From Magnetospirillum sp. SS-4 (GTDB lineage: Bacteria > Pseudomonadota > Alphaproteobacteria > Rhodospirillales > Magnetospirillaceae), in contig NZ_CACVCH010000047.1 in NCBI RefSeq assembly GCF_902729425.1, forward strand, positions 1 through 64,000: 64,000 bases of DNA. Reading direction: 5' to 3'. The notes under the pieces are model-generated. The model saw nothing but the letters and a program-made list of their open reading frames with translations. It searched no databases and was not told the origin of the DNA. Shown piece after piece: positions 1 through 64,000 of this stretch; position 1 is the stretch's first letter; the number at the start of each line of letters is the position of its first letter. The position numbers and the translations under genes were made by a program.

Positions 1-190
1 GATGGATGGTGAGATTAGGGCGATGGAGCTTGAATTTTTCCTTTTTCTCAAGGCCGTTGGTTGAGGCACTCAATATTGTGGCAACAACAGGATCAACGTC
101 ATCATTGTCACATATGGACAATAACGCATAGAGGTCTCCGTCCTTAATTCTCTCAACTGTGCTCTGATCAACTGCCTTAATGCTTTCCAT
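1..190 (-). CDS. Partial YaaW/DUF3944-like protein (3' end off window)
   Basis: The frame opens with ATG at 190 behind a strong Shine-Dalgarno (GAGGGG, 3 to 8 bases upstream) and stays open to the window edge, so only the first 63 residues are seen. The pattern DGDLYALLSICDNDDVDPVV resembles the N-terminus of YaaW-type DUF3944 proteins, in which an acidic DLDFL segment is followed by a short 'D/E-L-x-P-L-V' helix. No function is established for that family. It lies downstream of the TerB-like and WYL genes on the same strand and is probably co-transcribed with them. The reading frame and ribosome-binding site are clear; the family call is tentative. Confidence 0.5.
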   Translation of the reverse strand, partial: MESIKAVDQSTVERIKDGDLYALLSICDNDDVDPVVATILSASTNGLEKKEKFKLHRPNLTIH

Positions 191-348
191 TTTCCCCTCA
201 CGTGCGATACGGCAAGATATTTGACGATCATCCAAGTTCCCGGAACGCAGATTTTCTCGCTGGTGGTGATAACGCCATCGGGATGATCGTCGCACCAGAC
301 GTGATCATTCGGGGCTTCATCAGACCAACTCCACCTGCTGATGGGCAT
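70..348 (-). CDS. Possible small ORF between the TerB-like and YaaW-like genes
   Basis: This 92-codon frame overlaps the end of the upstream gene by 29 bp and the YaaW-like frame by 121 bp. Its central part (codons for DHVWCDDHPDGVITTSEK) has the G/C-rich third positions of real coding sequence here, but the last 40 codons lie in the shadow of the YaaW-like gene. It may be a remnant whose end has been replaced, or chance. No recognised domain. Confidence 0.2.
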   Translation of the reverse strand: MPISRWSWSDEAPNDHVWCDDHPDGVITTSEKICVPGTWMIVKYLAVSHVRGKWKALRQLIRAQLRELRTETSMRYCPYVTMMTLILLLPQY

Positions 349-1675
349 CCTTGTAGCCGGCCCATTTGGTCAAAAACGCCTGTCCCTGTTCGCTGGCAGC
401 CCCTCGGGTTTCACTGACGTTGATCAGAATTTCATCAATGACCGGCCAAATATCTGGTCCAAGCCTGCTCGCGTACAGCATGGCCTCATCGAATGTCGGC
501 GGTTTTGCCAACAATTGCTGAATGGCAGTCTCGATGGCCGGAGGAAGGGCAAAAGCCGACATCCCCAACACAAATTCCTGAAGATTGGACATATCATCAT
601 CATGAAAAGTGCCGTCACTGGCAGCCATTCCGGCACCAACGGCGATCAAGCACACGACGAACTCGTTGAGCTTGCTCTGTTCTCGGTAACGCTCGGAAGC
701 CAGGGCCAACCGCTCCTGGAGCACCTGGATTCTCGCGGCGGCCTCGGCTAATCCACCTTCCTTGCCCTGTCGATAGCTGTCTTCAATAGCTTGATCCTTG
801 GATGCGCGGGATATGGCCGCCCCGGCCGCAACTCCAATGCCGCCGGCAGCAACGGCAGTTCCGGTCGCCCCCGTAAGAGAGGCGATCAGAGTTGCTCCCC
901 CAAAAGCCGAGCCGCCGCCGGTAAATGGGGCCGCCGCCACTGCGCTGACACCGGCAATAGCCCCCCCAAGGAGTGCCCAAGGGCTTGCATTCTTGAACGT
1001 CTCACCGACCACGCCAACCGCGCCTGAAGCCTTAGAGATCGCCTTTGCCCCAGCAGCTTCCACCCCTTCTTTGTCAATCAACAGTGGGGCAAGAGGACCG
1101 AGAGCCAACGTCCCCACAACCTGCTCCTTGGTGGGAGCATGCTCGTTCCATGCCGACGCCGCAGAACTGGCCGCGTCGGATGCAAGTGATGCAGTTTTTT
1201 CCGCCGCAGCAGAAACATGCTCGCCAACGGTGGATGCAACGTCCTTTGCAACAGATGCCGTTTTTGCCGCTACTGTCGTAATGCCCCGCCCAACAGCGGA
1301 TGCGGTGTTAGATGCCCTCTCCGCTACACTGGGGTCATCTTTCACATACGAAAGCCGCAACGCCTTATCGACTGGTCGCTTCATGATTTCGTAATCGGGA
1401 TTGAGAGTTGCCAGGTTTTGGGCAGCCATCCCCGCCGCTGCGGCAAGGGCCATTCCCGGAACAGCGAGTGCCGGAATTAAGGCGGCGGCCCGACCCTTGG
1501 TGAAAGTGCGGGAACTCATGCCCTCGCCACCGATGGCCCGTTCAACGAAGAGAACCGCGTCGGACATCCTGCCGTGGCACCCGCCGACCTCAAATGTTTC
1601 GCGGTTGCGGATCGCTGCCATGATGTCATCCGGCCGATCGAATGAAATGGTTCTGATGTCACCATTGTCCGACAT
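320..1675 (-). CDS. TerB-like protein with glycine-zipper and amphipathic helices
   Basis: A 451-residue protein. The ATG at 1675 is chosen over an upstream start because GAGGA lies 7 bases before it. Residues about 105-180 are Ala/Ser/Thr/Lys-rich helical repeats with segments such as TASVAKDVAST, like amphipathic membrane-binding helices. Residues about 230-290 are a Gly/Ala-rich hydrophobic zipper. The C-terminal third has the TerB-like pattern 'hydrophobic-A-A-x-D-G-x-F-x-x-D' (GAGMAASDGTFHDDDM), as in tellurite-resistance TerB domains. The start overlaps the end of the WYL regulator gene by 17 bp, so the two are translationally coupled. A membrane-associated stress or defence effector controlled by that regulator is a reasonable inference; no enzymatic motif is visible. 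Confidence 0.7.
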   Translation of the reverse strand: MSDNGDIRTISFDRPDDIMAAIRNRETFEVGGCHGRMSDAVLFVERAIGGEGMSSRTFTKGRAAALIPALAVPGMALAAAAGMAAQNLATLNPDYEIMKRPVDKALRLSYVKDDPSVAERASNTASAVGRGITTVAAKTASVAKDVASTVGEHVSAAAEKTASLASDAASSAASAWNEHAPTKEQVVGTLALGPLAPLLIDKEGVEAAGAKAISKASGAVGVVGETFKNASPWALLGGAIAGVSAVAAAPFTGGGSAFGGATLIASLTGATGTAVAAGGIGVAAGAAISRASKDQAIEDSYRQGKEGGLAEAAARIQVLQERLALASERYREQSKLNEFVVCLIAVGAGMAASDGTFHDDDMSNLQEFVLGMSAFALPPAIETAIQQLLAKPPTFDEAMLYASRLGPDIWPVIDEILINVSETRGAASEQGQAFLTKWAGYKDAHQQVELV

Positions 1676-2633
1676 GGTGGTCCTCATTCGAGTGGGGTTG
1701 ATGGGCAACAATCCGGGCCAGTTCGCCGAAGCTCCAGACCCACGCCTTCAGCTCTTTTTCGCTGGTCGTACTAACGGTCAGGGTGAGGCTGCCATCCGGA
1801 TGATCCCTGATGGTTTGGTCGTCGCTCCAGATGCGGTCGCGGACGTAATCGGCGGCCTGTGGGGCAACATGGACCTGGATTCGCTTCGGCGGGTGCCAGT
1901 TCAGTCCAAAGCTGCGGGCATCGGCGTCGGCTGCATCGAAACGGAAATATTCCCCGGTAGGAGCGACCTCGGCGATCCGGTGCAGCGAAAAGGTGGTCGG
2001 GCGCTCCTTGAGCAGCGATCCCTCCGGCAGTCGATAACCCTGCACATAGAGAGTGCCGCTCATGGCGAGGATACGGCCGGGCGCATAGCGGTATTCGGAC
2101 TCGCTGCTGCGTCCGCCGGCCTTGTAGATCACCCGGCAAACCTGTCGTTTATCGATGGCGTGGCGCAAGGTGGCGATGGTGCCGAGATGCGGCCCAAAAT
2201 CGATGTAGCCCTTGCTGCGGAACCCGATGGGGGCGCCGGACAGGGAATGGCCGTTGGCCTCCCCCAGATGCAACGCAAGCTGAGTCAGACTGCGGTCGAT
2301 GCGATCCGCGACTCCTTCCGGCAACATCGGTGCTGCCAGATCGCGGCAAATGGCGAGGTAACGCAGTTCCTCGAACGAGAAGCCCAGGGCAGCTTTATCC
2401 GCCTTGGTCCGGAGCTGGTAATAACGGCGACGGCCGTCCAATCCGCTGTCGATAAAGGCATCCTTGCCAAGATAGCGCTCGATGATTCGGATCATCGGTG
2501 GAATCCGTTGAGCCGAGCAGCCAAGGAGATCGGCGATGTCGCTCTGGAAATGCCTTCCGGCAACGAGGGTCAGAAGCTGGTACAGGACCAACAGCTTTTC
2601 GCTCGGCAAGGCATCAGACCGCTTTGGTGGCAT
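1659..2633 (-). CDS. WYL-domain transcriptional regulator
   Basis: A 324-residue protein with an N-terminal winged-helix region (residues about 10-75), a central WYL domain containing RVIYKAGG and the 'Y-x-x-x-P-G-R' segment (about 160-225), and a C-terminal WCX region ending in a 'W-V-W-S-F-G' motif. Members bind DNA through the winged helix and sense nucleic-acid ligands through WYL; many sit in phage-defence loci. A TTG start 15 bases upstream is possible, but the ATG at 2633 is preferred. It is first in an operon with the TerB-like gene. A candidate promoter with a 10-bp palindrome in its spacer lies about 60 bp upstream, which would fit autorepression. Confidence 0.85.
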   Translation of the reverse strand: MPPKRSDALPSEKLLVLYQLLTLVAGRHFQSDIADLLGCSAQRIPPMIRIIERYLGKDAFIDSGLDGRRRYYQLRTKADKAALGFSFEELRYLAICRDLAAPMLPEGVADRIDRSLTQLALHLGEANGHSLSGAPIGFRSKGYIDFGPHLGTIATLRHAIDKRQVCRVIYKAGGRSSESEYRYAPGRILAMSGTLYVQGYRLPEGSLLKERPTTFSLHRIAEVAPTGEYFRFDAADADARSFGLNWHPPKRIQVHVAPQAADYVRDRIWSDDQTIRDHPDGSLTLTVSTTSEKELKAWVWSFGELARIVAHQPHSNEDHHVGQW

Positions 2634-2689
2634 TTTAGGTTCCAGCAACCTTTCATGCGACTTGTCTCGGCATCGGCACGACCAACAGG

Positions 2690-2718
2690 ACTATGCCTAT
2701 CGATAGCGCATCCGACAA
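2690..2718 (-). promoter_or_regulatory. Candidate promoter and operator of the WYL operon
   Basis: Read on the minus strand, TTGTCG (2718-2713) and CATAGT (2695-2690) are separated by 17 bases. The spacer contains the perfect palindrome CTATCGATAG (2697-2706), a plausible site for autoregulation by the WYL protein. This is a pattern match only. Confidence 0.4.
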
Positions 2719-2761
2719 TCCATAGAGATTGATAAAATTGCGAAAAAAATTAGTTCTGGTT

Positions 2762-2789
2762 CCACCAAGCGATGATCATCGCTTGGTGG
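2762..2789 (-). terminator. 28-bp perfect palindrome, likely terminator
   Basis: A perfectly self-complementary 28-bp sequence (half-site CCACCAAGCGATGA) begins 9 bases after the stop of the 32-residue membrane protein gene. On the minus strand it is followed, after 11 bases, by a run of seven T. As RNA it would form a very stable hairpin. The T-run is further away than usual, so an operator role cannot be excluded. Confidence 0.5.
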
Positions 2790-2798
2790 CTCTCAAAT

Positions 2799-2897
2799 TT
2801 ATTCATCCTTACCCGCCACGACATGGCGTGCGATGAAATTGGCAGCCCCGTAAAGAGCGAAGCCGGTAACCACCAAAAACCCCACAAAGCGGAACAT
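2799..2897 (-). CDS. Micro-membrane protein, 32 aa (paralogue of 4286-4396)
   Basis: A 32-residue ORF with ATG at 2897 and a strong Shine-Dalgarno (GGAGGG, 5 bases upstream). It begins MFR, has one hydrophobic membrane-spanning segment (about residues 4-22, containing LVVT and LYG), then HVV and a charged tail ending GKDE. It matches the 36-residue ORF at 4286-4396 over its whole length in the pattern MFR-x-x-G-x-LVVT-x-F-x-LYG-x-A-x-F-x-x-x-HVV-x-x-K-(D/E)-(E/D). Two similar reading frames with good ribosome-binding sites argue strongly that both are translated. The function is unknown; an inner-membrane small protein that tunes a partner, or a type I-like toxin, are both possible. A palindromic terminator follows. 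Confidence 0.7.
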   Translation of the reverse strand: MFRFVGFLVVTGFALYGAANFIARHVVAGKDE

Positions 2898-3008
2898 TTG
2901 ATCCCTCCGTTCGCTGTTCTCATGGATACGGTACGCGACTGAGCCCCCAGATTCTGAGGGCCGTTCCCCCCATTTTTCGGAAATAACGATTCACCAAGTT
3001 CGGAACGC

Positions 3009-3197
3009 TCATGTTTCCCAGATGGTCCAGACGATCTGGAAGGCGTCCCCCAGCATGACCTCGGGGTGCGCCTCCACGATGGCCCTGGTGGCTCGGGCCA
3101 TGGCCTGCGGGCTGTTCTCCCCCAGGTTCTGCGCGGTCTTCAGCGCCTCAAGAACGATCTCCCGATGTGGATGACTTTTGACGTTCGGCTCGCGCAT
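3009..3197 (-). CDS. Hypothetical protein, 62 aa
   Basis: A 62-residue, mostly helical protein starting at the ATG at 3197 behind GGGGGAA; the longer frame upstream has no better start. It contains HREIVLEALKTAQ and a Trp-containing end (VWTIWET). No family is recognised. It reads away from the XRE-type gene starting at 3457, and the 259 bp between them carry no other convincing gene. Confidence 0.5.
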   Translation of the reverse strand: MREPNVKSHPHREIVLEALKTAQNLGENSPQAMARATRAIVEAHPEVMLGDAFQIVWTIWET

Positions 3198-3456
3198 GGT
3201 TCCCCCGCCGCGTTCATGCCTTGGCCGGTGGGTTGTGCCAGAGATTGGCAAATGCCACGGCACACCCAGACCAGCCAAAGCTCGTATCCCCGACGGTAAA
3301 GGGGTGTCCCCCCAGTTTCTGAAATGCGTCCTGTTTTCTCACGTGATTTTCTCGGCACAACCGCGCGCGAAATGCCGAGCGGCACCGCTCTCAAACGATG
3401 ATATCCCAAGTTGGGGTATGGGCAACGGGCAAATAGGTTGGCTCCGAGGCCAGCCC

Positions 3457-3717
3457 ATGAAATCGACGCACACGGAAGAGTATCAGCAGGCGCTTGCCGC
3501 CCTGATCTCCGCTCGCAAGGAACGGCAGATTCTGCAAACGGACTTGGCCCAGCGATTGGGTAAGCCGCAGTCTTTCGTGTCGAAATTCGAGTGCCGTGAA
3601 CGTCGCCTGGATATCGTCGAGTTTATCGAAGTCTGCCGCGCCATGGGTGCCAATCCGGTGACTGTACTCCGTGCCGCCGGATTGATCACCGAGGACGACA
3701 TTCAGGCCGGAAGTTGA
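3457..3717 (+). CDS. XRE-family helix-turn-helix regulator
   Basis: An 86-residue protein consisting almost entirely of one XRE/HTH_3 DNA-binding domain. The recognition-helix region reads QTDLAQRLGKPQSFVSKFE, followed by ERRLDIVEFIEVCRAMG. The ATG at 3457 has GAGG about 8 bases upstream; a start 39 bp earlier is possible but adds no domain sequence. Compact XRE proteins like this act as repressors of mobile elements, restriction systems or toxin-antitoxin pairs. Its target here is unknown; the divergent 62-residue gene is the nearest candidate. Confidence 0.8.
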   Translation: MKSTHTEEYQQALAALISARKERQILQTDLAQRLGKPQSFVSKFECRERRLDIVEFIEVCRAMGANPVTVLRAAGLITEDDIQAGS

Positions 3718-3757
3718 GCCTGTTGCCCCTTCCAGCAGGCAGAACATGATTAATGCC

Positions 3758-4183
3758 TCAGGCCGCAGAGCCCTTCTCCAAGCCCAACCGGGTCAATCTT
3801 GCCTGTATACCCCCGGGTTTGCGCCCCATTGCGACAGCGATATCGGCGACGGTTTCATTGGCGAGGAAGCGGCTCGTAAGGTCCGCTTCCTGGTCAGGTG
3901 TCCAGGGGAGATATGCGCTGGAGTGATTTTTGCGCACCTCCGCGACTGAGAACGCAGGCTGGTGATTGACCAGGGCGCTCGCATCTAGGCCAACGGCCAG
4001 CAAGAACTTCTCCATCGCCTTCTCGGCGGCGGCGGGAACCTCCAACACCTCACCATCCGATGTGACGACCTCGATCTTGGCCGACCGAACCGTGATGGTC
4101 ACCGATGATGGATTGGCGCAATGCTCATGGGTGGATAGAGCCGCCCCTTCAGCGAGTGGGGCCGGAGATGGTTGTCTGGTCAT
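3758..4183 (-). CDS. Hypothetical protein with C-terminal HTH-like domain
   Basis: A 141-residue protein. The N-terminal 80 residues are unrecognised. The C-terminus, WTPDQEADLTSRFLANETVA followed by DIAVAMGRKPGGIQARL, follows the pattern of SANT/Myb-like or resolvase-type helix-turn-helix domains ('W-T-x-x-Q/E-x-x-x-L', then 'I-A-x-x-x-G-R-x-x-x-x-I-x-x-R-L'). DNA binding is therefore likely. It is convergent with the XRE gene. The start has AAGG about 12 bases upstream, which is a weak site. Confidence 0.6.
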   Translation of the reverse strand: MTRQPSPAPLAEGAALSTHEHCANPSSVTITVRSAKIEVVTSDGEVLEVPAAAEKAMEKFLLAVGLDASALVNHQPAFSVAEVRKNHSSAYLPWTPDQEADLTSRFLANETVADIAVAMGRKPGGIQARLTRLGLEKGSAA

Positions 4184-4285
4184 TGTGCATATGCCTTTCG
4201 TGGAAATAGGAACCGAGCCAACGGCAAAGAATAAAAAATGAAGGAAGCGCCATCCATTTGCTTGATGAACAGCGCCTTTTCCATA

Positions 4286-4396
4286 TCAAGAATGTGGCAA
4301 ATCCTCCTTGCTGGGTACTACGTGGAGGGACACGAATTTAGCCAGCCCGTAGAGGAAAAATAGAGTGACAACCAGGGCTCCCGTGGCTCTGAACAT
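4286..4396 (-). CDS. Micro-membrane protein, 36 aa (paralogue of 2799-2897)
   Basis: A 36-residue ORF with ATG at 4396 and a near-perfect Shine-Dalgarno (AGGAGG, 6 bases upstream). It starts MFR, has a hydrophobic span containing LVVT and FFLYG, then HVV and a charged tail with SKED, the same layout as the 32-residue protein 1.5 kb away. A perfect TATAAT lies at 4466-4461 on this strand, about 65 bp upstream of the start, though no good -35 is evident. Function unknown. Codon use is AT-richer than in its neighbours, suggesting separate acquisition rather than a recent duplication. Confidence 0.7.
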   Translation of the reverse strand: MFRATGALVVTLFFLYGLAKFVSLHVVPSKEDLPHS

Positions 4397-4512
4397 GGCA
4401 CACCTCCTAACTGTTGCCTCACTCATCCGTGATTATTTCAGCCTATCCACAGCAATAGTTATTATATTTCGTAAGCTTAGCGGATACACCAGAGAGATGG
4501 CCGCGTGTTTAT

Positions 4513-5088
4513 TTAAAATACCGGTGCAGTCCGGGGGCTATTGGACGGGTGTGGAGATCGGCCATAGCCATTCCCCGGAGTCTGGCTTTCTTTCTTCTGA
4601 GTCGTCAGCAAAATGGCATTTGGGATATCGCAGCTAAGCTGCTCTATCAATGCACGCGCGCCAAGCACGGAACGATCAATGTCCGATCCAGAAATTGACA
4701 TCTCCATGTCAGACGGTACGGTTATGACGAATTTTGACGCCTGTACGTTCGGAGTGACCAAGCCTAAATAAATCATGTGCTTGTCGTCCTTGCCAATGAC
4801 AAGCGTACCAGACCACTCCTCCTTCTTCGACCCATGGTCGCGCCGACAAAATGCATGTTCTCTTTTTTCTCCTGGCTGACCATTGATGGCATTCTGAAGT
4901 GAATCTTTTAGGCTGAGGCAGCCGATTCTCGCTATGTGGAGACGATCTGGCTTATCCAAGCCACGCTTGAAAATATTAAGAAATAACCGGCCAGCGAATA
5001 CGCTAATGATCAGTGTTGTTTCCTTATCGTTCTCTGCGGAACAGCGAAGAAAGGAATGGCTGACTGGAGTAGGCACCGGATTAAACAT
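4513..5088 (-). CDS. Hypothetical protein, 191 aa
   Basis: A 191-residue protein of unrecognised family. It begins with the ATG at 5088 and AGGA about 11 bases upstream. The middle contains KKEEWSGTLVIGKDDKHMIY, a beta-strand-like pattern, and the tail is rich in Ser/Pro. No signal peptide or membrane segment is evident. The segment is clearly AT-richer than the surrounding DNA, as is the adjacent Rep-like gene, so both probably arrived together, perhaps from an inovirus-type element. In such elements a single-stranded-DNA-binding protein often accompanies the replication gene; that role here is only a guess. Confidence 0.5.
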   Translation of the reverse strand: MFNPVPTPVSHSFLRCSAENDKETTLIISVFAGRLFLNIFKRGLDKPDRLHIARIGCLSLKDSLQNAINGQPGEKREHAFCRRDHGSKKEEWSGTLVIGKDDKHMIYLGLVTPNVQASKFVITVPSDMEMSISGSDIDRSVLGARALIEQLSCDIPNAILLTTQKKESQTPGNGYGRSPHPSNSPRTAPVF

Positions 5089-5186
5089 GATAAATATTCC
5101 TAAGCATGGTGTTTCGTGTCAGATGTTTGCTGACGAATTCTGTGTGTTGGTGATCATCCGGGATCAATACGATGACGGACAGTCGG

Positions 5187-5798
5187 TCAGGTACGTGGAA
5201 CCTGGGAGCAGCCGAACCTCCGATTCCGGTACGGCGGCTCGTCCTTGCTGAAGCTCTTGGCGAGGTAGGAGGCCCGCCAGATGGCATCACCGCATGCGGC
5301 TTGGTAGGCCTGCTGCTGCCGTATCAGTTCAGCCCCCTCCGCCTCGGACGAAGGCCGCCTCATCATGACGCTGCCGGTGGTCTTGTGGCCCATGCACCTG
5401 TTGTCGCAGAACTCGATGAGACCCTGATATTCACCACCGAGGATGCGATTCCAGATTTCCTCGGCCTTCTTGAGCAGGCCATAGGGGTTCTGCATAATGG
5501 CGCCGTCGATCAACAGCATGAGGTGCCAGTGCGGATGCTGGCTATCGATCCGCTCCCTGGCCCAAGCGTACTGGATGTCACGCAGTCGGCCCTTATAGGC
5601 CGCCTTCAACGACTTGATAAGGCTTGATATTTCCCGATTCCCTCCGTCATAGAGATAGCCCATCTTGGGGAAATGGACATCGAAGCGTATGAGGAGGACC
5701 TTATTGTGGTGTTCGTTTGCGTAATGGAGTTGGCGCTCCATGTGATTGATGATCCTGGTATCGTTGTCATCTGAATAGTACAATTTCAATTCTCCCAT
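5187..5798 (-). CDS. Inovirus Gp2 / YagK-YfjJ family Rep-like protein
   Basis: A 203-residue protein. The first start codon is a GTG at 5819 without a ribosome-binding site; the ATG at 5798, with GGGAG upstream, is preferred. Residues 83-98 contain RIDSQHPHWHLMLLID: 'H-x-H' followed by hydrophobics resembles the HUH metal site of rolling-circle initiators, and SYLAKSF (about 177-183) supplies a 'Y-x-x-K' motif typical of their nicking tyrosine. This layout is that of the inovirus Gp2/YagK-YfjJ family, found in filamentous phage remnants. No coat or export genes are nearby, so this is a remnant or satellite rather than an intact prophage. The segment is AT-rich. Confidence 0.7.
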   Translation of the reverse strand: MGELKLYYSDDNDTRIINHMERQLHYANEHHNKVLLIRFDVHFPKMGYLYDGGNREISSLIKSLKAAYKGRLRDIQYAWARERIDSQHPHWHLMLLIDGAIMQNPYGLLKKAEEIWNRILGGEYQGLIEFCDNRCMGHKTTGSVMMRRPSSEAEGAELIRQQQAYQAACGDAIWRASYLAKSFSKDEPPYRNRRFGCSQVPRT

Positions 5799-5817
5799 AT
5801 GCTTTTGATTAACTCCC

Positions 5818-5833
5818 ACATAACATATTATGT
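5818..5833. promoter_or_regulatory. AT-rich inverted repeat upstream of the Rep-like gene
   Basis: ACATAA-CATA-TTATGT is a perfect 6-bp inverted repeat with a 4-bp centre, 20 bp upstream of the preferred start at 5798. It could be an operator or part of a replication origin. The rest of 5,834-5,989 is AT-rich and carries no convincing gene. Confidence 0.35.
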
Positions 5834-5989
5834 GATGTTATTAATTACGCCATCACTCGTTTGGTAATTACTAGTATATAGAAATATATTACCAATAACC
5901 CAGCAGGCGCATGTCTGGTTCTTCCGTCCTCGCAGGGCCTTCATTAAAGAGATCGTCTGTCTTCTTGGGGTATTGGGTTCGCGAAAGTT

Positions 5990-6025
5990 AAAAAGACAAC
6001 GACCTGGATGAAGAACACCCAGGCC
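5990..6025 (-). terminator. Intrinsic terminator after the zinc-ribbon gene
   Basis: On the minus strand a 10-bp stem (6025-6016 with 6010-6001, two G-U pairs) closes a TTCTT loop and is followed by GTTGTCTTTTT. It lies 10 bp after the stop codon at 6036 and ends the operon of AAA+, DUF3150, VWA and zinc-ribbon genes. Confidence 0.75.
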
Positions 6026-6035
6026 GCTGATATCG

Positions 6036-6392
6036 TCACACCCTGAACTCCTCGCCGCATGCATGGCAGCGATAGAGCCCCAGGACCTTTTCATCGATCA
6101 CCGCACCAACGGCATGACCGAGGCGGGCACCCCAGACGAAGCCGATGAGAGCACCGACGATGGCTCCCATGGTCGATGCCGAGGGATGCCGGGCGACCAC
6201 CGTAGCGATGACGGCCCCGGTGGCGGCCCCTGCTTTGGCCCCGCTGACACCGGCGGTGATGACAGCCCCAACCACGCCACCGACCACCATGCCGGTCTTG
6301 CGGCCGGTGGACTGGAGTTCGGTGTTGAGCGAACCGCATTTGGGGCAGATCACCGGGAACGCCCGGTCCCCACACTGGTCGGTGATGATCAT
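6036..6392 (-). CDS. Zinc-ribbon and glycine-zipper membrane protein
   Basis: A 118-residue protein with a split zinc ribbon: CPKCGSLNTE near residue 16 and YRCHACGEEF at the C-terminus. Between them lie two Gly/Ala-rich hydrophobic stretches (about residues 34-62 and 74-100, with repeated G-A-x-x-G-A patterns) typical of glycine-zipper membrane insertion. The ATG overlaps the stop of the VWA gene by 4 bp (ATGA), so it belongs to that operon. The domain pairing suggests a membrane-anchored metal-binding partner of the upstream AAA+/VWA machinery. No named family is recognised. Confidence 0.65.
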   Translation of the reverse strand: MIITDQCGDRAFPVICPKCGSLNTELQSTGRKTGMVVGGVVGAVITAGVSGAKAGAATGAVIATVVARHPSASTMGAIVGALIGFVWGARLGHAVGAVIDEKVLGLYRCHACGEEFRV

Positions 6393-7882
6393 GCTGCGGC
6401 CCTCCCCCTGGTCAAGGCCTGGCCCAGCAGCGCAAACAGCGCCGAGGGCAGTTCCGCCAAGCTGGTGATGCTGGTGCTGCTGTGCGGCAGAAAACTCCCG
6501 ATCTGTGGCGCCAGGATGCCGAGGCCGTAGATCTCGACACCCAGGGCAAGACCGGCACGGATCGCTTCCCTAGTGGCCAACTGGTTGTCCGGGGAGCCAT
6601 CGGTAATGATTAGCACGATCTTGCGGTCCTGTTTCAGAGGGGCAAGCCGTTGCAGGACCCACCACATCGCCTCGGCGAGCGGCGTCTGACCACCGGTTGC
6701 GACCAGCAGATTGCCGTGGCGCTGGTCGCCATGCTGGAGAATCGGCACCACCGTTGGGCTTTTCGAGGCAGCCGGATCACCGGGGAACGCGGTGATGCCG
6801 ACCGAGATGCCAACCTGATCGAGGGCTTGGGCCAGAGCGGCGCAGCACTGACACGCCAAGCCGATCCGCTCCCGCATCGACGCCGAAGTGTCCAGCAGGA
6901 TATGGACGGCGGTGTTGATGGCCGGCTTGGGCTGATGGGTCAGGAATACCTGGGGATCGCCGATGGCGATGCCATAGGTGCGGCGCGGATCGATTCTTCC
7001 CCGGCGGGATGGCCGGCGCCGGACCAACCGGGTGGCCTGGAGCATCCCATGGAACCGGGCACGTAATCCGGCGGTGACGCGGGCGATGTCGCTGAGGTCC
7101 TGTCGGCTCAACGGCGAGAGCGGCTTCTCGCCGATGGTGGCTACCGCGCACCGTCCGACCGTTTCGGCTTTCTCCCCCAGGCTCCGCTTGAGAACCTGGC
7201 CCAGATCATCGGGCAGATCGCCCTCCACCGCGTCCAGCAGACTCCGCAGGGACAAGGCGGAATCGGTGGATGGCGGGATATCCCCCAGACACCGCACCAC
7301 TTGCCGTGCGTATTCCAGCGCGGCAAGGCTGTCGGGGCAATGGCCGCGCATGACGGTCAGGGTGATTCCCAGCCGATGGATCAGCCCAGGCCAATGACGG
7401 TCGAGGATTTCCGCTTCCGCCCGGCACAGCGGAATCAGGTCGGGGACACTCCAGCTTCGTACTGTCAGCAACAGCCAGTCGGTGATGGCGTGAACCGGAT
7501 GGTGCGGTTGGGATGGTTGCTGGAGGAACAGATGGCGGATCAGCCACTCGAAGTTCCGCCGGCATCCTGGAAAGATCGCTCCCAGTTTGGCTTCGACCCT
7601 CCAGTCCTCAAAGACGTTCCAGATATGCCGCTCAAGCGGGGTGATGGTCTCCTTGGCCATCGCGTCGAAGTCGGTGTGCCGGACATGGGCCGCCTCGTGG
7701 TCGATATAGCCCCGAACCAACCCCAGGAAGGTGGTGTCGCCGGTTGCCGGTAGGCTCGGCAGCCGGATGACCCGGCCGGTGGTGAAGGCCTCGGTGCCGC
7801 CGATCTCGACGGCGACACCGTAGGCACGCCCCAGCACATCAGCCAGCAAGGGCAGGCAATGGAGGATGGCTTGCGTGTTCAT
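6389..7882 (-). CDS. CobT-like protein: putative metallopeptidase fused to VWA domain
   Basis: A 497-residue protein. Near the N-terminus YIDHEAAHVRHTD (about 59-71) carries a zinc-protease-type H-E-x-x-H, followed by FEDWRVE (91-97). The C-terminal third is a von Willebrand A domain with a full metal site: DTSASM (331-336), Thr400 in GGQTPL and Asp428 in ITDGSPD. CobT-type VWA proteins work with CobS/MoxR AAA+ ATPases, and one is encoded two genes upstream. No chelatase large subunit or cobalamin gene is nearby, so a cobaltochelatase role is unlikely. The more likely reading is a plasmid or integrative-element AAA-VWA chaperone or protease of unknown target. It starts 11 bp after the DUF3150 pseudogene. 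Confidence 0.75.
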   Translation of the reverse strand: MNTQAILHCLPLLADVLGRAYGVAVEIGGTEAFTTGRVIRLPSLPATGDTTFLGLVRGYIDHEAAHVRHTDFDAMAKETITPLERHIWNVFEDWRVEAKLGAIFPGCRRNFEWLIRHLFLQQPSQPHHPVHAITDWLLLTVRSWSVPDLIPLCRAEAEILDRHWPGLIHRLGITLTVMRGHCPDSLAALEYARQVVRCLGDIPPSTDSALSLRSLLDAVEGDLPDDLGQVLKRSLGEKAETVGRCAVATIGEKPLSPLSRQDLSDIARVTAGLRARFHGMLQATRLVRRRPSRRGRIDPRRTYGIAIGDPQVFLTHQPKPAINTAVHILLDTSASMRERIGLACQCCAALAQALDQVGISVGITAFPGDPAASKSPTVVPILQHGDQRHGNLLVATGGQTPLAEAMWWVLQRLAPLKQDRKIVLIITDGSPDNQLATREAIRAGLALGVEIYGLGILAPQIGSFLPHSSTSITSLAELPSALFALLGQALTRGRAAA

Positions 7883-7893
7883 TTTCCGCCCTC

Positions 7894-8599
7894 CTACCAG
7901 AGACCAAGACTGTCGATTTTCGGCTCATCCGAAGGCAAAATATCGCCCTCGGCAAAGGGGGATTCCTCCTCTTCCAGGTCTTCCTCTTCGGGGAACGGGG
8001 TGGACGGATTGCCCATGGGCAGCGCCACCAGGCCCCGCAGGGTATCGTCCGGAGTCTGACCGTCGATGATCTTCTGACCATGCTCGACCAGGGCTGCCGG
8101 ATCACGCAGCAGGCAGACCAGGCCTTGCAGCATGACCAGATCGCCCCCGTTTATCGGTCCCTTGTCGGGAAGGCTGGTCATGGCGGCGTCCAGCAGATCA
8201 ACCACGGGCGTGACGCGCGGCTCAACGAAACTGAGCCCCGCCAACTTGATGCGCAGGCCCCGTAAGGGGGACAGCGCCTTGGACGACACCTCCATTTTGC
8301 CGGCAAAACTTTTGTGCCAAGCTTCGTCGGCGACCCTGGCAACCTCGCCGAACAGAGTGGTTCCCAGACCGGCGACCGCATCCAGCAACGGACGCTCGGC
8401 CTCGGTCTTGCCCACCTTCTTCCGGGTTGCACACCTTCTTTGACCCAAGCGAGGCGAGGTGTTCCGGCGGCAGATCGGGGGTAACGAAGTCGGCGGGGGT
8501 CAGCTTCCGGCGAGCCGACCAGATGTTGACGTCAAGCCGGATGGCGGTGAGCTGTTTCAGCACGGTGATATCGGTGGTGGGAGGATTGATGGAAGCCAT
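7894..8599 (-). pseudogene. DUF3150 family gene, disrupted by internal deletion and frameshift
   Basis: The 5' part starts at ATG 8599 (GGAGAA upstream) and encodes MASINPPTTDITVLKQ to SKKVCNPE, then goes out of frame. The 3' part continues in another frame as KKVGKTEAERPLLDAV to a C-terminal acidic tail (EEEDLEEEE) and SLGLW. DUF3150 proteins normally have a longer helical middle between these parts, so roughly 140 codons appear lost (estimated from memory of the family). The join at about 8,413-8,440 contains a 9-bp direct repeat (CACCTTCTT) offset by 19 bp. The 3' frame has no good start of its own. DUF3150 normally sits between the AAA+ and VWA genes, as here, so loss may have disabled the module. 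Confidence 0.65.
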
Positions 8600-8623
8600 G
8601 ATGGTGTTCTCCTTCAGACAATG

Positions 8624-8650
8624 AAAAACGGGAGCCGTTGCCGGCTCCCG
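8624..8650 (-). terminator. Hairpin with T-run between AAA+ and DUF3150 genes
   Basis: A perfect 9-bp stem (8629-8637 with 8642-8650) with a 4-base loop is followed on the minus strand by five T. It lies between the AAA+ stop (8685) and the DUF3150 start (8599), so it could attenuate expression of the distal genes or mark an mRNA processing point. Confidence 0.65.
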
Positions 8651-8684
8651 CTGTGGGGTGAATGTGGTGGATGGAAGACCGGCG

Positions 8685-9665
8685 CTATGCCGGCGGCGTG
8701 AACATCCGCTGTCCCAACTCATGCAGCAGGGCACGGGTGCTGCGGCAGGCACGAAAGCCAAGGGCGCGGTCCAGCGCGTGGATCACCGGCTGCACGCCCT
8801 GACGGGCCAGGGGTTGGAACCGCTGGGTCAGGCTGGCCCAGCGGATCAGGGTACGGGTCGAGAAGGTGACCTCGATGGTCTCGCCCGGCTGCTGGTTGTC
8901 ACCCTCTCCGATGAACAGCCGCCGCACCTGGTTGGCGTATTCGACCATGGTTTGACGCAGGGATTCCGGCAATGAAGGCGCCAGACGCTCCAGCAGTTTG
9001 GCTTCGGCGTCCGGTTCGGGATAGCCGACCTCGCAGAGCCAGAACCGATCCATGAAGGCGAGGTTCTGCCGCAGAGTGCCCTGATAGAGGCCCGATTCAT
9101 CGGAGGCACCGTTGGTGTTGGCGGTGGCGACGAAGCGGAACATGGGATGGGGTGGAATCACCTCGCCGCCATTTTCCGGCAGACACAGGGGCGCCCCGTC
9201 CAACACCCCGTTCAACCCGGCGGCGGTGGCCGGGTCGAGCAGATCGAGCTCGTTCAACAGAAACAGCCCGCCGAACTTCATCGCCAAGGCCAGCGGTCCA
9301 TACTGGAACCGCATGGACCCGTTCTCGACGGTGAGATGGCCGGCGAGATCGTTGAACTCCAACCGGCCATGGCCGGTGATATCGAACACCGGGTAATTGA
9401 GCTTGGCCGCCACCTGACGGATCAGGCTGCTTTTGCCCGCGCCCGTAGGACCGAAAACGTACAACGGATCGGAGGGAGTCATGATCCACACCACCAGTTC
9501 GCGCATGGCGTCATGGAACAGGTAGTCGGGATCGATGGCGGGGGTATGAATGCAGGGGGCGGCGAAGCCCTTGATCAGGCGGCCGGAGGCTTGGCCGCTG
9601 AACACTTCCCCGGCGTCCAGGTCGATGACCTGCAAGCGCCCGAGATCGGAATCAGAGTCCGTCAT
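8685..9665 (-). CDS. CobS/MoxR-type AAA+ ATPase
   Basis: A 326-residue AAA+ ATPase. The Walker A motif is FGPTGAGKSS (71-80), Walker B is GGLFLLNELDLL (132-143, with Glu-Leu-Asp), and ATANTNGASDESGLYQGT carries the sensor 1 region. These are hallmarks of the CobS/MoxR clade, which powers VWA-domain partners. The start ATG at 9665 has AAGGAGT 4 to 10 bases upstream. It heads an operon with DUF3150, the metallopeptidase-VWA protein and the zinc-ribbon protein. Sets of this kind are known from plasmids and integrative elements of Proteobacteria, but their role is not established. Confidence 0.85.
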   Translation of the reverse strand: MTDSDSDLGRLQVIDLDAGEVFSGQASGRLIKGFAAPCIHTPAIDPDYLFHDAMRELVVWIMTPSDPLYVFGPTGAGKSSLIRQVAAKLNYPVFDITGHGRLEFNDLAGHLTVENGSMRFQYGPLALAMKFGGLFLLNELDLLDPATAAGLNGVLDGAPLCLPENGGEVIPPHPMFRFVATANTNGASDESGLYQGTLRQNLAFMDRFWLCEVGYPEPDAEAKLLERLAPSLPESLRQTMVEYANQVRRLFIGEGDNQQPGETIEVTFSTRTLIRWASLTQRFQPLARQGVQPVIHALDRALGFRACRSTRALLHELGQRMFTPPA

Positions 9666-9716
9666 GGGATGTACTCCTTATGATGAAGGTGATGGGGTGA
9701 GTGGGGATAGAGGCTT

Positions 9717-9759
9717 TTGGGGCAAATAGACGATTGACGTCGTGCGTCGTTAGCCCCAA
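9717..9759. promoter_or_regulatory. Inverted repeat in the higBA control region
   Basis: TTGGGGC (9717-9723) and GCCCCAA (9753-9759) form a 7-bp inverted repeat around TTGACG (9734-9739), just before higB. HigA antitoxins usually repress their own operon from such a site. The spacing is wide and no clear -10 is seen. Confidence 0.3.
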
Positions 9760-9768
9760 GCTGGCGGC

Positions 9769-10101
9769 ATGATGGACGACGACCAGCAACCAAAGCCGCC
9801 GGCCGGAAAATCCGCCGTGTCGCCGCTTTGTCGGGACAAGCGGACGGCCCGGTTCGCCGCCGGTGAGCGGGTAAAGGAATTTCAGGCGTTCGAGCAACAG
9901 GCCAAGAAACGCCTGGTGATCCTGTTGGAAGCAGTTTCAAGGAATGGCCTGATGCTGTTGCCGAGCAACCACTTCGAGGCGCTGGAGGGTGATCGGAAGG
10001 GGCAGTTCAGCATCAGGATCAATCTGCAATGGCGGGTCTGTTTCGAGTGGCCCGACACGCACGACAGGCCATTCAACATCGAGATCACCGACTATCATTG
10101 A
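9769..10101 (+). CDS. higB: HigB-type mRNA-interferase toxin
   Basis: A 110-residue RelE-superfamily toxin. The family core is clear: RDKRTARFAAGERVKEF, then GDRKGQFSIRINLQWRVCF and the terminal IEITDYH. HigB cleaves mRNA at the ribosome and is neutralised by HigA. The N-terminus is about 20 residues longer than usual (MMDDDQQPKPPAGKS), and the ATG at 9769 has no good ribosome-binding site, so the true start may be further in. Toxin-first order and a 13-bp gap to higA are typical of higBA. Confidence 0.9.
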   Translation: MMDDDQQPKPPAGKSAVSPLCRDKRTARFAAGERVKEFQAFEQQAKKRLVILLEAVSRNGLMLLPSNHFEALEGDRKGQFSIRINLQWRVCFEWPDTHDRPFNIEITDYH

Positions 10102-10114
10102 CCGAGGCGACACC

Positions 10115-10441
10115 ATGACCGAACAGCGGCCCATTTACCCCATTCACCCCGGCACTATTCTGGCCGATGAATTGGCCGAGCTTCAGATGACGGCGGCGGA
10201 GCTGGCGCGCGAACTCCATGTTCCCTCCAATCGCCTCTATCAGCTCATTGCCGGTCGCAGGGCCATGACCGCCGACACCGCTCTTCGCCTGGAACAATGG
10301 CTGGGAGTTGAGGCGGCCTTCTGGATGAACCTGCAAAAGCGCTATGAGCTGGACCTTGCCGCCGAGCAGATCGGCGACGAGATCAAACGCACCATCCACC
10401 GCCGGGCATCGCCAACAGGTATTCAGGTGGCGGCGCATTAG
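10115..10441 (+). CDS. higA: HigA-type antitoxin
   Basis: A 108-residue XRE-type antitoxin. YPIHPGTILADELAEL is the conserved start of HigA proteins, and TAAELARELHVPSNRLYQLI is the helix-turn-helix. It binds and neutralises HigB and usually represses the operon. GAGG lies 7 bases before the ATG, 13 bp after the higB stop. The pair may stabilise the island. Confidence 0.92.
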   Translation: MTEQRPIYPIHPGTILADELAELQMTAAELARELHVPSNRLYQLIAGRRAMTADTALRLEQWLGVEAAFWMNLQKRYELDLAAEQIGDEIKRTIHRRASPTGIQVAAH

Positions 10442-10507
10442 TAGGTGCGTCACGCGCGGTTTAAGACCATTCTTGACATGAATAGAATTTCTGATATATG
10501 TAGTTTT

Positions 10508-11545
10508 TTAGTTGTCGTCAAAAATTTCCCGAAACTTTTTTTTGAACTCGACATACTCATCCCACGCCTTGGCATTTGCTTTGTGTATGTTTACTTCAAT
10601 GTACCCCTCCCGGAGACGCTCCAAAATTTGGTCAAATGCCCTGCGCATCTCCGTCCGAGCGCTGTTGATCTCGTTCCATGCCTGCTGGTGCTTGCCGGTG
10701 AGAGGCATATCCCCAGGATTGGTGAATACATGGAGGCCCGCAGGGGTGTCGTGATAGAGCTCGCCGTGGGATATCGCTGTCCGCCAGCCCAGGAATAATC
10801 GCTCAACTGCACCCTTGAGGACTGGGTCGTAGATGTTAAAGAGGCTGTTGGTGAAAACGCCCTTGAAATTTTCCCAGAACCACAATGCGCGGTCGGAGAT
10901 GCTGTGAGGTAGATCCAGTATGTGCTGATCCAGGGTTGGCGGATGGATCGCCGACATCAGCCAGTTCATGTTTTCGACGTCGTGATCGTGCTCAAGTTTT
11001 TCACGTGATAGTCCGCGCACTTCGGCCGGCCGTTTTGGATTCTTATCGAGGATGGCATTGAGCGCAGCATTGAGCAACTTTTCAAGGCGCCCTCGAACGG
11101 CCTTCGGGTCGTCAGATTGTGCAAATCGATAGCGACTTACCCGATGCTGGGCGAAGTCAAATGGGAGGTCTGCTGGAAACACTCCAAGTGCTTCGTTAAA
11201 CAGAAGAATTATCCGGTCCCAGCCCAGCTCGGCCACAGCGTAGCCAAGTTCATAGGTAACATTTGGGTTTGGGCAAGGTCGCTCAGCCCCTGGCAGGGTA
11301 ATGGTGGTGATGTCTGCAATAAAGATTTCTGCCTCCTGGATTTTCTCCAAGAGCTTAGAGACGATGTTGGGGCTCCCAGAAGCCTCTCTGGTGGCTTCGT
11401 CGGGGACAACCTCAATGTCAGCACGTTCAGCGGAAATCTTCTTCGCTGCCACATTGAGCGCGTCTCGAATGGCGTTCTGATTGGTTTTTCCAGGCGAATC
11501 GCTTTGCCACGAAAAGAAGGCGTGGATTTTTTGGGTCTCAGCCAT
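10508..11545 (-). CDS. TIR-like nucleotide-binding protein, probable defence effector
   Basis: A 345-residue protein starting at ATG 11545 (AGGAG 9 bases upstream); a longer frame upstream lacks a site. Residues 10-16 read FFSWQSD, followed by IEVVPDEATREASGSPNI, EIFIADIT and PNPNVTYELGYA with Glu99 in the position of the TIR catalytic glutamate. This is the pattern of bacterial TIR-like/CAP12-type domains, which hydrolyse NAD+ or bind nucleotides in anti-phage systems. The C-terminal 200 residues are helical and unrecognised and could be the sensor. It stands alone, convergent with higBA, and has no obvious partner such as a Thoeris ThsA. Its base composition is lower in G+C than its neighbours. 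Confidence 0.7.
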   Translation of the reverse strand: MAETQKIHAFFSWQSDSPGKTNQNAIRDALNVAAKKISAERADIEVVPDEATREASGSPNIVSKLLEKIQEAEIFIADITTITLPGAERPCPNPNVTYELGYAVAELGWDRIILLFNEALGVFPADLPFDFAQHRVSRYRFAQSDDPKAVRGRLEKLLNAALNAILDKNPKRPAEVRGLSREKLEHDHDVENMNWLMSAIHPPTLDQHILDLPHSISDRALWFWENFKGVFTNSLFNIYDPVLKGAVERLFLGWRTAISHGELYHDTPAGLHVFTNPGDMPLTGKHQQAWNEINSARTEMRRAFDQILERLREGYIEVNIHKANAKAWDEYVEFKKKFREIFDDN

Positions 11546-11757
11546 CCGAACGAACTCCTTCGGTTCGGTGATATCTGCAAGACGCCAGGTTCTTTTCTCG
11601 GCGTTTCCAACGCACGGCCGATCCGGCAATCATCGCACGTGTATGCCCGAGAATATCCGATACAAGTTGATTTAGAAGGCCGAAATGCGACCGCCCCGTG
11701 GCCCTCTTCCAGCCTCAGCGGGAAGCTGAGGCCGGGAGCATTCTTAGGAATTCACCA

Positions 11758-12975
11758 TTAGGATTTGATGGGACTGACGAACAGCCGCTCGTAATCATTC
11801 CCTGTCGTGGTGGCGCGGGCCAGCAGCGTGTCGGCGTTCCCCTCACCGAGACGATTGGTAAGCTCGGCACGCAAAGACGCCGGATCGATGTTTTTCCGCC
11901 CGGAAATACGGGAAGTTTTGAAGCGGAAATGCCGGGTTGCCAGCCAGCCTGACCCGTTACTCGCACGACCGCAAAACTGCCGAATCCGGCTCTCCCGAAC
12001 CTCGATTTCTTCTTCCAGGGCAGCCTTGTCGGATTTCAGCCTGGCAAACTCGGCCAGGGCCAGGTCAAGCACCGGATCATCGACCGGATCAGCGGTGAAT
12101 TTCGGGCATCCATCGGCGTGATCGCACCAGTCGCACAGGGGATGGAAGCCGGCACAGATCGGGACATCATCCAGGCTGGTCGTCCCCGCCTTCACCGCCT
12201 GCACCGTATTCCACAGGGTCTCGGCGGTCCGACAACACAGGCCCAGCATGGTAGCATCTGGCGTGTAAGGTCCAAACGGTCGAGCCTCGGACATGGACAG
12301 GCACAGCACCCACCCTTCGATATCGACGATTTCCACCTTGTCCGGCAGGGCGATGCCGAACAGATGGTGGCAGATTTGGGGGAAAGTCATCTGGTCCAGG
12401 ATCGAGATTCCGTGTTGATTCTTCAGGCTGAACGCTGGTCGGTTCCAATGAGCGGCAAGCAAGCCGATCTGGCCGTAAAGCTGGGTCTCGTATCCCGAAT
12501 ACAGGGTTTGGGGGTGGTGTTCGGTACTCTTCAGTTCCAACACCCGGATCGCCGGACGATTGCCACCGCCGACCAGGACGAAATCCAGATGAGCCCGGAT
12601 GGGAACCCCATTCTCAATGGTGCCGATTTCCAGTTGAGAGATCAGGTTGACGCCGTTGGCCCTGAGAGCGGATTCAACGCCACCTTCCAGCCAGTGGCCA
12701 CGCTGGAGAATCAATTGGCGGCCGAGAGCATCAGCGATCTGCCGTTCAGCCCCTTGGCGCAGCCAGCGGGTAATGTCGTCACCATCGGGTGAAATCCTCC
12801 GCCCCAATTTGGAGGCGACGGCGGCCCGCAGGCAGGTGATCGCCCGTCCAACATCGGAGAGCCCGACATAGGTGGAGCGGTCGCCCAGGTGTTGAACGGT
12901 TCGTTGTTCGCCGTGGCGCAGCAGCCCGCGCGTCACTTGCGCGAGCAGGCCCAGGGCACGGGGATGAGCATTCAT
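11758..12975 (-). CDS. Cas4/RecB-like PD-(D/E)XK nuclease with Fe-S cysteines
   Basis: A 405-residue protein. The nuclease core is seen in RAHLDFVLVGG (Asp131) and RVLELKST (Glu147-x-Lys149), followed by a YETQLYGQ motif-IV-like segment. Cys48 and a C-terminal cluster, CAGFHPLCDWCDHADGC, are placed as in the iron-sulphur clusters of Cas4 and AddB nucleases. A coiled-coil-like acidic helix follows. It likely acts as an exonuclease that generates single strands for the ERF annealing protein encoded just upstream. Such nuclease-annealase pairs are recombination modules of phages and integrative elements, and no cas genes are nearby. Confidence 0.75.
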   Translation of the reverse strand: MNAHPRALGLLAQVTRGLLRHGEQRTVQHLGDRSTYVGLSDVGRAITCLRAAVASKLGRRISPDGDDITRWLRQGAERQIADALGRQLILQRGHWLEGGVESALRANGVNLISQLEIGTIENGVPIRAHLDFVLVGGGNRPAIRVLELKSTEHHPQTLYSGYETQLYGQIGLLAAHWNRPAFSLKNQHGISILDQMTFPQICHHLFGIALPDKVEIVDIEGWVLCLSMSEARPFGPYTPDATMLGLCCRTAETLWNTVQAVKAGTTSLDDVPICAGFHPLCDWCDHADGCPKFTADPVDDPVLDLALAEFARLKSDKAALEEEIEVRESRIRQFCGRASNGSGWLATRHFRFKTSRISGRKNIDPASLRAELTNRLGEGNADTLLARATTTGNDYERLFVSPIKS

Positions 12976-12995
12976 GATTGGACTCCATAAACGAC

Positions 12996-13023
12996 AGAGC
13001 CCCGGTCGTGAGACCGGGGCTCT
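12996..13023 (-). terminator. 12-bp perfect hairpin between ERF and nuclease genes
   Basis: A perfect 12-bp stem (12996-13007 with 13012-13023) with a 4-base loop lies between the ERF stop (13051) and the nuclease start (12975). The following T-run is weak (GTCGTTT), so it may act as an mRNA processing or stability element as much as a terminator. Confidence 0.5.
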
Positions 13024-13050
13024 GGGTCGGTTCGGATTGTGGGGAAGGGT

Positions 13051-13710
13051 TCAGGCGGCGTAGCGCCACCACAGTTTGCGATTACCGTCCCAGCGGAAGC
13101 CGGCTTCCTGGAGGAAAGGCCGCTTATCGCGGACATTGCCCGAGGCGGTGATGCAGAGTTTTCCGTTGCCGGCGGTCACCGTCTGGTAGTTGATGCCGTC
13201 GATCTTGGGCAATCCCGCCAGGACATCGGTGGATTGAGTTGGCGGAGTGGGCGGTGGTGAATTGCGTCGTTCCGCCGCCCTGGACGATTTGCCCCGCTGC
13301 GGCGTCGCCGCCTCGGCATCGTCGTCCGCTTCACTGACCATTCCCACCAGGGTGGCGAGACCATATCGGCGAGCGTAAGTGAGTGCCGAGCCATAGCCCT
13401 GGGGATCGATCTTCGGCAGCGGCATCACCATCAGCGATGATTGCCACTGGCCGGAGTCACCATGGACCAGCTTGGTGACCAGCCCCAGGTGGCCGGCTTC
13501 AGCCGCCACCGGATACTGTGCGACCCAGATCGACTGGGCGATCAGGGCATCCCGGCATGCCTCGATCACCGAATTCAGCGAGGCATAGCGGTTCTTGACG
13601 AAGGGGTTTTCAGCATCTTTGCAGGCAGGCGTCAGGGCCTGCTGCACCCTCACCATCGCTTTCGCCAGTTCGGCGATTTCCGGCGACGACAAAATCTCCG
13701 AGGTCAGCAT
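13051..13710 (-). CDS. ERF-family single-strand annealing protein
   Basis: A 219-residue protein. The ATG at 13710 is chosen for its GGAGGAG site. The first 150 residues follow the ERF pattern: LAKAMVRVQQAL, AENPFVKNRYASLNSVIEA, and later GYGSALTYARRYGLATLVGM. ERF proteins anneal complementary single strands in phage-type recombination. A short C-terminal domain, RPFLQEAGFRWDGNRKLWW, resembles small add-on domains ending in F-x-W-x-x-x-x-x-x-W seen on plasmid proteins. It is first in an operon with the Cas4-like nuclease. Hairpins lie both before and after it. Confidence 0.85.
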   Translation of the reverse strand: MLTSEILSSPEIAELAKAMVRVQQALTPACKDAENPFVKNRYASLNSVIEACRDALIAQSIWVAQYPVAAEAGHLGLVTKLVHGDSGQWQSSLMVMPLPKIDPQGYGSALTYARRYGLATLVGMVSEADDDAEAATPQRGKSSRAAERRNSPPPTPPTQSTDVLAGLPKIDGINYQTVTAGNGKLCITASGNVRDKRPFLQEAGFRWDGNRKLWWRYAA

Positions 13711-13729
13711 TATCTCCTCCAACAACAAA

Positions 13730-13757
13730 CGCCCCACCTCGGTTGTGAGGGAGGGCG
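13730..13757 (-). other. Hairpin in the leader of the ERF gene
   Basis: An 11-bp stem with one mismatch and one G-U pair (13757-13747 with 13740-13730) and a 6-base loop ends 20 bp before the ERF start, just upstream of its Shine-Dalgarno. It is the third GC-rich hairpin placed directly before a gene in this recombination/AAA region. A second, AT-rich hairpin (TATATCA/TGATATA, 13800-13819) lies between it and the end of hsdR. Confidence 0.5.
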
Positions 13758-13880
13758 GGGATTGGGCATGGCCGGCGTGAAAAGGAAGTCTTGGCCGGCT
13801 ATATCAATGAGATGATATATGCCTGAAATGGGATGATCGGCAGTGCGCTGGCAGTCGGGGGCAGCAGAGGACCCAACCTA

Positions 13881-16800
13881 TCAAGCCGCAGCCCGGTCCC
13901 GCACCCCGTTCAGTATCCCGATGAGCTCAATCACCTCGCCCTCGCTGAACACACCAGCAACGCCCAACGGGTCGAGATCGGTGAAGGGGCTTTCGTACAG
14001 AAGCTCCGGTTCTACAATTCCCCGCTCGGTCAGATGGTCGATGACCATATTTAGGAATTCGAGTTGATTGGCTGTAAGCATGTGCGCCGCTGAGAATTGG
14101 TCGAAAGCCCGTTTGGCAGCCTCGCGGTCCAGCCCGACAATGGATCGGACAAATACGCCAAGACCGCCTTGCTCCTTCAGGCGATCAACATCATCGGCGG
14201 CAGCGATCCCAGCTTCGACGAAGACCCGCTCCAATTCCGCCAGGTCCGTCTTGGTAAGCGGCTCGTTTCGCCGCAGCCTTAGCACAGCGATGTGATTCTC
14301 ATTCGACTTCAGGAAGTGCCGTGCCTTTAGTCGGAATCGATCCATGTCGGTTCCGACACTGACGCCATTGACGGCAATCTCCGCCGCCTGCCCGATCTCG
14401 TCCTCAAAGTCAGTGTAGACGATCGGGCGCTTTTTCAACTCGATCAGCTTGATAAGCCCACGCAAACGGGTGCGCACGTTTTCGAGCATCGGCAGGGTGA
14501 CGTCCTGCCAGAACTCATCGGTCTGGAGGTCATGAATGAGCGCCAGTTCGGCGGCAACCATAGGCACATTGGCCATCTCCTCCAGCAGGCTGGCGATGTC
14601 GGCGATCTTTTTGCGCAGCCCGTCATAGCCCTTGTCAGAGCGCATCACGGCCAACTCTGTCTTGAGCACCAGAAGGTCGAACTGCTTCGCCGGGATGTCG
14701 TCATCGGTCAGGCTAGTGGGCAGCCCGGCAATCTCGTCGATCAGCTCGGATCGGGCCGCGAGATCGAGCTTCGTCCATGCTCCATCTTCGGCAAATTTTT
14801 CGATTAGCCGCCGTTTTGGCCGAACAAGAAAGTTTTCCAGGCTCATGCCGTCCACTTCGTCACGCAACCGCTTAACGATGGCGCTTCGTAGTTCGACGGC
14901 TGAATCGGCAGATGCATCGAATTCACCGATCAACTCGACCCGCGCCGTAAACAACAGCTTGGCCAGTGAAGAGCCGGTCGACCCATCAGCTAAATCGGGG
15001 TTCTGGTTGAAGAACTCGAAATTCTGGCAGAAATCGAAAATCGAGAACGACTCCTTATGCCGGCCTGGGCCGAACAGGTCCGGACGGAGGCGCGTTCCAC
15101 GCCCGATCATCTGCCAGAACTTGGTTTTGGAGCGGACGATCTTAAAGAAGACGAGGTTCACCACCTCGGGGACATCGATGCCGGTATCAAGCATGTCCAC
15201 AGATACGGCGATATGGGGGGATTTTTCGGGATTCGAGAAGTCGTCGATCAGGGACTGGGCATATTCGGTCTTGAAGTCGATGACACGAGCGAACTCGCCT
15301 TTGAGGTGCGGATAGTTCGCGTCAAACCGCTCGACGATGAACTGGGCGTGATCATGGCTTTTGGCAAAGATGATCGTCTTTCCGAGACGGTCGCCATCCG
15401 CCACCTTGAGCCCAAAAGTCATCAGATGTTCAAGCGCTTTGTCCGCGGTATCGATGTTGAACAGCCACTTGTTAACCGCCGCCGGCTCGACACGTGCAGG
15501 GACATTTCCATCCTCGTCCCATTCGATAGCGTCCCAGGCCTCCTTTTCCTCGTCGGGAAGATCGTCGTACTTGATGCCCTCTCGGGGGAATTTCAACGGC
15601 ACCGACACCGCCTTCGGAGGGACTAGGAAGCCATCCTTTACCGCTTCGTCGAGGCCATAGGCATCGGTAGGTACGCCCCGCTGAAGGCCGAACAGACCAT
15701 AGGTGTCGTGATCGACCTCCCCCTTCGGCGTGGCCGTCAATCCGACCAGCAGGCTGTCGAAATAGTCGAAGATGGCACCGTATTTTCGGTAAACCGAGCG
15801 GTGCGCCTCGTCGATGACGATGAGGTCGAAATGGCCTGGCCCGAACCGGCGTTTACCGTCCGCAGCCTCGTCGATTAACTTCATCATGGTCGGATAGGTC
15901 GAGACATACACCCGACCCTGAGTAGTCTTCTCGGTCACAAGATTGACCGGCGAAGCCGAGGGCAGGAACCGCTTGAAAGCTCCCACCGCCTGGTTCACCA
16001 AGGCCACCCGATCCGCCAGAAACAGGATGCGGCGAGCCCAGTTGGCCCGCATCAGAAGATCGGCGAGGGCGATGACGGTGCGAGTCTTCCCTGCCCCGGT
16101 CGCCATCACCAGCAGAGACCGTCGCAGGTTGTCCTTTTCGAACGCTTCTCCAACACGGCGGATGGCACGGGTCTGATAGAACCGCTCAACGATGGTCCGA
16201 TCGATGTCTGCCGCCGCAAGCGGCTTCAGTGTGGCACGGCGCCGAATAGCGAGTTCGAGTTCATCCTTGGTCAAAAAGCCCTGGATTTGGCGCGGGGGAT
16301 AGCGCTGGTCATCCCAAATCCAGTGGTCATAGCCATTGGTGTAGAAGATCACCGGACGCTGCCCGAAGCGGGCTTCAAGGCAGTCGGCATAAAGCTTGGC
16401 CTGCTGCTGGCCTACACGGGGATCACGCTTGGTGCGTTTGGCCTCGACAACCGCCAACGGCCTGCCGTCATCACCCCACAGCACATAATCGACGAAGCCG
16501 TCACCACTCTCGTTGGGCATCCCGACCACCGGGAATTCGCGATCCCTCTCTTGGTCCAACTGCCAACCCGCCTCAAACAGCAGAAGGTCGATGAAGGTAT
16601 CGCGGGTGGTGGCCTCGTCATAATCGTGTAGGTCCGAGACCTTGGCATTGGCAGCCTTAGCCTTGGTTACTTCGGCCCTCAGAGCGGCGATCTCGGCTTC
16701 CAGCTTCTGGCGTTCGGTCTCGCTGGCCAGCCGTTTGGCCTCGGCCTCGTCCTTGGCCTTAACCGCTTCGGTCAGTTGACGGGCGGCTTCCTGAAGTTGC

Positions 16801-17255
16801 TTTAGCGAGGTTGCCGAGATGGCGGCATTGCGCGGCAAGGCGTCTGGGGAGAATGACAGTGTCGGATCGGGCTTGGCCCCCCGCGCATAGGTGCGCACCA
16901 GCCAGTACGAGACATGGAAAAGTTCGCGAAGGGCCGTTGCCGCACTGACTAGTGCCACCGGCCGCGCCTCGTGGACAGCGACGTTGCCAAGGTCTTTGAT
17001 GATGCGGGCTTTGGCGACCAGCTTATCGCCGACCAGCCGACGAAAGGTCGGCTCGTGGATGCGGGCAGACAGGGTTGTCTCGTAAGGGTTTCTCAGGCTG
17101 CTGTCATGGCGATAGAGCCAGTTGACGATGACCTCAAGGGCGAAGCGGGCATAGAAGCAGGCCGCGCGAGGATCGGCGAGGGCCAGACTCTCAGCACGGC
17201 CTGCGTGTTCGTAGACCTCGGCAAATTCAGGTTTGAGAAAAGCAAACTGCGACAT
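13881..17255 (-). CDS. hsdR: Type I restriction enzyme, R subunit (EcoEI-like)
   Basis: A 1,124-residue motor-nuclease subunit. In order: a DUF4145-like domain (about 15-120), a coiled coil (150-205), the PD-(D/E)XK nuclease with FVDYVLWG (Asp256) and VVEAKR (Glu271-x-Lys273), Walker A ATGAGKTRT (385-393), the DEAH box in IVIDEAHRS, GLTATP, further helicase motifs, and the EcoEI_R_C-type C-terminus ending in LTERGIVEPELLYESPFT. It translocates DNA and cuts unmodified invaders in complex with HsdM and HsdS. The length is normal and all motifs are intact. It is last in the hsdM-hsdS-accessory-hsdR operon; AGGGGGC precedes the start. Confidence 0.95.
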   Translation of the reverse strand: MSQFAFLKPEFAEVYEHAGRAESLALADPRAACFYARFALEVIVNWLYRHDSSLRNPYETTLSARIHEPTFRRLVGDKLVAKARIIKDLGNVAVHEARPVALVSAATALRELFHVSYWLVRTYARGAKPDPTLSFSPDALPRNAAISATSLKQLQEAARQLTEAVKAKDEAEAKRLASETERQKLEAEIAALRAEVTKAKAANAKVSDLHDYDEATTRDTFIDLLLFEAGWQLDQERDREFPVVGMPNESGDGFVDYVLWGDDGRPLAVVEAKRTKRDPRVGQQQAKLYADCLEARFGQRPVIFYTNGYDHWIWDDQRYPPRQIQGFLTKDELELAIRRRATLKPLAAADIDRTIVERFYQTRAIRRVGEAFEKDNLRRSLLVMATGAGKTRTVIALADLLMRANWARRILFLADRVALVNQAVGAFKRFLPSASPVNLVTEKTTQGRVYVSTYPTMMKLIDEAADGKRRFGPGHFDLIVIDEAHRSVYRKYGAIFDYFDSLLVGLTATPKGEVDHDTYGLFGLQRGVPTDAYGLDEAVKDGFLVPPKAVSVPLKFPREGIKYDDLPDEEKEAWDAIEWDEDGNVPARVEPAAVNKWLFNIDTADKALEHLMTFGLKVADGDRLGKTIIFAKSHDHAQFIVERFDANYPHLKGEFARVIDFKTEYAQSLIDDFSNPEKSPHIAVSVDMLDTGIDVPEVVNLVFFKIVRSKTKFWQMIGRGTRLRPDLFGPGRHKESFSIFDFCQNFEFFNQNPDLADGSTGSSLAKLLFTARVELIGEFDASADSAVELRSAIVKRLRDEVDGMSLENFLVRPKRRLIEKFAEDGAWTKLDLAARSELIDEIAGLPTSLTDDDIPAKQFDLLVLKTELAVMRSDKGYDGLRKKIADIASLLEEMANVPMVAAELALIHDLQTDEFWQDVTLPMLENVRTRLRGLIKLIELKKRPIVYTDFEDEIGQAAEIAVNGVSVGTDMDRFRLKARHFLKSNENHIAVLRLRRNEPLTKTDLAELERVFVEAGIAAADDVDRLKEQGGLGVFVRSIVGLDREAAKRAFDQFSAAHMLTANQLEFLNMVIDHLTERGIVEPELLYESPFTDLDPLGVAGVFSEGEVIELIGILNGVRDRAAA

Positions 17256-17267
17256 GCCGATAGCCCC

Positions 17268-18098
17268 CTATTGCCCCCGATAGGCGATATCCGAATCAAG
17301 TTGATGCGCCAGATATGGAGTGAACCCTGCGAGTACCACCGTCATCGCGACCATATCCTTGATTTCTATGTCCCGCAGAGCGGTTGCAGGGGTTCCGCCA
17401 TGTCGAATACCGGGATAGCTGCACGTGAATTTATAAAGAGCCTTCACCGCTTCCTTGATCTTGTCGTGCGGCCATGAACCGACTTGGTCACAAATCGCAC
17501 CAAGGGTATTCGCGGCAACGCCAGGGCTGTTCTGGCCGAGGGCTTCCAGCAGGTTGACCTGCTTCTGGATGCAGATCCTGATTCGCCGCGACGAAGAATC
17601 CGTGCTGAGATCACGCAACGACTCCTCGAAATCCACCATCAGGGAATGAAAATGAGGATCACGTAGCGTCACGGCTTTAAGTTCGCGAATCAAACCGGCA
17701 AACACGCCTGACAGGGTGGGATTGAGGGCAAAGGGCCGGCGAAGATCGTAGCGCAGGCTGAACTTCGATAGGAATGCCTCGACGAGGAGGAAGTAGCGGT
17801 TGGCAAGGGCGTCGCCTCCCAGATCGTCCACAACGCCATGAGCTCGCTCCAGGAACTCCACCACCGCCCGTTCCCCCTGGAAGATATCGGCTTTCATCTG
17901 CTGAAAGGTCGCACGGCCTTTATCCGGATTCGCAGCGATTTCAGCCAGACTCTCGGGCGAGGAAGCCACAATGAAAGCGGGCGTAAATTCGCGATAGAGT
18001 TCCGAAAACATGTCTTTGGGTGCGCCGGCATGCTTCGCCAACGGCGACCATATGTCGCCCCAGGTTTCTGACCAGACAGGGAGGAACTCTCCACGCAT
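17268..18098 (-). CDS. Accessory protein of the type I restriction operon
   Basis: A 276-residue helical protein of no firmly recognised family, lying 3 bp after hsdS and 12 bp before hsdR, so it is part of the operon. GGGGGAG precedes its start. The C-terminal segment FTCSYPGIRHGGTPATALRD, then MVAMTVVLAGFTPYLA, resembles the C-terminal domain of some abortive-infection (AbiJ-like) proteins, where a short I-R-H-G motif is conserved. Roles such as control of HsdR activity, or a back-up suicide effector when restriction fails, are inferences from position only. Codon use matches hsdR rather than the AT-richer hsdS. Confidence 0.65.
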   Translation of the reverse strand: MRGEFLPVWSETWGDIWSPLAKHAGAPKDMFSELYREFTPAFIVASSPESLAEIAANPDKGRATFQQMKADIFQGERAVVEFLERAHGVVDDLGGDALANRYFLLVEAFLSKFSLRYDLRRPFALNPTLSGVFAGLIRELKAVTLRDPHFHSLMVDFEESLRDLSTDSSSRRIRICIQKQVNLLEALGQNSPGVAANTLGAICDQVGSWPHDKIKEAVKALYKFTCSYPGIRHGGTPATALRDIEIKDMVAMTVVLAGFTPYLAHQLDSDIAYRGQ

Positions 18099-18101
18099 TG
18101 G

Positions 18102-19301
18102 CTACAGCTCCCCCCGAAAGGCGCGATCTTGAAGGGATGCAAAAAGTGCATTAACTGCCGCCGAGTGCGCCGAATGGCAAGCTTTTACCTTCTCAATCGC
18201 GGAGATAGAATCTGCAAATTTCTTCTGCAACGGATATGGCGGCACGAGAAGTGGAAAACCTCGCAATTGGGTCATGTTGATGGATGCTATGCCAGTCGTT
18301 TGCTTGGCAGATCGAAGGAAATATGCCTTTCCTCTTTGGCTTCCAACGAGCCAATTTAAGAATATAGGATGAACTCGGCTTGAATTGAGCCGAACCCTGA
18401 AAATATGATTCTGATGGATACACTCTTCAATCGCATCGTTCCAAAGCGTGCCACGCCCAAGTTTATCAGGATCGCCGCCCTCAGTCAGAAGGAGGTCATC
18501 CTTCATCAATCGATATCGACGAATTTCATCATCCGTTGCCTCGATTGTCTTGATGGCCTTTAGGTTGAGAGATTTGTCTTGGACATTTGCCACAGCAAGG
18601 TAGGGAACCTCTCTGGTCACACTTCCATTCAGCTTACGCCCTTTTGTAATGCCAGATACGAGTTCGGCTACATCGCCGAGACACAAGTCCTCATCCCAAT
18701 TTCTTGGGTTTAATACGGGGTCTCCGAATAAATCAAAGAAGACAGCCTGAGCGAGGCTATCCAGCATTACTAATGTCTCGCGCCGCTTTCGCCTCAAATC
18801 GTCAGCGCGATCAAGAATTTCCGCAAGACGGCACTGTTCGTTAATATCCGGGACCGGGATTTCGAGGTCATCGATGTGTTCGTTCCTCAGATTGTTTATA
18901 TTCGCTCCAGCGGCTAACGACGACATCTTCTTACGATATGCTGGCGTTCTGAAGTAATGGCCAAGATATCTGGCATTAACGCCAGGGCCTGGACGAATAA
19001 CTTTGCAGAAGGCCCCAAAAGTTCCATTAAAGTTTGCTGCAAGCTGCGCAGCTTTCCCGACAACGGACAAGCTACCGCTTGATGCAGCTATAACTATATC
19101 TCCAATAATTAATTTCTGACGTTGGGACACACATTTTTTATTCACGTAAATCAGTCCATCAAACTCTACGCCATCGTCTGTGACATTATTTGCCCGCAAT
19201 AGGGGCAAAAAACCCTCTCCCGGTGACATAGAAATATCTGATTTGGCGTAGGAAACGCCGCGCAGCTGCTCTGCAATGTCGGAAATTCGCTCAAGTCTCA
19301 C
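18102..19301 (-). CDS. hsdS: Type I restriction enzyme, S (specificity) subunit
   Basis: A 399-residue subunit with two target-recognition domains (about 1-140 and 195-340), each followed by a helical spacer: INEQCRLAEILDRADDLRRK for the first and LQKKFADSISAIEKVKACHS for the second. It reads the bipartite recognition sequence; the sequence itself cannot be deduced here. The start overlaps the hsdM stop by 4 bp. The DNA is distinctly AT-richer than hsdM and hsdR, as is common for exchanged specificity genes. Confidence 0.93.
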   Translation of the reverse strand: MRLERISDIAEQLRGVSYAKSDISMSPGEGFLPLLRANNVTDDGVEFDGLIYVNKKCVSQRQKLIIGDIVIAASSGSLSVVGKAAQLAANFNGTFGAFCKVIRPGPGVNARYLGHYFRTPAYRKKMSSLAAGANINNLRNEHIDDLEIPVPDINEQCRLAEILDRADDLRRKRRETLVMLDSLAQAVFFDLFGDPVLNPRNWDEDLCLGDVAELVSGITKGRKLNGSVTREVPYLAVANVQDKSLNLKAIKTIEATDDEIRRYRLMKDDLLLTEGGDPDKLGRGTLWNDAIEECIHQNHIFRVRLNSSRVHPIFLNWLVGSQRGKAYFLRSAKQTTGIASINMTQLRGFPLLVPPYPLQKKFADSISAIEKVKACHSAHSAAVNALFASLQDRAFRGEL

Positions 19302-20839
19302 TGCATCGCCTCCTCAAGTGCCTTTAGCTCCTTGGCAATATCAGCCTCGAACGATTTCAACTCGGCGATGATCTTGGCCGGCGGCTCGTGCGTTACCTCC
19401 TCGTACGCGATCTTCTTATATCTGTTGAGCGAAATGTCATACGTGCCGCTAGCCGCTATATCCGCCTTCGGGATGCAGAAGCTCTGCGCCGTGCGAGGGC
19501 GATCTCGCTCAGCGTCATCGCGTTCCTCCCAGCGCATCAGCACGTCGGGAAGGTTGTTCTTGGCGTGCTCTTCATCGGTCAGTTCCTCCGCAGGTGCGGC
19601 CCCCCTCTTTTCCTCTGGCAACAGAGGCTGGCGCTTGTCGTCCAACGACCAGCCATCGGCCACGATATCGTAGAACCACACTTGCTCGGTGCCGCCAACG
19701 CCGGTCTTGGTAAAGACCAGGATGGCGGTGGAGACACCGGCATAAGGCCGGAACACACCGGCCGGTAGCGAGATAACCGCCTCCAATTTGTGATCCTCGA
19801 CCAGCATCCGCCGAAGAGTCTTATGAGCGGTGGAGGAGCCGAACAGCACGCCGTCGGGTACGATCACCGCCGCCCGGCCGCCGACCTTCAAAAGACGCAG
19901 GAACAGGGCGAGGAAAAGAAGCTCGGTCTTCTTGGTTTTCACGACCTGTTGCAGGTCCTTGGCGCAAGCCTCGTAATCGAGCGAACCGGCGAATGGCGGA
20001 TTGGCCAGGACTAAGCTGTAGCGCCCCACTTCACCGGCATGGTCCTCCGCCAGGGAATCGCGGGCTATAATCGCCGGGTTCTCGATGCCGTGCAGAATCA
20101 TGTTCATCGACCCGATCCGCAGCATGGTCGGATCAAAATCGAAGCCGTGGAACATACCCTCATGGAAGTGGCTACGTAGCGCGGGATCACGCATGACTTC
20201 GGGATGACGCTCTCGGAGATACTCACCTGCCGCAACCAAGAAACCGCAGGTTCCGGAGGCTGGGTCGCAAATGACGTCACTCGGCTTCGGCTCGGTCAAC
20301 TCGACCATCAACTGGATGATGTGGCGGGGGGTGCGGAACTGGCCATTCTGACCAGCGCTGGCGATGACGCTCAGCATGTATTCATAGATATCGCCCTTGG
20401 TGTCCCGATTCTCCATCTGCACGTTATCCAGCTTCTCGACCACCTTGGCGAGAAGGGCCGGCGACGGAATGCCAAGGCGGGCGTCACGCATGTGCTGTGA
20501 AACGGCAGTCGTTTCCCCGGCGACGGTGCGGATGAAGGGGAAGACGTGCTCGTCAACCACCTTGAACATTTCGCGTGGCTCGAAGGTCTTGAACCGCGAC
20601 CAGCGGAGGTCATCAAATGGTCTGCCGCGCTCATCCGCCCCCTCTGGGAAGATGCGCCGCGCCATGGGCTTGTTCAGGGTCGCCGCTTTGCGCTCCTCGA
20701 CGGTATGGAGTTCATCAAGGCGCTTGATGAACAGGAGGTAGGTGATCTGCTCCATGACCGCGAGCGGGTTGGACAACCCGCCGGACCAGAAATCATTCCA
20801 GATGCTGTCAATTTGATTGCGAATATCGCCCACGAGCAT
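19298..20839 (-). CDS. hsdM: Type I restriction enzyme, M (methyltransferase) subunit
   Basis: A 513-residue N6-adenine methyltransferase. The N-terminal helical domain starts IDSIWNDFWSGGLSNP. Motif I for S-adenosylmethionine is CDPASGTCGFLVAAGEYL and the catalytic motif IV is NPPF in LANPPFAGS. A C-terminal helical tail follows. It protects host DNA and forms the core of the restriction complex. GTGGGG lies 6 bases before the ATG. It is only 48 bp downstream of the WYL regulator gene on the same strand, so expression from the regulator's promoter is likely. Confidence 0.95.
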   Translation of the reverse strand: MLVGDIRNQIDSIWNDFWSGGLSNPLAVMEQITYLLFIKRLDELHTVEERKAATLNKPMARRIFPEGADERGRPFDDLRWSRFKTFEPREMFKVVDEHVFPFIRTVAGETTAVSQHMRDARLGIPSPALLAKVVEKLDNVQMENRDTKGDIYEYMLSVIASAGQNGQFRTPRHIIQLMVELTEPKPSDVICDPASGTCGFLVAAGEYLRERHPEVMRDPALRSHFHEGMFHGFDFDPTMLRIGSMNMILHGIENPAIIARDSLAEDHAGEVGRYSLVLANPPFAGSLDYEACAKDLQQVVKTKKTELLFLALFLRLLKVGGRAAVIVPDGVLFGSSTAHKTLRRMLVEDHKLEAVISLPAGVFRPYAGVSTAILVFTKTGVGGTEQVWFYDIVADGWSLDDKRQPLLPEEKRGAAPAEELTDEEHAKNNLPDVLMRWEERDDAERDRPRTAQSFCIPKADIAASGTYDISLNRYKKIAYEEVTHEPPAKIIAELKSFEADIAKELKALEEAMQ

Positions 20840-20887
20840 AATTCCCCACCTTTCTTCTGGCCGCGCTTCAGACGGCGCTTATAAATC

Positions 20888-21766
20888 CTATTGCGCCGAC
20901 ACTTCAGCCAGAACACGGCGAAACGCATCGTGGTTCTCTACAACAACCGGCGTCTCCTCCGGTCTGTCAAGATGCTCCGCGACGTCCAACCGCAACCGCT
21001 TGTTGAAGTAGTACAGCATCGCGCGACGGACCGGAATAATGATTCTCCCATCGGTCATCCCATAATCGACCTGAATCGTCCGCTGCTGGGGCAGCGCCAA
21101 ATCCGGATTGGGTGCGAGGATGACGTCAAAACTCTCTGTCCAAAGATGATCATCACTTTGGGGCGCGCCAGGTTCCCCCTCGTCCTCAACCTCCAGGCAT
21201 CGGGACAGAATGAAATCTTTGAACACCCTATCGACATGGCAGAAGCCTCGGACATGCCATCGCAACCCATCAAACCCAAAGGCATGCGGGGTTATTCGCC
21301 GCCATATGGCATCCGGCCGTTTCGGATTCATGGAGTGGTAATGGACGTTCAGCGAGCGGCGGCGGCGAATTGCGCCGACAAAAGCTTTTAGTAAAACCGG
21401 ATCAACGTTGCGGCTTGGAACCGGCAAAACACTGGCGGCCGGCATCTCAGCGATCCATGTGTCGCCCATATCGACGGCGTTCTCCACCAGCCCCTGCAAT
21501 TGGGCGAGGTAGCGGCCTGCATTCAATTTGAGAAATTTCGGGCTGAAGGCGTCCGAAGGCAGGTAGCACTTCTCGCGAGTGTCATAGCGGACATTCCCCG
21601 GCGCGAGTTCCTGATAGCGGCTGAGATCGTTCGATGCCTGGGGAACGGATACCCCGAACCGGCTCGTTATGTCGCTACGGTTGACCCGTCCCTCCCAGAA
21701 CAGCCGGAATTCGACAAATTCAAGCCGTTGCTCCGCTCCATGCCTAAGTTTGGTGGCTTGATTCAC
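20888..21766 (-). CDS. capW: CapW/BrxR-type WYL repressor
   Basis: A 292-residue regulator with winged helix (RLEFVEFRLFWEGRVNRSDI and FGVSVPQASNDLSRY), a WYL domain (LNVHYHSMNP, then WRRITPHAFGFDGLRWHVRG) and a WCX C-terminus (AEHLDRPEETPVVVE). This length and layout is that of CapW and BrxR, homodimeric repressors that control CBASS, BREX and related loci and release DNA on sensing infection. It is divergent from the CBASS operon and co-directional with hsdMSR. An inverted repeat in the divergent promoter is its likely operator. GGGGG lies about 9 bases before the ATG. Confidence 0.85.
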   Translation of the reverse strand: MNQATKLRHGAEQRLEFVEFRLFWEGRVNRSDITSRFGVSVPQASNDLSRYQELAPGNVRYDTREKCYLPSDAFSPKFLKLNAGRYLAQLQGLVENAVDMGDTWIAEMPAASVLPVPSRNVDPVLLKAFVGAIRRRRSLNVHYHSMNPKRPDAIWRRITPHAFGFDGLRWHVRGFCHVDRVFKDFILSRCLEVEDEGEPGAPQSDDHLWTESFDVILAPNPDLALPQQRTIQVDYGMTDGRIIIPVRRAMLYYFNKRLRLDVAEHLDRPEETPVVVENHDAFRRVLAEVSAQ

Positions 21767-21795
21767 GTTACCCCCTACATGTGTGCGAATAATTT

Positions 21796-21834
21796 CTTGA
21801 CTGGTATAGTTCCTTGCCTCATATAGAAACTATA
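21796..21834 (+). promoter_or_regulatory. Predicted CBASS promoter with CapW operator
   Basis: TTGACT (21796-21801), 17 bases, CATATA (21819-21824) form a candidate promoter reading into the CD-NTase gene. The inverted repeat GTATAGTT (21803-21810) and AACTATAC (21827-21834), with a 16-bp spacer, brackets the -10 region. A bound WYL dimer would block RNA polymerase in both directions. Confidence 0.5.
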
Positions 21835-21941
21835 CGCACCGGCAGACCGGGTCAACGGGAAACGATCCTTTCGACAGCCGACCGATGCGCATCCCAGGTG
21901 CGTCGCCGATCGACGAACTTCATGAAAGGACCTTCAAGATC

Positions 21942-23198
21942 ATGGCTGCCTTACGTCCTCCTTCTCCACTTGGCCCGGAAGCCCCGCTCGGTGAAATTCT
22001 CCTCGCCGAAACTGCTATTCGGATCGAATTGCCGCCCGGCCTGCACCGCCTTGCCGTCGAACGCTACGACGCGATCCGGAAGCATATCGAACGTCCCGGC
22101 AGTCCGCTTGCCGACAGGGTCGCGCTTTTCTACCCCCAGGGGTCGATGGCGATCCGCGCGACGATCAAGGCCCGCAAGCGCGACGATGGCTATGACATTG
22201 ACATCATCGCCGAACTGCTTCTGTCGGTATCGATGCCTCCGGCGGAGGTTCTGGACCTGCTTTTCGCGGCGGTCAATGGCCCTCCCGGTTCACTGTATCA
22301 CGGCAAGGTGAAGCGCCAGACCCGCTGTGTCACCGTCGAATACGAGGATGGGATGCACCTGGACATCACGCCCTCGATTCTTGCGGACCAATCGGACCCG
22401 CGCAAGAGCTTCATCCACCATGCGAAGAAGGAGGAGCCGATCAGCGCCCATAAGCGCCTTCTGATTAACACCTACGCCTTCATCGAATGGTTCAACCGGC
22501 GGGCGCCCGTGGACCTCTTGTTCAGCGAAGCCTACGGAAACCGATCGCTTGCCTTTGACCGCATGCTGATGAAGGCGGCAGCGCCAGCTGAACCAGTTCC
22601 CGACCATTCGACCAAGGAAGGCGGCAAATCGTCTGTCGTCGTAGCCCTCCAACTCCTTAAGCGGAACCGTAACCTCCGGTATGCGCACCGCGATGGCCGG
22701 ATGCCGCCCTCGGTTATGATGGCTTGCTTCGCCGGGCATGTGGCCGCACCGGGAAACAGCATCAGCGGAGCCTTGGACGCCATCGTGAAGCATATGCTCC
22801 ACGTTATGGGGGAGGCCCACGCCGCAGGCCGGTTGGTCGATGTGCGTAATCCCGTCTGTCTCGATGAACGCTTCACCGACCGCTGGCCGGAAAATCTTGT
22901 GGCCCAGCATACCTATATCAACGATCTCAAGGCATTCAGCCATCAGCTTTCGCTGTTGATGAGCGAGGATCTGACGCTGCCGAAGAAGCGGAACATTCTG
23001 ATCGAAATGTTCGGTGAGGGACCGGCTGGGGCCGTGATTGACGAGTATGCGGCTCAGCTCGCTCGTGGCGTTCGTGACGGAACCCGCCTGATTAGTCCTT
23101 CGGGGCGCGTGGTGATTGGTGCTGCCGCTTCGGTCTCCACGCTGATCAAGCCTGCCGCCGCCCATACCTTCTTCGGTGCGCCATGGCGAAAAAAGTAA
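21942..23198 (+). CDS. CBASS CD-NTase (cyclic-oligonucleotide synthase)
   Basis: A 418-residue cGAS/DncV-like nucleotidyltransferase. The active site is visible: Gly67-Ser68 in PQGSMAIRATI, Asp85 and Asp87 in DGYDIDII, and Asp141 in GMHLDITPS. On phage infection such enzymes make a cyclic nucleotide that switches on the partner effector. The ATG at 21942 follows AAGGA by about 12 bases; an in-frame ATG at 21885 has no site. The clade (A, B or G) cannot be fixed by eye. The C-terminus reads AHTFFGAPWRKK, extending past the small residue where type II enzymes usually end. It overlaps the E2-like gene by 16 bp. Confidence 0.9.
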   Translation: MAALRPPSPLGPEAPLGEILLAETAIRIELPPGLHRLAVERYDAIRKHIERPGSPLADRVALFYPQGSMAIRATIKARKRDDGYDIDIIAELLLSVSMPPAEVLDLLFAAVNGPPGSLYHGKVKRQTRCVTVEYEDGMHLDITPSILADQSDPRKSFIHHAKKEEPISAHKRLLINTYAFIEWFNRRAPVDLLFSEAYGNRSLAFDRMLMKAAAPAEPVPDHSTKEGGKSSVVVALQLLKRNRNLRYAHRDGRMPPSVMMACFAGHVAAPGNSISGALDAIVKHMLHVMGEAHAAGRLVDVRNPVCLDERFTDRWPENLVAQHTYINDLKAFSHQLSLLMSEDLTLPKKRNILIEMFGEGPAGAVIDEYAAQLARGVRDGTRLISPSGRVVIGAAASVSTLIKPAAAHTFFGAPWRKK

Positions 23199-23659
23199 AA
23201 TCCATCGGGGCGCAGGTGCATGTCATGCACCTGCGCTGGCCGAACTTCGAGGTCCATAAGCGCACCACCGACAAAGTCATCTGGATCGGCGATCTGGTCG
23301 GTATCGAGCGGGCCTATACTCTGTGGGTCGAGTACGGTCTGCCGAGAAATCCGCCGAGCGATCCAATGTTTCGACGTTTCCCTCTGGTCCGGGTGGTGTC
23401 CCCTCGTCTTGAGCTCCAATGGGATGCGCCCGAAGAAGCGCCGCTACCGCACGTCTATTTCAGCGAACCGGACATTCGCTTGTCGCCGCTCTGTCTTTTC
23501 GATCCAGCAGCCGGGGAATGGGACCATTCCGATACCATTGCCCTGACCACCATTCCTTGGGCGGCCGATTGGCTGGCCTGTTACGAAATTTGGCTGGCCA
23601 CAGGACGCTGGCAGGGTGGTGGGCGACACGCCGAGAATCCGACGGAGAAGGCTTCATGA
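23183..23659 (+). CDS. E2-like ubiquitin-conjugating-type protein of type II CBASS
   Basis: A 158-residue protein with the bacterial E2 pattern: MHLRWPNF near the start, PHVYFSEPDIRLSPLCLFDP with candidate catalytic Cys104, then TTIPWAADWLACYEIWLATG and a Gly-rich tail (GRWQGGGRH). Stand-alone E2 proteins without E1 or JAB partners define short type II CBASS, where the E2 forms a thioester with and conjugates the C-terminus of the CD-NTase to raise its activity. No E1 or JAB gene is present here. Start and stop overlap the neighbours (16 bp and 4 bp), giving tight stoichiometric coupling. Confidence 0.85.
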   Translation: MAKKVKSIGAQVHVMHLRWPNFEVHKRTTDKVIWIGDLVGIERAYTLWVEYGLPRNPPSDPMFRRFPLVRVVSPRLELQWDAPEEAPLPHVYFSEPDIRLSPLCLFDPAAGEWDHSDTIALTTIPWAADWLACYEIWLATGRWQGGGRHAENPTEKAS

Positions 23660-24687
23660 CCTATATCACACCTCGCCGTTCCGACGGCACGATCCAGAAG
23701 CAGCGCCAGCCCCTTCCCTGGCCGAAGGACCGACCATTCCGCATTCTGTCGATCGATGGTGGTGGGATTTGCGGCATTCTGCCGGCATCCGTTTTGGCTG
23801 AATTGGAACGCAGGTACCTCGGCGGGAATCCGATTGCTGGGCACTTTGATATGATTGCGGGCACGTCCACCGGCGGGATCATCGCCCTTGCGCTTGGCAT
23901 CGGGATGGCAGCGGCAGAAATCAGGAACGTCTATATCGAACGCGGCGGTCTCATCTTCCCCAGGGGCACATGGCTGACCCGGCCGCTTCGCTCGATCCGC
24001 CGCCTTGTGCGCTACGGCTACGATGCGGACGTGCTTGAAGCTGAGCTGGCCCGGATATTCCAGGCTCGGGTGTTGGGTGAATCTGCTTCTCGTCTGTGCA
24101 TCCCGTCTTTCGAAGGGCGGCACGGAGAGCCATGGATTTACAAGACTCCCCATCACCCGGATTACAAGAACGATCAGCACGAGAAGATGGTGAAAGTTGG
24201 ATTGGCGACAGCGGCGGCGCCGACATTCTTTCGCGCACTCAAGAACGACGGCTATCTCATGGTCGATGGTGGTCTGTGGGCGAATAATCCAGTGATGAAC
24301 GCCATCGTCGATGCTCTCACTTGCTTTGATATCGAACGCCGGCAAGTCCAAGTCTTGAGCCTGGGGTGCGGCGAAACCCAATTCCAGGTCACCCCTCGAC
24401 GAGCAGGGGGAGGCCTCTTTCAATGGCGGGACATCATTCGCGCTGCCATGCGAGCCCAATCGCTGAATGCTCTTGGTCAAGCCTACCTGCTGCTGGGTAA
24501 GGACAACGTCATGCGCCTCGATGCACCGGAAACGGTCAACTCCATTGCCCTTGATGACCATCGGCGTGCGAAGGACGAACTACCAAACATGGCCCGCTCG
24601 TTGGTGGAAGGTGCCGGCCGGGAGATTGAGCGGGTGTTCTTGTCGTCTGAGGCGCGGAATTACGCACCATGTCCCTTGATGAAATAG
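23656..24687 (+). CDS. capV: CapV-type patatin phospholipase, CBASS effector
   Basis: A 343-residue patatin-like phospholipase. The oxyanion motif DGGGICG (34-40), the nucleophile elbow GTSTGG with Ser71, and the catalytic Asp204 in VDGGLWANNP are all present. CapV degrades inner-membrane phospholipid when it binds the cyclic dinucleotide made by its CD-NTase, killing the infected cell. The ATG overlaps the E2 stop (ATGA). It is the last gene of the island; tRNA-Phe begins 163 bp further on. Confidence 0.92.
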   Translation: MTYITPRRSDGTIQKQRQPLPWPKDRPFRILSIDGGGICGILPASVLAELERRYLGGNPIAGHFDMIAGTSTGGIIALALGIGMAAAEIRNVYIERGGLIFPRGTWLTRPLRSIRRLVRYGYDADVLEAELARIFQARVLGESASRLCIPSFEGRHGEPWIYKTPHHPDYKNDQHEKMVKVGLATAAAPTFFRALKNDGYLMVDGGLWANNPVMNAIVDALTCFDIERRQVQVLSLGCGETQFQVTPRRAGGGLFQWRDIIRAAMRAQSLNALGQAYLLLGKDNVMRLDAPETVNSIALDDHRRAKDELPNMARSLVEGAGREIERVFLSSEARNYAPCPLMK

Positions 24688-24815
24688 CTTTTCCGCATCA
24701 GTAGGCCGGCGCATCCTGGGGCGCGTGGTCTTTCATCCTGTTGCATCCCGCTTCCTTTACCGTGCCACCCCGGTGCCATCCGGATAAAAACAAGGGGCCA
24801 AACCCCACAAATGGA

Positions 24816-24847
24816 AACCCCCTAAAACCGTTAGGTTTCAGGGGGTT
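24816..24847 (-). terminator. Terminator of tRNA-Phe
   Basis: A 14-bp stem (24816-24829 with 24834-24847, one G-U pair) and 4-base loop lies 3 bp beyond the encoded CCA end of the tRNA gene. On the plus strand it would also end transcripts from capV. Confidence 0.75.
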
Positions 24848-24850
24848 ATA

Positions 24851-24926
24851 TGGTGCCCAGGGGCGGAATCGAACCACCGACACTGCGATTTTCAGTCGCA
24901 TGCTCTACCAACTGAGCTACCTGGGC
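24851..24926 (-). tRNA. tRNA-Phe (GAA)
   Basis: A 76-base tRNA with encoded CCA. The acceptor stem pairs GCCCAGG with CCTGGGC, the D-loop reads AGCTCAGTTGGTAGAGC, the anticodon loop is CTGAAAA (anticodon GAA), and the T-arm contains GGTTCGATTCC. Its 3' end faces the defence island, the usual geometry for integration of mobile elements. The frames that cross it on either strand are artefacts. Confidence 0.97.
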
Positions 24927-25007
24927 ACGGCATCTCTGGTGAAGAGGAGGCGCTTATAGAGGACGCGGAGGGGCCAGGTCAAGCCCCCTGGACGGAAAAA
25001 GTGGAAA

Positions 25008-26378
25008 TTACCATCGGCCATTCCGATCCTTGGCGGCCTTCACCTGCGAGGCGCGCTCCTTGATGTCCTGGAGACGCAGCCAGATGGCTCCCTGCTTGCC
25101 CAGGGACTGTTCGGCCTTGTTGGCGTGGAAATTGGCTTCCGGAAGCTTGCCCCCCAGCAGGAAGTATTCGGCCAGGGCATAGGAGGCGAGGCCCTCCTTG
25201 CCGTTGCGGCCCCAGGCGATGGCCAGCTGATGCCAAGCGAACCGGTCCTCGGGCTCCAGGCGCACCGCCCGGCCAAGGTGGTTGGCGGCCTCCTCCAACT
25301 GGGCGGGGTCCTCGGTCTCGATCAGCGCCTGGCCCAGGCCGATGCGCAGCAGGGCGCTGTCGGGCAGCAGGTCGACCGCTGTCCGGTAGGGCGCGATGGC
25401 CTCGCCCCCCCTGCCGTTCTCGAACAGCATCTGCCCCTTCAGTTCATGGAAATATGGGTCCTGGGGGCGATCGCGGATCAGGCCGTCGATCAGGCCGAGG
25501 GCGCCTTCGATATCCGGCTGACGGTACAGGGCGACGGCGCGGGCGTAGCGTGCCTCGATGCTGGCGTCGGTGTCCTTGTAGCGCTGCATGGTCCGGATGG
25601 GTGGTTCGATGAAGGCGAACAGCTTGGCCTTGATGCGCCGGTGCATCTCGACCCATTCCGCCGGCCAGGGGGCGTCACGGTGGGGAGAGCGGTCCACCTG
25701 CTCGCGCACGAAGGCGACGCGATGGCGGGTCAGCGGGTGGGTGCGGACATAGGGGTCCTGGCGGGCCGAGACCAGCATTTCCTGGTCGCCAAGAATCTCG
25801 AAGAATTCCAGCAATCCCCTGCCCGACAGCCGGGAATCGTCGAGAAAGCGCATGGCCATCTGGTCAGCCTGCTGCTCCTGGCTGCGCGAGAACGCCAGCA
25901 GGTTGCGCATGGCCATGTCCTGGCCGCCCAGCATGACGGCGGCGGCGGCGTCGCCGCGCCCGGTGGCGGCCCCGGCGGCGGCGCCCAGCAGCATGGCGAG
26001 AATCGCCTCGGTCGACGCGCTGCTCATGGCGTCGCTGTTGCGGATCAGGTGGCCGCCGGCGATGTGGCCGGTTTCATGGGCCATCACCCCCAGCAACTGG
26101 CCGGGATGTTCGGACCGGACGATCAGGCCGGTGTTGATGAACATGTTCTGGCCGCCGGCGACGAAGGCGTTCAGGGCGGAATCGTTGATCAGCAGGATGC
26201 GAATCGCCGAAGGGTCCAGTCCGGCGGCCTGAAAGATTGGCGCGCCGAAGGTCCGGATGGTATTTTCCACCTCCGCGTCGCGGATGAATTGACGCTTGGC
26301 CTGCTGGGCCTCGGCCGGGCCGGGGGGCAAGGCGAGGGCGAACAGGGCTGTCACCAGAAGGAACAATCGCGTGAGCAA
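25008..26378 (-). CDS. BepA-like M48 metalloprotease with TPR repeats
   Basis: A 456-residue periplasmic protease. The start is TTG at 26378 (GGGGA upstream); the first 24 residues are a signal peptide cut near PAEA-QQ. The zinc site HETGH lies near residue 102, with the third ligand probably in SRSQEQQADQMA. The C-terminal half is TPR-like (DPYFHELKGQMLFENGRGG). BepA/YfgC-type proteins assemble or degrade outer-membrane proteins such as LptD. No neighbour shares its job. Confidence 0.88.
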   Translation of the reverse strand: MLTRLFLLVTALFALALPPGPAEAQQAKRQFIRDAEVENTIRTFGAPIFQAAGLDPSAIRILLINDSALNAFVAGGQNMFINTGLIVRSEHPGQLLGVMAHETGHIAGGHLIRNSDAMSSASTEAILAMLLGAAAGAATGRGDAAAAVMLGGQDMAMRNLLAFSRSQEQQADQMAMRFLDDSRLSGRGLLEFFEILGDQEMLVSARQDPYVRTHPLTRHRVAFVREQVDRSPHRDAPWPAEWVEMHRRIKAKLFAFIEPPIRTMQRYKDTDASIEARYARAVALYRQPDIEGALGLIDGLIRDRPQDPYFHELKGQMLFENGRGGEAIAPYRTAVDLLPDSALLRIGLGQALIETEDPAQLEEAANHLGRAVRLEPEDRFAWHQLAIAWGRNGKEGLASYALAEYFLLGGKLPEANFHANKAEQSLGKQGAIWLRLQDIKERASQVKAAKDRNGRW

Positions 26379-26400
26379 GGATCAATCCCCGTCGGTCGAA

Positions 26401-27993
26401 ATGTTGCGTGGCCGCCGCGGTCGCGGCCTGTTTGCCGTCGTCGTGGCCGCGTCGTTGGCCGCCTGCTCGGCGGTCGAGAAGCGGCCGGTGGGCACCGTCG
26501 GCCATGTTCGCGGTTTCGCTGGCATGGTGGCGGCCGACGAGCCGCGGGCGGTCCTGGTGGGCCGCGACGTGCTGTCCGCCGGCGGAAACGCCGCCGATGC
26601 CGCCGTCGCCATGTATTTCACCATGGCCGTCACCTATCCGTCGGCCGCCAGCCTGGGCGGCGGCGGCTCATGCATAGTACACGATAAAGGCAAAAAGAAG
26701 ACCGAAGTCATGGAATTTCCCGCCATGGCCTCGACCATGGCCGGGGCGGTGCCGTCGGCGGTGCCGGCCAATCCGCGCGGCTTCTTCGCCCTGCACGCCA
26801 AATACGGCAAGCTGCGTTTCGAGAGTCTGCTGGCCGAGCCCGAGCGCATGGCCCGCCAGGGCGTGCCGGTATCGCGCGCCCTGGCCAGCGACCTGTCGCG
26901 GGCGGTGCCGGTCCTGGGCCGTGATCCGGTGGCGCGCTCGATCTTCTTTAGGCCAGACGGCGGCGTGCTGCGCGAGGGCGACATGCTGGCCCAGCCTGGG
27001 CTGGCGACGGTGATCGCCAACATCCGTCGCAACACCGGCGATTTCTACGTCGGCGTGGGGGCGCGGGAAGTGGTCCGGAGCGTCCAGGCGGCCGGGGGCA
27101 CCCTGACGCTGGAGGACTTGCGCGACATCAAGCCGGTCTGGCGCGAGACCCTGACCGTCAAGACCGGCTTCGAGACCACCCACGTAGCCCCGCCGCCCTC
27201 GGTCGGCAGCACCGTCGCCGGCCAGTTGACCGGCGCCCTGTGGGAGCGCTGGAAGGAGACGCCGCCGGACGAGCGCCCGCACCTGCTGGCCGAGACCTCG
27301 GCCCGTGTCTTCGCCGACCGCGCCCGCTGGATGACCCCCGTCGGCCAGACCGGCGAGGCCCCGGCCGGGTTGATGGCGGCCGCGCATCTGGGGGCGATGA
27401 TGGCCGATTACGCCCCCGCCACCCACGTTCCGGTTTCCGGGGTGTCGGCGCCACCCTCGGATTTCCCGCTTGGCGCCGGCCTGGCGGTGATGGATGGCGA
27501 GGGCGCCACCGTGGTCTGCGGCGTCACCACCCACGGCCTGTTCGGCAGCGGCAGGGTGGCGCCGGTCACCGGCATCGTGCTGGCCGGAATACCCGGCCCC
27601 TTCGGTCCGCCGCCCATCACCACGATGATGACCGTCAACCACAACAGCGACGAGGTCCGGTTTGCCGGTACCGCCTCGGGCGGGGCCACCGCCCCCCTGG
27701 CGCTGACCCAGAGCCTTCTTGCCGCCGTGGCCGAGGACAAGCCGCTGTCCGACGCCCTGGGCATGCCGCGCCTGATTCACCCGGCCTTCCCGGACGCGGT
27801 CTTCGTGGAGAACGGGCCTCATGCCCTTGATCCGGCCCCGTTGCAGGGGCGCGGCCATCAGGTCAACGCGGTGGCGATGCCCAGCCGGGTTCAGGCGCTG
27901 ATCTGTCGCGAGGGCTACAACAACCCGGACAGCTGCGAGGCGGCCACCGACCCACGCGGCTTCGGCCTGGCGATGAAAGTCGGGCAACCGTGA
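26401..27993 (+). CDS. Gamma-glutamyltransferase-family lipoprotein lacking the catalytic Thr
   Basis: A protein of 530 residues from the ATG at 26401; a GTG at 26371 is possible but overlaps the divergent protease start. The N-terminus is a lipoprotein signal (LFAVVVAASLAAC). GNAADAAVAMYFTMAVTYP is the family's large-subunit signature. At the place where active enzymes have the self-cleavage nucleophile (T-T-H-x-S-V-V-D), this protein reads GAGLAVMD, aligned without gaps to the later FGSG motif. Processing and transferase activity are therefore unlikely; a binding or structural role is possible. Confidence 0.8.
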   Translation: MLRGRRGRGLFAVVVAASLAACSAVEKRPVGTVGHVRGFAGMVAADEPRAVLVGRDVLSAGGNAADAAVAMYFTMAVTYPSAASLGGGGSCIVHDKGKKKTEVMEFPAMASTMAGAVPSAVPANPRGFFALHAKYGKLRFESLLAEPERMARQGVPVSRALASDLSRAVPVLGRDPVARSIFFRPDGGVLREGDMLAQPGLATVIANIRRNTGDFYVGVGAREVVRSVQAAGGTLTLEDLRDIKPVWRETLTVKTGFETTHVAPPPSVGSTVAGQLTGALWERWKETPPDERPHLLAETSARVFADRARWMTPVGQTGEAPAGLMAAAHLGAMMADYAPATHVPVSGVSAPPSDFPLGAGLAVMDGEGATVVCGVTTHGLFGSGRVAPVTGIVLAGIPGPFGPPPITTMMTVNHNSDEVRFAGTASGGATAPLALTQSLLAAVAEDKPLSDALGMPRLIHPAFPDAVFVENGPHALDPAPLQGRGHQVNAVAMPSRVQALICREGYNNPDSCEAATDPRGFGLAMKVGQP

Positions 27994-28007
27994 TCAGGGC
28001 GATGATG

Positions 28008-28020
28008 AAAAAAGGGAGGA

Positions 28021-28032
<12 letters not shown>
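28008..28032 (-). terminator. Intrinsic terminator of the sigma-54 activator gene
   Basis: An 8-bp stem (28012-28019 with 28025-28032) and 5-base loop that includes the stop codon is followed on the minus strand by six T. It separates this gene from the convergent gamma-glutamyltransferase-family gene. Confidence 0.85.
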
Positions 28033-29460
<1,428 letters not shown>

Positions 29461-29523
29461 GGCGGCATTGTTCGCAGTATCATCGGGCAGGTCAACAGCA
29501 ACCCGAGCACGGCGGACGACGAG

Positions 29524-30315
29524 ATGAATGCCCTGATGGCCGAAATCCAGCAGACCGGGGTGGAAACCGGAACACTGGCCCTGTGGTTTCTCGGCCAGAA
29601 CGGCTGGATGGTCAAGTCGCCGGAGGGACGGGTGGTGGCCATCGATCCCTATCTGTCGGATTCGTGCAACCCGTCCCGGCGGGGGCTCGACCTGGCCCGG
29701 CGGGTTCCGGTTCCGGTGGCGCCGGAGGATCTGGCGGCCGACCTGCTGGCCTGCACCCATTCCCACCGGGATCACGCCGATCCGGATACCTTGCGCCCGT
29801 GCGCCCGCTCGGGGCGGATCGGGATCTTCCTGGGGCCGGGCGATACCCAGGCGGCATTCGCCGAGGCGGGAATCGCCGAGACCAGCCGGCGCCTGACCTG
29901 GCCCAACCACGTCACCGAGCTTGGCGACCTGCGCCTTACCGGCACCTTCGCCCTGCCCACCGATTCCGGCGACCTGACCCACATGGGGTTCGTGATCCAG
30001 GCCGGCGACGGACCGAAACTGTGGATCACCGGCGATACCGCCTGGTGCGACCTGCTGGCCGAGACCGGGATGAAGCACGCCCCCGATGCGATCATTCTCC
30101 CCATCAACGGCGGCTATGCCAACCTGTCCCATTGGGAGGCGGCCGAGCTGGTGCGCCGGGTGGCGCCGGCCCAGGCCATCCCCTGCCACTGGGACATGTT
30201 CGCCGACAATTCCTGCCCACCCCACATGTTCCAGGCGTCACTGACGGTCAAGGGCGTCCGCGAGGCCTATCGCAAGCCGGTGCACGGACAGCGGATGGTG
30301 ATCGGCAAACCCTGA
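29524..30315 (+). CDS. UlaG-like metallo-beta-lactamase-fold hydrolase
   Basis: A 263-residue protein. WFLGQNGWMVKS is a typical first strand, THSHRDHAD is the H-x-H-x-D-H metal site, and ITGDTAW supplies the Asp ligand. The GGYANLSHWEA and CHWDMF segments resemble L-ascorbate-6-phosphate lactonase UlaG. The substrate is unknown and no ascorbate genes are nearby. The ATG at 29524 has only a weak ribosome site; one at 29536 is possible. It reads divergently from the sigma-54 activator, with 63 bp between. Confidence 0.8.
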   Translation: MNALMAEIQQTGVETGTLALWFLGQNGWMVKSPEGRVVAIDPYLSDSCNPSRRGLDLARRVPVPVAPEDLAADLLACTHSHRDHADPDTLRPCARSGRIGIFLGPGDTQAAFAEAGIAETSRRLTWPNHVTELGDLRLTGTFALPTDSGDLTHMGFVIQAGDGPKLWITGDTAWCDLLAETGMKHAPDAIILPINGGYANLSHWEAAELVRRVAPAQAIPCHWDMFADNSCPPHMFQASLTVKGVREAYRKPVHGQRMVIGKP

Positions 30316-30726
30316 TCAGCGGGGAACGGCGTTGCGGCAGTCCAGGACCCAGACGTCGTAGACCGGATGCTCCATGGCCGACAGGGCCGGACTGGACGCG
30401 AACATCCAGCCCCGGAACAGGCCGAGCGCCGGCTGGTCCGGACGCAGTTCCCAGATATCGAGGAAGGCGGCGCTTTCCGGCTGATCCTCCGGACGACGCT
30501 TCTTGCAGGCCCTCGCGATGATTTCCAGGGCGCCGAAACGGACCGGCACCCCCACCCGCGCGTCGATGGTGATCACCCGGGCGGTGACCTTGTCGAGGCC
30601 TTGCAGGATGGCGGTGTCGAAGGCCGGTTCAGTTCCTTGTCCCCGTGCCGGTCCCGCCAGCCCGATTGCCGCCAGCCCGATTGTCGCCAGGACGACGGCC
30701 GCGGCCGCCCGTCCGCCCGGCCTCAT
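30316..30726 (-). CDS. DUF2155 periplasmic protein
   Basis: A 136-residue exported protein with a signal peptide (residues 1-30). The family signature is clear: LQGLDKVTARVITIDARVGV, FGALEIIARAC, and the C-terminal GWMFASSPALSAMEHPVYD. The function is unknown; in many alphaproteobacteria it sits with mlaD as here. The start overlaps the mlaD stop by 4 bp. Confidence 0.9.
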   Translation of the reverse strand: MRPGGRAAAAVVLATIGLAAIGLAGPARGQGTEPAFDTAILQGLDKVTARVITIDARVGVPVRFGALEIIARACKKRRPEDQPESAAFLDIWELRPDQPALGLFRGWMFASSPALSAMEHPVYDVWVLDCRNAVPR

Positions 30727-31220
30727 GGCCGCTCGGCCGGCTGTTCTGCCGGGGCCTTGGCGGCCGGGGGCTGGTTGTCGGCGGTGGCGAGGAAGATCAG
30801 GTTGCCCACCATTTCCTCGATGGACTTGAAATTGCGGCTAGGGCCAAGGGTGCCGCCGGCCGCCATCATGGTCTTGGACTTGCCGGGGATCAGCTTGACG
30901 AACTTGCCGCCCAGCAATCCCTCGCTGGAGATGCTGGCCACGGAATCCTCGGGCAACTGGATGGCATGGGCCACCGACAGCTTGACCACCGCGTCGAAGC
31001 TTTGCGGGTCCAGGTCCAGCGACTGGACGGTACCGACCTTGATGCCGTTGATCTTGACGTCGGCGCCGTTGTCCAGCCCCCCGACGCTGGCGAAGGTGGC
31101 GGTCAGCTGATAGCCCTCGATCGTCTTGATGTTGGCGTGGCCGTAGGCGAACACCAGGAAGAATCCCGCAACGGCCAGGACGACCGCTCCCATGATGGTT
31201 TCGATGAGATTGCGTCCCAT
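30723..31220 (-). CDS. mlaD: MlaD-type MCE protein (second of tandem pair)
   Basis: A 165-residue inner-membrane-anchored MCE protein: one N-terminal membrane helix (GAVVLAVAGFFLVFAYG) and one MCE domain with VGGLDNGADVKINGIKVG and GLLGGKFVKLIPG. It forms the periplasmic ring of the phospholipid transporter that keeps the outer membrane asymmetric. ATG 31220 is preferred to a GTG 6 bp upstream. The tail is Pro/Ala-rich. The ATPase and permease genes (mlaF, mlaE) are not in the window. Confidence 0.9.
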   Translation of the reverse strand: MGRNLIETIMGAVVLAVAGFFLVFAYGHANIKTIEGYQLTATFASVGGLDNGADVKINGIKVGTVQSLDLDPQSFDAVVKLSVAHAIQLPEDSVASISSEGLLGGKFVKLIPGKSKTMMAAGGTLGPSRNFKSIEEMVGNLIFLATADNQPPAAKAPAEQPAERP

Positions 31221-31236
31221 GGGCACACCCGTCCGG

Positions 31237-31731
31237 TTAATTGGTGGTTTGGGGCAGCGGCTTGTCCAGATAGCCGCGCTTGGCCCTGGCCTGCTGAATG
31301 ATCATGTCCAGAAGATCCTCGATCACCACGGCATCCTGGGTGTACTGGAACTCCTGCCCGGCCGCGAGCATGCGGTCGTCGCCGCCCGGCTTCAGCTCGA
31401 TGAACTTTCCGCCCAGCAGACCGTCGGTGTAGATCACCGCCGCGGTGTCGGCGGTCAGTTGAACGTCGGGGCGCAGCCGGAAGGTGAGGACGGCACGGTA
31501 ACGCTCGTCCAGGCTCTGCTCGACCACCCGGCCCACCAGGGTTCCCGACAGCCGCACCGCGCTGCCGATGCCGATGCCGTCGGCGTGGTTGAAGCGGGCC
31601 TTCAGAAGATAGCCCTCGGACGATGAATCCGGCGACTTGCCGCCCAGGACGAAGGCCAGGGTCAGCAGCAGCGCCCCCACGGCGACGACGGCTCCGCCGG
31701 TTACGGTATCGCGATCGGCGCGGCTGGCCAT
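31237..31731 (-). CDS. mlaD: MlaD-type MCE protein (first of tandem pair)
   Basis: A 164-residue paralogue of the next gene: a membrane helix (GGAVVAVGALLLTLAFVLGG) and an MCE domain containing GIGIGSAVRLSGTLVGRV and GLLGGKFIELKPGG. GATGGGAAA precedes the start. The two MlaD copies may form mixed hexamers or serve as alternatives; they are only about one-third alike outside the core. A longer upstream frame is a shadow of the NDUFA12 gene. Confidence 0.88.
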   Translation of the reverse strand: MASRADRDTVTGGAVVAVGALLLTLAFVLGGKSPDSSSEGYLLKARFNHADGIGIGSAVRLSGTLVGRVVEQSLDERYRAVLTFRLRPDVQLTADTAAVIYTDGLLGGKFIELKPGGDDRMLAAGQEFQYTQDAVVIEDLLDMIIQQARAKRGYLDKPLPQTTN

Positions 31732-31766
31732 TTTCCCATCCCCCCAATCGGTCCCGAACCCCAGTT

Positions 31767-32117
31767 CTAAGGACGCCAGGCCTCGTAATCGCCGGTGGCG
31801 CGCTCGCGGATGCCGCCGGCCAGGTCGTGGCCCGGCGGCAAATAGGCCTCGGGCGAGCCGGTCCGGTTGGGCTGATGCGGCTTCTGCCAGGGTTGCGGCG
31901 TGACGCCGGTCAGCGGCGAGTCGCTGGTATAGTGCAGCCAGGCGTGCCATTCCGGCGGAATCGCCGAGGCCTCGGGCTTGCCGGCATACAGCACCCAGCG
32001 TCTGGTCCGACGGCCCTTGGCCTCGGAACGCTCGGTATAATAGCGGTTGCCGGCGGTATCGGTACCGACCAGCTTGCCCTTGGCCCAGGTGAAAAGCAGG
32101 GTGCCCAGCGTCGCCAT
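31767..32117 (-). CDS. NDUFA12-family NADH:ubiquinone oxidoreductase subunit
   Basis: A 116-residue homologue of the mitochondrial complex I accessory subunit NDUFA12 (B17.2). GTDTAGNRYYTER, RRWVLYAG and PPEWHAWLHY are family hallmarks. Presence of this subunit is typical of alphaproteobacteria. The second ATG (32117) has GAGG at the right distance and is preferred to the one at 32123. It is the first gene of a run with two mlaD genes and DUF2155. Confidence 0.93.
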   Translation of the reverse strand: MATLGTLLFTWAKGKLVGTDTAGNRYYTERSEAKGRRTRRWVLYAGKPEASAIPPEWHAWLHYTSDSPLTGVTPQPWQKPHQPNRTGSPEAYLPPGHDLAGGIRERATGDYEAWRP

Positions 32118-32269
32118 CGTCATCCTCGCGAAGCAAATGTCGGGCGGACTATAGGCAAAACCTCCCCATTCCGTCCAGTGGGGTTGCGCGCCAATCCGAT
32201 TTCCCTGAGGACGCCGGGTGTGTCGAAACCGCCAACCATACCATTGGTGCTAATTTCCAATAAGTTTGA

Positions 32270-32285
32270 ACACAATATGATGTGA
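32270..32285. promoter_or_regulatory. NrdR-box-like site 1 upstream of nrdJ
   Basis: ACACAATATGATGTGA matches 13 of 16 positions of the NrdR box (ACACWATATATWGTGT). It lies 19 bp upstream of a candidate -35 element. NrdR represses ribonucleotide reductase genes when dATP is high. Confidence 0.5.
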
Positions 32286-32303
32286 ATGGATTGTAAGAAG
32301 CTG

Positions 32304-32333
32304 TTGACGGAACCGGGGGCGCTGACATAGCTT
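32304..32333 (+). promoter_or_regulatory. Candidate nrdJ promoter
   Basis: TTGACG (32304-32309), 18 bases, TAGCTT (32328-32333). It sits between the two NrdR-like boxes. The rest of the 350-bp stretch 32,124-32,471 shows no gene. Confidence 0.45.
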
Positions 32334-32355
32334 ATGCGTCGCCGTCGGGGGAGAG

Positions 32356-32371
32356 CCACTAGATATAGTGG
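32356..32371. promoter_or_regulatory. NrdR-box-like site 2 upstream of nrdJ
   Basis: CCACTAGATATAGTGG is a perfect inverted repeat (6-bp arms, GATA centre) matching 13 of 16 NrdR-box positions. It lies about 25 bp after the candidate -10 and 86 bp from box 1, a wider spacing than the usual three helical turns. Confidence 0.55.
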
Positions 32372-32471
32372 TGCGGCACCAGGGGGATGTTCAAGGGCGG
32401 ACCGGGTCCGCCCGTTCGGCCGGCGCCCACTTCGGCCAGAGTCGTCAAGGCCAGTCCAGCAGGGGGAGACA

Positions 32472-35400
32472 ATGCGGGTTCAGCGTCACTACACCAAGCA
32501 CGGCGAGACGGCCTATGCCGGACTCCGGTTCCGCAAGGCGGTCAGCGAGATTCGCAATCCCGACGGGTCGGTGGTTTTCTCCGCCGACGACATCGAGGTT
32601 CCATCCGAATGGTCGCAGGTGGCCTGCGACGTCCTGGCGCAGAAATATTTCCGCAAGGCCGGCGTTCCCGCCCGCCTGAAGCGGGTCGCCGAAAAGGGCG
32701 TTCCCGAGTGGCTGTGCCGCCATGAACCCGATGCCGAGGCGCTGGCCAAGCTGCCCGAGAAGGAACGGGTGGTGGGCGAGAAGAGCGCCAAGCAGGTGTT
32801 CGACCGTCTGGCCGGCACCTGGACCTATTGGGGCTGGAAGGGCGGCTATTTCAACAGCGAGGACGACGCGCTGGCCTTCCGCGACGAGATGGCCCACATG
32901 CTGGCCGCCCAGATGGGCGCCCCCAACTCGCCGCAATGGTTCAATACCGGCCTGCATTGGGCCTATGGCATCGACGGTCCCGGCCAGGGCCATTCCTACG
33001 TGGATCACAAGACCGGCAAGCTGGTGCGGTCCAAGTCGGCCTACGAGCATCCCCAGCCCCATGCCTGCTTCATCCAGTCCATCGAGGACGATCTGGTGAA
33101 CGAGGGCGGCATCATGGATCTGTGGGTGCGCGAGGCCCGGCTGTTCAAGTACGGCTCGGGCACAGGCACCAACTTCTCCAAGCTGCGCGGCGAAGGCGAG
33201 AGGCTGTCGGGCGGCGGCCGCTCAAGCGGCCTGATGAGCTTCCTCAAGATCGGCGACCGCGCCGCCGGCGCCATCAAGTCGGGCGGCACCACCCGGCGCG
33301 CCGCCAAGATGGTGGTGGTCGACGTCGATCATCCCGATATCGAGAATTTCATCTCCTGGAAAGTGCGGGAAGAGCAGAAGGTGGCCGCCCTGGTGGCCGG
33401 CTCGCGCCTCGCCGCCCGCACCCTGGGCGAGGTGATGGCCGCCTGCCGCGACTGGGACGGCGAGGATGGCGAGGCCCGCTTCGACCCCAAGGTCAACGGC
33501 CGCCTCAAGAAGGCGATCATCGACGCCCGCAAGTGCGAGATTCCCGAGAACTACATTCAGCGGGTGATCCAGTTCGCCCGCCAGGGCTACACCCAGATCG
33601 ACTTCCCGGTTCTGGACACCGACTGGGATTCCGAGGCCTATCTGACCGTCTCCGGCCAGAATTCCAACAATTCCGTCCGGGTCGACAACGCCTTCCTCAA
33701 CGCCGTCATCCATGACGGCGACTGGGCCCTGACCCACCGCAAGAACGGCAAGGTCGCCAAGACCCTGAAGGCCCGCGACCTGTGGGAACAGATCGGCGAC
33801 GCCGCCTGGGCCTGCGCCGACCCCGGCATCCAGTTCGACACCACCATCAACGAGTGGCACACCTGCCCGGAATCGGGGCGCATCAACGCCTCCAATCCGT
33901 GCTCGGAATACATGTTCCTGGACGACACCGCCTGCAATCTGGCGTCCCTGAACCTGCTGTGCTTCCGCAAGGCCGACGGCAGCTTCGACGTCGAGGGCTA
34001 TCGCCACGCGGTCAGGCTGTGGACCATGGTGCTGGAAATCTCGGTGCTGATGGCCCAGTTCCCCAGCCCGCGCATCGCCGAGCTGTCCTACGAGTTCCGC
34101 ACCCTCGGCCTCGGCTACGCCAATGTCGGCGGCCTGCTGATGGCGTCGGGCATCCCCTATGACAGCGACAAGGGCCGTTCGCTGATCGCCGCCATCACGG
34201 CGCTGACCACCGGCGAGGCCTATGCCACCTCGGCCGACATGGCCGAGGAGCTGGGGGCGTTCGAGGGCTTCGACAAGAACCGTGCCGCCATGCTGCGGGT
34301 GATCCGCAACCATCGCCGCGCCTCCCACGGCCTGGGGACCGGCTATGAGGGCCTGTCCATCACCCCGGTGCCGCTGGACGCCGCCAACTGCCCCGACGCG
34401 CCGCTGCTGTCGGCGGCCCGCCAGTCCTGGGACGAGGCCCTGGCCAAGGGCGAGAAGCACGGCTTCCGCAATGCCCAGGTCTCGGTGGTCGCCCCCACCG
34501 GCACCATCGGTCTGGTGATGGATTGCGACACCACCGGCATCGAGCCGGACTTCGCCCTGGTCAAGTTCAAGAAGCTGGCCGGTGGCGGCTATTTCAAGAT
34601 CATCAACCGCATGGTGCCCGAGGCCCTGCGCACCCTGGGCTATGCCGAGGGCGACGTGGCCGAGATCATCCGCTACGCGGTGGGCCATGCGTCCTTGCGG
34701 GGCGCGCCTCACATCAATCACGACAGCTTGCGGGCCAAGGGCTTCGACGACGAGACCCTGGACAAGATCGAATCGCAGCTTGAAGCCGCCTTCGACATCA
34801 AGTTCGTCTTCAACAAGTACGGCCTGGGCGAGCAGTTCTGCACCGAGACCCTGGGCATTCCGGCCGCCAGGCTCAACGACTACAATTTCGACATGCTGGC
34901 CTGGATGGGCTTCACCCGCGAACAGATCGACGCCGCCAACGTCTACTGCACCGGCGCCATGACCCTGGAAGGAGCGCCGTTCCTGCGGGCCGAGCACCTG
35001 CCGGTGTTCGATTGCGCCAGCCCGTGCGGCCGCACCGGCAAGCGCTCGCTGTCGGTCGAAGCCCATATCCGCATGATGGCCGCCGCCCAGTCCTTCATCT
35101 CGGGCGCCATCTCCAAGACGATCAACATGGCCAATTCCGCCACGGTCGAGGATTGCAAGAACGCCTACATGCTGTCGTGGCGCCTGGGCGTCAAGGCCAA
35201 CGCGCTGTATCGCGATGGCTCCAAGCTCAGCCAGCCGTTGCAGGCTTCCCTGCTGGACGATGCCGGCGAACTGGCCGACCAGCTGGCCGAGTCGTCCATG
35301 GCGGCGCGGACCGAGATCGTCGCCGAACGCATCGTCGAACGTCTGGTGCAGCGCCGGACCAAGCTGCCCGACCGCCGCAAGGGCTATACCCAGAAGGCCA

Positions 35401-36113
35401 TCGTCGGCGGTCACAAGGTGTACCTGCGCACCGGCGAGTACGAGGACGGCAAGCTGGGCGAGATCTTCATCGACATGCACAAGGAAGGCGCCGCCTTCCG
35501 CGCCATGATGAATAATTTCGCCATCGCCATCTCGGTGGGCCTGCAATACGGCGTGCCGCTGGAGGAATTCGTCGAGGCCTTCACCTTCACCCGCTTCGAG
35601 CCGTCGGGCATGGTCGAGGGCAACGAGACCATCAAGATGTCGTCCTCGATCCTGGACTACATCTTCCGCGAACTGGCGATCTCCTATCTGGGCCGCAACG
35701 ATCTGGCCCATGTGGAGCCGGCCGACCTCACCCCCGACACGGTGGGCCGCGGTGCCTCGGAAAGCCATCTCGACCATCAGACCCAGCACATGGCGGTGGT
35801 GGAACGGGTGGCGTCCAAGGGCTATGTCCGCTCCAACCTGCTGTTCCTCAAGCGCGGCATCGGCCCCACCTCCATGTCCACCGATATCTCGGGCGGCATG
35901 CAGATGGCGGCCAGCACCCAGGGCGCCGTCAGCGTGGCGGTGGATGCCGAGGCCCTGCTCCAGGAGTTCGACGCCCGCGCCGAGCAGATCCGGACGGCGC
36001 GCATGAAGGGCTACGAGGGCGATGCCTGCCCCGAATGCGGCAACTTCACCCTGGTGCGCAACGGCACCTGCCTCAAGTGCGACACTTGCGGCGGCACCAC
36101 CGGATGTAGCTGA
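32472..36113 (+). CDS. nrdJ: Adenosylcobalamin-dependent (class II) ribonucleotide reductase
   Basis: A 1,213-residue class II reductase, which makes deoxynucleotides with or without oxygen using adenosylcobalamin. ATG 32472 has AGGGGGAG upstream. Visible features are [15 protein letters not shown], the active-site segment [36 protein letters not shown] and a C-terminal zinc ribbon [18 protein letters not shown] followed by [11 protein letters not shown], whose cysteines also relay electrons. It is the only reductase in the window. Two NrdR-like boxes flank its candidate promoter. An insertion sequence lies about 100 bp downstream without damaging the gene. Confidence 0.96.
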
Positions 36114-36125
36114 CCACGTCGTCAT

Positions 36126-36164
36126 TTATGCCGCGCACCATAGTTTGGCCGGTGCGCGGCATAA
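36126..36164 (+). terminator. 14-bp hairpin after nrdJ
   Basis: A perfect 14-bp stem (36126-36139 with 36151-36164) and 11-base loop begins 12 bp after the nrdJ stop. A T-run (CTTTTT) comes 19 bases later, so termination may need Rho. No second copy of the arm is found at the right end of the insertion sequence, so it is not an IS end. Confidence 0.6.
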
Positions 36165-36214
36165 GGTGACCCAAACGACTGGCTTTTTCCTCACCGGCTG
36201 ACCGTAACCTGATG

Positions 36215-36228
36215 GTGTGGACGACCGC
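36215..36228 (+). repeat. Left subterminal inverted repeat of the IS
   Basis: GTGTGGACGACCGC; its exact reverse complement lies at 37576-37589. Confidence 0.8.
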
Positions 36229-36296
36229 TGCCCACCGGCATCGAAGTGCCATAGGGTGGTAGTTGCTGAAACGCCACATTCGGGAGGGCCGTCCAC

Positions 36297-37325
36297 ATGG
36301 CGATTGTTACGATAGGTCTTGATCTTGCCAAGAACGTTTTTCAGGTCCACTGCGTCGATGAGAGCGGATTGGCTGTGGTCCGCCGTCAACTCCGCCGGGC
36401 GGAGGTCGAGGCTTTCTTCAAGGCGGTTCCGCCGTGTCTTGTCGGCATAGAGGCCTGCGGCTCGGCGCATCACTGGGCGCGGCTGATTGCAGGGCTGGGG
36501 CATGACGTGCAGTTGATCGCACCAACCCGAGTCAAGGCCTACGTTCAGCGTGGCAAGAAGAACGATGCCAATGACGCGGCCGCCATCGCCGAGGCGATCA
36601 CCCGTCCCCATATGACCTTTGTTCCGGTCAAAAGCGAGGAGCAGCAAGGCATGCTGATGCTGCATCGGAGCCGCGATCTGCTGGTGCGCCAGCGCACCAT
36701 GCTGATCAACGCCCTGCGGAGCCATCTGGCGGAATTCGGCCTCGTTGCCGCGCAGGGGTGGAGCAAGCTGAGGGAACTGGTCGCCGGTCTTGGTAAGGCT
36801 GAGATTCCCGATCTGGCTCGGACCGCTCTGAAGCTGATCGCGGAACAGATCGACGAATGCGACCGGCGTGTCGAGGCGCTGGAGAAGCAGATCGTCACTT
36901 GGCATAGGTCCAACGAGACCAGCCGCAACCTCGCCACTATCCCCGGCATCGGCCCGATTACCGCTTCGGCTCTCGCCGCCACAATCACCGATCCCTCCGC
37001 TTTCGACAGCGGGCGGAAACTGGCGGCATGGCTGGGGCTGGTGCCACGACAAAGCTCGACCGGGGGCAAGGACCGCCTTGGCGGCATCACCAAGGCCGGG
37101 GACAGCTACATTCGCCGGCTTCTGGTCATCGGCGCCACCAGCGTCATCCGTTACGCCCAAGCCAAGGCTCCGGGCGAGGCTGAATGGCTGAAGCGATTGC
37201 TTGACCGCAAGCCGGCCCGGCTGGCATCGGTCGCCTTGGCCAACAAGATGGCGCGCATCGCCTGGTCAGTGCTGACCAGGGGCGAGGTTTTCAGAGAAAA
37301 TGCCCTCTCCTTGAAAGCGGCCTAA
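36297..37325 (+). CDS. IS110/IS1111 DEDD transposase
   Basis: A 342-residue, full-length transposase. The N-terminal RuvC-like DEDD domain shows GLDLAKNVFQVH (first Asp), VGIEACGSAHHWA (Glu) and KNDANDAAAIAEA (two Asp). The C-terminal Transposase_20 domain shows IPGIGPITASALAA and SSTGGKDRLGGITKAG with the candidate catalytic serine. Such enzymes are guided by a small RNA encoded next to the gene. GGAGGG lies about 7 bases before the ATG. No frameshift, so the element may be active. Confidence 0.95.
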   Translation: MAIVTIGLDLAKNVFQVHCVDESGLAVVRRQLRRAEVEAFFKAVPPCLVGIEACGSAHHWARLIAGLGHDVQLIAPTRVKAYVQRGKKNDANDAAAIAEAITRPHMTFVPVKSEEQQGMLMLHRSRDLLVRQRTMLINALRSHLAEFGLVAAQGWSKLRELVAGLGKAEIPDLARTALKLIAEQIDECDRRVEALEKQIVTWHRSNETSRNLATIPGIGPITASALAATITDPSAFDSGRKLAAWLGLVPRQSSTGGKDRLGGITKAGDSYIRRLLVIGATSVIRYAQAKAPGEAEWLKRLLDRKPARLASVALANKMARIAWSVLTRGEVFRENALSLKAA

Positions 37326-37575
37326 ACAAAAAAGGCTCGGCAATGAAGGAGGGGGCAAACGTGCGAGGGTGAATTGTGACGTGATGGCAACCCGGTCAAG
37401 CAGGGGATTGGGAAGACCCGCCGAACTCAGTGCACACCATGTGCGATAACCTGATTGGGACCCGATCCGCGGATTTCATCATGGCCCGCGGTCGTATGTA
37501 CCGTACCTTTCGAGGCCGAACACATGACCGCACCTGACCCCGTTGCCGATCCTATCATTTCCTCCTTGCATCCAG
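37326..37575 (+). ncRNA. Candidate bridge/seek RNA region of the IS
   Basis: About 250 bp of IS DNA between the transposase stop and the right repeat carries no credible gene. In IS1111-group elements the guide RNA that specifies donor and target DNA is encoded in this 3' non-coding end. Its exact bounds and loops cannot be set by eye; the assignment rests on position and family knowledge. Confidence 0.4.
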
Positions 37576-37589
37576 GCGGTCGTCCACAC
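37576..37589 (-). repeat. Right subterminal inverted repeat of the IS
   Basis: GCGGTCGTCCACAC, the exact reverse complement of 36215-36228. The 140 bp between here and the stress-protein terminator show no gene. Confidence 0.8.
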
Positions 37590-37732
37590 ATGAGTCAGCG
37601 TGGGAGCCCCGGTGTTCTGGCGACGCCGGACCTTGCTTCGAAGATGCGCTTCTTGGCGGTGGTACGGTTTTCAGGGCCAAAGCCCCCACTCCGTCAAGGG
37701 GGAACCCGGCGTGGAGCATGGTTCAACTGACG

Positions 37733-37759
37733 AAAACGGCGCCCCGAGGGACGCCGTTT
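37733..37759 (-). terminator. Terminator of the universal stress protein gene
   Basis: An 8-bp perfect outer stem (37734-37741 with 37752-37759) extended by three more pairs is followed on the minus strand by TTTTCG. It lies 23 bp after the stop codon. Confidence 0.7.
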
Positions 37760-37782
37760 ACCGGTTCCTTCTGCGGCAACGA

Positions 37783-38592
37783 TCAGCTGGAGAACAGCAC
37801 CGGCAGATTCATGTGGGCCAGGATGTGGCGGGTGCCGGCGCCGGCCTTGCCCCGGAACGACAGGATCTTGCCCTCGTGGCCGCCGATCACCAGCAGGTCG
37901 GCGTTGAGGTCATAGGCCCGCGACAGCAGCGAATCCATGATGCCCAATCCCTCGGTGTGGACGCGCTCGCCGTTGGCGGGCAGGCCATGACGGCGCAGGT
38001 GGTCAACGATGTCGACCGCCGGAGCGCTTTCATCCTTGCGCAGCAACGGGCGGACCGAGGCCACCAGGACCTCCTTGGCGCCATCGATCAGCGGCAGGGC
38101 GTCGTGCAGGGCGCGCGCCGACTGCTTGGCCGAGCGCCAGCCGACCACTACCCGCTCGCCGATGGTGGTGACGCCGTCCTCCTGGGGAGCGACCAGGACC
38201 GGCCGGCCCGATTCCAGAATCAGGTGTTCCATCAGGGTGGGCGGAACGTGGTCGCCCCGGTGGGTGGCCTGCGACATCACCACCAGATCGACGTAATGGC
38301 TACAGAACACCACCTCCGCGATCAGCTCGTCGGGGCTGCCGTGCTGAACCTGCCACCAGCGGGTATCCAGCCCGGCCGCCGCCTTGTCGAAGACCTCCTT
38401 GGCTGCCTTGGCGGCGCTGATCAGCGTGTCGCTGGGGCGATGCGCGACCACCGCCGGCCCATGCACCTCGTTGCGGGCGAACAGCCCGGTCAGCCGGGCG
38501 CCGAAACGGCGCGCCTGGGCTATGGCCAGCGCCAGACCGGCGCTGGTGGTCACATCGCCATCCACATGGACGAGAATATCCTTGATGCTCAT
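37783..38592 (-). CDS. Tandem universal stress protein (UspA family)
   Basis: A 269-residue protein of two UspA domains. The first starts IKDILVHVDGD and the second GERVVVGWRSAKQSARALHD; the second ends with the ATP-binding signature LLVIGGHEGKILSFRGKAGA. GGGGACAG precedes the ATG at 38592. Tandem Usp proteins are cytoplasmic and respond to starvation or respiratory stress. It is a single gene with its own terminator. Confidence 0.9.
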   Translation of the reverse strand: MSIKDILVHVDGDVTTSAGLALAIAQARRFGARLTGLFARNEVHGPAVVAHRPSDTLISAAKAAKEVFDKAAAGLDTRWWQVQHGSPDELIAEVVFCSHYVDLVVMSQATHRGDHVPPTLMEHLILESGRPVLVAPQEDGVTTIGERVVVGWRSAKQSARALHDALPLIDGAKEVLVASVRPLLRKDESAPAVDIVDHLRRHGLPANGERVHTEGLGIMDSLLSRAYDLNADLLVIGGHEGKILSFRGKAGAGTRHILAHMNLPVLFSS

Positions 38593-38696
38593 CTGTCCCC
38601 ACCTGACCCGAAAATCCGTGATCTCTCGACGGTAGTTCACCGCCGGAAGGCTTCGGCGTCAAGCGAAATCACGCAATTCGGTATCAAAATGCGTAA

Positions 38697-39380
38697 TTAG
38701 GAGACCCAACCGCAGGTGGTCAGGGCGGCGGCCATGTGATCGGGCACCGGCGCCTCGGCGACAGCCGGCGGCTTGCCGGGATGAAGCGGGACCTCGATCC
38801 GGCGGGAGTGCAGCATCAGCCGGTCCCCGGCCAGGGTGCCGGTGCCGCGTCCATAGATGGAATCGCCGACCAGGGGATGGCCGATGGCGGCGCAATGGGC
38901 GCGAATTTGATGGGTCCGCCCGGTCAGCGGCTGGCATTCCAGCCAGGACAGGCGGCCATCGCAGCCCAGCAGGCGCCAGCGGGTGAGCGAGGCGAGACCG
39001 CCCCGGTCCACCTCCATCCGCCAGCCGTGGCTGCGTTCGCGCTTCTTCAGGGCGAAGTCGATCTCGCCCCCATCGGTTCGCGGACGCCCCACCACCACCG
39101 CCCAATAGGTCTTGGCGACCTCGCCCCGGGCGAACAGGTCGCCCAGGCGGGCGAGCGCCTTGCGATGGCGGCCGAGCACCAGACAGCCCGAGGTGTCGCG
39201 GTCGAGCCGGTGGGCCAGTTCCGGTGGCCGCGCCAGCCCGAAGGCCAGGGCGCCCAGGTGAAGCTGGAGATGGTCGCCGCCCTTGGGGCCGGCATGCACC
39301 GCCAGCCCCGCCGGCTTGTCGATGATCAGCATGGCGGTGTCGCGGTACAGCAGGCGGGACTGGAGCGCCTCGGGGGTCAT
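38697..39380 (-). CDS. RluA-family pseudouridine synthase
   Basis: A 227-residue RNA pseudouridine synthase. The catalytic motif is AHRLDRDTSGCLVLGR with the second Asp as nucleophile; KTYWAVVVG and LTGRTHQIRAH are further family motifs. There is no S4 domain, so it is a short RluA-type enzyme acting on rRNA or tRNA; the target base is not evident. The start overlaps the RND transporter stop by 4 bp, an unusual operon partner. A frame extending upstream of 39380 is antisense-like noise. Confidence 0.9.
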   Translation of the reverse strand: MTPEALQSRLLYRDTAMLIIDKPAGLAVHAGPKGGDHLQLHLGALAFGLARPPELAHRLDRDTSGCLVLGRHRKALARLGDLFARGEVAKTYWAVVVGRPRTDGGEIDFALKKRERSHGWRMEVDRGGLASLTRWRLLGCDGRLSWLECQPLTGRTHQIRAHCAAIGHPLVGDSIYGRGTGTLAGDRLMLHSRRIEVPLHPGKPPAVAEAPVPDHMAAALTTCGWVS

Positions 39381-42300
39381 TCGGCCACCGCCGCCGCGTC
39401 GGCCGTTTCCTCCGCTTCCCCGGCACGGCGCTCGGCGGCGACGAAGGTATAGATCACCGGCAGCACGAACAGGGTGAACAAGGTGCCGATACTCATGCCG
39501 GCGACGATCACCAGGGCGATGGAAAACCGCGACGCGGCGCCGGCGCCGCTGGCGAACAGCAGCGGCAGCAGGCCGGTCACCATGGCCGCCGTGGTCATCA
39601 GGATCGGGCGCAGCCGCAACCCGGCCGCCGCCATCACCGCGTCCCGCCGCGACAGGCCCTGGGTCATCTGGCGGTCGCGGGCGACCTCGCAGATCAGGAT
39701 GCCGTGCTTGGTGATCAGGCCGATCAGGGTCACCAATCCGACCTGGGTGTAGATATTCATGCTGGCCAGACCCAGCGCCAGCGGAATCAGGGCGCCGCAG
39801 ATGGACAGCGGCACAGACACCATGATCACCAGCGGATCGCGGAAGCTTTCGAATTGCGCCGCCAGCACCAGGAAGATGATCACCAGCGCGAACACGAAGG
39901 TCAGCATCAGGGCGTTGCCTTCCTGGATGTACTGGCGCGACTGGCCGGCATGGTCGACGGTGGCGTCCCTGGGCAGCGTCTGGGCGGCGATGGAGGACAG
40001 CAGGTCCAGCGCCTGACCCAGCGTCACGCCGGGCATGGGAAAGGCCTGGATGGTGACGGCGTTCAGCTGGTTGAACTGGTTGAGCGACACCGGCTGTACC
40101 CGCTTGCCCAAACTGACCAGCGACGACAGCGGGATGACGGCGCCGCCGGTTCCGCGCACATGGAACCGCCCCAGTTGAGCCGGGTCCAGGCGGAACTCGC
40201 GGCTGACCTGGGGAATCACCTGATAGGACCGCCCCTGGAGGTTGACCAGGTTGACGTAATTGCCGCCGGTCAGCGTGGCCAGCGCCTCGCCGATCTGCTG
40301 CATGGAAATTCCGAAGGCGGCGGCCTTGTCGCGGTCGATCTCGATCCGGGTCTGCGGGCTTTCGTATTTCAGGTCGGCGTCGATGAAGGCGAACATGCCC
40401 GATTCCTGGGCGCGGGCCATGATGGCGTCCTGCATCTCCAGCAATTGCCGGTAATCGGCGGTCGACGCGATGACGAACTGGACCGGCAGGCCGTCGATTC
40501 CCGGCAGCGGCGGCGGTGGAAACACCGAGGCCTTGACCCCCGACACGTCGTTCAGGGACATCTGCACCGCCGCCGTCAGGTCCTTGGCGGCCCGCTTGCG
40601 GCTGCCCCATTCGGTCAGCACCGCGCCGCCGAAGCCCTGGCTGATGGCGCCCATGCCATTGATCAGGAAACTGTCGTCGACCTCGGGAAAGGCGCGCAGC
40701 CGCTGATCGACCTGATGCGAGAACGCCTCCATGAAGTCGGTGTTGGCCGAGGCCGGACCGCTATAGGCGGCGAAGATCACCCCCTGGTCCTCCTCCGGCG
40801 CCAGTTCGGTCGGCACCGCCATGAACAGGAACGGCAGGCTGATCATGACGATGGCGGCGAAGGCCAAGGTGGTGGGACGGTCGGCCAGCGAGGCGGCCAG
40901 CAGCCGCTCGTAGGTGGCGCGGACGCGCTCGAAGGTCCGGTCGATCAGGGCCGGCAGGCCGGCCCTGTCATGGTCGTGACGCAGGATCTTGGAACACATC
41001 ATCGGCGACAGGGTCAGGGCGATGACGCCCGACACCACCACCGCGCCCGCCAGGGTCAGGGCGAATTCCTTGAACAGCGATCCGGTCAGCCCGCCCATGA
41101 AGGCGATGGGGGCATAGACCGCCGCCAGGGTGATGGTCATGGAGATGACCGGCCCGGCGATCTCGCGGGTGCCGACCAGCGCGGCGCGCACCGGCGGCAG
41201 CCCCTCCTCCATGTGGCGGTGGATGTTCTCGACCACCACGATGGCGTCGTCGACCACCAGCCCGATGGCCAGGACCATGGCCAGCAGGGTCAGCAGGTTG
41301 ATGGAGAATCCCAGCGCCAGCAGCAGCACCGCCACCCCGATCAGCGACAGCGGCACCGTCACCAGCGGAATCGCCACCGAACGGGCCGACCCCATGAAGA
41401 GGAAGATCACCACCATGACGATCAGCGCCGCCTCGGCGATGGTGATCGCCACCTCGTCGATGGCGGCCTCGATGAACAAGGTGGAATCGTAGGCGACCTT
41501 GGCCGACAGCCCGGGCGGCAACTGCGCCTGGAGTTCGGGCAGGGTGATGTCGCGAACATGGCGGATGACGGTGAGCGGATTGGCTTCGGGAGTGGTGTAG
41601 ATGCCGACGAAGATGGCGCGGTCGCCACCGGCGAACACGCTCATGTCGTCGCTTTCCGGCCCCAGTTCCACCCGGGCGACATCGCCCAGGCGGACGAGAC
41701 GGTCGCCGTCCTGCTTGATCACCATCCGGCGGAACTCGTCGGCGGTCTTCAGGTCGGTGTCGGCCTGGGTGTTGATGACGTCGAAGGCGCCCTTGGTCGA
41801 GCCGGCGGCGGCGGTGAAGTTATTGCGGGTCAGGGCGGCGCGCAGTTCGTCCGGCCCCAGTCCCTGGCTGGCCATGCGCTCCGGGTCCAGCCAGACCCGC
41901 ATCGAGAATTTCTGGCCGCCATAGACTTCCGGGTTGGCGACGCCCGGCACGGCGGCCAGCTTGGGCTGGATCACCCGCATGATGTAATCGGTGATCTGCT
42001 GCTGGCTGAGCCGATCGGACGAGAACGACAGATAGGCCGAGGCGAAGGATTGGCCGGTTTCCTTCCTGATCACCGGATCGTTGATGCCGCGCGGCAGCAG
42101 CGAACGCACCTCGGCGGTCTTGCTCATCACGCCGGTCATGGCGGTGCCGGGGTCCTCGTTCAGGCGGATGAAGGCCTTGATTTCCGAGACGCCCTGCAAC
42201 GAGCGCGAGGTCAGGTAGTCGATGCCCTCGGCCGTCGCCACCGCCTTTTGCAGCGGCTGGGTGACGAAACCCTGGATCAGATCGGCATCGGCGCCGGGCA

Positions 42301-42445
42301 AGGTGGTGGTGATGGTGATCACCGTGTTGGTCATCTCGGGATATTGCCGCACCGGCAGGCTCGTCAGCGCCCGGAGGCCGACGAACAGGATCAGCAGGCT
42401 GATCACCGAGGCCAGGACCGGCCGCTTGATGAAGATGTCGAACAT
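39377..42445 (-). CDS. RND multidrug efflux transporter (AcrB/MexB-like)
   Basis: A 1,022-residue inner-membrane proton antiporter of the HAE1 type with twelve membrane helices in two halves. FDIFIKRPVLASVISLLILF is the typical start. Helix 4 contains the proton-relay pair of aspartates in GLVVDDAIVVVENIHRHMEE. Two large periplasmic loops follow helices 1 and 7. It works with the adaptor encoded upstream; no TolC-type outer-membrane gene is in the window. Substrate unknown. It is probably controlled by the TetR protein two genes upstream. Confidence 0.95.
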   Translation of the reverse strand: MFDIFIKRPVLASVISLLILFVGLRALTSLPVRQYPEMTNTVITITTTLPGADADLIQGFVTQPLQKAVATAEGIDYLTSRSLQGVSEIKAFIRLNEDPGTAMTGVMSKTAEVRSLLPRGINDPVIRKETGQSFASAYLSFSSDRLSQQQITDYIMRVIQPKLAAVPGVANPEVYGGQKFSMRVWLDPERMASQGLGPDELRAALTRNNFTAAAGSTKGAFDVINTQADTDLKTADEFRRMVIKQDGDRLVRLGDVARVELGPESDDMSVFAGGDRAIFVGIYTTPEANPLTVIRHVRDITLPELQAQLPPGLSAKVAYDSTLFIEAAIDEVAITIAEAALIVMVVIFLFMGSARSVAIPLVTVPLSLIGVAVLLLALGFSINLLTLLAMVLAIGLVVDDAIVVVENIHRHMEEGLPPVRAALVGTREIAGPVISMTITLAAVYAPIAFMGGLTGSLFKEFALTLAGAVVVSGVIALTLSPMMCSKILRHDHDRAGLPALIDRTFERVRATYERLLAASLADRPTTLAFAAIVMISLPFLFMAVPTELAPEEDQGVIFAAYSGPASANTDFMEAFSHQVDQRLRAFPEVDDSFLINGMGAISQGFGGAVLTEWGSRKRAAKDLTAAVQMSLNDVSGVKASVFPPPPLPGIDGLPVQFVIASTADYRQLLEMQDAIMARAQESGMFAFIDADLKYESPQTRIEIDRDKAAAFGISMQQIGEALATLTGGNYVNLVNLQGRSYQVIPQVSREFRLDPAQLGRFHVRGTGGAVIPLSSLVSLGKRVQPVSLNQFNQLNAVTIQAFPMPGVTLGQALDLLSSIAAQTLPRDATVDHAGQSRQYIQEGNALMLTFVFALVIIFLVLAAQFESFRDPLVIMVSVPLSICGALIPLALGLASMNIYTQVGLVTLIGLITKHGILICEVARDRQMTQGLSRRDAVMAAAGLRLRPILMTTAAMVTGLLPLLFASGAGAASRFSIALVIVAGMSIGTLFTLFVLPVIYTFVAAERRAGEAEETADAAAVAE

Positions 42446-42482
42446 GATGGTCCTTTCAATGTCCCCAGGCGCCGGCGCCCGG

Positions 42483-43592
42483 TCAGCGGGCCGCCGTCTG
42501 GCCGGGCAGCTTCAGCGGGTCGTCTTCGGCCAGCCGGACCAGGCTGCCGTTCTCCAGCTTCACCTGTCCCGAGGTCACCACCTGATCGCCGGCCCGGATG
42601 CCGTCTTGGATCACCACCTGCCCGTCGCGACGCTCGCCCAGCTTGACCACGACGCGCTCCACCGATTTGGCTCCGTCGCTCTCCCGCACCACGAATACCG
42701 AATCGCCATGAAGATTGTAGGTCACCGCCGAGGCCGGCACCGCCACCACCTTGCCGACGGCGGGACGCTCGATCTCGACGCGGGCGAACATGCCGGGGCG
42801 CAGACGGCGGTCCGGGTTGGGAAAGCTGGCCTGGACCGTCACCATGCCGGTCTTGGAATCCACCTGGGGTTCGATGGCGACGATGGTGCCGTCGAAACTT
42901 TCACCGGGCCAGGGATCGGCGTTCATGCGTACCTTTTGTCCAACCGCCAGGGCCGGCAGGTCCTTCTGCGACACCGAGAAGTCGCACAGCATCATCGACA
43001 GGTCCTGAAGGGTGACCACGGTCTGGCCGGGCTGGAGATACTGGCCGAGGTCGACCCGACGCAGCCCGACCACGCCGTCGAACGGCGCCGTGACGGTCTT
43101 CTTGCCAATCTGGGCGTTAAGGGCGGCGACGCGGGCCTGACGCACCTTATGCTCGGCCTCGGCGCGTTCCAGCGCCGAGACGCTGACGGTGTTGGAGCGC
43201 TGTAGAGCGGCGCTGCGGCCCAGGCTGGTCCGCGCCAGGGTCAGTTCCGCCTCGGCGCTGCGAAGCTCGCTCATCTCCACATCGGTGTCCAGGCGGACCA
43301 GCGTCTGGCCGCGCCGGACCTCCTGGCCCGACTGGAAGGCGATGTCCTTGATCAATCCGGCGGCGGAACCGGCCACCTCAACTCCATTGACCGCTTGCAG
43401 GGTGCCGACCGCCGGAATCACCAGCGTCCACTCCTCCAGCCCGGCGCGGGCAGTGGTCACCGCCACCACCGGACGGGGCTGGCTGGCGAAGAACTGCTTG
43501 ATCATGGAATTGCGGAAGGCGACGAAACCGAACACGCCGCCGAACAGGATGGCCGATCCCGCCAGCATGACGATCATCCGCCGGGTCTTCAT
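42483..43592 (-). CDS. RND periplasmic adaptor (membrane fusion protein)
   Basis: A 369-residue adaptor with an N-terminal signal anchor (VMLAGSAILFGGVFGFVAF), a lipoyl half-motif (IAFQSGQEVRRGQTLVRLD), an alpha-hairpin (ELRSAEAELTLARTSLGRSA), the second lipoyl half (VTAPFDGVVGLRRVDLGQYL) and beta-barrel domains. It links the pump to an outer-membrane channel. There is no lipobox. The start overlaps the tetR stop by 4 bp and the pump gene starts 37 bp after its stop. Confidence 0.93.
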   Translation of the reverse strand: MKTRRMIVMLAGSAILFGGVFGFVAFRNSMIKQFFASQPRPVVAVTTARAGLEEWTLVIPAVGTLQAVNGVEVAGSAAGLIKDIAFQSGQEVRRGQTLVRLDTDVEMSELRSAEAELTLARTSLGRSAALQRSNTVSVSALERAEAEHKVRQARVAALNAQIGKKTVTAPFDGVVGLRRVDLGQYLQPGQTVVTLQDLSMMLCDFSVSQKDLPALAVGQKVRMNADPWPGESFDGTIVAIEPQVDSKTGMVTVQASFPNPDRRLRPGMFARVEIERPAVGKVVAVPASAVTYNLHGDSVFVVRESDGAKSVERVVVKLGERRDGQVVIQDGIRAGDQVVTSGQVKLENGSLVRLAEDDPLKLPGQTAAR

Positions 43593-44137
43593 GACGGTTC
43601 TCCTTCCTTCGGGGTCAACAGTTCAAGGGCATGGTTCATCAGGCGTTCGCAGGCGTCGGCCTCGCACAGGCGAAGCCCCATCAGGCGCTGGAAATACAAT
43701 CCGTCCATGGCGGTGCAGATCAGTCCGGCGCGGGTCATGTCGGGGCTGTCGCTGGCCAGACGCTCCATCCACTTCGCATACATGGCGTGGACGGGCTCCA
43801 TCAGCACAGGATTGACGGTGACGGCGGCCAGCAGGGCGCCGCCCACCGGATCATTGGCCGGGCCGGTGGGATCGAAGCAGGCGCGGACCAGGGTTCGCGC
43901 CCAGCGATACGGCCCCTCCGGCTCGCGCTGGTAGTATTCCTGGTTCAACTGGTCGCACTGGTCGATCAGCCGCTGCACCATGCCGCGGATCAGGTCATCC
44001 TTGCTCTTGAAGTGATAGAGCACGCCGCCCTTGCTGATGCCGGCCTTGCGGGCGGCCTCGTCCAGGGTCAGCCTGGCCACGCCCTGATCGCGGACGATGG
44101 CCATGGCTGCCTCGACAATGGTCTCGCGGGTTCCCAT
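43589..44137 (-). CDS. TetR-family repressor of the RND operon
   Basis: A 182-residue regulator. RETIVEAAMAIVRDQGVARL and GISKGGVLYHFKSKDDLIRG form the TetR helix-turn-helix. The C-terminal ligand domain resembles TetR_C regions of efflux regulators. The ATG at 44137 has AGGAGGGG upstream and lies inside one arm of a 50-bp inverted repeat that is the likely operator. First gene of the efflux operon, so autoregulation is expected. Confidence 0.92.
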   Translation of the reverse strand: MGTRETIVEAAMAIVRDQGVARLTLDEAARKAGISKGGVLYHFKSKDDLIRGMVQRLIDQCDQLNQEYYQREPEGPYRWARTLVRACFDPTGPANDPVGGALLAAVTVNPVLMEPVHAMYAKWMERLASDSPDMTRAGLICTAMDGLYFQRLMGLRLCEADACERLMNHALELLTPKEGEPS

Positions 44138-44185
44138 CACCCCTCCTACTGTACCGTCCAGCCGGTATAGTAGGAGGGGGTGATG
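44135..44185. promoter_or_regulatory. 50-bp inverted repeat, likely TetR operator
   Basis: Left arm 44135-44156 and right arm 44163-44185 are complementary except for one G/A mismatch and one extra C. The left arm contains the start codon and ribosome-binding site of tetR; the right arm therefore carries a mirror-image Shine-Dalgarno and ATG pointing the other way. Only an antisense frame over cckA follows it. Confidence 0.6.
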
Positions 44186-44251
44186 GCGGGAGTCCATCCC
44201 TACGGAAGCATAGAGAGACAGGAAAGTCGTATGCTTGAAGAGAGGGTACCC

Positions 44252-46543
44252 CTACCCTTCGGTCATCACCTGCTTGACCGCGCCGGCCAGCTGCTTCAGG
44301 GAGAACGGCTTGGGCAGGAAGTGGATGCCGGCATCGGGATCGATGCCGTCACGGGCCACGTCCTCGGAATACCCCGAGATCAGGATCAGCTTGATGGCGG
44401 GACGCTCCATCCGGACGAAGCGTGCCAGGGTGACGCCGTCCATGCCGGGCATGACCACGTCGGAAATCAGCATGTCGATGGCGTCGTCGCCGCGCAGAAC
44501 CTCGACCGCCTGCTCGCCCGACCGGGCCTCGATGACGGTATAGCCCTTGTTGCGCAAGGCTCGCGCCCCGAACAGCCGCACAGCGTCCTCGTCCTCCACC
44601 AGCAAGATGGTGCCGTGCCCGGTCAGGTCGGTCTCGGCCGCCTCCGGCGACGGCGACGGCCTCCTGACCTCTCCCGCCGGCTCGGCGTCGATGCGCGGCA
44701 GGTGAATGGTGAAGGTGGCCCCCTGCCCCGGCTGGCTTTCCACGAAGATGAAGCCATCGGTCTGGCGCACGATGCCATAGACGGTGGACAGGCCGAGACC
44801 GGTGCCCGCCCCCACTTCCTTGGTGGAAAAGAACGGCTCGAAGATGCGGGCGACGTTCTCCTTGGAAATGCCGGTGCCGGTGTCGGACACCTCGATCAGG
44901 ACGTATTCGCCGGCCGGCATCAGTTCGGGGCCTCGCTGCACCGGCTGGTCCACCCGGACCGCGTTGGTGCGGATGCTGAGCGTGCCGCCGCCCGGCATGG
45001 CGTCACGGGCGTTGACCGCCAGATTGATGATGACCTGATCGAACTGGCCGGGATCGACCCTGACCAGCCCCAGGGCGCGGCCGTGGGTCATGCGCAGTTC
45101 GATGGTCTCGCCCAGCAGGCGGCGCAGCAGGTTGGAAAGCTCGGCCAGGGCGTCGGTGACGTTGAGCAGACGCGGCTGCAACGCCTGACGCCGCGAGAAC
45201 GCCAGCAACTGCCGCACCAGGGAGGCGGCACGGTTGGCGTTCTGCTTGATCTGCATGATGTCGGCGAAGCTTGGATCGCCGGCGCCGTGGCGTTGCAGCA
45301 AAAGATCGCAAAAGCCGATCATGGCGGTCAGAAGATTGTTGAAGTCGTGGGCGACGCCGCCGGCCAGCTGGCCCATGGCCTGCATCTTCTGGCTCTGAGC
45401 GAACTGGACCTCAAGATTCCGCTGCTCGGTGGCGTCGATGAAATGGATCACCAGACCGGAAATCTCGCCGTCCTCGTGGCTTGGACTGACGAACAACTGG
45501 GCGATCAGGTCGCGCCGCCCCCTCAGCCGCACTTCAAGATGGGTACCCGGCTGCGAGCCCGACAGCACCTTGGCCAGTTGCTCGGACGCCTGCTGACGGT
45601 TCTCGTCGGCGATGAGATTGGTCACCGGCCGGCCCACCATGTCGTCGCGGTCGGTGCCCAGCATGGCCTGAAGCGCCAGATTGCAGCCCCCGACCCCGCC
45701 GTCCATGTCCACCAGGGCGATCCCCACCGGAGCGTCGTCGAACAGCCAGCGAAAGCGGCGCTCGGCGGCGCGCAGCGCCCGTTCCCATTGCTGTTCCGGC
45801 ACCAGGTCGCGCACCACCACCGAACGGGTGAACATCTCCCCGCCCTCGTCGTAAACCGAGTGGGCCACCAATCCCTGGAAGACGTCGCCGCTGCGACCGC
45901 GCAGCCGCAACTCGGCCCGCTCTTCCTCGGGATTGGGAACGGCGCCGAACACCTCCGCCAGATTGCGGCCGATGATTTCGTCGCCGCCCTTGCCCAGCCA
46001 TTCGGCCAGACGCTGGTTCACGTAGCGGACGGTGCCGTCGGCGTCGGCCGAATAGCAACCCACCGGCAGGAAATCGACGAAATCGGACAGCAGTTCGTTT
46101 TCGCGGCGCAAGGTTTCCTCGATGGCGCGCCGCGCGCTGATGTCCTCCGCCATCCAGGCGACCGCTCCGTCCGGACCGGCGGAGGCAACCTCCAGCGCCA
46201 GCCATTCGCGGCCACCGCCGGCCATGGCCAGCCCGATCTCGGCCCGTCGCGGCGCCCCGACGGCGGCGGCGGCGTCCAGACGCTCCAGATCCGCCAGGGC
46301 GCGATCATCGTCTCCGGCCCTGGTCTTCAGCACCGACAGCGGATCGCCGGCCTCGGCCAGCAGCCGGCGGCCAGCGGCGTTGCGATAGAGTTCGGATCCG
46401 TCCCGCCCAACCACCAGCACGGCGCGGTTTTCGGATTCCAGGACGCCGGCCAGGGTGGCGGCGGAGGCGAGTCCGCCCCGTCCCGAACCGAAAATCCGGT
46501 TCCGCAGCCGTTCCAGCCAGGAGGATGTGCGATCAGTGCGCAA
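44252..46543 (-). CDS. cckA: Hybrid histidine kinase CckA
   Basis: A 763-residue hybrid kinase: several PAS-type sensor segments (about 45-360), the phosphorylated His in GGVAHDFNNLLTAMIGFCDL, the ATP-binding domain with VDPGQFDQVIINLAVNARDA and GTGLGLSTVYGI, and a receiver with Asp in ISDVVMPGMDG. The kinase core is close to alphaproteobacterial CckA, which phosphorylates ChpT to control CtrA. Unlike Caulobacter CckA, no N-terminal pair of membrane helices is evident in the first 60 residues. The start overlaps flhB by 11 bp, the usual synteny. Confidence 0.9.
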   Translation of the reverse strand: MRTDRTSSWLERLRNRIFGSGRGGLASAATLAGVLESENRAVLVVGRDGSELYRNAAGRRLLAEAGDPLSVLKTRAGDDDRALADLERLDAAAAVGAPRRAEIGLAMAGGGREWLALEVASAGPDGAVAWMAEDISARRAIEETLRRENELLSDFVDFLPVGCYSADADGTVRYVNQRLAEWLGKGGDEIIGRNLAEVFGAVPNPEEERAELRLRGRSGDVFQGLVAHSVYDEGGEMFTRSVVVRDLVPEQQWERALRAAERRFRWLFDDAPVGIALVDMDGGVGGCNLALQAMLGTDRDDMVGRPVTNLIADENRQQASEQLAKVLSGSQPGTHLEVRLRGRRDLIAQLFVSPSHEDGEISGLVIHFIDATEQRNLEVQFAQSQKMQAMGQLAGGVAHDFNNLLTAMIGFCDLLLQRHGAGDPSFADIMQIKQNANRAASLVRQLLAFSRRQALQPRLLNVTDALAELSNLLRRLLGETIELRMTHGRALGLVRVDPGQFDQVIINLAVNARDAMPGGGTLSIRTNAVRVDQPVQRGPELMPAGEYVLIEVSDTGTGISKENVARIFEPFFSTKEVGAGTGLGLSTVYGIVRQTDGFIFVESQPGQGATFTIHLPRIDAEPAGEVRRPSPSPEAAETDLTGHGTILLVEDEDAVRLFGARALRNKGYTVIEARSGEQAVEVLRGDDAIDMLISDVVMPGMDGVTLARFVRMERPAIKLILISGYSEDVARDGIDPDAGIHFLPKPFSLKQLAGAVKQVMTEG

Positions 46544-47600
46544 GTGTGCCCTTCAGCTTCATGACGTAGCCAATGACCTCGGCGACCGCCTTGTAATGTT
46601 CGGGCGGCACTTCCTGATCCAGTTCGACGGTGGCGTACAGGGCACGGGCCAGCGGCGGGTTCTCGACGATGGGGACCTCGTTCTCGTCGGCCAGTTCGCG
46701 AATGCGCTTGGCGACCAGATCGACGCCCTTGGCCACCAGCACCGGCGCTCCCATGGAGTCCATGTCGTATTTCAGCGCCACCGCGTAATGGGTCGGGTTG
46801 GTCACCACCACCGAGGCCTGGGGCACCGCCGCCATCATGCGCTGGCGGGCGCGCTGCATGCGCAGCGACCGCAAACGGCCCTTGACGATGGGATCGCCCT
46901 CGGCCTGCTTGTGCTCGTCCTTCACCTCCTGCTTGGTCATGCGCATCTTTTCCATGAAATGCCAGCGCTGGTAGAGGTAATCCGCCACCGCCAGCGCCGC
47001 CACCATCAGCATCACGATGATGATCAGCTCGATCACCTCACGCCGCAGATAATCCATCGAGGCGAACAGATCGACGGCGGCAAGGCCAAGCACGTCATTG
47101 GTCCGAGCCCGCAGGAACATATAGATGACGACGCCGACAATTCCTATCTTCAGCAGTGACTTAATGAAATTAACAAGGTTCATCATCGAAAATATGCGGC
47201 CGAACCCCGCAATTATGCTTAACTTATTAATGTCAGGCTTCATTTTTTTGGCGACAAACATCAAGCCAACCTGCGAGATATTCGAAACTACGCCAAAAAT
47301 CAGCATGACCATCAACGGAAACATCAGCACCTTGATCAGACCCATGACCTGATCCGACAGGATGATCCCCATGTCGGCGCGGTCCATGGCGAAGGCATGG
47401 GGGCGCTCGATGAAGGGCAGCATCATGCGCAAGACGTCGCGTCCCATGAACGGGCTGATGATGGAGACCAGGACCAGGGTGCCGGCCAGCCCCGCGAAGA
47501 TCTTGATCTCCTGGGACTGCGGAACGTTGCCCTCGTTGCGGGCGTCGCCGAGTTTCTTGCCGGTTGGGTCTTCTGTTTTCTCGCTGTCGTCCTCGGCCAC
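46533..47600 (-). CDS. flhB: Flagellar export protein FlhB
   Basis: A 355-residue export-gate subunit. It has four membrane helices and a cytoplasmic domain that self-cleaves at NPTH (in VVVTNPTHYAVALKYD) to switch substrate class from rod-hook to filament proteins. The stretch 47,110-47,290 uses AT-richer codons than the rest. It begins 4 bp after the fliR stop and overlaps cckA. Confidence 0.97.
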   Translation of the reverse strand: MAEDDSEKTEDPTGKKLGDARNEGNVPQSQEIKIFAGLAGTLVLVSIISPFMGRDVLRMMLPFIERPHAFAMDRADMGIILSDQVMGLIKVLMFPLMVMLIFGVVSNISQVGLMFVAKKMKPDINKLSIIAGFGRIFSMMNLVNFIKSLLKIGIVGVVIYMFLRARTNDVLGLAAVDLFASMDYLRREVIELIIIVMLMVAALAVADYLYQRWHFMEKMRMTKQEVKDEHKQAEGDPIVKGRLRSLRMQRARQRMMAAVPQASVVVTNPTHYAVALKYDMDSMGAPVLVAKGVDLVAKRIRELADENEVPIVENPPLARALYATVELDQEVPPEHYKAVAEVIGYVMKLKGTLAH

Positions 47601-47604
47601 CGCA

Positions 47605-48369
47605 TCACCTCGGAATCATGTAGGGGTGAAGGGTGGTCTCGAAGAAGCGCAGGAACAATCCCAGCACCATCGGCAAGGTGATCAGGAACATCCAGATACC
47701 CACCAGGATCTGCACCGGCTGGGCGATGAAGAATATCTGAAGCTGCGCCACCAGCCGCGACAGCAGGCCAAGGCCGCTATAGAACATCAGCCCGAAGACG
47801 ATCAGCGGCATGGCGAACTGGGTTCCGATCTTGAAGGTTTCGGTGACCAGATGCGACAGCGTCTCGGTGAAATCGCCCCAGGGCAACGGCAGCCCGGGGG
47901 GAAACAGGTCGTAGGATTCGACGATGGCCACGAACATCATGTGATGCAGGTCGGTGACGAACAGCCCAAGCATCGCGACATTGGTGAGAAAGCTGGTGAC
48001 GAGCTGGCTTTGCTGCTGGGCGATGGGGTCGAAGGAAAAGGCGTTGGTCAGCCCCACCTGATAGCCGATCATCGACCCGGCCAGGCTGAGCACCGACATG
48101 ATGAACATCACGATGGTGCCGATGAAGGCGCCCACCACCACCTCGCCGAACACCAGAAGGATGACGCCGCCATAGGTGGGGGGAACGGCGACGAAATGCC
48201 GGCCCAGCAGCGGCAGCATCAGGAACGAGACGGCCAGCGCCAGACACAGGCGAATCCGCTTGCTGACCAACTGTCCGCCAAGGCCGGGCAACAGCATGAT
48301 GGCGGTGCCAAGGCGCGTGAAGACCAGCAGGAACTTGAAAACATCCAGTTGAAGAAGTTCGGCCAGCAC
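47605..48369 (-). CDS. fliR: Flagellar export protein FliR
   Basis: A 254-residue polytopic inner-membrane protein of the export gate, with about six hydrophobic helices; LLVFTRLGTAIMLLPGLGGQ is typical of the N-terminus. It starts 5 bp after fliQ and forms the FliPQR core channel together with FliQ and the FliP encoded on the other strand at 51 kb. Confidence 0.96.
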   Translation of the reverse strand: MLAELLQLDVFKFLLVFTRLGTAIMLLPGLGGQLVSKRIRLCLALAVSFLMLPLLGRHFVAVPPTYGGVILLVFGEVVVGAFIGTIVMFIMSVLSLAGSMIGYQVGLTNAFSFDPIAQQQSQLVTSFLTNVAMLGLFVTDLHHMMFVAIVESYDLFPPGLPLPWGDFTETLSHLVTETFKIGTQFAMPLIVFGLMFYSGLGLLSRLVAQLQIFFIAQPVQILVGIWMFLITLPMVLGLFLRFFETTLHPYMIPR

Positions 48370-48374
48370 CGCGC

Positions 48375-48644
48375 TCAGCCGCCGCCGGCGATGATCTTGT
48401 CCATGACCGACCGCCAGAATTCGATCAGCGAGTTCAGCATGAACGGCATGAAGATGATCATCGACCCGAATCCCAGCAGCATCTTGGGCACGAAGGTCAG
48501 GGTCTGTTCCTGAATCTGGGTCAGGGTCTGGAAGATCGAAATCAGAAGCCCGACGGCCAGCCCGGTAAGCAAGGTCGGCGCAGCCACCTTGATCATCACC
48601 ATGATGGTCTGCTGGGCGACGTCGATGAGTTCCGCCTCGGTCAC
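48375..48644 (-). CDS. fliQ: Flagellar export protein FliQ
   Basis: An 89-residue protein with two membrane helices: VMIKVAAPTLLTGLAVGLLI and PKMLLGFGSMIIFMPFMLNS. TQIQEQTLTFVPK between them is the family signature. It is part of the FliPQR export channel. Between fliE (12 bp gap) and fliR (5 bp gap). Confidence 0.97.
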   Translation of the reverse strand: MTEAELIDVAQQTIMVMIKVAAPTLLTGLAVGLLISIFQTLTQIQEQTLTFVPKMLLGFGSMIIFMPFMLNSLIEFWRSVMDKIIAGGG

Positions 48645-48656
48645 CGGAAGGCCGCC

Positions 48657-48977
48657 TCAGATCGGCATACGCAGGATTTCGTTATAGGCGTTGATCACCT
48701 TGTCGCGGACATTGACCACGGTTTCCAAGGTGGTCTCGGCGCTGGCGACGGCGGCGACCACGTCGCGGATGTCGGCCTTGCCGGCGATGGCCGACAGCGA
48801 GACCTGCTCGGCCGCCTTGGTGGTGCCGACCGCCATCTTGGCGGCGTCCTTGAGGACGCTGGCGAAGTCGGTCCCGACGCCTTCCTGGGCGTCGGGGCCG
48901 CCCTTGTCCTTGTCCAGGCCGGCCAGCGGATTGGCGGCGGCGCGATAGGCGGAGATGGCGGATGTGAAGTTGGACAT
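48657..48977 (-). CDS. fliE: Flagellar basal-body protein FliE
   Basis: A 106-residue adaptor between the MS ring and the rod. The C-terminal region VAAVASAETTLETVVNVRDK followed by AYNEILRMPI is the FliE signature. The gene follows flgC after 62 bp and precedes fliQ by 12 bp, the standard alphaproteobacterial order. Confidence 0.95.
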   Translation of the reverse strand: MSNFTSAISAYRAAANPLAGLDKDKGGPDAQEGVGTDFASVLKDAAKMAVGTTKAAEQVSLSAIAGKADIRDVVAAVASAETTLETVVNVRDKVINAYNEILRMPI

Positions 48978-49039
48978 GGCCTTGATTTCCTGACAGAGCC
49001 GGCGTCACCCCGCGGCCGGGAGACGCCATTATGATCGAA

Positions 49040-49450
49040 TCAGCGGAGCATCTCCACCGTGCGCGTCATGAGGGTGCGCGAGGTGTTGATGACGTTCATG
49101 TTGGCTTCGTAGCTGCGCTGGGCCTCCCGCATGTCCATCATCTCGATCAGCGGATTGATGTTCGGGGCCAGGATATAGCCGTCACGGTCGGCGGCGGGGT
49201 GCTTGGGATCGTAGCGGCGCTGGAACTCGGAATTGTCGGGCCGCACCTTGTCGACCTTGACGGCACTGATGCCACTGGCCCGGTCAAGCTCGGTCCTGAA
49301 GGTGACCACCTTGCGGCGGTAGGGCAATCCTTCCGGAGTCTGGGCGACCGAATCGGCGTTGGCCATGTTTTCCGACACCACCCGAAGGCGCTCCGACTGG
49401 GCCTTCATGCCGGCAATGGCGATCCTGGTGCTCTTGGTCAGTTCGTCCAT
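49040..49450 (-). CDS. flgC: Flagellar rod protein FlgC
   Basis: A 136-residue proximal rod protein. RLRVVSENMANADSVAQTPE is the conserved N-terminal rod motif, and NPLIEMMDMREAQRSYEANM with NVINTSRTLM is the C-terminal helix pair. It is exported without a cleaved signal. 15 bp after flgB. Confidence 0.97.
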   Translation of the reverse strand: MDELTKSTRIAIAGMKAQSERLRVVSENMANADSVAQTPEGLPYRRKVVTFRTELDRASGISAVKVDKVRPDNSEFQRRYDPKHPAADRDGYILAPNINPLIEMMDMREAQRSYEANMNVINTSRTLMTRTVEMLR

Positions 49451-49465
49451 GATCGTTCCCCGATT

Positions 49466-49867
49466 CTAGCGGCCACCGACCGCCATGCGAATCATCTTCT
49501 GGTATTTCTGGAACAGCGCCGCCGAGGTGTTGTAGGCGGTGCTGGACTCGCCCAGCTTGGCCATCTGCTCTTCCAAGATGACGGCATTGCCGTCGGGAGT
49601 GGATTCGAAGGCCTTGCGCTGAACGACCGTCTTGAACGGGTCTGGGGCTTGCGCCGGCACGATGTGCTTGGCGTTGGTGGCGACGGCGTTGACCGGAACG
49701 GCGGTGGTCCCGGCCAGAACTTCCTTGAAGTCCGGCGCCTTCAGGTCGCGGGGCAGATAGCGCGGCGTGTTGGCGTTGGCGATGTTCTCGGCCAGCACCT
49801 CCTGACGCTCGGCCAGCCAGTCCATCCGCGCCTTGGTCATCTTGAAGATATTGAGACTACCGAGCAT
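49466..49867 (-). CDS. flgB: Flagellar rod protein FlgB
   Basis: A 133-residue proximal rod protein. RQEVLAENIANANTPRYLPR is the rod motif, and TSAALFQKYQKMIRMAVGGR the C-terminal helix. The start at 49867 follows AAGGGG; a longer frame upstream adds a basic stretch not found in the family. First gene of the flgB-flgC-fliE-fliQ-fliR-flhB-cckA operon. Confidence 0.95.
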   Translation of the reverse strand: MLGSLNIFKMTKARMDWLAERQEVLAENIANANTPRYLPRDLKAPDFKEVLAGTTAVPVNAVATNAKHIVPAQAPDPFKTVVQRKAFESTPDGNAVILEEQMAKLGESSTAYNTSAALFQKYQKMIRMAVGGR

Positions 49868-50075
49868 CGCCAGACCCCTTGCCGCCCGGCGGACGCCATG
49901 TCCGAGACGGCGCTGTTTCGCCATGGTCAGTATGGGCGGGCGCGCTTAAGAAACGGTAAAGCGCGCCATCGCCCTCGCGTCCATTGTCCCCTCCCCCACT
50001 TAAAGCTTTTTTAAGCGCGACGGGCCGAGACTTCCGCCATGACGCCCAAGGGTCGGGCGCGACCGATGGTGTGAC

Positions 50076-50417
50076 ATGGGCGGCAAGGGCAAGGACCTGT
50101 GGAACGAACACGCCGAGGCGGCCGGCCAGACCGGCAGGCGCCCCGGCCGCGCCGTCGCCGTGGCCCTTCACCACGACCCCGACCAGCCCGACCTGCCAAA
50201 GGTGGTGGCATCGGGACGCGGCGGCGTCGCCGAGCAGATTCTCGAACTGGCCTTCGCCCACGGCGTCAAGGTCCGGACAGATCCGGACCTCGCCGAGGTT
50301 CTGGCTGCCGTCGAGGTCGACACGGTTATTCCGGTAGAGGCCTTCGTGGCGGTCGCCGAAATCCTGGCCTATGTCTATCGCGCCAACGGCCGCGCGACGG
50401 CGGCGGACCGGACATGA
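50076..50417 (+). CDS. FlhB C-terminal-domain-like export-switch homologue
   Basis: A 113-residue cytoplasmic protein equal to the C-terminal domain of FlhB without the membrane part. GRAVAVALHHDPDQPDLPKV stands where FlhB has N-P-T-H, so the self-cleavage site is absent. ILELAFAHGVKVRTDPDLAE and PVEAFVAVAEILAYVYRANG match the rest of the domain. Such stand-alone domains (FhlP-type) can replace part of FlhB. It is first in an operon with the 91-residue protein, fliO and fliP, divergent from flgB. Confidence 0.85.
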   Translation: MGGKGKDLWNEHAEAAGQTGRRPGRAVAVALHHDPDQPDLPKVVASGRGGVAEQILELAFAHGVKVRTDPDLAEVLAAVEVDTVIPVEAFVAVAEILAYVYRANGRATAADRT

Positions 50418-50689
50418 GCGGGCTTGAGCGCATCCGCCAGGAACTGGAAAAGGCGGTGTCCCTGGTGGAAACGGCGCGGCGCCTGCTGGCCACCGGCACC
50501 ATGGTCGATCTGGCGGCGCTGGAAGGCAAGGTTCGCCGGATTTGCCGCGGCACCCTTGACCTGAGCCGCGAGGACGGACAATCGCTGCGTCCGCAGATGG
50601 AAACCTTGATCGCCGACCTCGATCTGCTGGCCGAAGCCCTCCGTGAACGCTACGATCCCGACGGCCAGAGATTGACACCGGAGCCCTGA
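50414..50689 (+). CDS. Small helical protein of the fliOP operon
   Basis: A 91-residue, highly helical and charged protein: SGLERIRQELEKAVSLVETA and RPQMETLIADLDLLAEALRE. It overlaps its neighbours by 4 bp (upstream) and 1 bp (fliO). Size and composition resemble flagellar chaperones such as FlgN or FliT, but no signature is clear. A role in export is inferred only from position. Confidence 0.65.
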   Translation: MSGLERIRQELEKAVSLVETARRLLATGTMVDLAALEGKVRRICRGTLDLSREDGQSLRPQMETLIADLDLLAEALRERYDPDGQRLTPEP

Positions 50690-51003
50690 TGGAAGCCTCG
50701 ACCTATCTTCGCTTCGTTCTATCCCTGACCGTGGTCCTGGGAGCCATCTTCGCCGCCATGTGGGCCTTGAAGCGCTGGGGCCTGGGACTGGTCATCCCCC
50801 GCGCCGCCCGCCCCGGCGGCGCCAGCCGCCTGGCCCTGGTCGAGGCGCTGCCGCTGGACGCGCGGCATCGGCTGGTGCTGGTGCGGCGCGACGACCACGA
50901 GCATCTGCTGCTGCTGGGGGGGGAAGGCGGCCTGGTGGTGGAGCGCGACTGCCCGCCGCCCCGCTTTCGGGTGCCAGCAGCCTCTCCGGAGGCCGGATCA
51001 TGA
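50689..51003 (+). CDS. fliO: Flagellar biosynthetic protein FliO
   Basis: A 104-residue protein with one N-terminal membrane helix (FVLSLTVVLGAIFAAMWALK) and a basic cytoplasmic domain containing LVEALPLDARHRLVLVRRDD, the FliO pattern. It helps assemble the FliP ring. The stop overlaps the fliP start by 4 bp. Confidence 0.88.
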   Translation: MEASTYLRFVLSLTVVLGAIFAAMWALKRWGLGLVIPRAARPGGASRLALVEALPLDARHRLVLVRRDDHEHLLLLGGEGGLVVERDCPPPRFRVPAASPEAGS

Positions 51004-51743
51004 TCAGCCGGACCCGTCTGACCCTGGCGGCCATCGCCGGCATCGGCACCGCCGCCGTCGCCTGGCCGGTGCTGGCCCAGTCCATCAGCATCGACATGGG
51101 CGGCAGCCCGGCCAGCGCCAGCAGCCGCATCATCCAGTTGGTCGCCCTGACCACGGTGCTGTCACTGGCGCCATCCATCGTGGTGATGGTGACCTCGTTC
51201 ACCCGCTTCGTGGTGGTGTTCGGCTTCCTGCGCCAGGCCCTGGGCACCCAGCAGGCGCCGCCCAACACGGTCCTGGTCAGCCTGGCCATGTTCATGACCG
51301 CCTTTGTCATGGCGCCGACCTTCGAAAAGGCCTGGGAGACCGGCATTCAGCCGGTGATGGACGGATCGCTGGACGAGATGGAGGGCTTCGGAATGGCCAT
51401 CAAGCCGTTCCATGCCTTCATGATCAAGCATGTCAGGCCCCAGGACCTGAAGCTGTTCATGGACCTGTCCAAGGCCAAGGAGGTCGCCAATCCCGAGGAC
51501 GTGCCGCTGAAGGCGCTGATCCCGTCCTTCATGATCAGCGAATTGCGCCGCGCCTTCGAGATCGGCTTCCTGATCTACCTGCCGTTCCTGGTCATCGACA
51601 TGGTCATCGCGTCGGTGCTGATGAGCATGGGCATGATGATGATTCCGCCAGCCATGATCTCGCTGCCGTTCAAGCTGATCTTCTTCGTCATGGTCGACGG
51701 CTGGTATCTGGTGGTGGGCTCGCTGGTGCAAAGCTACGGATAA
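51000..51743 (+). CDS. fliP: Flagellar export protein FliP
   Basis: A 247-residue protein with a cleavable signal peptide (to about WPVLAQ) and four membrane helices. Signatures are TSFTRFVVVFGFLRQALGTQ, PSFMISELRRAFEIGFLIYL and SMGMMMIPPAMISLPFKLIF. It forms the pentameric base of the export channel with FliQ and FliR. Confidence 0.97.
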   Translation: MISRTRLTLAAIAGIGTAAVAWPVLAQSISIDMGGSPASASSRIIQLVALTTVLSLAPSIVVMVTSFTRFVVVFGFLRQALGTQQAPPNTVLVSLAMFMTAFVMAPTFEKAWETGIQPVMDGSLDEMEGFGMAIKPFHAFMIKHVRPQDLKLFMDLSKAKEVANPEDVPLKALIPSFMISELRRAFEIGFLIYLPFLVIDMVIASVLMSMGMMMIPPAMISLPFKLIFFVMVDGWYLVVGSLVQSYG

Positions 51744-51767
51744 GGCGCCGCCCACCCCCGGCTTTGG

Positions 51768-52262
51768 CTACCGGATGGACTGCAACCCGTCGGCCAGCCC
51801 CTTGGTCTGGATGGCGATGGTGACGGTCTTGCCGTTGGCGTCGAGCATGCCGATCAGCATGGACTTGGCCTTTTCGAGAGACTTGGCGGCGGCATCGTCA
51901 AGGGTGGTTCCGGCCTGGCAGCCGTTGGGCAGGCACTGAAGCACCGGCATGTTGATCTGCTTGCCGTCCACCTGGATGGCGACGCCGCCCGGAATCTGGA
52001 TGCCCAGCGGCACCATGGCGACCACGCCGAACTCGCCCTTGGCGCCGATCTTGCCGAAGCTGATCTCGAACAGGCGGGCGCCGCCTTCCCCCACCTGGGT
52101 CTGGGACACGCGGCAGGTCTTGCCGGCGGCGGCGCAGCGGGCCACCCAGTCGCCGAAAACCTGGCCATCCTTGGCGGCGGCAATGGCCGCATCGGAGGAC
52201 AGAACGCCAAATCCGAAGGACAGGGCGACCAGGAGGGCACTCTTCAGGGAACCGAACCGCAT
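51768..52262 (-). CDS. Invasion-associated locus B (IalB) family protein
   Basis: A 164-residue exported protein with a signal peptide (LLVALSFGFGVLSSDAAIAA). DGQVFGDWVARC, ISFGKIGAKGEFGVVAMVPL and QCLPNGCQAG show the IalB fold with paired cysteines. GAGAGG precedes ATG 52262. In non-pathogens the role is unknown. A second member lies 1.5 kb away. It is convergent with fliP, with 24 bp between. Confidence 0.85.
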   Translation of the reverse strand: MRFGSLKSALLVALSFGFGVLSSDAAIAAAKDGQVFGDWVARCAAAGKTCRVSQTQVGEGGARLFEISFGKIGAKGEFGVVAMVPLGIQIPGGVAIQVDGKQINMPVLQCLPNGCQAGTTLDDAAAKSLEKAKSMLIGMLDANGKTVTIAIQTKGLADGLQSIR

Positions 52263-52465
52263 TTGGACCTCTCGACTGGCTTTGTTGAATCGACGACATC
52301 CCCACCGGGACACACCGGCTCGCTTATGAGCCGATGGCGTCGCCCCTGTCAATCGGCAATTCCCTGGCGCGACGGCCGCCGACCGCCACGGTTTGAATTG
52401 CGTCGGGCCGTCCGTCCTGCTACCCCTGCTCCCTGCGCGTCTTGTCCAATGGAACGAGGGACCCG

Positions 52466-53008
52466 ATGATCAGGATCGTTGCCGCCGCAATGCTGGTGCT
52501 GGCCGTTTCCGGCTGCGCGTCCGGCCAGGATTTCTGGGCGAACATGAAGAGCCGGGTCGGCCCACCGCTGGCCTCGGGCTCGGAAACCGCCGCGGCCGCC
52601 GGGACGGCGACGCCGGCGACGCTGGCGGCACCGGCGGCCTTCGGCTTCTGCGCCAGTTGCCTGACGGATTCCGCCGGCCGCATGGTGGCCGCCTCGGATA
52701 CGGTCAGGGGTGATCTGGAACGGGTGGCCGCCGATGGCGACATGCTGGTGTTCGTCGGCTGGGCCGCCGATACGGGCGGCAACATCCCGGCCAAGGCGGT
52801 GATCTTCGTCAGCAACGGAGCAGTGGTGGCGCAGATCGTCCCGGACAAGCCCCGCCCCGACGTCTCGGCGGCGCTGAAATCGCCGCGCCACAACGATTTC
52901 GGGTTCGAGGCGCGCATTCCCAAGACAAGCCTTGGCCAATCGACCTCGTTCTGGATCGTCGGCGCCGACGACAAGGCGGCGGCGCTCAACAAGGTGTTCC
53001 AGCAGTAG
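52466..53008 (+). CDS. Hypothetical lipoprotein
   Basis: A 180-residue protein with lipoprotein signal IVAAAMLVLAVSGC and an Ala/Thr-rich linker (about 35-62). The C-terminal domain, GDMLVFVGWAADTGGNIPAK to TSFWIVGADDKA, looks like a beta-sandwich; no family is recognised. GAGGGA lies 5 bases before ATG 52466, preferred to a start 24 bp earlier. Divergent from the first IalB gene. Confidence 0.7.
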   Translation: MIRIVAAAMLVLAVSGCASGQDFWANMKSRVGPPLASGSETAAAAGTATPATLAAPAAFGFCASCLTDSAGRMVAASDTVRGDLERVAADGDMLVFVGWAADTGGNIPAKAVIFVSNGAVVAQIVPDKPRPDVSAALKSPRHNDFGFEARIPKTSLGQSTSFWIVGADDKAAALNKVFQQ

Positions 53009-53028
53009 CCGGGTCCCGCCGCCCCCGG

Positions 53029-53799
53029 TCAGGTGGCGAGAATCAGGTTGCAGGCGTGACCGAGGCGATACCCGGGCGGAAAGTTGTCCATGGGATAGGG
53101 ACCGTGGCGGCCAAGATAGCTGCCTTCGTACCGGGTCCGGTACAGCAGGCGGCAGCCCTGGCGGGCAAGCTCGGCCAGGAATTCGTCCAGATTCCAGAAC
53201 CAGTGCCGCATGCCGCGGTCATAGTAATTCTGAACCGAAACGAAGGTGGGGATGTCGCCGGCCGGCAGGTCGGACAACACCAGATAACGCGGTTGGAAAC
53301 GCAGCAGCCGCGCCAGCATGCCCTTCCAGTCCTCGATGTATTGCATGGAACTGCCAGCGTGGACGATATCGGCCACGGCGGGCGCGTCGTCCAGGTCTTC
53401 ATGGAAGCGAAGCTCGCCGACGCCGGCGAACATGCGCCGTCCGATGGCGCAAACCGCCGCGTTCTCGATGCAGTGAAAAGCCAGGGGCCGCCCCTTGGGC
53501 AGCGACGTGCGCAACCCGGCGAAGCCGTTGGCCATGCCGCCGCCAAAATCCACCACGGTCAGTGGCCGGCCAGGGGTCTCGGGAACCAGGGCGGCGACCA
53601 CCGCCAGCGGATAGTCGCGGCAAAGCGGCGCTTCCGCCCGGGCGAGCTGGTCCAGGGAACGACCGGCCAGGGCTTCCATCTTGCCCAGCCATTCGGCCCC
53701 CTCGAACCCCCCGTCGCCGCCGCCGGTAACCGCGTCCCTGGCGGGAGCGGCGGCGAAATCGGCGTGAATGCCGTCCCAGATATTGAAGGGCGTGGTCAT
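53029..53799 (-). CDS. TIGR04325-family methyltransferase
   Basis: A 256-residue class I S-adenosylmethionine-dependent methyltransferase. LTVVDFGGGMANGFAGLR is motif I; VHAGSSMQYIEDWKGMLARL and YLVLSDLPAGDIPTFVSVQN are marks of the TIGR04325 group. Members often occur with surface polysaccharide genes; none is near here. The substrate is unknown. It lies between the two IalB-family genes on the same strand. Confidence 0.85.
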   Translation of the reverse strand: MTTPFNIWDGIHADFAAAPARDAVTGGGDGGFEGAEWLGKMEALAGRSLDQLARAEAPLCRDYPLAVVAALVPETPGRPLTVVDFGGGMANGFAGLRTSLPKGRPLAFHCIENAAVCAIGRRMFAGVGELRFHEDLDDAPAVADIVHAGSSMQYIEDWKGMLARLLRFQPRYLVLSDLPAGDIPTFVSVQNYYDRGMRHWFWNLDEFLAELARQGCRLLYRTRYEGSYLGRHGPYPMDNFPPGYRLGHACNLILAT

Positions 53800-53806
53800 G
53801 CGGCCG

Positions 53807-54304
53807 TTACTTCAGGGCAGCCATGCCGGCGGACAGGCCATCCGGAGAGACCGTGATGGTCACCGGCTTGCGGGTGACCTCGTCGACCATGCCGATCAGG
53901 ATGGTCTTGGCCTTGGCCAGCAGAGCGGCATTGGCCTTGCCGAGGGGGGCCACCGCCTGACAGCCGTCATGCGAGCATTTCAGCAACGTCATGGGCGATT
54001 GCTTGCCGTCGATCACCAGAATGACGCCGGACGGAATGTGGATGCCCAGCGGCAGCATGGCGATGGCGGCGTATTCCCCCTTGGTGCCGGCCTTGCCGAC
54101 GGTCAGTTCCAGAAGGCGGGCGCCGCCTTCGAGCACCTGGGTCTGGACCAGAAGGCAGTCATTCTTGGGAGCGGGAGCGCAACTGGCGACCCAGTTGCCG
54201 AACTTCTGCCCATCCTTGGCCGGGGCCGCGGCGGCGGCGGCGGCCGGAGACGGAGCGCCGAGGGCCAGCCCGGCGGCGACGGAAAGCAGGGCGGCAAGCT
54301 TCAT
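53807..54304 (-). CDS. Invasion-associated locus B (IalB) family protein
   Basis: A 165-residue exported protein. Signal peptide KLAALLSVAAGLALGAPSPA followed by an Ala-rich stretch; then DGQKFGNWVASC, LTVGKAGTKGEYAAIAMLPL, and the Cys pair region KCSHDGCQAV. It has the same layout as the IalB protein at 51.8 kb and starts the minus-strand pair with the methyltransferase gene (7 bp gap). Confidence 0.85.
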   Translation of the reverse strand: MKLAALLSVAAGLALGAPSPAAAAAAAPAKDGQKFGNWVASCAPAPKNDCLLVQTQVLEGGARLLELTVGKAGTKGEYAAIAMLPLGIHIPSGVILVIDGKQSPMTLLKCSHDGCQAVAPLGKANAALLAKAKTILIGMVDEVTRKPVTITVSPDGLSAGMAALK

Positions 54305-54345
54305 GGAGTCTCAATCCTTCCAGGATAGTGGCCTCGGCCGGTCCA

Positions 54346-54486
54346 TCAAAATCCCATGGACGCGCTGCACCAGCCGGCGCTGCCGCCACGACTGCCGGCG
54401 GCGCCGCAATTGCCGCATCCGGCCAGCGGACCAGTGACGGCGATGATGACGATGATCATACCGAATATGCGACGGCAGGTTCCCAT
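54346..54486 (-). CDS. Small lipoprotein, 46 aa
   Basis: A 46-residue ORF between proA and the second IalB gene. ATG 54486 has GGGG about 8 bases upstream. The signal FGMIIVIIAVTGPLAGC has a classical lipobox (L-A-G-C); the mature part is Gly/Ser-rich with three more Cys or Trp-Cys pairs (GNCGAAG, SAGWCSASMGF). The pattern of tiny Cys/Gly-rich lipoproteins is common in alphaproteobacteria, where they are often missed. Function unknown. Confidence 0.55.
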   Translation of the reverse strand: MGTCRRIFGMIIVIIAVTGPLAGCGNCGAAGSRGGSAGWCSASMGF

Positions 54487-54562
54487 GAGCGGCATCCCCG
54501 AAATCCAAGGCCTCGCGGCCGGTCGAGCCGTCTATAGCCTTGCCCGACCGGGAAATCAACAT

Positions 54563-55828
54563 TCACCCCGGCCGGACCTGGCCGTTCCCCCTGACCACGT
54601 ACTTGAAAGTGCAGAGCTGCTCGACCCCCACCGGGCCACGGGCGTGCAGCTTGCCGGTGGAGATGCCGATCTCGGCGCCCATGCCGAATTCGCCGCCATC
54701 GGCGAACTGGGTCGAGGCGTTCCACAGCACGATGGCCGAATCGCAGCCGTTCAGGAAGGTCTCGGCCACCCTGGAATCGTTGGTGACGATCGCCTCGGTA
54801 TGGTGCGAGCCGAAGGTGTTGACGTGCTCCACCGCCGCCCCGACGCCATCGACCACCCTGACCGCGATGATCGAATCCAGGTATTCGGCGCGCCAGTCGT
54901 CATCGCTGGCCGGCAGGACCCGGGCATCGGCCGCCTGGGTGGCGGCGTCGCCCCTGACCTCGCAGCCGGCGTCCAACAGCATTGCCACCAAGGGTTTCAG
55001 GTGGGTGTCGGCGCAGGCCCGGTCGACCAGCAGGGTCTCGGTGGCCCCGCAGACGCCGGTGCGGCGCATCTTGGCGTTCAGCACCACCGTCTTGGCCATC
55101 TCCAGGTCGGCGGCGCCGTCCACATAGGTGTGGCAGATCCCCTCCAGGTGCTGGAACAGGGGAATCCTGCTCTCCTCGACCACGCGCGCCACCAGCGACT
55201 TGCCGCCGCGCGGCACGATGACGTCGATGAATTCGGCAAGGCGCAGCATCGCTCCCACCGCTTCGCGGTCGGTGGTGGGCACCATCTGGACGCAGTCGGC
55301 GGGCAGGCCGGCCCCGGCGATGCCCCTGGACAGCGCAGCCATGATGGCCGACGACGAATGGAAACTTTCCGAACCGCCGCGCAGGATGGCGGCGTTGCCG
55401 GATTTCAGGCACAGACCGGCGGCATCGGCGGTGACGTTGGGACGGCTTTCATAGATGATGCCGATCACCCCCAGCGGCACCGACACGCGGGCGATATCCA
55501 GGCCGTTGGGCCGGGTCCACTCCGCCAGGGTGCGGCCGACCGGATCGGGCAGGCCGGCGATGTCCTCCAGCCCCCTGGCCATGGCCTCGATGCGGGCGGG
55601 GTCGAGCAGCAACCGGTCGAGCATGGCCCTGGTCAGCCCCTTGGCCTCGCCCGCCGCCATGTCCTGGGCGTTGGCGGCCAGGATGATTCCGGCATCGGCC
55701 CTGAGGCAGGCGGCGGCCTCCCTCAGCGCCCAGTCCCTGGAATCGGCCGGAGCGAGGGCCAGCAGGCGGGCGGCGGCACGGGCGCGGCGGCCCAGGTCGG
55801 TCATCAGGGTATCGAGGGCAACGGTCAT
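54563..55828 (-). CDS. proA: Gamma-glutamyl phosphate reductase
   Basis: A 421-residue enzyme reducing glutamyl-5-phosphate to the semialdehyde in proline synthesis. Signatures are [34 protein letters not shown], and the catalytic Cys in [16 protein letters not shown]. Length and motifs are normal. proB is not adjacent in the window. Confidence 0.96.
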
Positions 55829-55988
55829 GGCGTCATTCTCTGTTGATCGTCGGCGACGGTAGCGAATCGCGGCGGCGAATTCCAGGCGTTCCGAACGACG
55901 GCGTCAATGATCAGACGCGCGGCAATGATCATTGCCCAACCTCGCCGTCCACCTTACACTGCGATCAACATTCGTGCCGGAGCCCCCC

Positions 55989-56294
55989 ATGTCCGACCAA
56001 GATCGCATTGTTGAATTGACCGCCGTCCTCGCCGACGTGGTTTCCCGCAAGGTCGAGGAAATCAAGAAGGTCACCGGCACCACCCGCATTCTCGCCCTGA
56101 ACGCCCTGATCGAGGCGGCGCGGGCTGGCGAGGCCGGCAAGGGCTTCGCCGTGGTTGCGGGCGAGGTCAAGCACGTCTCGGAAAGCATCGACGGCATCAC
56201 CCAGTCGCTTGAGGCGGAGATGGGCGCCGCGGTCGAGGAACTGAGCCGCCTCGCCACCAGCATGCGGGCCGAGGCCGAAGCGGCGGCCGGATAG
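55989..56294 (+). CDS. Stand-alone chemotaxis-receptor signalling domain
   Basis: A 101-residue protein that consists only of the conserved tip of a methyl-accepting chemotaxis protein: [20 protein letters not shown] then [16 protein letters not shown]. There is no sensor, membrane helix or HAMP. It could couple to CheA/CheW without a ligand domain or be a remnant; the intact frame argues for use. ATG 55989 is chosen because the longer frame adds no family sequence; its ribosome site (CCCCC) is poor. Confidence 0.75.
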
Positions 56295-56302
56295 CCCCCG
56301 GC

Positions 56303-57985
56303 ATGCGCATTCCCGCCGCCCTGTGCCTGTCGGCTTTCCTGCTGGTGGCCGCATCACCGGCCTTCGCCGGCCTCGAAGAAGGGCTGGCCGCCTTTCAGCG
56401 CAAGGATTGGACGGCGGCCGCCAGGGAACTCCAGCCGCTGGCGGACAAGGGCATTTCCTCCGCCCAGGCTCATCTGGGCCATATGCTGTTCTACGGCCTG
56501 GGAATGGAGCGCAACGACGCCGAGGCGCTGAAGCTGCTGAGGGCCGCCGCCGATTCCGGCGATCCCATGGCCCAGAACGCCCTGGGCAACGCCTATTTCC
56601 TCGGCCGCGCCGTCCCCAAGGACCCGACCCAGGCCCTGGTGTGGTTCGGCCGCGCCGCCGCCCAGGACTATCCGCAAAGCAATCACGCCCTGGGAGAGAT
56701 TCACTTCAACGGGCTGGGAGTCGGCAAGGACGAGGCCAAGGGAATCGAGTATTACCGCTTCGCCGCCGGCAAGGGACTCGCCGTCAGCCAGGAGAAGCTG
56801 GCCGATCTCAGCTGGAACGGCAGGGCCATGCCCGCCGACAAGAGCAAGGCGCTTGAGTACGCCCACCCCGCCGCCGCCGCCAACCGCCCCATCGCCCAGT
56901 TCATCCTGGGGGTCGCCCTGGCCACCGGCACCGCGACCGGCAAGAACCCGGTGGAAGCCGCCGGCTGGTTCCGCCGCGCCGCCGACCAGGGGCACCCCCA
57001 ATCCCAGCACAATCTTGGCGTCATGTACGCCAACGGCGCCGGCATCGCCAAGAACCCGGTCGAGGCCTATTTCTGGATGGCCCTGGCCGCCCAGCGGGCT
57101 CCGGCCAGCCTCAAGGCCACTTACGACAAGGACCGGGACACCGCCGCCGCCAAGCTGTCGCCGTCCGAGCAAGATCAGGTCCGCCGCCGCCTGGCCGGCT
57201 GGCAGCCGGTTCAGCCCGGTGCATCCTCCGGTTCCGGGGGGGCGTCGCCGCCCCACCCCGTCGCCACCGCCCCGGCGTCGCCGCAATCCCAGCCGCCCGC
57301 CACCCGATCCGACCCTATCACCGCCCCGCCCGAGACCTCGTCGAAGAAGGTCCGCACATCCACCGGGTCGGGCATTATCGTTTCCCGGGACGGCATGGTG
57401 CTGACCAACGCCCATGTGGTCGAACAGTGCCGCACCATCACCGTCAAGCCGGCGGAAGGCCCGCCCATCATCGCCAGTCTGGCGGCCAAGGACGCCGGCA
57501 ACGACATGGCCCTGCTCAAGACCTCCATTCGCGGCGGCGACATCGCCCGCTTCCGCGAGGACCGGCCGCTGCGCTCCGGCGACGAGGTGGTGGTGGTGGG
57601 ATTTCCGCTGTCGTCGCTGCTGTCGCGCGAGGCCAACGTGACCTCCGGCGTCATCAGCGCCATGGCCGGCCTGCACGGCGACACCCGCCACTACCAGATC
57701 ACCGCCCCGGTTCAGAAGGGCAATTCCGGCGGCCCGCTGGTGGACACCAGCGGCAACGTGATCGGAATCGTCACCTCCAAGCTGAACGCCATGAAGATCG
57801 CCGGCCAGTTCGGCGACCTGCCGCAGAATATCAATTTCGCGATCAAATCCGACCTGGCCCGCAAATTCCTGGGAACCTATTCGGTCGCCTACGAGACCTC
57901 GGCGGCCCAGGCCCAGCTGTCGGCCGCCGATGTGGGCGAGCGCATCAAGCGCGTCACCGTCTTCATCGAGTGCAAGGTCAACTGA
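56303..57985 (+). CDS. Sel1-repeat and trypsin-like serine protease fusion
   Basis: A 560-residue exported protein. Signal peptide (residues 1-22, ending SPAFA), about six Sel1 repeats (25-290, with units such as AQNALGNAYFLGRAVPKDPT), a Pro/Ser linker (300-345), then an HtrA-like protease with His in VLTNAHVVEQC, Asp in AGNDMALLK and Ser in KGNSGGPLVD. There is no PDZ domain. A periplasmic quality-control or cell-envelope protease is likely. It follows the chemotaxis-domain gene by 8 bp. Confidence 0.9.
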   Translation: MRIPAALCLSAFLLVAASPAFAGLEEGLAAFQRKDWTAAARELQPLADKGISSAQAHLGHMLFYGLGMERNDAEALKLLRAAADSGDPMAQNALGNAYFLGRAVPKDPTQALVWFGRAAAQDYPQSNHALGEIHFNGLGVGKDEAKGIEYYRFAAGKGLAVSQEKLADLSWNGRAMPADKSKALEYAHPAAAANRPIAQFILGVALATGTATGKNPVEAAGWFRRAADQGHPQSQHNLGVMYANGAGIAKNPVEAYFWMALAAQRAPASLKATYDKDRDTAAAKLSPSEQDQVRRRLAGWQPVQPGASSGSGGASPPHPVATAPASPQSQPPATRSDPITAPPETSSKKVRTSTGSGIIVSRDGMVLTNAHVVEQCRTITVKPAEGPPIIASLAAKDAGNDMALLKTSIRGGDIARFREDRPLRSGDEVVVVGFPLSSLLSREANVTSGVISAMAGLHGDTRHYQITAPVQKGNSGGPLVDTSGNVIGIVTSKLNAMKIAGQFGDLPQNINFAIKSDLARKFLGTYSVAYETSAAQAQLSAADVGERIKRVTVFIECKVN

Positions 57986-57988
57986 GCG

Positions 57989-58840
57989 TCACCGCACCTT
58001 GGCGGCCAGCCTCGACAGGCAGATCAGCAGCGAACGGGCGGCGACGGGCTTTTCCATGAACTCGTCCGCCCCCGCCAGCAGGGCGAGATCGCGGTTGATC
58101 ATGCGTTCGTGCCCCGACAGCATCAGCACCGGCAACCCGCAGAGCGGCGGCGGGCACTGGCGCAGCCACTTCACCAGATCGAGACCGCTTTCCGTCCCCA
58201 CATGCCAGTCGGAAATCAGCAGGTCCAGCGGCTGGCCGATCAGCGCCATCTTGCCGGCGGCAAGGTCGTGGGACACGGTGATCGAGGAAACCCCGACCCC
58301 GTTCAGGATGGCGGTCAGGATGCCGCAGAAATTAGGGTTGTCGTCGACCACCAGGATGCGAAGCCGGCGCCAGTCCGTCGGGCCGCTGTCCAGGCGCTGA
58401 TCGGCCAGCGACATGGTCTCGCCGACCGCCTTGGCGCCGGCATGTCCGACCAGCCAGGCGCGGTAGTTCATGTCGGTGGTACAGATGTGGTTGACCAGCC
58501 AGTCGTTCAGGAAGGTCAGGCAGTCGCGGGCGCGGACGCTGCTCTGGTCCTCCTCGTAACGGGCCTTCAGCGCCCGTACCGTCTCGGCAAACCCTTCATG
58601 GGTCCGGTGGTGCTGATCCAGTTGGGGGCAGCGGCCAGCCTCCATCATCTTCTCCTCGCGGAGAAAATGATGGAGGCAATAATCCTCCAACGCTCCCAGC
58701 ACCGAATAGACGGCAACGTACTCCTCGGGATCGCCGATGGAGTGCTGGAGCAGATTGATGAACCCGACCAGGGTCTTGTGGTCGTCATCGAGCACCGGCA
58801 CGCCGACGCTCATCATCTCGCTCCAGCTGATCACCGCCAT
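57989..58840 (-). CDS. Bacteriohemerythrin fused to a response-regulator receiver
   Basis: A 283-residue protein. The N-terminal hemerythrin domain (1-135) shows the iron ligands in PVLDDDHKTLVGFINLLQ, CLHHFLREEKMME, LDQHHRTHEGF and WLVNHICTTD. The C-terminal receiver (about 160-283) has RILVVDDNPNFCGIL and phospho-acceptor Asp in LLISDWHVG. It probably senses oxygen through the di-iron site. Such fusions are frequent in magnetospirilla. It is 4 bp after ilvD on the same strand. Confidence 0.92.
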   Translation of the reverse strand: MAVISWSEMMSVGVPVLDDDHKTLVGFINLLQHSIGDPEEYVAVYSVLGALEDYCLHHFLREEKMMEAGRCPQLDQHHRTHEGFAETVRALKARYEEDQSSVRARDCLTFLNDWLVNHICTTDMNYRAWLVGHAGAKAVGETMSLADQRLDSGPTDWRRLRILVVDDNPNFCGILTAILNGVGVSSITVSHDLAAGKMALIGQPLDLLISDWHVGTESGLDLVKWLRQCPPPLCGLPVLMLSGHERMINRDLALLAGADEFMEKPVAARSLLICLSRLAAKVR

Positions 58841-58844
58841 GCGT

Positions 58845-60695
58845 CTACTTCTCCAGGCGCGACACGTCCCTGACCGCGCCCCTGGCCGCGCTGGTGGTCA
58901 TGGCGGCATAGGCGCGGAGCGCCGCCGAAACCGTCCGGTCGCGGTCGGCCGGCTTCCAGGCCTTGCCGCCCCGGGCCTCCATGTCCCGGCGCCGCCTTTC
59001 CAGGTCGGCGTCCGACAGGCGGACAGCGATGGAGCGGTTGGGAATGTCGATATCGATGATATCGCCGTTTTCCACCAGTCCGATGGCGCCGCCCTCGGCC
59101 GCCTCGGGCGAGACATGGCCGATGGACAGGCCGGAGGTGCCGCCGGAGAAGCGGCCGTCAGTGATCAGGGCGCAGTCCTTGCCCAGCCCCATGCTCTTGA
59201 GATAGCTGGTGGGATAGAGCATTTCCTGCATGCCGGGACCGCCCTTGGGACCTTCGTAGCGGACAATGACCACGTCGCCGGCCTTGACGCCGCCGCCGAG
59301 AATCTTGGCCACCGCTTCTTCCTGGCTTTCGCAGATCACCGCCGGGCCGGAAAACGTGAGATTCTTGTCATCGACGCCGGCGGTCTTGACGATGCAGCCG
59401 TCCAGGGCAAGGTTCCCGAACAGCACCGCCAGCCCGCCATCCTTGGAAAAGGCGTGTTCGGCCGAACGGATCACCCCCTTGGCCCGGTCGGTGTCCAGCG
59501 CGTCCCAGCGCTTGGACTGGCCGAAGGCCTCGGTGGTGCGCACGCCGCCGGGCGCGGCCCGGTAGAAGGTGTGGATTGCGGCGTCGTTGGAACGGCTGAC
59601 GTCCCACTTGTCCAGAGCCTCGGCCAGGGTGCGGGAATGGATGGTGCCGCACTCGTTGTGGATCAGGCCGGCCCGATCCAGCTGACCCAGGATGGAGATG
59701 ATGCCGCCGGCGCGGTGGACGTCCTCGATATGCACGTCCGGCACGTTGGGGGCCACCTTGCACAGGCAGGGCACCCGACGCGAGAGCCGGTCGATATCGC
59801 CCATGCGGAACTCGACACCCGCTTCCTCGGCGGCGGCCAGCAGGTGCAGCACCGTATTGGTGGAGCCCCCCATGGCAATGTCCAGGGTCATGGCGTTCTC
59901 GAACGCCGCCTTGGTGGCGATCGAGCGCGGCAGCACGGATGCATCATCGCCCTCATAGGCGCGCCGGGCCAGATCGACGATGCGGCGCCCGGCCTCCAGG
60001 AACAGCTCCTTGCGGTCGGAATGGGTGGCAACCACGGTGCCGTTGCCGGGCAGGCCGAGGCCCAGCGCCTCGATCAGGCAGTTCATGGAATTGGCGGTGA
60101 ACATGCCCGAGCATGAACCGCAGGTGGGGCAGCTTTCCTTTTCATAGGCCAGCGCCTCCTCGTCCGACACCGAGCTGTCCGCCCCCTTGATCATGGCGTC
60201 GATCAGGTCGACGGCGTGGGTCTCGCCGTTCACCGTCACCTTGCCGGCCTCCATGGGGCCGCCCGAGATGAAGATGGTGGGAATGTCGAGCCGCAGGCTG
60301 GCCATCAGCATGCCCGGCGTGATCTTGTCGCAGTTGGAGATGCAGACCATGGCGTCGGCGCAATGGGCGTTGACCATGTATTCCACCGAATCGGCGATCA
60401 GATCGCGCGACGGCAGCGAATACAGCATGCCGGAATGGCCCATGGCGATGCCGTCGTCGATGGCGATGGTGTTGAATTCCTTGGCGACGCCGCCGGCCTT
60501 CTCGATTTCGCGCGCCACCATCTGCCCCAGGTCCTTCAGGTGGACATGGCCGGGAACGAACTGGGTGAAGGAATTGACCACGGCGATGATCGGCTTGCCG
60601 AAATCGGCGTCGGTCATGCCGGTGGCGCGCCACAGGCCACGGGCGCCCGACATGTTGCGGCCATGGGTGGAGGTGCGGGAACGATAGGGAGGCAT
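58845..60695 (-). CDS. ilvD: Dihydroxy-acid dehydratase
   Basis: A 616-residue iron-sulphur enzyme of isoleucine and valine synthesis. Cluster ligands are in [11 protein letters not shown] and [19 protein letters not shown]. The N-terminus [19 protein letters not shown] is typical. Full length. Its stop is 4 bp from the hemerythrin gene. Confidence 0.97.
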
Positions 60696-60827
60696 GGAAT
60701 CGGACCTGTCCAGGAATGAAGACGAAAACGCGATCCCCAGACCATAGCCGACCCTCGCCGAATTTGGCTAGTGCCGCGATTTCCAGACGGCGCCGGACAG
60801 CGGGCGGTCCTTGTCCTCGCCGCCGGC

Positions 60828-61574
60828 TCAGTGGGTCAGGCTGCCGCCCTCGACCCGGAAGGCCTCCAGGATATCCTCGAACCCGCCGTCGATATTGTCA
60901 GGAGCGATCTGGGCGAACAGATCAAGGATGATGACGGCATTCAGGGCGGCATCGCGCTTGACCCCCTTGCGCAGCCGCTCGGCCAGGCAGGAATTCATGG
61001 TCGAGAGTTCCAGGTAGTTGCGCTTCAGCCCCTCCAGCGTGATCGGCCCCTCGCCGCCGGCCAGCTGGCGCTGGACGTAGGACATCAGCAGCCACGACGA
61101 GAACGAGCGGAACAAGGTCTCCTGCTCGTCGGCGAAGGGTGTGTGAAAGCGGGCCATGGGCCGCAGGAACTTGGTCAGCGGACAGCCCGAGGTGGCGCAG
61201 ACCAGCCCGATCAGCGAGGCCATGCCCGATTGGAAGGTGGTCTTGGAAACGATGGTCCGCTGCGGCGTCTCCACCTCGACCACCGTCTTCTCGTGCGAGA
61301 CCCGGTTCTCGAACAAGGGCAGGAACTGGGCGATTCCCAGCGCCGCCGGGCAATAGTCGCAATCCTCGGCCATAGGACAGTTGGGGCAGCGGTTATTGGC
61401 CAGCCGGGCCCAGTCCGGGCGGGGCGCCCCATTGGGAATCACCAGACGGAACGTGTCCTTCTCGAAGAACAGGTCGATGGCGAGCGGGTTGTCGGTGGTC
61501 ACGAAGAACCGGTAGGTGATCCGCTTGTGATCATTGATCAACAGAGCCTGGCGAGAGCAATCAAGTGGTGACAT
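60828..61574 (-). CDS. Conserved protein with a four-cysteine cluster
   Basis: A 248-residue protein of no assigned function, possibly of the DUF6901 group. CPNCPMAEDCDYCPAA (Cys63, 66, 72, 75) looks like a metal or iron-sulphur site. LLINDHKRITYRFFVTTDNP and LSTMNSCLAERLRKGVKRDA are other striking segments. AGGAG precedes the ATG at 61574. It stands alone; the 153 bp upstream show only a short palindrome (GATATTCGATATC, 61617-61629). Confidence 0.75.
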   Translation of the reverse strand: MSPLDCSRQALLINDHKRITYRFFVTTDNPLAIDLFFEKDTFRLVIPNGAPRPDWARLANNRCPNCPMAEDCDYCPAALGIAQFLPLFENRVSHEKTVVEVETPQRTIVSKTTFQSGMASLIGLVCATSGCPLTKFLRPMARFHTPFADEQETLFRSFSSWLLMSYVQRQLAGGEGPITLEGLKRNYLELSTMNSCLAERLRKGVKRDAALNAVIILDLFAQIAPDNIDGGFEDILEAFRVEGGSLTH

Positions 61575-61727
61575 GGACCGCTCCTGTTGATTCTATTCCC
61601 CGTCTCATTGATCGGATGATATTCGATATCTAGTACTGAAAACAATCAGGCAAGCCCATTAGTACCTTTGCCCATGAGGCGATACCAAAGCATGCTGGAG
61701 TCTCTCCAAAGTAACCGGGGCCCCTGC

Positions 61728-62678
61728 CTATCCGGTCAGGACGGGGCCGTTGACCAGGGCGCCCAGCAACATCCCTACGCCCAATAGGGTAATACCCAGG
61801 GCACCCGAGACGGCCAGGACGGTACGGATCTTCCCGCCCAGGGAGCTTGTCCCGAACAGTCGCCCGATCAGGCGGTTGAGCCCCAACGCCCCCAGCCCGA
61901 TGGTGGCGACGGTGATGGCGACGCCCAGTCCCATGGCGAGGGTGGCGAGGATTCCGGTCAGGTACATGCCGTTGGCGAAGGTGAACAGCAAAACCAGGAT
62001 GGCGCCGGAGCATGGCCGGAATCCCACCGCCGCCGCCATTCCGAACAGGGCGTCGCGTTCCGACCGGTCGGAGCGGCCATGGTCGTGGTGGTCGTGGCCG
62101 TGCCCGCAACAGGCCCCGTCATGGCCGTGATCATGGCCGTGATCATGGCCGCAGCCCCGGCCGGTGGCGGTCCGCCACACCATCACCGCTCCGATGGCCG
62201 CGATCAGACCGTAGGACGCCACCTCCAGCCAGCCGGCGTAAGACATCACCTGGCGCGGGGCCAGGGCCAGCACGCCGGCCAGGGCGGCGACCACGGCGAT
62301 GGCGGAGACCGCCTGCACCATGGCGGCGATCAGGCTGGCCAGCAGGCCGTGAACGATACGGGCGCGCCGCGTGGCGAACCAGCCGGCGATCACCACCTTG
62401 CCATGGCCGGGGCCGACGGCATGGAACACGCCATAGAGAAACGCGGCCAGCATCACGGCGGCGGCCGGCTCCCACGACCCGGTTTCCTTCATGGCGGCAA
62501 GGTGCTGGCGCATCTCGCCGGTCAATTGGCGTTGCAGGGCGAAAACCCAGGCGGCGAGATCGCGCAGCGGCTCGGGCAGCATGTCACCGCCGGCCGGAGC
62601 GCCCCCCCCAGGCACCAGCGCCGCCCAGGCGGCCGACGGTGCAAGCAGCAGGGCGATGGCGGCGAGGTTCAGTCGCAT
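61728..62678 (-). CDS. NicO-family nickel/cobalt efflux protein (RcnA-like)
   Basis: A 316-residue membrane protein. A signal peptide (to about AAWA) and six or so membrane helices; YGVFHAVGPGHGKVVIAGW is the NicO motif. A His/Asp-rich cytoplasmic loop, CGHDHGHDHGHDGACCGHG, is a metal buffer. The second core motif is GFRPCSGAILVLLFTFANG. The start overlaps the DUF1007 gene by 10 bp, the usual pairing of these families, and points to nickel, cobalt or zinc handling. Confidence 0.9.
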   Translation of the reverse strand: MRLNLAAIALLLAPSAAWAALVPGGGAPAGGDMLPEPLRDLAAWVFALQRQLTGEMRQHLAAMKETGSWEPAAAVMLAAFLYGVFHAVGPGHGKVVIAGWFATRRARIVHGLLASLIAAMVQAVSAIAVVAALAGVLALAPRQVMSYAGWLEVASYGLIAAIGAVMVWRTATGRGCGHDHGHDHGHDGACCGHGHDHHDHGRSDRSERDALFGMAAAVGFRPCSGAILVLLFTFANGMYLTGILATLAMGLGVAITVATIGLGALGLNRLIGRLFGTSSLGGKIRTVLAVSGALGITLLGVGMLLGALVNGPVLTG

Positions 62679-63253
62679 GTGATGGTCGCCCGCTTGGGGA
62701 TCACGGCGCCGCCATAGATGGCGCTGGCCGGATCGGGGGCGATCACCGCCTTGCACCCCTGCGATCCTTCGCCGGTCAGGGAAACCGCCTTGTCGTTGGG
62801 AAAGTCCATGTCGATATAGAAGGTCTCTTCGTAGGTGGTGAAGCTGAGGGCGGCCTTGCGCGGGTCCACCGGCTGGGGAAAATTCAGCCTGAAGGCGTAG
62901 AGCAGCGAATCCTTCACCGCCATCACCTTGAAATTGGTGACATCCGGCCACTTGACCGGCGTATCGCCAATCCTGGCATAGGTGAAGTGGCTCTGTTCGC
63001 GGGTGTCACGAAAGGCTTCGGCCTCCAGCGCCTTGACCTCGCCGGGATCGAGGCGGCCGTTCTTGTCGGCATCGAAATCAGCCAGCAACGATGAACTGAA
63101 CACCGGATCGAACGTCCAGCCCATGAACAGGCTGACCGCCTTGCCGTCCTTGAACTCCACCAGGGCGTGGACATCCACCATCACATGCGGATGGGCCATG
63201 GCGGCGGTGGGTGCCGTCAGGGCGGTCAGGACCAGGACGGCGAACCGCTTCAC
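62669..63253 (-). CDS. DUF1007 periplasmic protein
   Basis: A 194-residue exported protein starting with GTG at 63253, overlapping the metC stop. Signal peptide KRFAVLVLTALTAPTAAMAH; then HPHVMVDVHALVEFKDGK, and SLFMGWTFDPVFSS, the family signature. FDADKNGRLDPGEVK is an EF-hand-like loop. It probably passes metal to the NicO transporter encoded next. Confidence 0.9.
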   Translation of the reverse strand: MKRFAVLVLTALTAPTAAMAHPHVMVDVHALVEFKDGKAVSLFMGWTFDPVFSSSLLADFDADKNGRLDPGEVKALEAEAFRDTREQSHFTYARIGDTPVKWPDVTNFKVMAVKDSLLYAFRLNFPQPVDPRKAALSFTTYEETFYIDMDFPNDKAVSLTGEGSQGCKAVIAPDPASAIYGGAVIPKRATITCD

Positions 63254-64000
63254 CCGCCCCGCCCCAATCGCTCCAGCCCGCGTTCCAGATCGTCTTGCAG
63301 GTCGTCGGCATCCTCCAGTCCGGCATGGAAACGCAGGCTGGGGCCGGCCGGCGCCCAATCCGACGCGGTGCGGATGATGGAATGGCCGGTGGTGGGAATC
63401 ACCAGACTTTCGAACCCGCCCCACGAAAAGCCCAGCTTGAAGTGGTCGAAGCCATCCAGCATGGCGTCGACCGCCGCCTTGGGCGCCGGCTTCAAGATCA
63501 CCCCGAACAGGCCGCAGGCGCCGGAAAAGTCCCGTTTCCACAGATCATGGCCGGGATCGGATTCCAAAGGCGGATACAACACCCGATCGACCTCGGGCCG
63601 CCCCTCCAGCCAGCGGGCGAGACGCAGCGCGGTGGCGGCGTGCTGGCGCAGGCGAACCGGCAAGGTGCGCAGGCCGCGCAGGCCGAGATACATCTCCTCG
63701 GCGCCGGGGGAATGGCCGAAGGCGGCCACCGAGCTTTTCACCTTGAGCCACAAATCCGGCGTGGCGGCGGTGATGACTCCCAGCATGGCGTCGGCATGGC
63801 CGACGATATACTTGGTGGCGGCCTGGATGGAGATGTCCACGCCCTTGGCGAAGGGCTGGAAGGTCAACGCGCCCCAGGTGTTGTCCATCATGACGATGGC
63901 CCCGCCGGCATGGGCGGCCATGGCGATGGCGGGAACGTCCTGGACCTCGAAGGTCAGCGAGCCTGGGCTTTCGGTGAACACCACCTTGGTGTTGGGCCGC
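63250..64000 (-). CDS. metC: Cystathionine beta-lyase, partial (5' end off window)
   Basis: The C-terminal 249 residues of a PLP enzyme of the Cys/Met metabolism family; the frame is open through the right edge. The PLP lysine is in ISIQAATKYIVGHADAMLG and the C-terminal motif FSWGGFESLVIP matches MetC-type cystathionine beta-lyases. It converts cystathionine to homocysteine. It overlaps the DUF1007 gene, an unexpected operon partner. Confidence 0.85.
   Translation of the reverse strand, partial: RPNTKVVFTESPGSLTFEVQDVPAIAMAAHAGGAIVMMDNTWGALTFQPFAKGVDISIQAATKYIVGHADAMLGVITAATPDLWLKVKSSVAAFGHSPGAEEMYLGLRGLRTLPVRLRQHAATALRLARWLEGRPEVDRVLYPPLESDPGHDLWKRDFSGACGLFGVILKPAPKAAVDAMLDGFDHFKLGFSWGGFESLVIPTTGHSIIRTASDWAPAGPSLRFHAGLEDADDLQDDLERGLERLGRGG

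Follow-up and report, generated by a model that had tools for sequence, protein, structure and literature searches.

We find that a window of 64,000 nucleotides, by which we mean the whole stretch of DNA analysed here, carries a degraded copy of a gene set that is widespread in phages and plasmids, and that the AAA-DUF3150-VWA block of this set is part of a backbone shared by conjugative plasmids. The module probably helps mobile DNA with its own recombination, and probably contributes neither to vitamin B12 synthesis nor to a new form of defence. On balance, gene order points to an ATP-driven chaperone or peptidase that serves the recombination or replication of the element encoding it.

Layout of the degraded module

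A sequence-only reading had placed at 6036-9665 a module consisting of a CobS-type ATPase (AAA), DUF3150, a protein with both an HExxH motif and a VWA metal site (VWA) and a zinc-ribbon protein. These genes are present at those positions, all on the minus strand (Table 1), but the extent was drawn too short: the upstream genes for an ERF-family annealing protein and a RecE-like exonuclease (NUC) also belong to the module, which here combines AAA, VWA and a DUF3150 pseudogene. Between NUC and AAA lie 2.1 kb that include an inserted TIR-like gene and a HigBA-like pair. Because DUF3150 and VWA are 11 bases apart, VWA and the zinc-ribbon gene overlap by 4 bases and a terminator-like hairpin stands at the end, the four genes from AAA to the zinc ribbon plausibly form one predicted operon, as had been proposed; the pattern scan returned 5 terminator-like hairpins, compared with 2.8 expected in shuffles.

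Table 1. Positions of the module genes and the terminal hairpin in the window.
Feature	Position	Strand	Basis
ERF-family single-strand annealing protein, 228 aa	13051..13737	-	PF04404 E=6.2e-32; Erf-like phrog_2324 E=1.1e-34
RecE-like exonuclease (NUC), 405 aa	11758..12975	-	weak phrog_434 match, E=0.0012; no Pfam match in the profile scan
CobS/MoxR-type AAA+ ATPase (AAA), 326 aa	8685..9665	-	AAA_5 E=1.1e-17; CbbQ_C E=2e-10; phrog_249 E=2.2e-54
DUF3150 pseudogene	7894..8599	-	remnants of N-terminal PF11348 1-50 and C-terminal 155-257 in separate frames, middle missing; start 8599 is our reading of the frame translation
HExxH (candidate gluzincin) and VWA/MIDAS protein (VWA), 497 aa	6389..7882	-	CobT N-terminal family E=1.9e-8; CobT_C VWA E=1.6e-10
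Split zinc ribbon (CxxC...CxxC) flanking a glycine zipper, 118 aa	6036..6392	-	weak Pfam matches only
Terminator-like hairpin 3' of the zinc-ribbon gene	5997..6029	-	pattern scan

DUF3150 had been listed as a part of the module, but in this copy the gene is not intact. PF11348 positions 1-50 and 155-257 fall in different reading frames, and comparison with a relative in the same genus shows a loss of about 300 bp. An intact homologue from the same genus (locus L030) has 331 aa. Because DUF3150 is broken, the module copy in the window is probably inactive or altered. When a structure model of DUF3150 (pLDDT 81.3) was used for fold searches, nothing in the PDB was matched at E<=0.001 and all matches were predicted proteins of viruses, among them one that bears the name DUF3150, so the function of the protein is not deducible from its fold. 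Literature searches on DUF3150, and on IncC together with DUF3150 or VWA, returned nothing within the library searched. A kinship with DpdF was rejected, since the broken piece matched it weakly in PADLOC (E=0.00085) and the intact relative did not match.

The zinc-ribbon gene had been read as a regular member of the module that provides a membrane anchor. Related loci do show the same architecture, with the gene directly 3' of VWA, but of 33 non-redundant loci, the window included, only 11 have this arrangement, and a membrane anchor is therefore optional at best. Lack of co-occurrence had been named as evidence that would refute the sequence-only reading, and this count goes part of the way towards it.

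Several features of the surrounding island were also recorded. The contig starts at window position 1, which places the other end of the island out of view. The 3' end of tRNA-Phe occurs only once in the genome, so the attachment-site search yielded no second attachment repeat. The same island encodes a CBASS-like pair as well as type I restriction genes, as units separate from the module.

Conserved residues and the cobalamin question

The assignment of AAA to the CobS type was borne out by its AAA_5 and CbbQ_C matches and complete Walker motifs. The complete Walker A and B motifs and the CbbQ-type C-terminal domain are those of the MoxR/CobS class, Walker A reads GPTGAGKS at residue 72, and G72, G77, K78 and E139 are invariant across 20 sequences. 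Its solved relatives include Midasin and CobS. By analogy with solved NorQD, CobST and Midasin, the ATPase of intact relatives is probably a ring partnered with the zincin-VWA protein.

In VWA, the motif HEAAH spans residues 62-66 and the MIDAS comprises D331, S333, S335, T400 and D428. Residues H62, E63, H66, N89, E92, D93 and E97 are identical in 35/35 representative homologues, a set that was retrieved with a pattern containing HExxH and is thus biased toward that motif; they are also identical in 18/18 genomic and phage sequences and shared by three plasmids and two phages. Downstream of HExxH, N-x-x-E-D...E is invariant. The MIDAS is similarly retained, with D331, S333 and S335 present in 35/35 homologues and T400 and D428 in 34/35, where one row is gapped. 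Thus the claim that one protein joins an HExxH motif to an intact VWA metal site stands, and the motifs are not a product of chance.

The conservation of the His-Glu-His residues, whose loss in homologues would have refuted the sequence-only reading, also extends to further sets of relatives. HExxH is found in 8 of 9 DUF3150-anchored loci, the exception being an HExxxH-like variant (L128). We also surveyed 160 viral loci, the best 80 from each of two match lists of limited length, among which 19 had no VWA protein found and 27 had lost the N-terminus at a contig end. Among the matches listed, HExxH is present in 110 of the 114 phage proteins that were found via the ATPase and have their N-terminus in view, and in 63 of 66 viral clusters (70% identity), with one further cluster mixed. 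The motif is degraded in four viral proteins (L144, L158, L196 and L203), and because it is altered in these and in L128, some members may manage without peptidase activity.

The single-chain AlphaFold2 model of VWA (mean pLDDT 88.5) shows two short strands, a helix at 50-69 with HExxH and a helix at 82-103 with E92, the putative third metal ligand of a candidate zincin site. The VWA part matched NorD and the Rea1/MDN1 MIDAS in a fold search (domain Z about 20-22), but the search with the whole protein barely covered the N-terminal domain: the VIA-align list was filled by the VWA domain, and zincin families were absent from it. A profile of the N-terminal domain matched no solved protease among solved chains; its best match, AcrIIA26 (E=0.05), was taken as chance. 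From its motifs, the N-terminal domain is a probable metal-dependent protease, and the conservation of Walker motifs, HExxH...E and MIDAS supports as probable the earlier pairing of an ATPase-driven remodeller with such a protease.

The homology of AAA and VWA to CobS and CobT, with the same domain order, raises the alternative that the pair is a cobaltochelatase CobST that borrows the CobN of its host, as PMC8651126 proposes for phages while deeming the peptidase annotation of cobT mistaken. We consider this very unlikely. The proteins score far below the NCBIfam equivalog cut-offs (79 vs 558.55 bits and 40.4 vs 759.05), and the same genome carries a separate, ordinary CobT whose motif region reads RLRYHDDSVH rather than HExxH; a second cellular CobT likewise lacks the motif, whereas the phage 'CobT' keeps HExxH...ED in 110/114 proteins among the matches listed. 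Furthermore, the neighbours of the CobS/CobT-like pair are recombination or replication genes, and the selection of longer window ORFs that was scanned contained no cobalamin gene, in agreement with the sequence-only reading. Cobalamin biosynthesis was therefore rejected on the basis of the equivalog scores and the separate genomic CobT without HExxH, and 'cobST' in phages probably does not serve cobalamin synthesis, which disagrees with the proposal of PMC8651126. NorQ-NorD and Midasin (Rea1/MDN1) resemble the module in joining an AAA ring to a MIDAS VWA, but they serve other client systems, and the NorD-like proteins L009 and L010, so labelled by judgement, have HxxAH without the Glu. A B12-dependent ribonucleotide reductase is encoded about 22 kb from the module.

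Gene order in plasmids, chromosomal elements and phages

A survey of co-occurring genes found ERF, Bet or RecT, an exonuclease and ssb beside the module. In alpha- and deltaproteobacterial loci the order is ERF-NUC-AAA-DUF3150-VWA, with the NUC family between ERF and AAA in many of them. Conjugative plasmids and gammaproteobacterial elements instead have AAA, DUF3150 and VWA beside ssb, Bet or RecT and a lambda-type exonuclease: gammaproteobacterial loci and two marine plasmids show ssb-Bet or RecT-exonuclease-AAA-hypothetical-DUF3150-VWA-toprim, and an IncC plasmid shows AAA-hypothetical-ssb-bet-exo-DUF3150-VWA.

Non-redundant counts were based on 35 clusters at 70% identity of loci with a VWA reading of >400 aa; loci without one, such as L060, were left out. 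Upstream of VWA, DUF3150 is present in 32 of 33 loci with at least 450 bp in view (the true miss is L106) and AAA in all 27 with enough sequence. An annealing-protein gene of any family lies upstream in 19 of 24 loci with enough sequence. For ERF the count is 16 of the 24 loci that extend 6 kb or more upstream, the window being one of them; across a phylum sample of 398 genomes, only 20 have ERF. This linkage is not universal, since 5/24 loci have no recognised annealing protein and, in the selection of ORFs scanned for the DUF3150-anchored set, one was found in 3/8 long regions (5/8 when SSB is counted). Each annealing family, ERF, Bet or RecT, is associated with a separate part of the VWA tree, which indicates that annealing proteins were exchanged beside a block that stayed in position.

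Among the closest described counterparts is the recombination region of SXT/R391 and IncA/C (IncC) elements, where AAA, DUF3150 and VWA likewise lie near an annealing protein and an exonuclease. The window differs in using ERF and a RecE-like nuclease, in having a zinc-ribbon gene, in lacking adjoining ssb and toprim genes and in its broken DUF3150, and VWA identity is about 30%. At the corresponding place, SXT carries core genes whose function is described as not known, and deletions of bet, exo, s067, s068 and s070 lowered transfer 10-fold or less (PMC2791158). SXT Bet and Exo function without the module; alone in E. coli they fall short of RecET or lambda Bet/Exo by a factor of about 50 (PMC3118119), which leaves room for helper proteins. 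Alternatively, the module might disable an exonuclease of the host, RecBCD for example, and so stand in for lambda Gam: it adjoins exo-bet genes, and SXT, described as lacking gam, could code for some unrelated inhibitor of exonuclease V (PMC2786100). The same source offers the alternative that RecBCD is of little importance, and we regard a counter-nuclease role as unlikely.

In phages, too, the ATPase-protease pair adjoins DNA-handling genes. In syn9 and S-PM2 it is flanked by gp46 and gp45, and in SSU5 and RHEph10 by ligase and DNA polymerase. With 13 replication/recombination baits, at least one bait hit a neighbouring gene in 81 of 86 viral clusters, among the matches listed, and in the same scope the ERF, Bet and RecT models gave zero matches; DUF3150 is almost never present beside phage pairs. 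The 'peptidase' of T4-like cyanophages resembles the window protein in having HExxH...NVxEDxRIE and a MIDAS beside a CobS-like ATPase. However, this pair is much diverged, has no DUF3150 match and lies beside gp46/47 and gp45, where the window module lies beside an annealing protein and an exonuclease.

The claim that such a machine is undescribed finds no support, since jumbo phages have a described MoxR-vWA pair that includes an N-terminal metallopeptidase domain (PMC7824862). The likeness is to the published account of that pair, which mentions neither DUF3150 nor an annealing protein. A role in assembling virions, with proteolytic processing, is proposed there, with reference to an archaeal virus MoxR-vWA required for tail assembly. 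The pair could accordingly be a chaperone for virion assembly or protein processing in phages that conjugative elements carry for another assembly task. We think this improbable, since conjugative plasmids carry the gene set next to recombination genes and the genes adjoining the pair in syn9, S-PM2, SSU5 and RHEph10 belong to replication or recombination; the baits of the viral survey were replication and recombination genes only.

Proposed function

In intact relatives, the CobS/MoxR-like ATPase ring would work with the zincin-VWA protein, as NorQD, CobST and Midasin suggest. The VWA metal site may catch a target protein by an acidic residue or a peptide. ATP hydrolysis would pull or reshape that target, and the HExxH...E domain would cleave or hold it. 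DUF3150 is probably an adaptor specific to the conjugative-element form. Gene order suggests that proteins would be removed or turned over on DNA processed by the annealing protein and exonuclease of the element or, in phages, on DNA handled by replication and recombination proteins. As a counterpoint, DNA-handling genes often cluster in mobile elements, and adjacency alone is no proof of joint work.

The sequence-only reading had instead favoured a stress or defence machine. MoxR-vWA ternary conflict systems are known (PMC7159879), and the restriction and CBASS-like genes of the island would fit an anti-phage or inter-element conflict system of this kind. Yet none of the third components VMAP, iSTAND and FtsH scored above cut-off in the operon proteins (bpMoxR reached 16.7 vs 27 bits), and neither the catalytic residues nor the gene order show diversification, both being conserved. 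PADLOC gave no match for the intact DUF3150 relative, VWA or the zinc ribbon and only weak ones for AAA (best mad8, E=0.0017), so a PADLOC-listed defence system was rejected. With a backbone location beside recombination genes and at most weak PADLOC matches, the defence claim is unsupported, and we judge a conflict system quite unlikely.

With low confidence, we extend the recombination reading to the whole AAA+/zincin-VWA family, including phage cobS/cobT and lone peptidases. The family might be one DNA-transaction protease-unfoldase that strips or degrades proteins at DNA ends or forks and so enables end-resection recombination; in the conjugative branch, DUF3150 would be its adaptor. If true, it would be a prokaryotic functional counterpart to the clearance of DNA-bound proteins by a protease plus an unfoldase. 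Phage 'cobS' and 'cobT', which are widely counted as auxiliary metabolic genes (PMC11705849, PMC8651126), may be misread, given that the phage protein retains a protease-type site lost in two cellular CobT proteins. For core genes of conjugative plasmids and SXT, the analysis offers a specific hypothesis: an unfoldase-protease linked to recombination, for which candidate catalytic residues are named.

The module and its probable island

The AAA+, DUF3150, HExxH-VWA and zinc-ribbon genes proposed in the sequence-only reading were borne out on the minus strand in both position and identity. The AAA, HExxH-VWA and zinc-ribbon frames are open, but DUF3150 is broken. Positions 1-50 and 155-257 of PF11348 were matched in different frames. 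As the reference for this break we used L030, a same-genus DUF3150 relative of 331 aa; two blocks common to both genes lie 16 bases apart in the window and 315 in L030, which suggests an apparent loss of ~300 bp from the window's gene, as assembled.

Measured in 2-kb steps, GC is 0.51-0.65 over the first 24 kb of the window versus 0.63-0.70 over 24-40 kb, and a tRNA-Phe gene lies at the border, which suggests that the module sits in a probable island. The island extends to the contig end and also holds the type I restriction genes and the CBASS-like cyclase/phospholipase pair. The tRNA-Phe gene is a probable integration site; a second copy of its 3' end was not found in the genome.

Features of the module and the probable island
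Feature	Position	Strand	Remark
YagK/YfjJ C-terminal / Rep-like protein	5187-5819	minus	directly downstream of module
Zinc-ribbon gene	6036-6392	minus	open frame
HExxH-VWA gene	6389-7882	minus	open frame
DUF3150 remnants	within 7894-8599	minus	PF11348 matches in two pieces
Strong hairpin, then T	8627-8652	minus	between ATPase and DUF3150 genes; possible attenuator
AAA ATPase gene	8685-9665	minus	open frame
HigB-like toxin and helix-turn-helix partner	9769-10441	plus	PF05015 E=5.5e-10; between nuclease and ATPase genes, on the opposite strand
TIR-like protein	10508-11629	minus	PF10137 22.4 bits, cut-off 24.7; between nuclease and ATPase genes
Type I restriction R, S, M subunits	13881-20839	minus	R and S are separated by a PDC-S32-like gene (276 aa)
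CBASS-like pair	21885-24687	plus	oligonucleotide cyclase (PADLOC Cyclase E=4.9e-147); patatin-like phospholipase effector (E=2.2e-119)
tRNA-Phe gene	24851-24926	minus	border of lower-GC stretch

The HExxH site of the VWA protein

The model of the VWA protein had a mean pLDDT of 88.5, and its VWA half matched NorD (Foldseek E=9.2e-11). In a Z-scored comparison, where rows up to 1 Z apart are tied, this half matched the Rea1/MDN1 MIDAS (Z 21.7; rmsd 2.4 over 201 and 2.1 over 196 residues) and NorD (Z 20.5; rmsd 5.2 over 225 residues). Structure matches hardly reached the first 120 residues, whose modelled topology (strands, then the HExxH helix, then a helix with E92) would fit a gluzincin. For the DUF3150 model, no PDB match was found.

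Scanning GTDB genomes with the VWA-protein alignment yielded 80 loci, but the search pattern includes HExxH, so this set is unfit on its own to judge the motif. The expected conservation of the His-Glu-His residues was nevertheless upheld in two sets gathered otherwise. Two ATPase-anchored scans of viral contigs, taking the best 80 of each list, gave 160 loci; a VWA relative was present in 141, and HExxH was kept in 110 of the 114 with the N-terminus in view (lost in L144, L196, L158 and L203). In five of the 110, the site is encoded by an ORF of its own that precedes the one for VWA; the two domains occupy separate neighbouring ORFs on viral contigs L148, L171, L189, L193 and L200. Clustering at 70% ATPase identity produced 86 clusters, 66 with the N-terminus in view: 63 had the motif, one was mixed and two were without it. 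The peptidase of cyanophages syn9 and S-PM2 carries HEVGH...NVxEDARIE and a MIDAS. The second set starts from DUF3150, and thus from neither the motif nor VWA. With the window's own genome counted in both, DUF3150 occurred in 10/398 genomes of a phylum sample (9 over cut-off) and 4/385 of a class sample (2 over cut-off). Leaving out weaker hits under cut-off, we took ten regions from nine genomes; nine encode a VWA protein, and eight of these nine keep HExxH, the exception (L128) having an HExxxH-like variant.

We also considered a CobS/CobT chelatase, and rejected it for the window proteins, whose scores fall well short of the equivalog cut-offs for CobS and CobT. The genome's own CobT is on another contig, separate from the module, and the HExxH position is replaced in it, as in a second cellular CobT. 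PMC8651126 holds that viral CobST boosts cobalamin and that the 'peptidase' label of phage cobT is mistaken; the conserved HExxH...E site speaks against this view. In related genomes, two VWA proteins that we labelled NorD/CoxE-like (L009, L010) keep HxxAH without the catalytic Glu, which suggests a decayed protease site.

Recombination and replication neighbours

Among the 80 VWA-scan loci, profile searches of those from Rhodospirillales-like and Desulfovibrio-like genomes found the order ERF-NUC-AAA-DUF3150-VWA, often followed by a zinc-ribbon gene or, in three alphaproteobacterial loci, by an SSB gene. Gammaproteobacterial loci read ssb-Bet-exonuclease-AAA-hypothetical-DUF3150-VWA-toprim, an order by which we take them to be SXT/R391-type elements. 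On two marine MOBH plasmids Bet is replaced by RecT, and one IncC plasmid reads AAA-hypothetical-ssb-bet-exo-DUF3150-VWA. By tblastn, VWA relatives occur in 1922 plasmid records, 979 of them predicted conjugative. Among non-redundant loci (35 clusters, with denominators varying by feature), AAA was upstream in 27/27, an annealing protein in 19/24 and a recognised nuclease in 16/24. The co-occurrence of the zinc-ribbon gene was partial: it was present downstream in 11/33. One locus (L066) has two divergent module copies, each with a zinc-ribbon gene. In the VWA tree, RecT-bearing (100/100) and ERF-bearing (100/98) clades were recovered, and a Bet-bearing group (80/92) was not firmly supported. 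ERF is rare, at 20/398 genomes of the phylum sample.

In the flanks retrieved around the viral loci, at least one of 13 replication/recombination baits is matched in 81 of the 86 clusters, although clusters related by descent are not 81 independent events; DUF3150 was found in one, and ERF/Bet/RecT in none. In syn9 and S-PM2 the genes run gp47-gp46-peptidase-CobS-gp45-gp44, and small ORFs intervene at some of the junctions. What speaks most against a strict link to recombination is that an annealing protein is less regular in DUF3150-anchored regions, occurring in 3/8 long regions (5/8 if SSB counts); Pfam/PHROGs scans of selected ORFs showed no further one in four or five others.

A proposed role

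Published SXT work is compatible with a recombination-linked role but not decisive. Deletions of bet, exo, s067, s068 and s070 (s067 being the ATPase, to judge from gene order) reduced transfer 10-fold or less (PMC2791158). SetCD activates the recombination operon (PMC4344509), SXT is described as without gam (PMC2786100), and SXT Bet+Exo alone is outperformed ~50-fold by RecET or lambda Bet/Exo (PMC3118119). The mobile-element module itself is known but unexplained; new here is an ERF/RecE-like, zinc-ribbon-bearing, degraded variant.

In MoxR-vWA pairs, as PMC7159879 describes, the VWA metal site captures a peptide that the ATPase ring reshapes or releases. The addition of a conserved protease-type domain to such a pair suggests unfolding with cleavage: VWA would capture a target, the ATPase ring would unfold it and the candidate protease domain would cleave it. 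Candidate targets are proteins located at DNA ends or forks; SSB, a host nuclease or the annealing protein may serve as well. Gene order would place this work on DNA under annealing or end resection.
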